This document shows, piece by piece, positions 1 to 33,728 of a stretch of DNA of 33,728 nucleotides; the first letter of the stretch is position 1, and each line of letters starts with the position of its first letter. A model generated the notes under the pieces. The model was not told the origin of the DNA, did not search any database, and saw only the letters and a list, made by a program, of their open reading frames with translations. Source of the stretch: Butyrivibrio sp. (lineage in GTDB: Bacteria; Bacillota; Clostridia; Lachnospirales; Lachnospiraceae); the NCBI RefSeq assembly GCF_017433805.1, contig NZ_JAFRGN010000010.1, positions 1 through 33,728 of the forward strand. The letters run 5' to 3'. Made by a program: the position numbers and the translations under genes.

Positions 1-3000
1 GATCAAATGGACATACCTTATCCTGGAAGTAGGAAACATCAGGATCTTTATCAAAGTCTGTCCTCTCAACAACAGCTTCCTCATCACATGGCTTCTGAAC
101 CAATTCACCAAGGTTAAAGGCAAATCTGGTCTTAAGATATGGATGAGCATCAACTGCTGCCCTGGCTGCGTCTGCAACCTTATCAGCATCCATTCCTTCA
201 AGCACAAGGAGTGATGGAACATTGTACTGAAGGCTTTCTTTGTTCATCTCCCATGCAAGGTAGATACCGCGCTGGTTCTCTGTAATAGGATAGAAATCTC
301 TTGGTGCATTTACCTTGATCTGGCTTGCGAAGGTTGTGTCTCCACCCTCAAGGGCACTAGCCAGATCGCGGATAACAGGAGTCTTCATCATCTGAGCTAC
401 GGAGATCTTTCTGCCAAGGTCCTTCTGAGCCTTAGCAACAAATCTCATCATTGCAATAGATGACATTCCAAGACCAACCAGGTCGTCGGTAACACCAAAT
501 TTATCTGTTCCAAGTACCTCAGTAGCAATCTCAAAGAGATTCTTTTCAAGTTCGCTAGCTGGAGCAACCATCTCAAGATTCTGCCATACAGGATCAGGAA
601 GGGCCTTTCTGTTGACCTTTCCACTTGGTGTATAAGGCATAGCTTCAAGACATACATACTGTGAAGGTAGCATGTAATCTGCAAGAGACTGTGCCATGTG
701 CTTAGCCAGCTTATCCTCATCGATAGTCTTACCAGCCTTAGGTACGTAGTACAGAATGAGCTTGCCCTTCTTAACTGCAGCTGCTGCCACCTGAATTCCT
801 GCAAAGTGAGAAGCTCTTGTCTCAACTTCGCCAAGCTCTACACGGAAACCGTTGATCTTGATCTGATTATCGATTCTTCCAAGGCACTCTAATAGGCCAT
901 CCTTGTTGTATCTTCCAAGGTCGCCTGTATGATACATAGGAACTCCCTTAATAAATGGGCATTCCTCAAATACTTCATCTGTCTTTTCCTTCTGCTTCCA
1001 ATAGCCTCTTCCAACCTGTGGGCCTGCATAGCAGATTTCTCCCGGCACAGATCTTGGAAGGAGATGTCCGTCTGCATCTACAACGAACAGATATCCGTTA
1101 GCTACTGGTCTTCCAATAGGAATTCTCTTATAAATTGTGTCTTTTTCCAGATTGAACATTGAAATGATGTTAGTACACTCAGTTGGGCCATACTTGTTCA
1201 TGATCTGGGTCTTAGTGCTGATAAGGTCTGTAAGAGGCTCGCCGATAAGAGTCATGTATCTCATGTTAAGGTCATAGCTCTTAGCCAGCATCTTACCGAT
1301 GGATGTAGTAAATCCGCAGCCTGTGATCTTGTTCTTTTCAAGGAACTCATAGATGAGCTTAGGCTCTCTACGGATGCTCTCAGGCATGATGAACATACCT
1401 GCACCTGTAGCTAGTACTGGGAATACATCCTCAATATGTGAGTCAAAAGAGAATGAGAAGTGATGACCTATTCTGTCCTTATCCGTAAGCTCATTATGGC
1501 GTATTGTGAGCTCCACAAAGTTCATAAGTCCCTTGTGATGGAGCATTGCGCCCTTAGGCTTACCGGTTGTTCCGGAAGTATAGATCATGTAGGCAAGTCT
1601 CTCTGGAGATGAGAGGTTAACTGCCTTGGTATTCTTTTTCTCTTTAACAATAGTTCTAACCGTATCCTCTGTCAGAACGAGCTTAGCGCCGGAATCCTCC
1701 AGCATGTAGTCTATTCTGTCCTTAGGATATGCTATATCGATAGGCACATAGGCAGCGCCTGCCTTGTGGATACCAACAACTGCCACAACAAATTCAAGGC
1801 TTCTATCCATCTTGACTGCGACAAAGTCATCTTCCTTGACCTTGTGGCTGATCAGATAGTTAGCAACAATGTCAGACTGCTCATTGAGCTGAGCATAGGT
1901 GATGCTGCCCTTATCGTCTGTTACAGCAACCTTGTCCGCATGAGTTCTGCAAACCTTCAGGAACTTATCCATCCATGTCAGATTTCTTCTATAGTCGAGC
2001 TTATCGCCTGCAGAGAGCTTCATAATAGCTTTTCTGTCTAGTTCACTTATAAGTTCAACATCCTTAAGGTATTCTACCTTCATAAGAGACTTAGCTACGT
2101 TCTCAATAGACTTTGCAAAGGTCTCCATGTCAGCTCTGTTATATCTTTGTCCGTCGTACTCGATGAAGGTTACATAATCACCATCTTCAGGGTATACAGT
2201 TACAGAAACAGGGAACTTAACGGTATCTATCAAAAGAGGAATCTGAGTAGCTCCCTTAGTAACTCCGCCTTCAAACAGTCCGCCCTGGAAAGCGTACATA
2301 ACTTCAGCCTTAATGCCCTGTTGCTCAACTATCTTAGTATATGGATAGAGCTCACATTCCATTGTCTCCTGCATCTGGGCATAAACGCTCTTAATGTAAT
2401 CTATAGCTGTGATCTTAGACTCATCGCCAGCATAAGAAACAACAGGAAGTGTTCTTGCAAACATACCTACGCAGTTCATGAGCTGAGAATCTATAGAACG
2501 GCCATTACTGATGGTCGCATATACACTCTTTTCAACTCTGCATACTCTCTTAAGGCACTCTGCGAAAGCTGCCTGCATAAAGCTTGCAGCTGTTACGCCG
2601 TTCTTGCGGCAGAAAGCATCGATCCTGGAAGCTTTCATTCTGGTGAGTACAGTTCCATACTCATAACCGTCACAAGGTCCACCTTCTGGATAAACTACTG
2701 CCTCGGCGCCCTTAAGAAGCTTGTCAAAATATTTGCCACATGCACTAAGGGACTTGGACTTAACATACTCTTTTTCAAAGATTGCAAAGTCGTAAGCTGT
2801 AATAGCTTCACTTGTAATCTCTCTGCCTTCATAAGCAGAAATGACGTCTCTTCCAAAGATTCCTGTAGACAGGCCATCATAGATAATGTGGTGGATATCT
2901 GTAAACAGCCAGGTCTTGTTCTCAAAAGTAACTACTTCTGCCCTATAGAGCTTGTCATTTAACAGGTCAAAAGGACATACCTTCTTCTGGAAGAAGGCTG

Positions 3001-6000
3001 TGCCAGGCTCTTCATTAAGTGTGAATACAGGAACCTTAGCCTTTTCCGTGCCAGGCTTCTGAACAAGGTCGCCGTCAACATACTCAAGTCTTGTCTTAAG
3101 ATACTGATGAGAATCGATTACCTTCTCAACTGCCTTTGCAAGCTGCGTAGCATCCTTATCTTCAAAAAGATAAAGTGAAGGCACGTTGTACTGAAGTGTT
3201 CCACGGTTCTTTTCCCACTCAAGGTAAACACCTCTCTGGTTCTCGGTGATCGGATAATGATCCCTTGTTCCATAGGATGTGATAACGGCCTTATCTGCAA
3301 TAATTCCGCTGCTAGCGCCAAGCTTATCAGCGATACCTCTGATGGTAGGCGCCTTCATGATATCAGCAAGTGCTATCTTAAGTCCCAGATTCTGCTGGAT
3401 GGCAGCCACAAATCGCATCATTGCAATAGATGACATACCCTGACTTACAAGGTCATCTGTTACACCAAAATTCTCTGTTCCAAGAATCTTGTACGCCTGG
3501 TCTATCAGATCTGTTTCCAGCTTGTTCTGAGGCTGAATCTTTTCAAGGCCGCTTACCTCTGGCTCAGGAAGAACAAGTCTGTTGATCTTACCATTTGCAT
3601 TAAGAGGGAGCTTATCCAGCTTCGTGAATACAGTTGGAACCATGTAGCTTGCAAGGGTCTTACCCATAAATGCCTTAAGATCCTTCTCGTCTACTTTCAT
3701 GCCCTTCTTGGGCTGATAGTACAGAACAAGCATGTCATTCTTGACAGCAGCTACAGCCATATCGATGCTGTCATATTTACATGCACAGGTCTCAACCTCG
3801 CCAAGCTCGATTCTGAAGCCGCGAAGCTTAACCATGTGGTCTATTCTGCCGTGATATTCAATTTCTCCGTCCTGGTTATACCTTACAAGGTCGCCAGTGC
3901 GGAATACTCTTACCTTCTCTCCTGCTATTTCAAGAGTAGGGAACTTTTCAGCTGTAAGCTCTTCTCTGTTCCAGTAGCCAAGACCTATCTGTGGTCCGGC
4001 AAGGCACAGTTCACCAATAGATCCCATAGGAAGAAGGTTTCCATATCTATCACATACGTAAGCAGCATGGCCTTCGTTGACCATACCGATAGGAATATTG
4101 TCACTATTACCGTCCGTTACATCCTTATGTGTAATGAACATTGTAAACTCAGTAGGTCCATAAATATTGATGAGTCTGGCCTTAGGAAGCTTGGTTGGAG
4201 GCATCTTCTCGCCACCAGTCATGAGATACTCAAGCTTAATATTCGGATAATGCTTGATGAGCTCAAGACCGAGCTGAGTTGATACAAAGAATCCATTTAT
4301 GCGGTTCTTAGCCACATAATCATTAATGCCTTCAAGGTTCTTTCTAAGATCTTCATCGAAAATATGGACTGTTGCGCCAATGGAAAGTGATCCGATGTAA
4401 TCGATAAGAGCTCCATCAAAGGTAAGTGGAGATAAAACGCCATAACTACCATCGCGTCTTATTCCAATTTCCTTTTCCATAAGTCTTACGAAATATCTTA
4501 GGCCTAACTGCGTTAGTACTGCGCCCTTAGGCTTACCAGTAGATCCGGAAGTATAGATGAGATAAGCCTTCTTATCTCTTGTACTTAAGTTGATAGGCTT
4601 CTCATTTGCATAGTTCTTTTGAGCCTTCTGTACATCCTCAAGTGTGATAATGAGTTTCGCACCAGAATCCTCCATCATGTACCTGATTCTCTCTTCCGGA
4701 TATGCAGAATCCATAGGCATTCCGGCAGCACCCGCACGCTGGATACCGATGAGGGCTGTAAGAACTTCTTTTACTCTATCGAACTTAACTCCTACGAAGT
4801 CGCCAGGCTTAACACCTTTTTCAATGCAGTATGCAGCTACTGCATTTGAATTCCTGTCAAGTTCTTCATAGGTCATGCTGCTGGAACTATCCACAACAGC
4901 TGTCTTGTCTGGATATTTAGCAGCCATCTTGATGAAAAGATCTACCCATGTGGTATCAGGTTCAAGCTTAACAGGCTTTCCAGATGACTGTTTGGCAACA
5001 CTCTTTTCTTCTTTTTCAGTGATAAGGCGAACATCCCTAAGGTATTTCTTTTCAACAAGGGTTGTTGCACACTGACCAAGAGCAGCTGCAAATTGTTCCA
5101 TATCCTTATGGCCATAGCGTGCCTTATCATATTCAATATCAATCCTGTATTTGCTGCTCTCAGGATATACTGTGATAACGATAGGGAACTTGGAGGTTCC
5201 AAGCGCAAGCGGAATCTGTGCCACTCTCTTATTACTGCCACTTTCAAGGATACCGCCCTGGAAGGTGAACATGATCTCAGCCTTGATATCATGCGTAGCA
5301 ACCATCTCAGTATATGGATAGAGCTCGCTTGTAAGACTCTGCTTCATCTGTCCATAAACATCCATGATAAAGTCTTCAGAAAGAGCATCTGGAGCAGTCT
5401 CTGACTCAACAGCAAATGGCACGGTTCTTACATACATACCAACACTGTCAAGAAGCCTTGTATCAGTAGCTCTTCCGCCACTAGCTGTTACATAGATAAG
5501 CTTTTCTCTTCTGACTAGTCTCTTAAGTGTTTCAGCTACCGCTGCCTGCATAAGTGCAGCTTCTGTAATACTCTTATCTCTGCAGTATTCCTCAATATTC
5601 TTTTTGCTGATGAGAGCATCTGCGTGGCCAATGCCCTTTCCATCCGGAACGCAGGAATCCGGGTAGATTGCTGCTTCTCCGTCTGTAAGAAGCTCATCAA
5701 AGTACTGTTTGTCCTCAAGGAATCTTTCGCTATCTCTGTAATTCTGCTCATAGAGAGCAAAATCAAAGGCTGTGATCTCTTCTTGCTTAACTGCCTTGCC
5801 ATCGTAAGCATCAAGGATGCCACGCATCAAAAGACCGTTTGAAAGGCCATCATAGATAATATGATGAGCATCAATAAAGAGCCAGGTTCTATCCTTGTAG
5901 GAAACAATCTCGATACGATAAAGTCTGTCGTTAAAAAGGTCAAAAGGCTTAACCTTCTTCTGGAAGTAAGCAGCGTCAGGCTCAGTCTTAACTGTAGTGA

Positions 6001-9000
6001 GCTTAACCTCTGGCTCTACTGACATAAATTTCTGCATCAGATCGCCGTCGATATACTCAAATCTTGTCTCAAGGTATCTGTGAGCTGCTATTGCAGTTTT
6101 AACAGCACCTGCAAGGCGCTTAGGATCAACATTTTTAATCTCATAAAGAGATGGAATGTTGTATTGCACTGCGTTTCTGTTCTTTTCCCAATCAAGATAA
6201 ACACCTCTCTGGTTCTCGGTGATTGGATAATAGAACTGCTCAACATGTTTAATCTGTGTTCCAACAGCAGACTCTTTTTCAAGAACTGCTGCAATATCCC
6301 TTACTCGTGGGCTTCTCATGACCTCTGATACAGAGATGTTCTTATTAAGCTCCTTCTTGATAAACGCAGAGAGCTTCATGATTGAGATAGAAGTAAGGCC
6401 AAGACCGATGATATCGTCTGTAACACCAAATTTATCATTCTCAAGGATCTCAGCAATTATTCCAAGAACCTTTTCTTCCATCTCTGTTTCAGGCGCAACC
6501 ATGAGAACATCGCTGGATACTGGGTTTGGAAGAAGCTTTTTATCCACCTTACCATTGACGCTCTCCGGAATAGCATCAACCTGGACATAGTAGGTTGGTA
6601 CCATATAATCAGGAAGAGCCTCCTCCATATAGAGGCTTAGGTTTTCCTTGAATTTTTTATCATCTTTTTTGCCTGAATTCAGAACATAGTAGAGAATGAG
6701 CTTGTCATTTCTGACATCACATACACATCCGCCTATTCCAGCAAACTGCGCAGCCTTACCTTCAACTTCTCCAAGCTCTACTCTGAATCCACGAATCTTT
6801 ATCTGGTTATCTACTCTGCCCTTGTACTCTAGGAGATTATCTGCGTTATAGCGCGCCATATCTCCTGTGCGGTAGACAGGTATTTCTTTTCCATTAACTG
6901 TAATGTTTACAAACTTCTCTTTTTCCAGATCATCCTGATTCCAATAACCATCAGCCATCTGTGGGCCTGAAAGACATAGCTCACCTGTAATTCCCTTAGG
7001 AAGAAGCTTGCCGTTCATATCGCATATAAAGCTGCTTGTACCCGGAACTGGTCTTCCAATAGGTATAGTAGTCTCATCGCCTGTGACCTCGTAATATGAG
7101 GAGCAGACAGTGAACTCTGTTGGACCATATCCGTTGATAACCTTATAGCTGGTCTTGTTAGTTGGAAGGAGAGCTTCCCCACCCATCATCAGGTATTCCA
7201 TCTTAAGGTCTGGATTATACTTGATAAGTTCCATACCAAGAAGGGTTGAAAGAGTAAGACCTGAAAGGTTATTATCTTCTATATAACTGCAGATACCAGT
7301 GATACTGGTTCTTAGTTCATCACTAAAAATGTGGGTTGTAGCGCCAACTGAAAGAGGACATGCAAGGTCATCTAATGAGGCATCAAAAGAGAAATTGCTG
7401 AAATGTCCGTATGCTTTGCCGTTTCTAATATCAAGCTTATCGGTTCTCCAGCTGACAAAATGAGAAAGGGATCTGTGACTTTGGATAACGCCTTTAGGCA
7501 TTCCAGTAGATCCTGAGGTGTAGATCATATAGGCATGATCTGAAATTTTTGCATTATTTACAGGCGCAGCATTCTTGTAATTAGCTGCGATTTCTCTGAT
7601 AGACTCTTTGGTCAGAGTGACTCTTGCACCAGAGTCATCCATCATATATTGGATTCTATCCTTAGGATAGGCTTCGTCGATAGGCACATAGGCAGCACCG
7701 GCCTTCATGATACCGATAACTGCTGCTGCAAACTCTTTAACACGGTTCATACGAACCGCTACGAACTGTCCCTGAGTGACCTTATTCTCCATAAGATATG
7801 CTGCAACTGAATTGGATAGCTCATCCAGTTCCTTATAGGTATAGGAACCATCCTTATCAACTACAGCCAATGTCTTAGGATATGCCTTGGCAGACGCTAC
7901 AAACTTATCTATAAAGGTATCCTTTGTGCCAGCTGCAAACTTTTCACCAGCAGAAAGCTTAGCTATCTCTTTTTCCTGGGAAGCGGACAAAATAGATAGC
8001 TCAGTTAGAGGCTCATCCACGTTTTCAAGCATCTCAAGTACAGTCTGCCTGATAGCATTTACCACTGTCTCAAGCATAGTCATGTCATTGAGCTTTTCAC
8101 TGGACTGAGCACGGACTTCATACTGATTGTTTGACTTATAAATAGTGATCAGAAGGTCTGAGGTACCATAATCAATAGGGATTCTGGTTGGGCATCTCTC
8201 TTCACCAAAATAGAAGTACTCTTCGTTTTCATTGGTGGAGAAGAAATTGTAGCTTATACCTTGCTCAGTTCCCATATCATTACAGAAATCTGTAAATGGA
8301 TAGTGATGATGACGGATACTCTTCATCTTCTCCATTACGCAGTCATTTATAAGCTGGCGGCATGTCATATCGTCTTTTTCCTCAATCAAAAGAGGAATAT
8401 TCTCAACGTACATACCGTAGCTTTCCTTGATCTTTTGGTCAAAACGGCCGCTTATTGCGATCGTATAAGCAATCTTTTTCTGACTTAAGAAGGAAGAAAC
8501 AACATGGCTAAAGGCAGCCTGGAAAAGGCCATCTACTGAGAGCTCCTGATCCTCACAGAAATTATCGACATCTTCTGCGTCGAGAAAAGCTGATTTCATA
8601 ATGATATTGCCCAAAGGATCCACATTTCTTGAAGAAAGTGTAGCCATAGGAATACCAGCAAATCTCTCTGTAAAGTACTGCTTATCTCTCTCATAGCCGT
8701 AATCTACGCCTGGATGCTCATCAATATATTCCAGCATGCCATAATCTTCAGGCACAACATGTCCCTTATAGGCAGCTGACATATCTCTTTTCGTAAAGAG
8801 TCTTCCTGAAGATTCGCCATCCATGATAATGTGATGGTAATTTCCGAGTAGATAATTGCCCTTTTCCGTTTCTACGAGCTCAAATCTTACAAGGGGCTCA
8901 TTTCCCAATGGGTCCATCTTCTGGGCAAAAAACGCCTTAGCAAAAGCATCTATCTCTGAGCTTTTAACTTTTTTCCTGGTTACCTTTAATTTGGCATCAG

Positions 9001-9223
9001 AAACATACTGAACAGGATTACCATTCTCATCAAGCTTGAAAAGAACACGCAGTTCCTTACGATTTGCATAAATCTCCTGTAGTCCCTTTTCAACTGCATC
9101 CAAATCCACATTATCAGTAAGCTTTGTATAGCTTGGCAAAAAGAACTGTCTCGACTCAGGATATTTCACGCAATCCATGAAGATTCCAAGCTGAGATTTA
9201 AGTAATGGATAAGTTTTTGTCAT
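1..9223 (-). CDS. Non-ribosomal peptide synthetase, three full C-A-T modules plus start of a fourth C domain (3' end outside window)
   Basis: One open frame of 3,074 codons runs from an ATG at 9223 to the left edge without a stop. A GGAAGG ribosome site lies 7 nt before the ATG. Domain order is C1-A1-T1-C2-A2-T2-C3-A3-T3-C4(partial). Condensation motifs HHIIxDG are at H130/H131, H1120/H1121 and about H2111. Each A domain has the A3 loop (for example YTSGSTG), the YGPTE motif, a TGD motif and the A10 lysine (NGKVD, NGKIN, SGKVN). The carrier motifs are GLTSI or GMSSI, with phosphopantetheine serines at about 945, 1932 and 2922. There is no loading A-T pair, no separate epimerization domain and, in the window, no thioesterase. 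An enzyme that opens with a C domain is usually primed by an acyl group from another protein. It is the last gene of an operon that supplies an ACP and two AMP ligases, which fits. The product is unknown. Confidence 0.95.
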   Translation of the reverse strand, partial: MTKTYPLLKSQLGIFMDCVKYPESRQFFLPSYTKLTDNVDLDAVEKGLQEIYANRKELRVLFKLDENGNPVQYVSDAKLKVTRKKVKSSEIDAFAKAFFAQKMDPLGNEPLVRFELVETEKGNYLLGNYHHIIMDGESSGRLFTKRDMSAAYKGHVVPEDYGMLEYIDEHPGVDYGYERDKQYFTERFAGIPMATLSSRNVDPLGNIIMKSAFLDAEDVDNFCEDQELSVDGLFQAAFSHVVSSFLSQKKIAYTIAISGRFDQKIKESYGMYVENIPLLIEEKDDMTCRQLINDCVMEKMKSIRHHHYPFTDFCNDMGTEQGISYNFFSTNENEEYFYFGEERCPTRIPIDYGTSDLLITIYKSNNQYEVRAQSSEKLNDMTMLETVVNAIRQTVLEMLENVDEPLTELSILSASQEKEIAKLSAGEKFAAGTKDTFIDKFVASAKAYPKTLAVVDKDGSYTYKELDELSNSVAAYLMENKVTQGQFVAVRMNRVKEFAAAVIGIMKAGAAYVPIDEAYPKDRIQYMMDDSGARVTLTKESIREIAANYKNAAPVNNAKISDHAYMIYTSGSTGMPKGVIQSHRSLSHFVSWRTDKLDIRNGKAYGHFSNFSFDASLDDLACPLSVGATTHIFSDELRTSITGICSYIEDNNLSGLTLSTLLGMELIKYNPDLKMEYLMMGGEALLPTNKTSYKVINGYGPTEFTVCSSYYEVTGDETTIPIGRPVPGTSSFICDMNGKLLPKGITGELCLSGPQMADGYWNQDDLEKEKFVNITVNGKEIPVYRTGDMARYNADNLLEYKGRVDNQIKIRGFRVELGEVEGKAAQFAGIGGCVCDVRNDKLILYYVLNSGKKDDKKFKENLSLYMEEALPDYMVPTYYVQVDAIPESVNGKVDKKLLPNPVSSDVLMVAPETEMEEKVLGIIAEILENDKFGVTDDIIGLGLTSISIMKLSAFIKKELNKNISVSEVMRSPRVRDIAAVLEKESAVGTQIKHVEQFYYPITENQRGVYLDWEKNRNAVQYNIPSLYEIKNVDPKRLAGAVKTAIAAHRYLETRFEYIDGDLMQKFMSVEPEVKLTTVKTEPDAAYFQKKVKPFDLFNDRLYRIEIVSYKDRTWLFIDAHHIIYDGLSNGLLMRGILDAYDGKAVKQEEITAFDFALYEQNYRDSERFLEDKQYFDELLTDGEAAIYPDSCVPDGKGIGHADALISKKNIEEYCRDKSITEAALMQAAVAETLKRLVRREKLIYVTASGGRATDTRLLDSVGMYVRTVPFAVESETAPDALSEDFIMDVYGQMKQSLTSELYPYTEMVATHDIKAEIMFTFQGGILESGSNKRVAQIPLALGTSKFPIVITVYPESSKYRIDIEYDKARYGHKDMEQFAAALGQCATTLVEKKYLRDVRLITEKEEKSVAKQSSGKPVKLEPDTTWVDLFIKMAAKYPDKTAVVDSSSSMTYEELDRNSNAVAAYCIEKGVKPGDFVGVKFDRVKEVLTALIGIQRAGAAGMPMDSAYPEERIRYMMEDSGAKLIITLEDVQKAQKNYANEKPINLSTRDKKAYLIYTSGSTGKPKGAVLTQLGLRYFVRLMEKEIGIRRDGSYGVLSPLTFDGALIDYIGSLSIGATVHIFDEDLRKNLEGINDYVAKNRINGFFVSTQLGLELIKHYPNIKLEYLMTGGEKMPPTKLPKARLINIYGPTEFTMFITHKDVTDGNSDNIPIGMVNEGHAAYVCDRYGNLLPMGSIGELCLAGPQIGLGYWNREELTAEKFPTLEIAGEKVRVFRTGDLVRYNQDGEIEYHGRIDHMVKLRGFRIELGEVETCACKYDSIDMAVAAVKNDMLVLYYQPKKGMKVDEKDLKAFMGKTLASYMVPTVFTKLDKLPLNANGKINRLVLPEPEVSGLEKIQPQNKLETDLIDQAYKILGTENFGVTDDLVSQGMSSIAMMRFVAAIQQNLGLKIALADIMKAPTIRGIADKLGASSGIIADKAVITSYGTRDHYPITENQRGVYLEWEKNRGTLQYNVPSLYLFEDKDATQLAKAVEKVIDSHQYLKTRLEYVDGDLVQKPGTEKAKVPVFTLNEEPGTAFFQKKVCPFDLLNDKLYRAEVVTFENKTWLFTDIHHIIYDGLSTGIFGRDVISAYEGREITSEAITAYDFAIFEKEYVKSKSLSACGKYFDKLLKGAEAVVYPEGGPCDGYEYGTVLTRMKASRIDAFCRKNGVTAASFMQAAFAECLKRVCRVEKSVYATISNGRSIDSQLMNCVGMFARTLPVVSYAGDESKITAIDYIKSVYAQMQETMECELYPYTKIVEQQGIKAEVMYAFQGGLFEGGVTKGATQIPLLIDTVKFPVSVTVYPEDGDYVTFIEYDGQRYNRADMETFAKSIENVAKSLMKVEYLKDVELISELDRKAIMKLSAGDKLDYRRNLTWMDKFLKVCRTHADKVAVTDDKGSITYAQLNEQSDIVANYLISHKVKEDDFVAVKMDRSLEFVVAVVGIHKAGAAYVPIDIAYPKDRIDYMLEDSGAKLVLTEDTVRTIVKEKKNTKAVNLSSPERLAYMIYTSGTTGKPKGAMLHHKGLMNFVELTIRHNELTDKDRIGHHFSFSFDSHIEDVFPVLATGAGMFIMPESIRREPKLIYEFLEKNKITGCGFTTSIGKMLAKSYDLNMRYMTLIGEPLTDLISTKTQIMNKYGPTECTNIISMFNLEKDTIYKRIPIGRPVANGYLFVVDADGHLLPRSVPGEICYAGPQVGRGYWKQKEKTDEVFEECPFIKGVPMYHTGDLGRYNKDGLLECLGRIDNQIKINGFRVELGEVETRASHFAGIQVAAAAVKKGKLILYYVPKAGKTIDEDKLAKHMAQSLADYMLPSQYVCLEAMPYTPSGKVNRKALPDPVWQNLEMVAPASELEKNLFEIATEVLGTDKFGVTDDLVGLGMSSIAMMRFVAKAQKDLGRKISVAQMMKTPVIRDLASALEGGDTTFASQIKVNAPRDFYPITENQRGIYLAWEMNKESLQYNVPSLLVLEGMDADKVADAARAAVDAHPYLKTRFAFNLGELVQKPCDEEAVVERTDFDKDPDVSYFQDKVCPFD
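345..3324 (-). other. NRPS module 3 (C3-A3-T3)
   Basis: C3 carries HHIIYDG near residue 2111 and T3 has Ser2922 in GMSSI. The by-eye code of A3 is D-S-E-G-T-I-K-N-I plus Lys. This matches no code I know, because the position after the first Asp, the 301 position (usually Gly or Ala) and a Lys at 322 are all unusual. The core ATP motifs are present, so the domain is probably active on an unusual substrate rather than dead. Positions 1-344 then hold the beginning of the fourth C domain. Confidence 0.75.
3325..6289 (-). other. NRPS module 2 (C2-A2-T2)
   Basis: C2 begins with the YPITENQRGVYLDW entry sequence and carries HHIIYDG at about residue 1120. T2 has Ser1932 in GMSSI. The by-eye code of A2 is D-G-I-F-M-G-I-M-F plus Lys. 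This resembles published isoleucine-type codes of the D-G-F-F-L-G-V-V-Y kind, so a branched aliphatic residue (Ile or Val) is the best guess. The code reading is directly from the translated sequence; the substrate is inference. Confidence 0.8.
6290..9223 (-). other. NRPS module 1 (C1-A1-T1)
   Basis: C1 occupies about residues 1-430 with HHIIMDGES at 130-138. A1 follows, with its A3 loop near residue 568, and T1 carries Ser945. Aligning A1 by eye to GrsA PheA gives the specificity residues D-A-D-T-M-G-G-V-C plus the A10 lysine. I cannot match this code confidently to a known substrate. The acidic residue at position 239 is the unusual feature and could fit a basic or polar side chain. C1 at the extreme N-terminus is the candidate acyl-accepting starter condensation domain. 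Confidence 0.8.
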
Positions 9224-9265
9224 GTTATTACCTTCCAAGATTTTATAGTCTAGCAAAAGAACTTC

Positions 9266-11047
9266 TTATAGCTTCCAGAACATAAACATCTGCCAATAGT
9301 AGATGTAAACTATGGACACAAGCATCAGAACCATAACAAAGTAGTTATATACCTTCTGTGCCTTTGTAAGTCCCGTTGATGATACATTCTTGATGCATCC
9401 ATAGATCATCATTCCAAGAAGCACAAATGCGATGAGAGCAATTACGGCAAATGCCCATATATAGTGGTTTGACGTAGTCTTAAGAGAATTCTGTGCAAAG
9501 AAGTAGAGCATAAGCACACATGGAGGTAACAAGCAACCAACGAAGCTCCAAGCTGATAGCTCTTTCTTTTCCTTGTCACCCTTAACGAGCCTTACAATGC
9601 ACATGATTATTCTGCATAGGAGAGAAATGCATCCTACTAAAGTCAATATGGCCATCATCAGGAAAAGACATACTTCGAATATCATCTTTGGTGCAGGTTC
9701 CTCTAAAAAGTCAAAGTATGACCTTTCAAGAACTGTCCTGTCGCCGATCTTACTAAGTGCCCAGAACTCTTTACTTACATCGCATGGTGTCAGCATTCCG
9801 GCATAGAATCCATAGAATCTGAAAGCGCCATTTTCTACAGTTGTGGAGTTCTGATATGTAGCCTTAGGAATATCTGGCATGGTTCCATAATTAGAATAGG
9901 AATACTCTCCGTACAACAAAGGTCTAACATTCTCTGTATACTCAAGGTCCTGTCCCTGATTAGTGATAAACAGCGAAGCCACCTTATTCTGTCTGTCCAT
10001 AAGAAGATAATTTGAACAGCCACTTGTTCTTCCTATGTGTCCAATTGTAGGAACTGCAAAGTAAACGCCCCAAAGTCCGTGGTAGTTCTTGGGAACTCCT
10101 GTATCTGCAAAATAATCAGTTGGAGTAAACATCTCTTCCCAGGTAGCTTTGCTCATGATCTTCTCGTCTTCTCTGAGCATTGCCTTGGCAAATTTCTCGT
10201 AATCTCCAAATGTAGATACGCATCTTCCTGCCGGGTAAAGAGCTATGTACTTAAAGGCTGCGCTATAAGGCTTGATGGAAAGGTCATTGTTATAGCTCAC
10301 CAGTTTTTTACGATTCTCCTGAACCCAGGTATTATCTGAAAGATCCATGTAAAGAGCACTGTGCTCCATTCCAAGAGGTTCAAAGATATTCTTGTGAACG
10401 TAGTCACAGTATTCCATTCCGTTAACTCGTCCAACGATATACGCCGCCAGTGCTGATCCCCAGTTAGAATAGGAATTGACTGAGCCTGGCTGATAAATCT
10501 GATCTGGCTTATGGGCGCTCAGCGCTTCTTCCAGATTGGCAAAATATGTTGGATCATCAATATTGATATCTGCTGCCACATCCTGAAATCCTGCAGAATG
10601 GTTCATCAGATCTATCATTGTAATCTTGTCATCGTACTTACGATTGGACAGGAACCCTTCCGGAAGATACTCATTAATATCAGTATCAAAGTCGATAAGG
10701 CCTCTTTCATAGGCCTGCATCGCACATACCCAGATCAGTACCTTAGAGCCTGAACCCCACTCAAAAACTGTCTCCTCGCTAACAGGAATCTGATTCTCAA
10801 TATCCTGATAACCATAAAGTCCCCTTGCAAGATCCTCGTCTTCTGTGAAAACAACATAAGCAAGTCCAGCTGTTGTTTCCTTGCGTTCCTCGATAAATTC
10901 TTTTATCGCTGAGTCCACCTGATCATAGGCAAGACCTGAAGCAAGTGTTCTGTCTGCAGCATAGGCACGTGTACCAAAAGCCCCCGTCAGAACAAATAAA
11001 AGAACCATCAATAAGCTCAATTGTATAGCTGCTATTTTTTTCTTCAT
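9266..11047 (-). CDS. Membrane-anchored S12 (beta-lactamase-fold) serine hydrolase, ClbP-like layout
   Basis: Numbered from the ATG at 11047 (593 aa), chosen because GGAG lies 9 nt upstream; a TTG five codons earlier is the alternative. Residues 1-31 look like a signal peptide ending AYA. The S12 serine hydrolase domain shows S99-G-S-K102 (SxxK), Y193-S-N195 (YxN) and H337-x-G (the third box), so the active site appears complete and extracytoplasmic. About four membrane helices follow, near 456-486, 499-519, 529-551 and 566-588. This arrangement, a secreted S12 domain then C-terminal helices, is that of colibactin peptidase ClbP (three helices), which removes an N-acyl-D-Asn prodrug cap. The position between an AMP ligase and an NRPS, in an operon with a MATE exporter, suggests product maturation or self-protection. 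Alternatives are a D-amino-acid peptidase, esterase or penicillin-binding relative acting on cell wall. Confidence 0.88.
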   Translation of the reverse strand: MKKKIAAIQLSLLMVLLFVLTGAFGTRAYAADRTLASGLAYDQVDSAIKEFIEERKETTAGLAYVVFTEDEDLARGLYGYQDIENQIPVSEETVFEWGSGSKVLIWVCAMQAYERGLIDFDTDINEYLPEGFLSNRKYDDKITMIDLMNHSAGFQDVAADINIDDPTYFANLEEALSAHKPDQIYQPGSVNSYSNWGSALAAYIVGRVNGMEYCDYVHKNIFEPLGMEHSALYMDLSDNTWVQENRKKLVSYNNDLSIKPYSAAFKYIALYPAGRCVSTFGDYEKFAKAMLREDEKIMSKATWEEMFTPTDYFADTGVPKNYHGLWGVYFAVPTIGHIGRTSGCSNYLLMDRQNKVASLFITNQGQDLEYTENVRPLLYGEYSYSNYGTMPDIPKATYQNSTTVENGAFRFYGFYAGMLTPCDVSKEFWALSKIGDRTVLERSYFDFLEEPAPKMIFEVCLFLMMAILTLVGCISLLCRIIMCIVRLVKGDKEKKELSAWSFVGCLLPPCVLMLYFFAQNSLKTTSNHYIWAFAVIALIAFVLLGMMIYGCIKNVSSTGLTKAQKVYNYFVMVLMLVSIVYIYYWQMFMFWKL

Positions 11048-11085
11048 ATTAGCTATCTCCAATCTTGTACTTTGAAATCTACGGA

Positions 11086-13815
11086 TTATTTCTGGACTGG
11101 CTGATTAGGCACTGCTGGTCCCATATACGCCATAGGAGGGAGCTGTTGCTGCTGAGCCTGTGCCTTCTTGGCATAGTCAGCCAGCTGTGCCTGATATTTC
11201 TGAACGTCCTCTACAAATTTCTGATACTGTGCAGCCTGATACTCCTGGAGCTTTTTAGCATAGTCAGACCACTGTGCCAGATATGCCTGTGCATCCTGTG
11301 TAAATTTCTGGTACTGCTGTGCCTGGTACTCCTGTACCTTCTGAATATATTCAACCTGCTGCTTCTGAATCTGCTGTGCCTGCTCTGACTGCTGCTGCCA
11401 TAAGTTCTTTAAATACTCGTTCATATCCACCTCGTATTTCTGGACATCCTGTACAAACTTGTTGTACTGATGTACCTGATAATTATTAACATCCTGAATA
11501 TACTTGTTGGTCTGAATAGCCCACTTGTTATATTCAGAAACTGCGTACTGTATATACTGCGAACTGAAGCTTATTAACTGATTCTGAGCATCCTGAAGCA
11601 TAGAGATAAACTGTCCTATCATTGCTGGATCAAATGGAAGTCTTGGTATACCCTGCATTCCCTGCATCATGTGCGCTCCTGCAAACAGGCTCATGAGTCT
11701 TGCGTTATACTGATTAGCTGCCTGATTCAGAACTGTTCTATCCATTGTGGATTCTCTGATATCATCCCAAACACTGCTAAGCTCAACAGGAACCTCACCA
11801 TTTGTGATACCTTCTTCTGAATTATTTGTAAGCTCCAGAACAATATCCTTGAGGACATCCTTAACTCTTACAGGTCTGATGATGTATCTGTCACCGGCAA
11901 CTCCACCGTTGGCAATCCTGTAGATATCCACCTTACCGTTTCTGTTATGTGGAATCTGTGGAGCGATCACGCACTGCATTGGAAGATTGGATTCCTTGGC
12001 AGTTCCTTTTTTGATAAATACATTTATAAGCGCCTTCTTAACAAGGTCAGCTGCATTCTTATCCTTGGTTACAGGCTGTACGTACAATACAGGAACTGTG
12101 TCGTGGGTAAGGAGTTTGTCATACCATGGAGTCATGGCGCAGGCCTCAATTCCTTCCTCTGATGCAACCTGATTTTCAATGATTCCTGCATTAAATTTGA
12201 TTCCATCGTTATTAACGAAATATCTGTTGGCACGTCCCTGGCAGGAAACGCTTCCATCCTTATTGACTGAAACAACGTCGTTTGTGCAGATATAAGGAAC
12301 GCCATTAATCTTATCGAGCTTGAAGAATTCATTATCATCAATCTTTCCACTGCTAAGTGAATCAGAATGAATATAAAGAACTCCTGTATGCTTGTCTTTT
12401 ACTGAATAGAACTTCTCATCAAGCTCGTCGTAGATCTTAAGATCAACACCAGGAAGTGGATATCCGATTGAATCGTTGTCAACTTCCTCTGTCTGGATGA
12501 TGCAGGCTCCGCAGGTCTCTGACATTCCATAGCCGTTAACAAATCTAACATCCTTGGCGCCATTATCTTCCATGAACTTGCGATATCTCTTTCTAGCTTC
12601 TGCTGAGAGATAAGCACCGCCTATGATCACCACGTTAACTGATGAGAAATCAGGTACGAACTGCTTGGGGAGCTTGCTCCATGCTTCAAAATAGAAAGGA
12701 GTCACAAACATAGCATTGATCTTGAAATGGCTGATGGACTTAACAAAGAATGGATTCTGGTTAGCCATAGGAAGAAGGACAACGCTGCATCCAAAAGCCA
12801 AAGGCTCATGGAGCTGATTGACAAATCCATATACAGAAGTTGCAACCATTGTGCAGAGTGTTACACAACCCTTCTCAAAGTCAACAAACTTACCACTCTT
12901 TTTCATATTCTCAGACGCCAGGTTCAAAGCCTCATCAGAAAGCGGTGCTGGCTTACTGATACCCTTGGTAGTTCCAGAGGTATGGAATACAAAGGATGAA
13001 GGATCATTGGACTTGGTACCATACTTAATTGCAGTACCTTCATACTTTTCAATGAGATCATCCATGAAAAGAGCTCCATCAACTGTCTTAAGTTCCTTGT
13101 AATTGCTGTTGCTGAAGTTTACAAGGCCCTGATCCATCTTATTGCTGTCGATAGGAACCTTAACAACGATTACATTGCGAAGGCCAAGCTCTGCTTTGAG
13201 CTTAAGGGCATGAACGAGAAGTCTCTTGTTAACAGCCAGGTCATTTATAAAGAGGTCTGTGATACCTTCTTCCTTAATAGCCTTGGCAAGTGGGAACTTC
13301 TCTGAAAGATAAGCTGGTGTGAAACCTGCAATTGATGCACCAGTCATATTAGCTGCGTATACAGCAAAAGAAGACTCGATACAACTGCAGTCAAAGATAG
13401 CGAGTCTTGAATGATTTTCTTCTGTAATTCCAAGAGCTGAGAATACTTCTGCGTACTTCTCCCAATTTCTGAACATCTGTCTGTAGGTGTAGGTACGCTC
13501 CATATCTATAAGAGCAATTCTGTCAAGGCGAGCCTTGCTGGCAGAATTGATGTCTACGATATATTTCCAGCTGCGCTGATAAGCTGCTTTACTAATCTCA
13601 TACTTAGGAGCAGGCCTTCTTGCTGAACTTGTTGCTGGCGCAGGTCTTCTGGCTGAGCTGGTTGCTGGTTTAGCTGCTGCCTTTTTAACGGGTGCTTTTG
13701 TAGTAGCTTTGGCTGTTGTCTTTGCTGCAGTCTTAACAGGCGCCTTTACAGGAGCCTTAGCTGTTGCCTTTTTTACGGATGCTTTTTTTATGTTATCGTT
13801 CTTCTTCGCGCTCAT
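11086..13815 (-). CDS. AMP-forming acyl/aminoacyl ligase (ANL) with K/A/P-rich head and YQ-rich coiled-coil tail
   Basis: The start is the ATG at 13815 (909 aa): GAGGAG lies 6 nt upstream, while the longer frame begins with a TTG at 13845. Residues 1-70 are lysine, alanine and proline rich, histone H1-like, and include a perfect duplication of ATSSARRPAP (51-60 and 61-70). An ANL adenylation domain follows (about 75-650) with HTSGTTKG, NGYGMSE, TND in place of the usual TGD, and a C-terminal NRNGKVD lysine. From about 690 the protein turns into Q/Y-rich helical sequence with repeats of the type YQKFxxDxQxY and DYAKK, ending in a proline-rich tail (QLPPMAYMGPAVPNQ). No carrier domain is present. 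It probably adenylates a carboxylic acid for the ACP or NRPS; the low-complexity ends may mediate assembly with the neighbouring proline-rich protein. Substrate unknown. Confidence 0.88.
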   Translation of the reverse strand: MSAKKNDNIKKASVKKATAKAPVKAPVKTAAKTTAKATTKAPVKKAAAKPATSSARRPAPATSSARRPAPKYEISKAAYQRSWKYIVDINSASKARLDRIALIDMERTYTYRQMFRNWEKYAEVFSALGITEENHSRLAIFDCSCIESSFAVYAANMTGASIAGFTPAYLSEKFPLAKAIKEEGITDLFINDLAVNKRLLVHALKLKAELGLRNVIVVKVPIDSNKMDQGLVNFSNSNYKELKTVDGALFMDDLIEKYEGTAIKYGTKSNDPSSFVFHTSGTTKGISKPAPLSDEALNLASENMKKSGKFVDFEKGCVTLCTMVATSVYGFVNQLHEPLAFGCSVVLLPMANQNPFFVKSISHFKINAMFVTPFYFEAWSKLPKQFVPDFSSVNVVIIGGAYLSAEARKRYRKFMEDNGAKDVRFVNGYGMSETCGACIIQTEEVDNDSIGYPLPGVDLKIYDELDEKFYSVKDKHTGVLYIHSDSLSSGKIDDNEFFKLDKINGVPYICTNDVVSVNKDGSVSCQGRANRYFVNNDGIKFNAGIIENQVASEEGIEACAMTPWYDKLLTHDTVPVLYVQPVTKDKNAADLVKKALINVFIKKGTAKESNLPMQCVIAPQIPHNRNGKVDIYRIANGGVAGDRYIIRPVRVKDVLKDIVLELTNNSEEGITNGEVPVELSSVWDDIRESTMDRTVLNQAANQYNARLMSLFAGAHMMQGMQGIPRLPFDPAMIGQFISMLQDAQNQLISFSSQYIQYAVSEYNKWAIQTNKYIQDVNNYQVHQYNKFVQDVQKYEVDMNEYLKNLWQQQSEQAQQIQKQQVEYIQKVQEYQAQQYQKFTQDAQAYLAQWSDYAKKLQEYQAAQYQKFVEDVQKYQAQLADYAKKAQAQQQQLPPMAYMGPAVPNQPVQK

Positions 13816-13859
13816 TACACTCTCCTCTTCCCATGTTAATTCCAACTAACATGCCTATT

Positions 13860-13896
13860 AAAAATGAGAGACTGTCTAGTGTATAGGCAGCCTCTC
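13860..13896 (-). terminator. Intra-operon intrinsic terminator-like hairpin
   Basis: On the minus strand GAGAGGCTGCCTA pairs with TAGACAGTCTCTC across a 5-nt loop. This gives 13 positions with one G-T pair and one mismatch, followed by ATTTTTAA. It sits between the small proline-rich gene and the second AMP ligase, with only about 45 nt left before that gene and no promoter recognisable there. It should reduce or gate expression of the ligase, hydrolase and NRPS. Confidence 0.7.
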
Positions 13897-13960
13897 AATG
13901 AATTAATAGACTCAAAACAATCTACGCTCCATGTTTCTTATAGCCGCTCAAGTAATTAAA

Positions 13961-14233
13961 TTACTCTTCGTCTTTGTTAGGTACATTTGGAGCACCAGCA
14001 TAAACCGGTACAGGTGGCTGCTGGTTAGGAGCAACAGGCATACCCTGAGCATAGTTATATGGTGTAGGAGGAAGTGGAAACTCGCCTTCAGGCTTAGCTT
14101 CTTCTCCGTTAACCATAGGAGCTCCCTGGTATACAGGTGGCATAGGTGGCAGCTGTGGCTGCTTAGCCTCGTCAGTCTGTGCATCCTGTGGTGGTGCTAC
14201 GGGACCAAAAAATGGCAAAATTGGAATTAGCAT
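13961..14233 (-). CDS. Small proline-rich protein (90 aa), unknown function
   Basis: ATG at 14233 with AAAGGAG 7 nt upstream. The protein starts with a short hydrophobic stretch (MLIPILPFFG) and is then almost wholly Pro, Gln, Val, Ala and Tyr in disordered sequence, with repeated PPxPPVY-like and PNQQPPVPVYAGAPN segments, ending in an acidic NKDEE. I recognise no family. Its QLPPMPPVYQGAP segment resembles the C-terminal tail of the AMP ligase encoded next (QLPPMAYMGPAVPNQ), suggesting common origin or a shared binding partner. The strong ribosome site and position in the operon argue that it is a real gene. A role as scaffold or adaptor is inference only. Confidence 0.72.
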   Translation of the reverse strand: MLIPILPFFGPVAPPQDAQTDEAKQPQLPPMPPVYQGAPMVNGEEAKPEGEFPLPPTPYNYAQGMPVAPNQQPPVPVYAGAPNVPNKDEE

Positions 14234-14305
14234 GGTGTTTCTCCTTTCTGATGGTTGATGTATTTAAATGTACACTTTTGCACAATTAAATCTTTTTGGC
14301 AGTTT

Positions 14306-16042
14306 TTATTTCACCCAGTTCATGAACAGCATGTTCTGTCCATAGCTGTATTTATAATCAAGATCCGGGCACAGGCCATTTAGAATCTTAAGGCCATTTC
14401 CTTTTTTCTCAGCAGTTATTGGATCAAACTGCTTGCCATCATCCTTGACGATAGCGGAGATCTCTTTTTCATCTACCACTACCTTGAGGTCAAGGAACTG
14501 GTTCTTTTTCCTGCCAGCAAACTCGATAATGTTTGACATCATCTCCTCTATGCAGAGTCTGACGCGCATTCCAAGTTTTTTGTCTATGTCCTGACCTTCA
14601 AAAAATGTATTGAGTTCTCTGAGTGTATCTACCAGCCCATCCTTGTCGCATGGCACTGAGATGTCGTATACATTCGGCTTATTATCAGGCACTGGAAGTA
14701 AGCTTATAAATCCAAGATTCTCGTTTGATTTCTTTCTTATTCGCTCTGATAAAAAGACAACCAGAAGGAATATCAAAACTGCAGAAATAGGATATCCAAG
14801 CCACATATAATCATTGCCAATTAAGCTTCCGCAGACTATGAGTCCAAGTCCTGTGAGAACTGGCTGTGAGATGCTGATTATCGGAAGGATCGACAACTGT
14901 CCACCCAGTGCATATATGTTAGGAATTATCCATACAAAGGACACCGGAATGATGAATGGAAGCGCCATTCTAAGGGATTTAACAGAGTAGTTAAGAAGTT
15001 CTTCGTTCTCAGCACCCATAAGCATCGCATAAGGCCTTGCCAGTATCATGAAAACTGCTACAAAGCCAACCGCAACCAGTACTGCTACCTTCATTCCCTT
15101 TTTATAAAGCATCAGAACGCCGGCATCATCCTTTTGTCCCTTTAGCATTCCGCCAATAGCATTAAAGGCTTTGCCCATTCCTCCTGATACGCCCTGGCCA
15201 AGGGATGTAGCCTGCGCAAGAAGTGATCCTACAAAAGCTCCATATACGCCGCAGAAAATCTGAGCAAGAATAGCGCACACATAAGAATAAATTACAATGG
15301 CAAAGGTCTGGGATGTAACAGATACTCCATAGTGAACTATTTCTTTTAGAATAGGGCCGGTCTCTGAACCAACTTTGCAGAACTTAAAGGGGCTTCCCTT
15401 AATCTTCCAATCTGCAATGACGATAATGGCTGAAAGAAATGCTCCGGTAATGGTAGCAAGAGCTGCTCCCTTGATACCCATTCCAAGGATCTTTACATAC
15501 AGTACGTCACATACAATATTGGTAACAACGTTTGTTAAGCTGGCTCTTGTAACAAGCTTGGGCTTACCACCAACGTTTCCAAAGCCCAGAAGCGCTGACA
15601 CAAGCATTATCACAGCAGTTCCTGCAAAGTACACTAACAGATAATCTCTTGTGTATTCTCTAAGTGCTTCTTCTCTACATATCACTGCTGTCACGAGGTT
15701 TACACCAAGAATAGCTGTGACTGTAACCACAACACTCAGTATTCCGACACTCGTCATGGAAACCGTATATATGCTGTTAGCTCTTTTTTCCTCTCTTGCT
15801 CCTAGCGCAACCGATGCAAGGACATTGGCTCCTGTATAGAACAGCATGGCAATTGTTGTTAACAGGCCAACTACGGGAAGACACAAGTTAACAGCAGAAA
15901 AGGCTTCCGTTCCCAGAAATCTTCCCATGAGGATACCATCAACAATCGCGTTGACATTCTGTATCAGCATGGCTGCAATAGATGCTGTAAGGAACTTTTT
16001 CATTGAGGATGATACAAGGTAGCTGTTTCTTTTTTGTTCCAA
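14306..16042 (-). CDS. MATE exporter fused to an RsbW-like HATPase domain (copy 1, intact ATP site)
   Basis: 578 aa from a TTG start supported by AAGGAG 5 nt upstream; the first internal ATG lacks a ribosome site. Residues 1 to about 440 form a multi-helix MATE (MatE) transporter. Residues 450-578 are a HATPase_c domain of the RsbW/SpoIIAB anti-sigma kinase type. The N box has E500-M-M-S-N504, the G1 box D534-D-G536-x-x-F539, and the G2 box G548-N-G-L, all as in ATP-binding members. RsbW-type domains phosphorylate a serine on STAS proteins, and a STAS-kinase gene lies 2.3 kb upstream. The transporter sits in an NRPS operon, so product export is the likely job, with the cytoplasmic HATPase as control or signalling module. 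The fusion is visible directly; the coupling is inference. Confidence 0.92.
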   Translation of the reverse strand: MEQKRNSYLVSSSMKKFLTASIAAMLIQNVNAIVDGILMGRFLGTEAFSAVNLCLPVVGLLTTIAMLFYTGANVLASVALGAREEKRANSIYTVSMTSVGILSVVVTVTAILGVNLVTAVICREEALREYTRDYLLVYFAGTAVIMLVSALLGFGNVGGKPKLVTRASLTNVVTNIVCDVLYVKILGMGIKGAALATITGAFLSAIIVIADWKIKGSPFKFCKVGSETGPILKEIVHYGVSVTSQTFAIVIYSYVCAILAQIFCGVYGAFVGSLLAQATSLGQGVSGGMGKAFNAIGGMLKGQKDDAGVLMLYKKGMKVAVLVAVGFVAVFMILARPYAMLMGAENEELLNYSVKSLRMALPFIIPVSFVWIIPNIYALGGQLSILPIISISQPVLTGLGLIVCGSLIGNDYMWLGYPISAVLIFLLVVFLSERIRKKSNENLGFISLLPVPDNKPNVYDISVPCDKDGLVDTLRELNTFFEGQDIDKKLGMRVRLCIEEMMSNIIEFAGRKKNQFLDLKVVVDEKEISAIVKDDGKQFDPITAEKKGNGLKILNGLCPDLDYKYSYGQNMLFMNWVK

Positions 16043-16095
16043 AGCTGCTCCTTCCTGCCTAAATGGCTCGGGTGCTATTGGATATTACAGGTTTA

Positions 16096-17763
16096 TCATT
16101 CAACTGAAGAGCGGATGATCTTCATGGATGAAGTTCTGGCAAAAGGCTTATCTCTGAATTCAACAATCTGGATATTCTTGAAGGCTGCAAGCCTTGTGTT
16201 GGCATCATCTACATACTTCTGAATATCTTCCTTTGCCTTCTCTACGTTTCCATCAGGGAGCTGCTCAGGATCTATGTATATCTGTGCAGCAATATTATTG
16301 TTCTTCTCATAAACTACAACTTCATTTATTGCAGGCTGGTTCATGAGAACATTCTCAAGTTCCTCAGGGGATACGTTTTCTCCATTAGGAAGGATGATAA
16401 GATTCTTGATTCGGCCGCTGATATGAAGGAACTCGTCCTCATCAAAGAAGCCGATATCTCCCGTGTGGAACCATCCACCGCGCATTGCCTCTTTTGTTGC
16501 CTCTTCATTCTTGTAATAGCCCAGCATTACGCTTGTTCCTTTAACACAGATCTCGCCTTCTCCTCTCTCATTAGGATTCTCGATCATTACTTCAAGGGAA
16601 TCCATGATCAGACCAACGCCGTCTGGCTTGGTATATTTCAATGTATCTGATGAAATGATAGGTGAGCACTCGGTAATGCCGTAGCCATAAACAATCTCAA
16701 TACCGAAATCTTTAAGGCCGTAGTAGTACTTGTCCTCAAGGACAGCTGCTCCTACATCAAATTCAAAGAAATTCGTTCCAAGAATGGAAAGAGCTTCCTT
16801 GAACATTTCACGTTTTTCTTTAGGTGTAAGGTCAGGGTTTGCTTTATTGGCAGCAAGCTGCTTCTTAACTTCTTCTTCGATGCCCTTTTCCTTGATATTT
16901 TTCCAGATCATCTTGTAGCACAGCTCAACAAACAGAGGAACTGTTACCATAAGAGTTGGATTATCTATAGCCATATCTCTGAACATATATCTTGGATTTG
17001 AAATCAGATATACGGTACAACCAGCTATCAAATGAGGAATCTGAGTGCAGTTAAGTCCCAGAACATGGTGCTGTGGAAGCACCATCATGGCACCTTCTGT
17101 TACTCCCAAGTGGTTGGTAATGGCTATAGAATTATCAATAAAGTTTGTCTGACTCAGCATTACGCATTTGCTGGCGCCAGTTGTTCCAGATGTGAACATA
17201 AAGAAGGATGCTGCACTTGGATCAAGGGTCTGTTTAAAATATTCATCATAACCCTCTTCAATGAGCTTTTTACCTTCTTCTCTAAGGTCCGGAATCTCTT
17301 CCAGAGAATGAATCTCTATTCCAAGGTCCTTTTCTATGGTCTTTGCCTTTTCTTCATACTTGTGGTCATAGAACAGAACTGTTGCATCACTGAGTTTTAA
17401 CATCTTTTCAAGGGTCTCAACTTCAAGTCCCTTATCAAGGTGTACTGAAATGTTGTTGCTGCAGCCTGCGCTCCAGAAAACATTCATAAGTTCATAGGTA
17501 TTGTCGCCCATAAGTGCTAAATGAGCTCTGGTTCCATATTTCTTGTTAAAACAGCTTCCAAGTGCCTCTACATGTCCTTTTACTTCCTCTGGCATTCTGT
17601 CATAATGCTTAGTATCATGATCGTAGTCAGTATATGTGTAAAATGGTGTGTCCGGGTGAGTCTTTACTCTAAAATCAATAACATCTCTTAAAGTCTTTAC
17701 TTCTTCAAAGCTTTGTAAATACAGATTGGTTCTTTTGCCTTTAACTATGATGTTTTCTGACAT
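16096..17763 (-). CDS. AMP-forming fatty acyl-CoA/acyl-ACP ligase
   Basis: 555 aa, ATG at 17763 preceded by AGGAGGG. A typical full-length ANL enzyme: ATP loop MFTSGTTGASK, GYGITE, HTGD, the hinge ISGRIKNLI, and the catalytic lysine in RTSSMKI near the C-terminus. It lies 37 bp downstream of a stand-alone ACP gene, so loading a fatty or other acid onto that ACP (or first onto CoA) is the likely role, giving the acyl starter for the N-terminal C domain of the NRPS. Chain length or acid type cannot be read from the sequence by eye. It could instead be a general long-chain acyl-CoA synthetase, but the operon argues against that. Confidence 0.9.
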   Translation of the reverse strand: MSENIIVKGKRTNLYLQSFEEVKTLRDVIDFRVKTHPDTPFYTYTDYDHDTKHYDRMPEEVKGHVEALGSCFNKKYGTRAHLALMGDNTYELMNVFWSAGCSNNISVHLDKGLEVETLEKMLKLSDATVLFYDHKYEEKAKTIEKDLGIEIHSLEEIPDLREEGKKLIEEGYDEYFKQTLDPSAASFFMFTSGTTGASKCVMLSQTNFIDNSIAITNHLGVTEGAMMVLPQHHVLGLNCTQIPHLIAGCTVYLISNPRYMFRDMAIDNPTLMVTVPLFVELCYKMIWKNIKEKGIEEEVKKQLAANKANPDLTPKEKREMFKEALSILGTNFFEFDVGAAVLEDKYYYGLKDFGIEIVYGYGITECSPIISSDTLKYTKPDGVGLIMDSLEVMIENPNERGEGEICVKGTSVMLGYYKNEEATKEAMRGGWFHTGDIGFFDEDEFLHISGRIKNLIILPNGENVSPEELENVLMNQPAINEVVVYEKNNNIAAQIYIDPEQLPDGNVEKAKEDIQKYVDDANTRLAAFKNIQIVEFRDKPFARTSSMKIIRSSVE

Positions 17764-17800
17764 ATGCCCTCCTAAGCATGCAATTATTTAGTTTCATGAA

Positions 17801-18025
17801 TTAGCCCAGCAGATCAACGATATCTTTGACCGTTTTAATCTTTGCAAGCTGGTCATCATCGATTCTCACGTTGTAACGTCTTTCAGCTTCATCAATCATT
17901 GTGATAAGTGATAATGAATCCAGCCCAAGTTCTGATCTGATCCTGGTATCCATAGTGACCTTTTCCGTGTCAAATTCTGCATACTCTCGGAGAAAATCCA
18001 CCACGTCTTTGAATAAGTCTTGCAT
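17801..18025 (-). CDS. Stand-alone acyl carrier protein
   Basis: 74 aa from ATG 18025, with AAGGGGG 4 nt upstream. The phosphopantetheine motif is LGLDSLSL with Ser37, followed by an acidic helix (MIDEAERRYNVRI) typical of type II carriers. It is first in the operon, followed by an acyl-AMP ligase, so it is probably a dedicated carrier handing an acyl chain to the NRPS rather than the fatty-acid-synthesis ACP. A D-alanyl carrier (DltC-like) is an alternative, but no dltB or dltD relative is nearby. Confidence 0.9.
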   Translation of the reverse strand: MQDLFKDVVDFLREYAEFDTEKVTMDTRIRSELGLDSLSLITMIDEAERRYNVRIDDDQLAKIKTVKDIVDLLG

Positions 18026-18065
18026 GTTTCCCCCTTCATAGGTTTTAGTATTGTATTTTTAATAT

Positions 18066-18110
18066 AAAAAAGCGCATTGCATCAGAAATAAAATTTCAAA
18101 ATGCTATGCG
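18066..18110 (-). terminator. Leader terminator (candidate attenuator) upstream of the ACP gene
   Basis: In the minus-strand transcript CGCATAGCAT (18110-18101) pairs with ATGCAATGCG (18082-18073) with one mismatch; further GAAA/TTTC pairing extends the stem, and a run of six T follows (18071-18066). It lies between the predicted promoter and the ACP start, so transcripts must read through it to enter the biosynthetic operon. Confidence 0.65.
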
Positions 18111-18113
18111 TTT

Positions 18114-18140
18114 CTACTCAGAATTAATGCGTTTCTCCAT
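18114..18140 (-). CDS. Possible 8-codon leader peptide MEKRINSE
   Basis: ATG at 18140 has GGGGGAG exactly 6 nt upstream, then MEKRINSE and a TAG stop four bases before the terminator stem. An in-frame ATG five codons earlier has no ribosome site. Ribosome site, size and position resemble attenuation leader peptides, but there is no run of a single control amino acid. The frame is too short to prove by coding signal. Confidence 0.35.
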   Translation of the reverse strand: MEKRINSE

Positions 18141-18190
18141 AGTCTGCTCCCCCATGAAAACGGGCAAAATCTATATGCGCTACATCATTA

Positions 18191-18220
18191 ATTGTATAAC
18201 TATAATGCGAATATAGTCAA
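18191..18220 (-). promoter_or_regulatory. Predicted sigma-A-type promoter of the biosynthetic operon
   Basis: On the minus strand TTGACT (18220-18215) and TACAAT (18196-18191) are 18 bp apart, each one base from consensus. Predicted leader length to the ACP start is about 160 nt, which holds the short peptide and terminator hairpin. The rest of the gap 18026-18360 is AT-rich, with the inverted repeat and terminator listed separately. Confidence 0.55.
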
Positions 18221-18271
18221 TCAAAAGCAGGCACTTTTGTACGTTATTTAATAAAGTTTTTATATTTAATT

Positions 18272-18292
18272 TTGTCAGATATTGTCTGACAA
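18272..18292. repeat. Perfect 8-bp inverted repeat, possible operator
   Basis: Arms TTGTCAGA and TCTGACAA are separated by 5 bp. It lies about 50 bp upstream of the -35 box of the ACP operon and just past the terminator of the STAS-kinase gene. It could be a regulator binding site or a secondary transcript hairpin. No family can be assigned. Confidence 0.4.
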
Positions 18293-18297
18293 TTTAA

Positions 18298-18335
18298 AAC
18301 CTCTGCAACAGCAAACATGCACCATTGCAGAGGTT
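18298..18335 (-). terminator. Terminator of the STAS-kinase gene
   Basis: Perfect 11-bp stem AACCTCTGCAA / TTGCAGAGGTT with a 16-nt loop, followed in the minus direction by TTTTAAATT. It starts 26 bp after the STAS-kinase stop codon and separates that gene from the ACP operon, which therefore needs its own promoter. Confidence 0.75.
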
Positions 18336-18360
18336 GTTATGCCATTATTTTATTTAACCA

Positions 18361-19608
18361 TCATAAATCCTTAGGCCACCACTCTCCTACTGGAGGAATT
18401 TTATCAAATTCGTTGAAGAACAGTTCTTTTGCCCTGCCAATTTCCATCATCTTGGCCTGAGGATCTTCATCAGGAAGCTGAAGGATTGCAATGAACTGTT
18501 TCAGACGACCAATTCCTCGGAAGTATGAATCATAGGTTGCAATCTCCGCATCGCTGTGACCAGCAAAGTACAGCTGAAGAAGTCTGTTCCAATAGGTCTG
18601 CATGAAGTTCTTTCTCTCCTCATACTCCTTGTCAGAACCAATGTGGAAGAAATCTCTTATCATAGCATCATTGAACTTACTAGCATATGCTCCAAGCTCG
18701 TCTGCCAGGAGGAATACAGGATACATATCATAGAATTCAAAGAAAGGATGTGAAGTTGACATATCTCCTACATCGATGAGCACAAGGTCTTTATTCTTGT
18801 CCACCATGATATTTCCCGGATGGTAATCTCCGTGTATTGCAGTTTTACGGTCAGGAACTTCAAAGAGGAGCTTCTGGAAACGAGCCATCTCATCCTCAGA
18901 GAAGATCTGTGCAAGAGCTGCTGTAGAACCCAGCATCATGTTCTTCATGGATGGAACGTTGTCTCCTGTAAGCTCAGCACTGTGAATCTTTTTAAGAAGA
19001 TCACACACCTTAACTGTCATCTCATCCTTCTCATCAGGATGCTCCAACATGTAGTCCATAACTGTAACAGGTGAAAGAAGCTCAAAAACGACACCGTAAG
19101 CGTTGTCCGCATGAACCATCTCGTAGGAAAGTGCTGTGGAAATACCCTTTACAAATACCTGACGGGCCATTTTCTTTTCCTGCTCTACACGGTCATATGG
19201 TACAGGCGCGCCAGCGTTATATACCTTAACTACCTTCTCGTCATCAAGCTTATAAACTGTACCAAGTGTACCTTTTCCAATGATCTTAAGACCATCAAGA
19301 GAGATTTCTCTTGGCTTTCTATGCACATTAAATACATCACTAAAGCCTGTCAGATCAAATACCTCATAGATCTTCTGTGAGATATTGATGACATCAAATG
19401 GCTTGTCTGTCTGCTTTTTGATACCAAGGAGTACACGAAGACCGGCACTGGAAATGTAATCAAGTTCATCTCCGTCCATGACAATTGCCTGGAAATCTGC
19501 TCCAGAAATAATACCCTGTAACTCAGTGTTTACAGAATCACTATTGTTCGCGTCGATACGTTCAGGTAATAAAATGATTAATTTGCCGTTTTCTACCTGT
19601 GATTTCAT
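18361..19608 (-). CDS. STAS domain fused to APH/choline-kinase-like phosphotransferase
   Basis: 415 aa, ATG 19608 with GGAGAG 6 nt upstream. Residues 1-95 are a STAS (SpoIIAA/RsbV-like) domain; the acceptor region DYISSAGLRVLL carries Ser54 at the usual phosphoserine position, two residues before the Gly. Residues 105-400 form an APH-like kinase: glycine loop IGKGTLGTVYKL, VVKVY lysine, catalytic loop HGDYHPGNIMV and metal motif LIDVGD, all apparently complete. In known partner-switching circuits STAS proteins are phosphorylated by HATPase kinases and dephosphorylated by PP2C phosphatases; both partners are encoded nearby. It is divergently transcribed from the operon with the phosphatase. 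Whether the kinase phosphorylates its own STAS domain, a neighbour or a small molecule cannot be told. No sigma factor gene is in the window. Confidence 0.9.
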   Translation of the reverse strand: MKSQVENGKLIILLPERIDANNSDSVNTELQGIISGADFQAIVMDGDELDYISSAGLRVLLGIKKQTDKPFDVINISQKIYEVFDLTGFSDVFNVHRKPREISLDGLKIIGKGTLGTVYKLDDEKVVKVYNAGAPVPYDRVEQEKKMARQVFVKGISTALSYEMVHADNAYGVVFELLSPVTVMDYMLEHPDEKDEMTVKVCDLLKKIHSAELTGDNVPSMKNMMLGSTAALAQIFSEDEMARFQKLLFEVPDRKTAIHGDYHPGNIMVDKNKDLVLIDVGDMSTSHPFFEFYDMYPVFLLADELGAYASKFNDAMIRDFFHIGSDKEYEERKNFMQTYWNRLLQLYFAGHSDAEIATYDSYFRGIGRLKQFIAILQLPDEDPQAKMMEIGRAKELFFNEFDKIPPVGEWWPKDL

Positions 19609-19671
19609 AGCGTTCTCTCCTTTATATCACTAATCAACAAACAGCTTTTTCTTGCTGTGAGATACGCCATA

Positions 19672-19680
19672 ATTATAACA
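19672..19680 (-). promoter_or_regulatory. Extended -10 promoter of the STAS-kinase gene
   Basis: The minus strand reads TGTTATAAT, a perfect -10 with the extended TG, about 63 bp before the start codon. No good -35 is present. A near-identical box precedes the exopolysaccharide operon. Confidence 0.5.
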
Positions 19681-19698
19681 TTAGCGATTATATTTAAA

Positions 19699-19727
19699 CG
19701 CTTATGCGAAGATATTTTATATATAAT
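19699..19727 (+). promoter_or_regulatory. Possible promoter of the formyltransferase operon
   Basis: A TATAAT at 19722-19727 lies in the very AT-rich 170-bp gap between the divergent genes; the matching -35 (CGCTTA) is poor. The position suits the plus-strand operon, but AT-rich DNA gives such boxes by chance. Confidence 0.3.
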
Positions 19728-19803
19728 TTATTTTTATATTATTATTTAATTATCTATAAATCGTTTTTTATGAGATTATATGAGTATGGGAGATTATTCA
19801 AAA

Positions 19804-20610
19804 ATGAAAGTAGCTTATGTAGGAATCGACATATTATATCCGGTATTAACAAGCCTATATGATACAGGCTGTGACATACTCAAGATTTTCACATGCAAGA
19901 CCGATAATGTTACAGAGTTTAATACTAAGACTATTGAATTCGCAAATAGTCACAACATACCTCTGCAAATTGAGAAAATAACTCAGGATGACTTGTATGA
20001 TCTGGTTGCCCTGGGCTGTGAATTTGTGCTCTTTGGAGGGTATTACTACAGGATCCCTGTAATTGATGAGCTAAGAATCGTTAATACTCATCCAGCTCTT
20101 TTACCACTTGGTAGAGGAGCATGGCCAATGCCTCTAACTATACTAAAGGGGCTTACTGAAAGTGGCGTAACCATGCACAAGATGGTTCTTGCTCTTGATG
20201 AGGGTGACGTAATACTCCAAGAGAAAGTTCCCGTATTTCCTGATGATAACCTGATCACACTCACTGAAAGGCAGTGGTCAGTTATTCCAAAGATGGTAAA
20301 TACGCTAGTTTCAGACTTTGATAATCTCTGGGACAGCGCCAAGCCTCAGGCTGGACAGGCCGAGTACTGGGAAATGCCCGAGGAAAGCGAGTATACAGTA
20401 ACTGATAAAATGAACTTCGAACAGGCTGATCTGATACTCAGAGCATTTTTATCTTATGAATGCTTCTATATTAATACTGTTACAAATGAAAAATATGAAA
20501 TGATAGGAGCCACAGCTCACAAGGGAAATGTCCCCGATAGTTTGCACAACACTCATGTCTTTCCGCTGGCAGATGGATATGTACTGTGTGACAGAGTAAG
20601 GAGTTTATAA
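19804..20610 (+). CDS. Free-standing formyltransferase (Fmt/ArnA-type fold)
   Basis: The start at 19804 gives MKVAYVG, the usual N-terminus of the family, with GGGAG 11 nt upstream; in-frame ATGs at 19780 and 19786 are alternatives. The catalytic triad of 10-formyl-THF-dependent transferases is visible: Asn and His in VNTHPALLP and Asp in ALDEGDVI (residues 102, 104 and 140 counted from 19780). About 270 aa is shorter than methionyl-tRNA formyltransferase, and the C-terminal part lacks an obvious tRNA-binding domain. It probably formylates an amine on a sugar or peptide. First gene of the plus-strand operon with a transferase, an exporter and a phosphatase. N-formylation of the peptide product is a possible role, by analogy with linear gramicidin, but is inference. 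Confidence 0.85.
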   Translation: MKVAYVGIDILYPVLTSLYDTGCDILKIFTCKTDNVTEFNTKTIEFANSHNIPLQIEKITQDDLYDLVALGCEFVLFGGYYYRIPVIDELRIVNTHPALLPLGRGAWPMPLTILKGLTESGVTMHKMVLALDEGDVILQEKVPVFPDDNLITLTERQWSVIPKMVNTLVSDFDNLWDSAKPQAGQAEYWEMPEESEYTVTDKMNFEQADLILRAFLSYECFYINTVTNEKYEMIGATAHKGNVPDSLHNTHVFPLADGYVLCDRVRSL

Positions 20611-20618
20611 GCTATTCT

Positions 20619-21482
20619 ATGATCACAGCTGAAATATCTTTAGACCTAAAAGAAAAAATATCTGATATTTACAATCGATTTGGTTATAAGGACAGCGCCC
20701 ATAGCTTTGAATCCATGTACATTTGGAGAGAGGAAATGGGTCTATCTTTCGTGTATTCAGATGATTTCTATTCTGTGCAGGAAGCTTCTAAAGGGCCTTA
20801 TTCCTGGTTTTTCCCCGTTGGAAGCAAAGATTCCAAGATAGAATTCATAAGTGACCAGCTTGATAATGGTAATCTTCATTTTTATTATATGACTTCTGAT
20901 GATGTTTCTTTTATTGAGAAGCATTTTCCAGACCAGTTCACTATACGTGAAGCTCCTGAGAGTAGCGAATATATCATGAGCAGGGACATAATGGAAAATC
21001 TTCCCGGTAGTTCTTTTTCCAAGGACAGAGGCCATATTAATAAGATGCTTCGAGAGCACACTTTTGAAACAAAGAGCATCCAATCTGTCCCCAAGTCAGT
21101 CATTTATGATATTTCTGCAGAATGGGATGCCAGCAAACATATATTTGAAAACCTTCCTGATAAAGCTGCCAACATCAGCGTTATCGAGCATCTGGATGTT
21201 CTGGATATAGAAGGAATTGTCCTATATATGGATGGTTCTCCCTGCGCTGTATGCGGTGGTTTTAAGATGAACAGCAACACTGTTGACTGTGTTATCCAGA
21301 AAACCTCACAAAAGCTACAGGGATTGACCTACTACCTCAGGCAGGAATATGCAAGATCACTTCCACCAGAAATACAGTTTTTGAATTGGGAAGAAGATTT
21401 AGGAATTGAAGGGCTTAGAAGAGCCAAACAGTTGATGCAGCCCGTAAACATGATAAATATGTACATTGGTGAATCCAAATGA
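20619..21482 (+). CDS. DUF2156 / phosphatidylglycerol lysyltransferase C-terminal-like (GNAT-fold) protein
   Basis: 287 aa. The late motif NWEEDLGIEGLRRAKQLMQP is characteristic of the DUF2156 and LPG-synthase C-terminal family, in which a double GNAT-like fold transfers an aminoacyl group from tRNA to lipid or another acceptor. There are no membrane helices, so it is a soluble member lacking the flippase part of MprF. It begins 8 bp after the formyltransferase stop (nearest AAGGAG is about 15 nt before the ATG) and overlaps the next gene by ATGA. The substrate cannot be read. Tailoring of the same molecule as the formyltransferase is a reasonable guess. Confidence 0.8.
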   Translation: MITAEISLDLKEKISDIYNRFGYKDSAHSFESMYIWREEMGLSFVYSDDFYSVQEASKGPYSWFFPVGSKDSKIEFISDQLDNGNLHFYYMTSDDVSFIEKHFPDQFTIREAPESSEYIMSRDIMENLPGSSFSKDRGHINKMLREHTFETKSIQSVPKSVIYDISAEWDASKHIFENLPDKAANISVIEHLDVLDIEGIVLYMDGSPCAVCGGFKMNSNTVDCVIQKTSQKLQGLTYYLRQEYARSLPPEIQFLNWEEDLGIEGLRRAKQLMQPVNMINMYIGESK

Positions 21483-23239
21483 AAAATATTCAAGGCATCT
21501 CTCCATTCTCTAAGCAAATGTTCATAAGACAGTACGTTCCAGTACTGATATCAGCTTTCGTATTTGCTCTTGCAGATATGGCAGATGCTCTTGTTGTTGG
21601 CAACAGGATGGGTGCCACAGGCCTTGGTGCTATCGCCTTCACGCTTCCTGTCTATATGTTTTACAACGTTATAATGCATTCCTTCGGCCTTGGAGGCGCT
21701 ATCGACTTTTCCACCAAGATGACCGAGGGTAATGAAGAGCGTGCCAGAAGCTCTTTTCAGGGAGTTCTGGTAACACTTCTTGTTATCAGCACAGCAATCG
21801 TGATTATAGGCCACATAGGAATGAACGGGCTTTTGTTTATCCTCGGTGTTCCGACTTCATACCCGGAGCTATATGAAGCCTCCAAGACCTATCTTGGCAT
21901 TATTCTTACAGCTGCACCTTTATTTTTCTTTGACTACAGCATTGGTTACTATCTTAGAAACGACGACTACGAAAAACAGTCCTCAATCGCTGCTGGAATT
22001 GGAAACATAGCAGATCTTCTCCTTAACATTATTCTTGTTCTTGTTTTCAACATGGGAGTTAGAGGTGCTGCTTATGCAACCTTTACCGGACTGGTTTTAT
22101 CAAGCGCAGTGGAACTGTTCTTTATGCTACAAAAGACATCACACCTTAAGCTTACGCCCTTTAAACCTGACTTTTCGAATATCGTTTCAATATATAAGCT
22201 TGGCGTTGCCTCTTTTATCAGCTATTTGTACTCATTTGTCTTTATCCTTATCGGAAACAACGCAATGATAAGATTAGGTGGGGATGCAGGCGTCGCTGTA
22301 TTTGATATTATAGGAAACCTGGGAAACTTAGGCTTTTACATCTTTAACGCAGCAGCTATGGCTACTCAGCCAATAATCAGCACCTATGAGGGCGAATGTA
22401 AATACGATGAATGCGACAGGGTTCAGACTCTTTCCTTTATCACAACTGCTGTTTCCGCAATTGCTCTGGCCGTTCTACTCAATATTTTTGCTCCTCAGGT
22501 ATGCCAGTTGTTCGGACTACACGATCCGTCAATGATCGCATTTGGCAGTACTGCCATCAGGATATACTCAGCGAGCCTATTGTTTATAGGCTTTAATGTA
22601 TCAATGTCCAACTACTATACATCAAGGAATATCCCAGCTCCTCCTTTTGTCACCTCTACCCTTCGAGGAGTGGTTATTCTCCTTCCAGTGACCTTCGCAT
22701 GTATAGCACTTGGAAAAGATGCATTCTGGTTCACCTATGTAGTTACTGAAGCGGCCTCATTCGTATTAGTCTATATCTACCTTAAGATAAAGCCACCTAA
22801 GACTGCTCGTATAGCTGAAGAGAGAATTTACCACACTTCTCTTGGAAGCGATGCAGAGAAAATAGCTCCTACAGTAGAGCAGATAGAAGTTTTCTGCGAA
22901 AAATGGGATGCAGCTCCCAAGCAGCTATACTACATCCAGATGACAGTTGAGGAGGTTTGTTCAGCCATCATTGTAAATGGCTTCCAGAAATCTGGAAGAA
23001 ATGCTTCAAACCTCATTGAGCTTACAGTAGTAGCGCAGGAAAACGAAGATTTGTCACTACACATCAGGGATAACGCAACTTCTTTTAATCCTTTTGGAAT
23101 GAGTAAGAAATCTCTTTTCGAAATAGAGAATAAAGACAGCGACTTCAACGCTCTTGGAATGGATATTATAAAGAAAAAAGCTAAATCTTTTTACTATAGA
23201 AGGTATCAGGGATTCAATACAATGGTGGTGAAGATATGA
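21479..23239 (+). CDS. MATE exporter fused to a HATPase domain (copy 2, degenerate ATP site)
   Basis: 586 aa; its ATG overlaps the preceding stop and its stop overlaps the next start (ATGA at both), so translation is coupled. Residues 1 to about 450 are a MATE transporter. Residues 462-586 match the RsbW-like HATPase of the first MATE gene in position and length but differ in key residues. The N box reads E492-V-C-S-A496, with Ala where the Mg-binding Asn belongs. The G1 box reads D531-N-A533-x-x-F536, lacking Gly. The G2 part ALGMDII is kept. The domain may bind ATP poorly or act as a pure binding module. It lies directly before the PP2C phosphatase gene. Confidence 0.9.
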   Translation: MKNIQGISPFSKQMFIRQYVPVLISAFVFALADMADALVVGNRMGATGLGAIAFTLPVYMFYNVIMHSFGLGGAIDFSTKMTEGNEERARSSFQGVLVTLLVISTAIVIIGHIGMNGLLFILGVPTSYPELYEASKTYLGIILTAAPLFFFDYSIGYYLRNDDYEKQSSIAAGIGNIADLLLNIILVLVFNMGVRGAAYATFTGLVLSSAVELFFMLQKTSHLKLTPFKPDFSNIVSIYKLGVASFISYLYSFVFILIGNNAMIRLGGDAGVAVFDIIGNLGNLGFYIFNAAAMATQPIISTYEGECKYDECDRVQTLSFITTAVSAIALAVLLNIFAPQVCQLFGLHDPSMIAFGSTAIRIYSASLLFIGFNVSMSNYYTSRNIPAPPFVTSTLRGVVILLPVTFACIALGKDAFWFTYVVTEAASFVLVYIYLKIKPPKTARIAEERIYHTSLGSDAEKIAPTVEQIEVFCEKWDAAPKQLYYIQMTVEEVCSAIIVNGFQKSGRNASNLIELTVVAQENEDLSLHIRDNATSFNPFGMSKKSLFEIENKDSDFNALGMDIIKKKAKSFYYRRYQGFNTMVVKI

Positions 23240-24915
23240 AAAAGAAAACCAATAAGACCAGAAGATTATCCATTAGTTCAAAAATAGCATTAGGTATAGC
23301 CGTTACGCTCCTTGGCCTTGTGGCTATCCTGGAGTTTATTACCTATGCTGCTTTTAACAAATCAATGGACCAGGAGTACCAAAACAATGCCATGAGCCTT
23401 GCGAAGTCAGTCAGTCTGACTCTTGATAAATCCTCAACCATTGCGCTTATAAATGAGGTAATGAACATTTATAATTCGGTAGAGAATAAGGTGGGTACGC
23501 AGAATGCGGGCAGCGATGAATACAACGAATATATTGCGAACTTCCAGTCTATTGAACAGAGTCCTAATTATTATCGCTTCTCAGAGCATCTAAATGACAT
23601 AAGGCAGTGTTACCTTGCTGAGTCACTGTATATCATCTGCATCGATGCGGTTAACAAAAAATCTGTCTATATAGTTGATGGTTCTTCAGAACCTTGTCAT
23701 CCTGGTGATTTTGATCCGTTATTTGAGATGAATTACGGAATCCTTGATAATCCAGAGGCTGGTTTCCCACCCTACACAACCATTACCCCAGAGTATGGAT
23801 GGCTGGTTTCAGCCGGCGCTCCTTTTTATGATGAAGAAGGAAATGTTGTAGCATATATCTTCGTTGACTTAAACGAAAGTGCAGTAAAAAAGGTCATAAA
23901 CAAATTTATTTTTGCCTTCATAGTTCTGGGCCTTGTAATTGCTGTGTTTGTTTGCCTGATCTACCTTGCAGTTGTTAAAAGAAATCTTATCAGGCCAATC
24001 AACAAACTCTCTGATGCTGCTCTTTCTTATAATGAAAATGCCGAGGGCGAAGTATTTGCTAATCTGAAAATAAGAACGGGAGACGAAATAGAGAATCTTG
24101 CTTCTGCCATGAAACGTATGGAGCAGGATATCAAGGAATATATTGCCAACATTACCAGTATCACAGCTGAAAGAGAAAGAATCGGCGCAGAACTCAACGT
24201 AGCAACACAGATTCAGTCAGACATGCTGCCCAAGATTTTCCCTAAGTTTGCTGACAAGAAGGAATATGAAGTCTTTGCATCCATGAACCCCGCAAAAGAG
24301 GTTGGTGGAGACTTCTATGATGTATTTGAAATAGATGAGACGCACCTTGGACTTGTTGTAGCCGATGTATCTGGAAAGGGCGTTCCTGCTGCCCTGTTCA
24401 TGGTCATTGCCAAGACTCTTATCAAGAACCGCGCCATGGTCGGTGGTTCACCATCTGAGGTGCTGGAATACGCCAACGATCAACTCTGTGAAGGTAACGA
24501 TGCTGGATTTTTTGTAACTGTCTGGCTCGCCATCGTCGACATTACTACAGGTAAAGGTGTTGCAGCCAATGCTGGTCATGAGCATCCGGCTATCCGAAGG
24601 AAAGATGGTCAGTTTGAGCTTTCCATCTACAAACACTCTATGGCTGTTGGCACCTTTGAAGGCCTCAAGTTCAAAGAGCATGAGTTTGAGCTAAACCATG
24701 GCGATACTTTGTTCTGCTACACAGATGGTGTCACAGAAGCTACTGATGCAGGTAATGAGCTCTTTGGTAACGACAGACTGATAAATGCCTTGAATACAGC
24801 TGATGACAGCACTGTTGAAAACCTCTGCAAGAGTGTCAAGAAGTCCATCGACGACTTCGTTGGCGAGGCTCCACAGTTTGATGACATCACAATGTTGGGC
24901 TTCAAGTTCTTCTAA
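23236..24915 (+). CDS. Membrane sensor PP2C/SpoIIE-type serine phosphatase
   Basis: 559 aa. Membrane helix at about 16-38, an extracytoplasmic Cache-like sensor region (about 40-218), a second helix at about 221-246, a HAMP-like linker (about 247-305), then a PP2C_SIG/RsbU-SpoIIE phosphatase from about 340. The metal-binding aspartates are all visible: GGD359FYD, VAD377VSGKG, YTD497GVTEA and FD549-D550 ITML. Such enzymes dephosphorylate STAS-domain phosphoserines and reset partner switches. The STAS domain encoded across the divergent promoter region is the obvious candidate substrate. The stimulus would be extracellular and is unknown. Last gene of the operon, followed by a terminator. Confidence 0.93.
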   Translation: MKKKTNKTRRLSISSKIALGIAVTLLGLVAILEFITYAAFNKSMDQEYQNNAMSLAKSVSLTLDKSSTIALINEVMNIYNSVENKVGTQNAGSDEYNEYIANFQSIEQSPNYYRFSEHLNDIRQCYLAESLYIICIDAVNKKSVYIVDGSSEPCHPGDFDPLFEMNYGILDNPEAGFPPYTTITPEYGWLVSAGAPFYDEEGNVVAYIFVDLNESAVKKVINKFIFAFIVLGLVIAVFVCLIYLAVVKRNLIRPINKLSDAALSYNENAEGEVFANLKIRTGDEIENLASAMKRMEQDIKEYIANITSITAERERIGAELNVATQIQSDMLPKIFPKFADKKEYEVFASMNPAKEVGGDFYDVFEIDETHLGLVVADVSGKGVPAALFMVIAKTLIKNRAMVGGSPSEVLEYANDQLCEGNDAGFFVTVWLAIVDITTGKGVAANAGHEHPAIRRKDGQFELSIYKHSMAVGTFEGLKFKEHEFELNHGDTLFCYTDGVTEATDAGNELFGNDRLINALNTADDSTVENLCKSVKKSIDDFVGEAPQFDDITMLGFKFF

Positions 24916-24940
24916 TAGTAGTATGATCAATTATTTATAT

Positions 24941-24980
24941 AAAAACAGAAATCCGCATTAGCTACGGATTTCTGTTTTTT
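24941..24980. terminator. Strong bidirectional intrinsic terminator
   Basis: The arms 24941-24955 and 24965-24979 (core ACAGAAATCCG / CGGATTTCTGT) form a perfect 15-bp stem with a 9-nt loop; an A tract on one side and a T tract on the other let it work in both directions. It separates the plus-strand phosphatase operon from the converging exopolysaccharide operon. Confidence 0.85.
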
Positions 24981-25001
24981 GTTGTCACCAATATCTTATG
25001 A

Positions 25002-25091
25002 TCATGTGAATTGCATAACAATGAATGCAATAATAGCAAAGACCATCATTCCAGCAAAATCAAGAACTTCTTTGACAGCACCTGATGTATC
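25002..25091 (-). other. Short membrane-helix reading frame, possible gene remnant
   Basis: Between two stops the minus strand encodes 29 residues with a hydrophobic helix (MMVFAIIAFIVMQFT at its end). No ribosome site or convincing start precedes it. It directly follows the GH18 gene and may be the eroded tail of a membrane protein or chance. Nothing else is seen in 24981-25107. Confidence 0.2.
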
Positions 25092-25107
25092 TCAAATACC
25101 CAGTAAC

Positions 25108-26211
25108 TTAAGTGTTTCCTCCAAGACGCCAGATGGATACTCTGTTTATTCCACCCTCACGAGCTGCCTGTATCCAGAGCTTTAAGGTCTCCTGGTCTGC
25201 GTACCACACCTGATGGGTAAGACCGCTTTCATCCGTGTAGCTAAACCACATCGCACCGCTAGCTGCATCTCTTTGCGCCTCGGCGTTCTTCTGCGACATT
25301 ATGCCAACGGCATCTGCCTGTCCGATCTGCGCCACATTTCCGCCTGCTGCAAAATCAAAACCGCCTGTGGCAAGAGCAAGGTTCTTCCGGCCGGGAAGAG
25401 TGTTCATCTTGGCCGCCAGCTCTTTTATCCATGAAGGATTGGCCTTGGCGCCGGGCTCTGTTCCGTATCCGTGAAGGTTGTAGCACATCATCACGTACTC
25501 TGCGTTGGAAGGCCAGCTATAGTTCTGGAAAGGAGCCGATGGCTCGAAGACGACCCTAAGGGCAAGTCCCTCATTTGCAGCTGCCTGGGAAAGCTTTGTA
25601 ACAAAACTGTTGAACAGCTGCCAGAGTGCATAGTCCTTTTTGATGGCCTCGTAGTCGATCTCAACTCCAGTGCATCCAAGACTCTTTGTAAGTGCGATCA
25701 CATCAGCTACATGCTGGTTTGCAAGATCATCATTACCGATAAGGGCATACAAAAGGTTTGTATCCTTGAGGGAAGACCCCTTATCAAGTAGTTTGTCATT
25801 TACAAATGTAAGATAAATGTTCCTGTCCTTGAGAGTACCGTTTTTGCTTAGCTTATTGTACGTCTCGGTGGTATCCTCGGGAATGAAGGGCCTGTTATTG
25901 ACATCATAGTAGGCAGCGAAAAAGCAGATGGTGTCCAGCTCATCGCCAATAGCCTTCAGCTCAGCATCAGCCGTGGCATAGTCCCAATAGGGATACCATA
26001 CCGAAATATCTGAAGTGCCTGTAGTTTCTGTAGCTGTATGTATCTCTTCTGTTTTCATAGTATCGCCGGCCTGACTTGTGGCGCGGTGTTCACTCTCTAC
26101 TATTGTGATGGTCTCTTTCTGGCTGCCGATATCACTGGTCTGACTTTCGCATGCTGTAAACATCATCGCCAGAGTGCAGAAGAGCAAAACACTTAAAAGC
26201 ATTTTTCTCAA
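25108..26211 (-). CDS. GH18-like lipoprotein (chitinase / SpoVL-YaaH-type fold)
   Basis: 367 aa from a TTG (MRKMLLS...); an ATG three codons in is the alternative. A signal peptide with a lipobox ends at Cys21 (FTAC). The mature part has the GH18 barrel signature GVEIDYE, with D186 and catalytic-type E188; the first Asp of the usual DGxDxDxE is Thr181. SWPSNAEYVMMCYNLHGYG and the closing VSIWRLGG are typical of GH18 relatives. It likely cleaves beta-1,4-linked N-acetylhexosamine polymer at the outer face of the membrane. It ends the exopolysaccharide operon, so trimming or release of the polymer is a plausible role. A binding-only role is possible. Confidence 0.82.
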   Translation of the reverse strand: MRKMLLSVLLFCTLAMMFTACESQTSDIGSQKETITIVESEHRATSQAGDTMKTEEIHTATETTGTSDISVWYPYWDYATADAELKAIGDELDTICFFAAYYDVNNRPFIPEDTTETYNKLSKNGTLKDRNIYLTFVNDKLLDKGSSLKDTNLLYALIGNDDLANQHVADVIALTKSLGCTGVEIDYEAIKKDYALWQLFNSFVTKLSQAAANEGLALRVVFEPSAPFQNYSWPSNAEYVMMCYNLHGYGTEPGAKANPSWIKELAAKMNTLPGRKNLALATGGFDFAAGGNVAQIGQADAVGIMSQKNAEAQRDAASGAMWFSYTDESGLTHQVWYADQETLKLWIQAAREGGINRVSIWRLGGNT

Positions 26212-26232
26212 AATCCCAAACCCCCGTCCTTA

Positions 26233-28089
26233 TCAAATATACTTGATGAACCAGTCCAGTACCGCGTCGTACGCATCTTTGATCATCTGCAGGATCTTCT
26301 TGATTCCGGTGAGTCTGTAGGAGTACAGCATGCTTCCGGTATCCGCATCCTTGATCTCAAGCTTTTCAAATACCCCGTCATAGACATCATCAGCAATGTT
26401 TCTCTGGCTATAACCATATTCCGTCCAGGCACTCTGAAGGTAAATTCCTCCTTCGCCTGAAGGCGCAACGCTGCGATTCTCCCAAACCGGGTTACCATCT
26501 ATTTTAACAGTAATACTGTCTTTTCTCAAATCCACATCCAGCTTTCTCTTGCCCAGATCGCTGATCTTTATCTGCGGTCTGTACTCATCCGCTCCCTGTT
26601 CAACAGAAGTTGCGGGAAGCTGTGATGCCTCATGGGACATCCTGGAATACTCCGCAGACTGCTTGGCGCTTACAGCATACCTTGACAGTGCAGCATACTC
26701 TCCGGCGAGAGAGTCTCTTTTGTCCTCATCAACGGATACCTTGGGAGTTCCGTCAAAGTCATACAGGTCGACTTCCTCAAGGACTTCTCCGTCCTGCAAA
26801 AGATAAAGGACATTATTCATAAGCCTTACTTCTACGCATTTCGTAAGGTCGTCATTTGCACGCAAAAGAACTGACTGACAGCCCAGCTTGTTTCCTGTGA
26901 GCACGGTGCTGAGCTCAACGTTTGATGCGCTGTTTCCGAGGAGCTTTAATCGTCCCGTATCCTCAGGAAGTGATGTCAGGGCGATCCTCTCCTTATCCTT
27001 CTGATATTCCACCGAACCCTTTTCCAGGTTCCATTTCTCTTTTTGCGTTGCATCTCCAACAACAAATTTGATACTGCCCTTGTCCTCTTCGGACATATCA
27101 TCCCAGATGCGCATGAGAAGGTGATTGGTGTACCAGTTCGCCTGGGGTTCCAGCCTGGTGAGATCATAAATGCTGCTTTCCCTGCTGTTCCTGGTGTAGC
27201 CCTCACGGTTAAAATTCATTGTGAATGTATTTGCAATGGCCTCTTCATTCACCTTGCTGACCTTGTCGTTTTCTCCGAACTTACCGGTATTTGAGTGAAG
27301 CAGGATATATGCTCCCGGAACCTTGCCAAAGCCTTCGGTGTAGGCATCACGCATAAGCTTATAATCACCGCTTATCCTCTCCTTCATCTGGCTTCCGGTC
27401 TCCACGGGCAGGTCATTTACATCTCTCAAAAAGTCCATGAGGTAGTGGTTATAGTCTCTGCCCAGATACTGGGACATGGCTGAATACTCTGCGCTGTTGA
27501 GCTCTCCGATAAACCTTCCGTATCTGTCAAAGACGTTTATGTAACTGAGTCTGTAGCCGTTACTTCCAATCTCCCAGAAGCTGTTGTTCTCCAGCTTTAT
27601 AAGATCCTTGGGCATAAGGAAGAACGAATCAGTAGTCTCAAACTTCTCGGCATAGGTGAACATTGTGGCCTTGTAGTTGTACTCCTCCATTATCTTCTGA
27701 GCATAGATGGAAGTATCCTGACGGCCATCCTCGAACATCAGGAAAAGAGCCATATCCGGCAGCGGAGTACCGTTCTTATAATAGTTCTCGATATCATGCT
27801 GGGTTATGGTCACATAGCCGTTGTCCCTAAGGGCACTGAGCTGACTCTGTAATTTTTCTTCAGATATTCTTGATGGAGTGCTCTCTCTGTCTATACCAAA
27901 ATAGGACAGCGCAATGAAGCCGTGGTCCTCTCCGGATACGACCTGTTTATCACTGCTTCCATAGGGCACATATTCTGAAAAGGTGAAAAGAGCCTTTGCG
28001 ATCAGAACAAGCACCCATATTAAGACAGCCAGTTCAAGAATTGAACGGATCAGTTTTTTTACATCCTTTGATGATTCAAATTTGTACAT
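26233..28089 (-). CDS. Membrane-anchored PgaB/IcaB-like polysaccharide deacetylase homologue with degenerate active site
   Basis: 618 aa, ATG 28089 after GGAGAG. One N-terminal membrane helix (about 17-40). Residues 55-190 follow the deacetylase-4 pattern of PgaB and IcaB (SEEKLQSQLSALRDNGY, then LPDMALFLMFEDG, then KATMFTYAEKF). However, the metal and base motif TFDDG is MFE120-D-G and the SHTxxH motif is S176-NGYRL, with both histidines missing. It is therefore probably inactive as a deacetylase, or uses other chemistry. The C-terminal part (about 400-600) looks like a beta-sandwich carbohydrate-binding region (DVDLRKDSITVKIDG, GGIYLQSAW). It lies 12 bp after the synthase gene, so it may guide or bind the nascent polymer. 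Confidence 0.75.
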   Translation of the reverse strand: MYKFESSKDVKKLIRSILELAVLIWVLVLIAKALFTFSEYVPYGSSDKQVVSGEDHGFIALSYFGIDRESTPSRISEEKLQSQLSALRDNGYVTITQHDIENYYKNGTPLPDMALFLMFEDGRQDTSIYAQKIMEEYNYKATMFTYAEKFETTDSFFLMPKDLIKLENNSFWEIGSNGYRLSYINVFDRYGRFIGELNSAEYSAMSQYLGRDYNHYLMDFLRDVNDLPVETGSQMKERISGDYKLMRDAYTEGFGKVPGAYILLHSNTGKFGENDKVSKVNEEAIANTFTMNFNREGYTRNSRESSIYDLTRLEPQANWYTNHLLMRIWDDMSEEDKGSIKFVVGDATQKEKWNLEKGSVEYQKDKERIALTSLPEDTGRLKLLGNSASNVELSTVLTGNKLGCQSVLLRANDDLTKCVEVRLMNNVLYLLQDGEVLEEVDLYDFDGTPKVSVDEDKRDSLAGEYAALSRYAVSAKQSAEYSRMSHEASQLPATSVEQGADEYRPQIKISDLGKRKLDVDLRKDSITVKIDGNPVWENRSVAPSGEGGIYLQSAWTEYGYSQRNIADDVYDGVFEKLEIKDADTGSMLYSYRLTGIKKILQMIKDAYDAVLDWFIKYI

Positions 28090-28101
28090 AACTCTCTCCG
28101 C

Positions 28102-29964
28102 TTACTGCTTGTGATTCTTGTGATGCCGCTGCTTCTTTTCCTCTTTCTCTTTTGCCGCGGCTACATCACTGGGCGTCATTCTGGTACCCCATGTGGACTT
28201 CCAGAAAGTAACCCAGGCAATCGGCATCTGCCATAGCAGTACCAGTTCATAGTACAGACAGAACAGCATGCCGTATATCCAGGTTGAGCTCCTTCGCAAT
28301 AGGAGCTGCGCCATACTCATCAGCATTGACATTAGCAACAGTCCCAAAAGGAATGCCGTCGGGAAAATATGCTTGGTAATGGGAACGTATACAAGGTTGT
28401 ACAGTACAACTACAGGAGCTGCTATAGGAACAATAAGGCCCATATAGAAGGTTACCACTGCGAAAGGTTCTTTCTTCCACATGAAGGTTCCCGCTATCAG
28501 CGACTCTCTGAGCCAGGATCGCTTCCACCTCATCTGCTGCTTAAGGAATACGCTGTGCTTGTTAGGTACAATGGTCGAGCACACTGCTGTATCCTGGTAG
28601 AAAGTCCTGTGATGACGAAGGATGAAGTTGGTCATGGCTCTGTCATCTCCAAAGGTCGCCTTCTGTCCCAGGAATCTCTGGTTCATCCACTGATCTTTTT
28701 TGTCCAGAATAATTGACTTCCTGTAGCAGGCCAGAGGACCTGACAAGCATGACACTGTATCAAACACTGCCTCTGCAGCCTTCATGACACGGAAAGCAAT
28801 GTAGTATCTTACCGCCTGCATCTTGGTCAGGGCGTTGGTGTAAGTGTTGGCAACATCGGTCCTTCCGGAAACGCCATAGATCTTGGGATCCTTGAAGGGC
28901 TGTACTATGTTGATGATGGCAAAGGGATCAAGGAAGCTGTCTGAATCTACAAACACCACCAGATCGTGCTTGGCCATTTCAGCTCCGCGCACGAGAGCAT
29001 CTCTTTTACCTGCATTCTTCTCCTGTACGTAATACGAAAGTCTGTCCTCAACTTCGTATCTCTCATAGGATTCCTCTTTGAGCTTGGCGATAGTCTCTTT
29101 TATCTTGTCAACAGAATGGTCTGTGGAGCAGTCATCTATGACTATTACTTGCAGCTTATCCACAGGATACTCCTGGTTGACGCAGCTGATGATGGTTCTA
29201 TCTATCCACTCCTCCTCGTTGAAGCAGGGCACCAGGATAGTTACCCCCGGTGTGTAGTCAGGATCGACCTTGACCGGTTTATAGAACACACCGAAGACAT
29301 ATCTGCTAAGGAGGAATACCGCAGTGATGATACTGTACAGATAAAGCATCTTGTTGAACTTAAAGTAAATGATGCTCTCTGCTCTCATCATCAGAATACA
29401 TGCGATGGAGAATGCCAGCAGCAGTACCGCTGCGGTAAACATGTACCTGTCTTTGTTAGCGGCGGCATAGTTGTGAAGATGCTTGGTAAACGTTATGCCC
29501 AGAAGATATCTTCCATCATCAGTGGCAACACGTCTTACCACCTTGATCTTCTGAGTAACACGCATCTCATAGCCTTCAGGCATGCTTCCCGGCGTAACCC
29601 TGAAACGGGTCTTAAGCATTTCCACATCCTTAAGGGCGTTGTAGTCTTCCTCAGAAAGTGCCACCAGCATACCTGTATTGGAAATATCTACCGCTTTGCA
29701 GGTGACTTTTCTCTTTGGATCCTTCTTGGCAAAAGTCTTCAGCTCAACATCAAAGCCGGTGATATATCTGATCCCAGATTCCTTCTCGGCGATGTAGTCC
29801 TCGTAGCTGTGGATATGGCTTTGCTCATAGCCTCGTCTCTCAGCGTCCCCTCTTTCTTTGGTCTTGTCAGGAACATGGCAAAGGATTCGTCTGTCCTTCT
29901 TCTCAACCAGAAGGACATCCTCTATATTCTTTTTGCTCTTTTTTGCATTTTCAAAAAGGCCCAT
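28102..29964 (-). CDS. PilZ-GT2 processive polysaccharide synthase
   Basis: 620 aa, ATG 29964 with GAGG 6 nt upstream. An N-terminal PilZ-like domain shows the D93-I-S-N-T-G98 motif of c-di-GMP receptors, but the partner RxxxR motif is only half present (R66-YIT-G70). Two membrane helices (about 177-195, 206-226) come next. The GT2 catalytic domain has DD at 277-278, DSD at 340-342, GDD at 439-441 and QQMRW at 476-480, the set used by cellulose, PNAG and hyaluronan synthases. More helices follow at about 505-590 and the basic tail is rich in K and H. It is a membrane synthase that builds and exports a polysaccharide, possibly under c-di-GMP control. The neighbouring deacetylases suggest an N-acetylated hexosamine polymer. 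Confidence 0.9.
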   Translation of the reverse strand: MGLFENAKKSKKNIEDVLLVEKKDRRILCHVPDKTKERGDAERRGYEQSHIHSYEDYIAEKESGIRYITGFDVELKTFAKKDPKRKVTCKAVDISNTGMLVALSEEDYNALKDVEMLKTRFRVTPGSMPEGYEMRVTQKIKVVRRVATDDGRYLLGITFTKHLHNYAAANKDRYMFTAAVLLLAFSIACILMMRAESIIYFKFNKMLYLYSIITAVFLLSRYVFGVFYKPVKVDPDYTPGVTILVPCFNEEEWIDRTIISCVNQEYPVDKLQVIVIDDCSTDHSVDKIKETIAKLKEESYERYEVEDRLSYYVQEKNAGKRDALVRGAEMAKHDLVVFVDSDSFLDPFAIINIVQPFKDPKIYGVSGRTDVANTYTNALTKMQAVRYYIAFRVMKAAEAVFDTVSCLSGPLACYRKSIILDKKDQWMNQRFLGQKATFGDDRAMTNFILRHHRTFYQDTAVCSTIVPNKHSVFLKQQMRWKRSWLRESLIAGTFMWKKEPFAVVTFYMGLIVPIAAPVVVLYNLVYVPITKHIFPTAFLLGLLLMSMLMSMAQLLLRRSSTWIYGMLFCLYYELVLLWQMPIAWVTFWKSTWGTRMTPSDVAAAKEKEEKKQRHHKNHKQ

Positions 29965-29979
29965 AGCTGTCCTCTACTA

Positions 29980-32900
29980 TCAGTGAAGATAATCATCAAG
30001 TCTTGCAAACGTGTAACCCTGAGCTAGCCATTCAGGTATCATGATGTCCAGCGCTTCCGAAGTGTAAGTTGCATTCGCTGACATGTGCATGATAATAATG
30101 GTTCCATCCGTGATCTTCTCCATTCCATACCAGTGCTTACGGCCATTTCGCAGCTGATTCAGAAGATCATCAAGTGAGTTGGCAGCATAGTCTGCCGTAC
30201 TGAAATTACCGGATACGATATAGCTGAATCCAACATCATATATCTGATACATTGCCAGTCTGCAGACACCCAGAGTCGGAGGTCTGTATATAGTCGAAAG
30301 AGCCGGCTTGCCATCGACAACTACGTCTGAACAGTATCTGCTCATGGTCTTGTAGCTCTTTATGATATCTGCCCTGAGTTCTATAGCTTCCTCGTCAGTG
30401 ATGGATTCAAACTGGTATGTTCCGTCCTCGTTCTTAGATTCATGCCATCCCACAAAGTGGTTGTCTGTATGGGATCCGAGCATGTGGCCCGATACAGCGA
30501 TGGCTCTGAGAAGATTCGGGTTGTTCTTGACATTGTTTGTTCTTACAAAGAAGTTTGCTTTGACATTGTATTTATCGAGAACATATAAAAGCTCGTTAAT
30601 GTCTTTTTCATCGCCCCAGTCATCGAAGGTCAGGAACAATACCTTGCCCTGTCCGGTTTTACCGGTGGTGTCAAAACTCAGAATATCCTTGTCAGTAAAT
30701 CCCGGCAGATAAGTAACGTCAGGGTTACCTACATATCTCGCCGCCATGTAGCTGTTCTGCTGCTCAGCACTTGCCATGCTTCCCATGACGATCTTGTCAT
30801 CACTTATTATGTTAGATGCCTTTCTGGGCGAGTAGATATAGGATGAATGTGCCAGGGAACTTAAGGTCTTTACCTTATAGGATGTAGAGGGCTGCACATT
30901 TCCATAGGTGTCAGTATATGTAAGAGAGCGGATCTTGGAGGAAATGAACCTGCTGACGAGTTTGCCGCAAAGTGTGCCCTCGCTCTCATCCTCAAGATCT
31001 TTATCTGCGGTAAAGTAGTTCATGTTGAAGTACGCAATGCTTCCCCTGTGAGTTGTGATCTTTGAGCTTAAGCTGCTAAAGAACTTGATGTCCGTCTCGT
31101 CGACATATTGCGACTGAACCATTGAAAACTCATAGCCTGCCATTGTACATCCACAGGCAGATACAGCCTCTTTTGTCTCGTCCTTAAGATCTCCGTAGGG
31201 CTGGAAGACCAGATTAAAATCGTAGTCATATCTCCACTTCGCATACTCCTGAGCTCCCAGTATGCTCTCAGCCGCCTTAACAAAGGGATCTTCATCATCC
31301 TTAACTCTGTCAATGTAAGCAAGGCCTACTTCATGACCCGCATCGATGATACTCCGTATCAGCTCTCTGCATTCATGCATCTCATCTGATGTAACAAAGA
31401 ACGTTCCCTTGTAGCCCCACTTCTTCAGTATTGCCAATATGTCATTTACTACTACCTTGTTGCTTACTCCGTAGAAGGTCATACTCATGGCCTTTTCAGA
31501 GGTGTATATAAAGTCCTTCTTTTCAGAGAGCTTTCCGTTGTTCTCTTCCCTGAGCTTGGCGATAAGCTCTTTGTCTATTTCCGGGATCATGTCCAGGCCT
31601 TCTATCACCCCCGTCACATCCACAACCTGCAGAGATGCCCTCTGAGCATCCCTGAGGAAATCCTTTACCTCCTGTAAGAAGTTCTGATCATCAGCATAAA
31701 AGCAGTTGATCTTACCTTTTTCAGCCTTCATGGGCTTCACCGGATCAACAACAGAAAGTCCGGCTGCTGCGCAGGCTTTCAGCGCATTGTCATCCATCTT
31801 TCCTGATGGCATGTAATATTTTGGTTTTAGAGACAGAATGGTCTGTAAGGATCTTACTCCAAGCGATATCTCATCGTAGTCTGTGTAGACATCCTTACCA
31901 CTGAGATCCATAGCGCTCTTTCCTCTTGTGGCAAAAGAGAATCCGGCTTCCGCCAACATATTGGCACTGTCCCAGCATTTTTCTATATCATCGGCGGATA
32001 CGAAGAATGTCGCTTTGGCTTCACTGTTTGTGAGAGCAGTCCTTAGCTCCTCAGCTGTTTCGACATCTTCCGGAAGTCCGGCAAAAGAGAGGCCAACAAT
32101 ATTCTCCATGGTCTCAATGCTCTCATATACATCCGCTTTTAAACTGTTGTTATCAGCAAGGAGAAACTCCACATACTCCTTACTGCTCATAGCCTTGAAT
32201 TTATCCAGGCCTGTTGATACATAGCTCTCTGAAGAGAGGGCCTGAAGGAGCCATGACAGGGTCGTGATCGTCTGGTCAACTTCTTCTGCGCCTTCCTGCG
32301 CATCAGTTGTAGCCTGAATATCAAGAGCAGGCTTTTTGAATTCCGTCTTTGGTTCAAGTTCTACTGCATCAATATATCCGGCAAGCTTGTATACTACTAT
32401 CTTTCCGGGTGTGAGCTTAGTCACATACTCCTGTGCCTTTTCAGTGTTTGCAAAGCTCTTGCCGTTTAAATAGCTTCCCGGGCTTGGAGTAACTATCGTT
32501 GTATATCCGCTGGCAGTTACAGCCCTGCAGATTGAATCAGTGTAATATGTGCTGTTCAGCATAAGCCTTGCAGGCGGAAGATCCATGAGAGTCGTGAATA
32601 CTTTTCTGGAGGCAGTAAGATCGTAGATCAGGTCTTCATCACTCATCTGCTCCATGTTGAGGCTTCCGTTAAGACCGTTCACGATGACTTCATGTCCCTT
32701 TTCACTAATGAGCTTTAGCATCTCATCGTCTTCAGCAGCATCCATCGCTGTCACGGCAAAGCCTGCTTTGAATTTATACTTATCAAGCAGCTCAAGAGCC
32801 TGCTCCACCAGCTGCCTGTCAGAAGTTCCCTGGATAATAAGAGCAATCTTTTTGTCTCCAAGAGTCTTATCGTCACGGATCATAGGCGCAGCTTCGCACC

Positions 32901-33090
32901 CCTTGTTGTATTTATCAAGAGCGCTTTCATACTCTTCAGATGCATCATAGGATATTCTGTTAAATGAATTGATATCTACCGTTTCTTCGGGAGCAGAAAC
33001 AGAACCTGCAGGAGTGCAGGAAGAAGTGCCAAGCAGCACAAAAGATATGCTAAGAACACAGGCGAGTGTTCTAACAAGTTTGTTCTTCAT
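29980..33090 (-). CDS. Lipoprotein with four tandem NodB-like polysaccharide deacetylase folds, only the last active-looking
   Basis: 1036 aa, ATG 33090 after GAGGG. Signal peptide and lipobox end at Cys25 (TSSC). Four homologous units lie at about 79-245, 330-495, 534-700 and 816-1036, each with a strand, a K(A/G)xFxV element, a GHE-like element and a late Pro element. Only unit 4 keeps the metal site: TFD823-D824-WGD, SH874-TDNH878, then YRPP. Units 1-3 have QGTSD, AGLPED and YGVSN in place of FDDG and no SHTxxH. Unit 4 probably removes acetyl groups from the polymer made by the adjacent GT2 synthase. The inactive units may bind polymer or space the enzyme through the wall. First gene of the four-gene operon. 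Confidence 0.88.
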   Translation of the reverse strand: MKNKLVRTLACVLSISFVLLGTSSCTPAGSVSAPEETVDINSFNRISYDASEEYESALDKYNKGCEAAPMIRDDKTLGDKKIALIIQGTSDRQLVEQALELLDKYKFKAGFAVTAMDAAEDDEMLKLISEKGHEVIVNGLNGSLNMEQMSDEDLIYDLTASRKVFTTLMDLPPARLMLNSTYYTDSICRAVTASGYTTIVTPSPGSYLNGKSFANTEKAQEYVTKLTPGKIVVYKLAGYIDAVELEPKTEFKKPALDIQATTDAQEGAEEVDQTITTLSWLLQALSSESYVSTGLDKFKAMSSKEYVEFLLADNNSLKADVYESIETMENIVGLSFAGLPEDVETAEELRTALTNSEAKATFFVSADDIEKCWDSANMLAEAGFSFATRGKSAMDLSGKDVYTDYDEISLGVRSLQTILSLKPKYYMPSGKMDDNALKACAAAGLSVVDPVKPMKAEKGKINCFYADDQNFLQEVKDFLRDAQRASLQVVDVTGVIEGLDMIPEIDKELIAKLREENNGKLSEKKDFIYTSEKAMSMTFYGVSNKVVVNDILAILKKWGYKGTFFVTSDEMHECRELIRSIIDAGHEVGLAYIDRVKDDEDPFVKAAESILGAQEYAKWRYDYDFNLVFQPYGDLKDETKEAVSACGCTMAGYEFSMVQSQYVDETDIKFFSSLSSKITTHRGSIAYFNMNYFTADKDLEDESEGTLCGKLVSRFISSKIRSLTYTDTYGNVQPSTSYKVKTLSSLAHSSYIYSPRKASNIISDDKIVMGSMASAEQQNSYMAARYVGNPDVTYLPGFTDKDILSFDTTGKTGQGKVLFLTFDDWGDEKDINELLYVLDKYNVKANFFVRTNNVKNNPNLLRAIAVSGHMLGSHTDNHFVGWHESKNEDGTYQFESITDEEAIELRADIIKSYKTMSRYCSDVVVDGKPALSTIYRPPTLGVCRLAMYQIYDVGFSYIVSGNFSTADYAANSLDDLLNQLRNGRKHWYGMEKITDGTIIIMHMSANATYTSEALDIMIPEWLAQGYTFARLDDYLH

Positions 33091-33147
33091 AATCTTACCC
33101 TCAATAATGTCGTATTAAGTGTCACAGTAAGAGTTTGTATATCGATA

Positions 33148-33156
33148 ATTATAACA
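33148..33156 (-). promoter_or_regulatory. Extended -10 promoter of the exopolysaccharide operon
   Basis: The minus strand reads TGTTATAAT about 57 bp before the start codon; a clear -35 is not visible. A GGGGGG run (33175-33180) lies just upstream. Confidence 0.5.
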
Positions 33157-33218
33157 CTTAGAAACGATAATAACGGGGGGATTTATGTAATTTTTATGAT
33201 GTTTTTTAAATATTAAAA

Positions 33219-33251
33219 AAGACGTTTCTCAGATTTCTCTAGAAACGTCTT
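33219..33251 (-). terminator. Intrinsic terminator beyond the rpsR-like 3' end
   Basis: AAGACGTTTCT pairs with AGAAACGTCTT (11 bp, 11-nt loop). In the minus direction it is followed by a T-rich stretch. It is placed as the native terminator of the ribosomal gene whose tail lies at 33275-33314, and shields the exopolysaccharide promoter. Confidence 0.7.
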
Positions 33252-33274
33252 CATTAAATCTTATTCAGTACTGA

Positions 33275-33314
33275 TTACTCAGCTACGTAAGGCATAAGAG
33301 CCAGGACTCTTACT
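33275..33314 (-). pseudogene. rpsR: Duplicated 3' end of an rpsR-like gene; probable attachment site
   Basis: The minus strand encodes RVLALMPYVAE and a stop, which matches the C-terminus of clostridial ribosomal protein S18. Upstream of this the frame no longer resembles S18. A tyrosine recombinase gene with flanking repeats lies immediately beyond. This is the picture left when an element integrates at the 3' end of a conserved gene and the original last codons are displaced to the far side. Only 12 codons support the gene name. Confidence 0.6.
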
Positions 33315-33324
33315 TCAAACACCC

Positions 33325-33354
33325 TTATCGGGTATTATCGGTAATTATCAGTAA
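33325..33354. repeat. Three tandem 10-bp repeats (first block), possible integrase arm sites
   Basis: Three contiguous units TTATCGGGTA, TTATCGGTAA and TTATCAGTAA begin 11 bp from the probable attachment site. Such clustered short direct repeats beside a tyrosine recombinase gene are typical arm-type binding sites. Confidence 0.5.
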
Positions 33355-33377
33355 ACCACCGATATTCGTCCTTTTCT

Positions 33378-33407
33378 CATTCAGGTATTATTAGTAATTA
33401 TTGGTAA
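33378..33407. repeat. Three tandem 10-bp repeats (second block)
   Basis: Units CATTCAGGTA, TTATTAGTAA and TTATTGGTAA repeat the first block in the same orientation; 20 of 24 bases match over the best stretch, offset by 53 bp. Between here and 33473 nothing further is recognised. Confidence 0.5.
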
Positions 33408-33473
33408 CAAAAACTGTGTCAGTTTTATGTCCTTTACCGATTTTATATGTCTTTATAACATGGAGGCCTCTTT

Positions 33474-33728
33474 CTATAATTCCTTCCACTTAGCAGATAA
33501 GTTCCGCATAGCCTCCTGATTTTTAGTTCCTGTGGCTTCAGCATATACATCCAGTGTAGTACGAACGCTCTTATGCCCCATCACAGACTGAACAACTTTT
33601 ACATTTGACTCATTCTCGCAAAATCTTGTACAAAAGGTATGTCTCAGATGATGTACTGAAAAGTTTGGGAGAAGCAACGGCTTTCTCTTTTCCTTTGCAG
33701 CCTTGACTTCCTCTTCCATATTATAGGA
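33474..33728 (-). CDS. Tyrosine recombinase/integrase, C-terminal part (5' end outside window)
   Basis: The frame is open at the right edge; the ATG at 33719 is internal because codons before it stay open. Visible catalytic elements are HHLRHTFCTRF (His and Arg of box II), MGHKS (His) and TLDVYAE (tyrosine nucleophile); the box I arginine would lie outside. Its stop faces the probable attachment site about 160 bp away, the usual layout of a prophage or integrative conjugative element whose body continues to the right. Confidence 0.92.
   Translation of the reverse strand, partial: SYNMEEEVKAAKEKRKPLLLPNFSVHHLRHTFCTRFCENESNVKVVQSVMGHKSVRTTLDVYAEATGTKNQEAMRNLSAKWKEL

Follow-up and report, generated by a model that had tools for sequence, protein, structure and literature searches.

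The locus

The window, that is, the whole stretch of 33,728 nucleotides of Butyrivibrio sp. DNA that was analyzed, carries the following genes (Pfam matches in parentheses):

2..9256, minus strand: NRPS, truncated at the edge of the window (4 condensation, 3 adenylation and 3 carrier stretches)
11086..13845, minus strand: P0013, second AMP-binding enzyme with a long Gln-rich tail (AMP-binding 2e-39)
14306..16042, minus strand: P0001, MATE exporter with C-terminal HATPase (MatE 3.4e-18; HATPase_c_2 2.9e-9)
16096..17763, minus strand: P0002, acyl/AMP ligase of this exporter's biosynthetic operon (AMP-binding 3.1e-42)
17801..18025, minus strand: small acyl carrier protein (ACP), 74 aa (PP-binding 4.8e-12)
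18361..19608, minus strand: P0003, STAS fused to an APH-type kinase-like domain (STAS 6e-10; APH 2e-16)
19780..20610, plus strand: P0004, formyltransferase-like, first gene of the plus-strand operon (Formyl_trans_N 2.7e-15)
20619..21482, plus strand: P0005, LPG_synthase_C (DUF2156), aminoacyl-transferase-like (8.2e-25)
21479..23239, plus strand: P0006, MATE exporter whose C-terminal HATPase is degenerate (MatE 8.5e-25; HATPase_c_2 2.7e-4)
23236..24915, plus strand: P0007, membrane sensor-HAMP-SpoIIE (PP2C-type) phosphatase (SpoIIE 2.3e-48)

The original prediction placed RsbW-like HATPase domains at the C-termini of two MATE exporters, next to a STAS domain fused to a kinase and a membrane PP2C/SpoIIE-type phosphatase, and all of these parts are found. 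MatE scores of 66.3 bits (P0001) and 87.8 bits (P0006) exceed the Pfam cut-off of 24.9; for HATPase_c_2 (cut-off 27.4) P0001 lies above with 37.5 bits and P0006 below with 21.4 bits, as do the degenerate HATPases of two related loci, L061 and L087. A profile of 13 such HATPase domains, including both from the window and one free kinase, matches SpoIIAB (2.3e-5) and RsbW (1.2e-3) in the PDB, and a profile made from 16 exporter-borne domains alone gives 1.6e-5 and 4.1e-3, respectively. An AlphaFold model of P0006, computed with a 4-row alignment and with a pLDDT of only 64.1, retrieves MATE and MurJ structures in Foldseek (6fhz, a MATE fold, E 4.1e-12), with no separate HATPase match among the 50 matches listed.

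The STAS domain of P0003 has the SSAGL phospho-acceptor motif, and its kinase-like part is of the APH/TIGR02172 kind (scoring under the TIGR02172 cut-off), neither Hanks nor GHKL; a model calculated without alignment has a mean pLDDT of 41.8, too low for use. P0007, the SpoIIE/RsbU-type PP2C phosphatase of the window with metal-binding Asp, has two hydrophobic segments (residues ∼11-40 and ∼217-252), a weak HAMP match (19.7 bits, cut-off 25) and intact EVGGDFYD, VADVSGKG and FDDITM sequences, which we take to be the metal-site motifs of PP2C-type phosphatases. The P0006 gene shares 4 bases with the neighboring gene on either side, and the P0003 gene is divergent from this plus-strand operon.

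On the minus strand, the NRPS likely makes the compound that P0001 exports. A search with P0001 returned two loci only, L001 and L002, which are near-identical. L001 carries a 57% identical P0001 relative, the same gene order as the window, and a free 98-aa STAS gene upstream, separated from the exporter gene by those for the ACP and the acyl ligase. Because the STAS-APH gene of the window occupies the place of this free STAS gene, again with ACP and acyl ligase in between, P0003 might belong to the cluster of P0001 rather than to that of P0006.

No sigma factor had been seen at the locus, and this stands: none turned up in the window proteins that were put through Pfam, nothing in the window matches a home-made sigma profile, and of the 8 matches to PF04542 in the genome all 6 that were listed sit on other contigs. 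An Rfam scan of the window gave no match at gathering thresholds, and a promoter scan returned fewer promoter-like sites than shuffled sequence (20 vs 28.6), so that we base no claim about transcription on it.

Two classes of exporter-borne HATPase

The HATPase of P0001 keeps the N-box Asn and the DDG and GNGL motifs and, judged by these, looks kinase-competent. That of P0006 has Ala in place of both the N-box Asn and the G1 Gly, with its Glu retained, and looks like a pseudokinase. The two domains had been taken as one kind; they are alike as RsbW-like fusions, and because of this difference they are not equivalent. All three GHKL boxes (N, G1 and G2) are intact in P0001, two of them (N and G1) are altered in P0006, and free kinases are encoded elsewhere in the genome, where two free HATPases (L004, L005) were seen.

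The same division runs through the 97 MATE-HATPases that we collected. The N-box Asn is absent in 30, P0006 among them, and the following ATP motif has its Asp in 67/67 of those that keep the Asn and 15/30 of those that have lost it. The Glu preceding the N-box Asn is retained in all 97, including all 30 Asn-losers. In the family cassettes, 9/9 free HATPases (L063, cut by a contig end, included) have their N, G1 and G2 motifs intact. In the aligned STAS domains one column, which we assume to be the phospho-acceptor position, is Ser in 37/37, with the full SSAGL motif in 32. Glu49 of RsbW touches Ser56 of RsbV (PMC7340262), and our reading of the motif suggests that the conserved Glu of the exporters is the counterpart of Glu49. 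It may alternatively be a catalytic base, and its conservation is therefore no proof of STAS binding. On the best reading of these sequences, the exporter-borne pseudokinase would serve as the output side of a partner switch, the side to which STAS binds.

Switch genes beside the exporters

In order to establish whether such fusions co-occur with switch genes in other genomes, as had been proposed, we compared their neighborhoods in the window's phylum with those of plain MATE genes. A STAS or SpoIIE gene lies within 6 kb of 42/97 MATE-HATPases (40/95 when the two window genes are omitted) and of 0/46 plain MATE genes, so that the grouping of switch genes with the exporter is beyond chance; 55/97 have neither gene within this distance. 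Co-occurrence with NRPS operons had also been proposed, and NRPS or adenylation genes lie near 20/97 MATE-HATPases and 0/46 controls. The STAS partner recurs as well, usually as a free protein, and the STAS-APH form is a variant seen next to a MATE-HATPase in the window, L080 and L090 (an APH neighbor of any type lies within 6 kb of 7/97). Same-strand neighbor pairs separated by less than 60 bases number 26; in 25 of them the neighbor is a free HATPase, a STAS or a SpoIIE protein, and in the remaining pair, in L154, it is an AMP ligase carrying a HATPase.

These numbers are defined as follows. The family set holds only the matches listed, so 97 is a lower bound; the outside-family set consists of 40 listed rows, nearly all with frames of ∼564-640 aa, and leaves out at least 3 rows of that size (G875:C47, G838:C4, G557:C499). 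L163, a MATE protein with no Pfam HATPase_c_2 match at E 0.01, was counted as a MATE-HATPase on the basis of a home-made profile. Motif and headline counts omit L048_1 (442 aa, truncated at a contig end), MATE counts omit L063, whose MATE gene is likewise truncated, and L180, a SpoIIE-HATPase without MATE, was left out. Controls derive from 39 of 40 regions, L139 being a HATPase locus and not MATE. Two candidate partner-switch HATPases were rejected, one being an SDF symporter (L147 at 11001) and the other a histidine kinase (L047 at 4993); the value of 42/97 is unaffected by these mislabeled rows, and the same-strand class counts below omit them together with the L154 AMP-ligase-HATPase.

A same-strand SpoIIE gene accompanies 12/13 Asn-losers in the family and 11/17 outside it, against 4/45 and 2/22 Asn-keepers; for a second HATPase the values are 8/13 and 8/17 against 5/45 and 1/22, and for STAS 7/13 and 9/17 against 8/45 and 2/22. 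The N-box-Asn-less class, that of P0006, is thus the class with a phosphatase gene alongside. Fisher tests on these counts treat related genes as independent, and a tree-corrected test, with only 3 supported pairs, is not significant. The P0006 class is perhaps over-sampled, since the search profiles include relatives of P0006.

The plus-strand operon of the window is a recurring cassette whose parts are STAS, formyltransferase and/or LPG_synthase_C, MATE-HATPase, sensor-SpoIIE and a free HATPase kinase. Homologues of the P0004 formyltransferase occur in L061, L063, L064, L065, L067, L068, L142 and L150, with LPG_synthase_C fused to formyltransferase in L067 and L068. The window's version is without the free STAS and free kinase that several relatives have; many P0006 relatives carry the free kinase, and a second HATPase is also absent from L062, L064, L067 and L090. 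Among 13 phosphatase-linked family loci (L063, cut by a contig end, in; L090 out) an ECF-type sigma gene lies directly behind the kinase in L087 and ∼2 kb away in L055, and none was found in the other 11 with PF04542 and the home-made profile, among the matches listed.

A transporter as the proposed output of a partner switch

We consider it somewhat better than an even bet that the locus is a partner-switching module with a transporter, and not a sigma factor, as its output. Domains, motifs, operon structure, recurrence and the difference between classes are seen directly; STAS binding, phosphorylation, gating, signal and cargo are what we infer from here on. P0007 would sense an extracellular signal and remove phosphate from the STAS serine, an RsbW-like kinase would put it back, and unphosphorylated STAS would dock on the HATPase of the MATE exporter, altering its transport activity in either direction. 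In the P0006 class the putative pseudokinase, in which the Glu predicted to face the STAS serine is kept while the metal-binding Asn is gone, often together with other ATP residues, would leave phosphorylation to a separate kinase; for the P0001 class, the HATPase on the exporter itself may act as kinase. In the window P0003 would supply the STAS domain, and the kinase would have to be either the P0001 domain or a free HATPase encoded elsewhere, of which L004 and L005 were seen. The scheme suggests that in Lachnospiraceae and their relatives export of a self-made molecule may be switched via phosphorylation of a small protein. Weighing against it are the 55 MATE-HATPases with neither switch gene nearby, the missing free STAS and free kinase of the window's operon, the possible assignment of P0003 to the P0001 cluster, the sigma gene of L087, the position of P0007 in the SpoIIE tree and the faint Pfam signal of the degenerate HATPases, that of L163 included.

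A wider scheme, one we hold tentatively and would not expect to apply in full, is that a phosphorylation-switched STAS/RsbW-like plug and socket links small-molecule biosynthesis to export throughout the phylum, sigma-free. The socket would sit on the exporter, often as a pseudokinase, and the plug would be a free STAS or one built into an enzyme (STAS-condensation, STAS-APH); membrane phosphatase and kinase would set when the two lock, and the release of natural products or modified lipids would be switched at the protein level.

Some of the same loci fit a docking of STAS on HATPase that merely tethers biosynthetic enzymes to the exporter, either as a switchable or a constitutive tag, with export linked to synthesis rather than gated, which we think unlikely. 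STAS is fused to an NRPS condensation domain 24 bases from a MATE-HATPase in L179 and 3 kb away in L170, and in L154, with an NRPS gene near, a HATPase_c_2 domain (22.9 bits, under the cut-off) sits on an AMP-binding enzyme directly adjoining a MATE-HATPase; the adjoining STAS-APH fusions and the nearby NRPS and adenylation genes point the same way. However, most STAS neighbors are free proteins, and the same-strand sensor phosphatase in 23/30 pseudokinase loci points to regulation.

Less probable again is an exporter that serves as sensor, its HATPase sequestering or phosphorylating STAS in response to the state of transport, and STAS acting on a regulator encoded farther away, perhaps a sigma factor. 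While the kinase motifs of P0001-class domains, the 55 MATE-HATPases with neither STAS nor SpoIIE nearby and the sigma gene of the L087 cassette would all be accommodated, the P0006-class domain has lost kinase residues, a separate kinase is often retained, and most family cassettes yielded no sigma gene among the matches listed. Least probable of all, ordinary cluster-situated transcription regulators beside a dimerization or relic HATPase would accord with the best-known role of partner switches and with the genome's further STAS, HATPase and SpoIIE genes, which could feed one network, but STAS and SpoIIE track the HATPase-bearing and not the plain MATE genes, and the putative STAS-facing Glu is invariant despite decay of ATP residues.

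Partner switches are best known for control of sigma factors. The locus shares with SpoIIAA/SpoIIAB/SpoIIE-sigma F and RsbV/RsbW/RsbU-sigma B a STAS domain with a phosphorylatable Ser, GHKL relatives (the exporter domains matching SpoIIAB and RsbW chains by profile) and a PP2C/SpoIIE phosphatase; it differs in that no sigma factor was found in the window and in that the anti-sigma-like domains are on MATE exporters, one of the two without kinase residues. MprF is a lysyl-phosphatidylglycerol synthase plus flippase, and here an LPG_synthase_C enzyme likewise lies beside a transporter of a superfamily that includes lipid flippases (MurJ is among the fold matches). Unlike MprF, these are separate genes, with MATE in place of the MprF flippase domain and with an additional formyltransferase and switch.

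Non-transcriptional output has a precedent in SiaABCD of Pseudomonas aeruginosa, where a sensor PP2C phosphatase and a phosphorylated antagonist-type target act on an enzyme, SiaC binding a diguanylate cyclase (PMC7647112); in our scheme the output would be the HATPase-bearing transporter itself. P0007 scores 92.7 bits against the NCBIfam SiaA model, under its cut-off of 700, and the window proteins that were put through Pfam showed no diguanylate cyclase domain. A division of kinase and binding roles among paralogues is described for RsbW1, RsbW2 and RsbW3 of Mycobacterium smegmatis (PMC7693655), RsbW1 and RsbW3 being kinase-negative in the assay used; in that case the partner of the binding paralogue is a sigma factor, whereas here the binding domain would be part of an exporter. 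Among the matches listed in a search of the open literature we found no report of exporter control by reversible STAS binding. If the proposed switch is correct, this would be an exporter family under such direct control, extending partner switching from genes to transport, providing a handle on the timing of non-ribosomal product release in these bacteria and offering, in the kinase-competent and pseudokinase forms of one exporter domain, a natural experiment.

Trees bear on the origin of the fusion. In one MATE tree 58 MATE-HATPases stand apart from 8 plain MATE rows (99), and in another plain MATE rows fall among the MATE-HATPases, on weaker branches; a single fusion event behind all of them may be the case, the two trees disagreeing. 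The HATPase tree separates 59 MATE-borne from 26 free domains (100), and in the SpoIIE tree P0007 lies outside the group formed by most other cassette phosphatases.

Gene layout in the window and in related loci

The original prediction placed a STAS-kinase fusion, two MATE exporters with C-terminal RsbW-like HATPase domains (MATE-HATPases) and a SpoIIE-type phosphatase within 11 kb of this 3.45 Mb genome, and the gene layout together with Pfam domains of the window proteins establishes that its coordinates and domains are correct. Gene orders are as follows.

Window, minus strand: STAS-APH protein (P0003), 335-base gap, ACP, acyl ligase, MATE-HATPase P0001 (14306-16042), short Pro-rich protein, second adenylating enzyme with Gln-rich tail, beta-lactamase-like protein, NRPS cut by the window edge
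Window, plus strand: formyltransferase (P0004), LPG_synthase_C protein (P0005), MATE-HATPase P0006 (21479-23239), sensor-HAMP-SpoIIE phosphatase (P0007)
L061: STAS, MATE-HATPase, formyltransferase, sensor-SpoIIE, free HATPase
L065: formyltransferase, LPG_synthase_C, MATE-HATPase, SpoIIE, HATPase, with a STAS gene farther upstream
L068: STAS, formyltransferase-LPG_synthase_C fusion, MATE-HATPase, SpoIIE, HATPase
L142, outside the family: STAS, formyltransferase, LPG_synthase_C, MATE-HATPase, SpoIIE-HATPase fusion (Pfam on the parts other than the formyltransferase)

P0006 overlaps both the preceding and the following gene by 4 bases, and the window's plus-strand operon is the cassette of the related loci except that free STAS and free kinase genes are missing from it, the STAS-APH gene adjoining in their stead, divergent from the first gene of the operon with starts 171 bases apart. 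In L001, which is related to the P0001 cluster, the order STAS, ACP, acyl ligase, MATE-HATPase is that of the window's STAS-APH, ACP, acyl ligase and P0001, and because STAS occupies the equivalent place there, STAS-APH is possibly the partner of P0001; it may also be the partner of P0006, or common to both.

The adenylating enzyme at 11086-13845 has an Ala/Lys-rich start and a long, repetitive Gln/Tyr-rich tail. A GH18-like protein, two polysaccharide-deacetylase-like proteins and a membrane glycosyltransferase on the minus strand at 25108-33090 probably form an exopolysaccharide cluster.

Co-occurrence of MATE-HATPases with switch genes

A HATPase profile was run against 299 genomes from what is presumably the family Lachnospiraceae, and the surroundings of fused matches, up to 20 kb per region, were retained, with regions around MATE genes lacking the HATPase (plain MATE) as controls, in both cases among the matches listed; ORFs were labeled with profiles built from proteins of the window and its own genome. 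A second set, outside the family, came from 295 genomes of the order and 398 of the phylum, with rows of family members left out. Combined, the two sets hold 97 full MATE-HATPases, including the window's two, L001 and L003, chosen by the HATPase domain with neighbors playing no part in the choice. The predicted association with switch parts and NRPS operons was recovered: among the matches listed, STAS or SpoIIE lies within 6 kb of 42 of the 97 MATE-HATPases vs none of 46 plain MATE genes (39 regions), and NRPS or adenylation genes lie near 20 of 97 vs 0 of 46, counts in which same-genome genes and close relatives are non-independent and for which the search profiles include P0006 relatives. 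The wiring of a partner-switch module to MATE exporters is a real, recurring arrangement, for which we infer a function below.

This arrangement was not found described in the open-access literature searched, where among the papers listed no title or opening of an abstract concerns MATE-HATPase fusions or the control of a MATE exporter by a partner switch. In PMC9239204, HATPase kinases, STAS and PP2C genes are neighbors and the non-sigma outputs proposed are c-di-GMP enzymes and a chemoreceptor; the term transporter is absent from the text consulted. For Streptomyces, a HATPase-family regulator of antibiotic biosynthesis is apparently the subject of PMC9137472.

Pfam searches on 30 neighbors and fusions confirmed the submitted STAS, SpoIIE, formyltransferase, LPG_synthase_C and APH labels, and detected HATPase_c_2 in five of six further MATE-HATPases submitted (three over the cut-off), the L163 MATE protein giving no HATPase_c_2 match. 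Two home-made HATPase labels among neighbors proved wrong by Pfam and were rejected.

Two classes of exporter HATPase

The SpoIIAB N-box has a Glu followed, four residues on, by a Mg-binding Asn. With SpoIIAB aligned to the exporter-borne domains to place these columns, the Asn is kept in 67 of the 97 MATE-HATPases and lost in 30, including P0006 (among the matches listed; one loser, L178, was scored through an alignment gap), and the Glu is present in all 97, again among the matches listed. At the next motif, the Asp persists in 67/67 Asn-keepers vs 15/30 Asn-losers. In RsbW, Glu49 directly contacts phosphorylated Ser56 of RsbV, according to PMC7340262, and on our reading of the motif Glu49 would fall in the N-box Glu column. 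Universal retention of Glu and loss of Asp in half of the Asn-losers therefore suggest that the residue meeting STAS is kept in a domain whose nucleotide site is decaying.

Same-strand SpoIIE genes accompany 12/13 Asn-losers vs 4/45 Asn-keepers in the family (Fisher, 2e-8) and 11/17 vs 2/22 outside it (Fisher, 4e-4). A second HATPase is found with 8/13 and 8/17 Asn-losers in the family and outside, respectively, and with 5/45 and 1/22 Asn-keepers; for STAS the fractions are 7/13 and 9/17, and 8/45 and 2/22. All three motifs are intact in 9/9 free HATPases of the family cassettes, a number that counts L063 in and contains the nearly alike L056 and L057. A tree of the MATE parts has ∼5 changes between the Asn-kept and Asn-lost states and an independent-pairs test yielded only 3 supported pairs, too few to reach significance; the pattern is thus strong by count and modest in independent events. 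Outside the family, the near-identical L158 and L159 along with L169 and L172 make up four Asn-losers that have no switch parts within 6 kb and are left unexplained by a reading of the Asn-losers as pseudokinases in a partner switch.

Possible function and alternatives

The metal motifs of the membrane phosphatase P0007 are intact, as are the STAS acceptor serine and the Glu facing STAS in the exporter-borne HATPases, and tight operons recur. In the mechanism that we propose, dephosphorylated STAS would bind the exporter and alter export, with a separate kinase reversing both. By analogy with MprF, which unites a flippase with an LPG synthase domain in a single protein, P0005 and P0004 may produce a lipid or other formylated aminoacyl product that P0006 would move outward. 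Our guess is that the kinase-competent P0001 domain could fill the missing-kinase role in the window.

Genome-wide at E 0.001 there are nine HATPase_c_2 matches (four over the cut-off, some of the weak ones probably sensor kinases), five for STAS and four for SpoIIE (three over the cut-off). L005 contains a free STAS-HATPase pair, L004 contains STAS, HATPase and SpoIIE in one locus, and more STAS and SpoIIE genes occur in L007, L006 and L009, the last with a 562-aa STAS protein; L003, the third MATE-HATPase of this genome, has no labeled switch part within the 12 kb examined. Since free HATPase genes are present elsewhere in the genome, candidate kinases for action in trans exist. Two proteins adjoining STAS genes, L004:4424-5047 (207 aa) and L007:4586-5125 (179 aa), carry N-box-like stretches (EETLGM/EEMLSM) and are perhaps additional degenerate HATPases.

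The main rival, that STAS and HATPase play a docking role, which would also be a component of the boldest reading, finds support in fusions. STAS is tied to a biosynthetic enzyme by fusion to an NRPS condensation domain in L179:5787-7391 and L170:1654-3273, both upstream of a MATE-HATPase, and HATPase to another enzyme in L154:5974-7977, an AMP-binding protein with a C-terminal HATPase_c_2 (22.9 bits, below the cut-off) that adjoins a MATE-HATPase; an NRPS gene lies close by. Both domains are tied to APH in STAS-APH-HATPase triple fusions (L042:12726-14306, L081, L082, L083 and L084; one Pfam-confirmed), four of the five having SpoIIE in the same region (the exception is L084). We know of no described counterpart of these triple fusions.

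PF04542 was searched in 13 genomes, and every fetched family region was scanned with a home-made ECF-type profile. Among the matches listed, of the 13 phosphatase-linked loci in the family (L055, L056, L057, L061-L068, L087 and the window), L087 alone has an ECF-type sigma gene (6435-6935, by Pfam) directly behind the free kinase of its MATE-HATPase/SpoIIE cassette and is the one locus where a sigma switch may still operate, and L055 has one ∼2 kb from the cassette. The ECF-type profile also matches in 5 of 39 plain MATE control regions (L114, L129, L135, L136 and L138), so that there is no sigma enrichment at phosphatase-linked loci.

GH3-family proteins lie near or adjoin a MATE-HATPase and switch genes in L057:7123-8865, L076:6420-8180 and L163:6077-7681, and the bacterial GH3 context may hint at the exported product.
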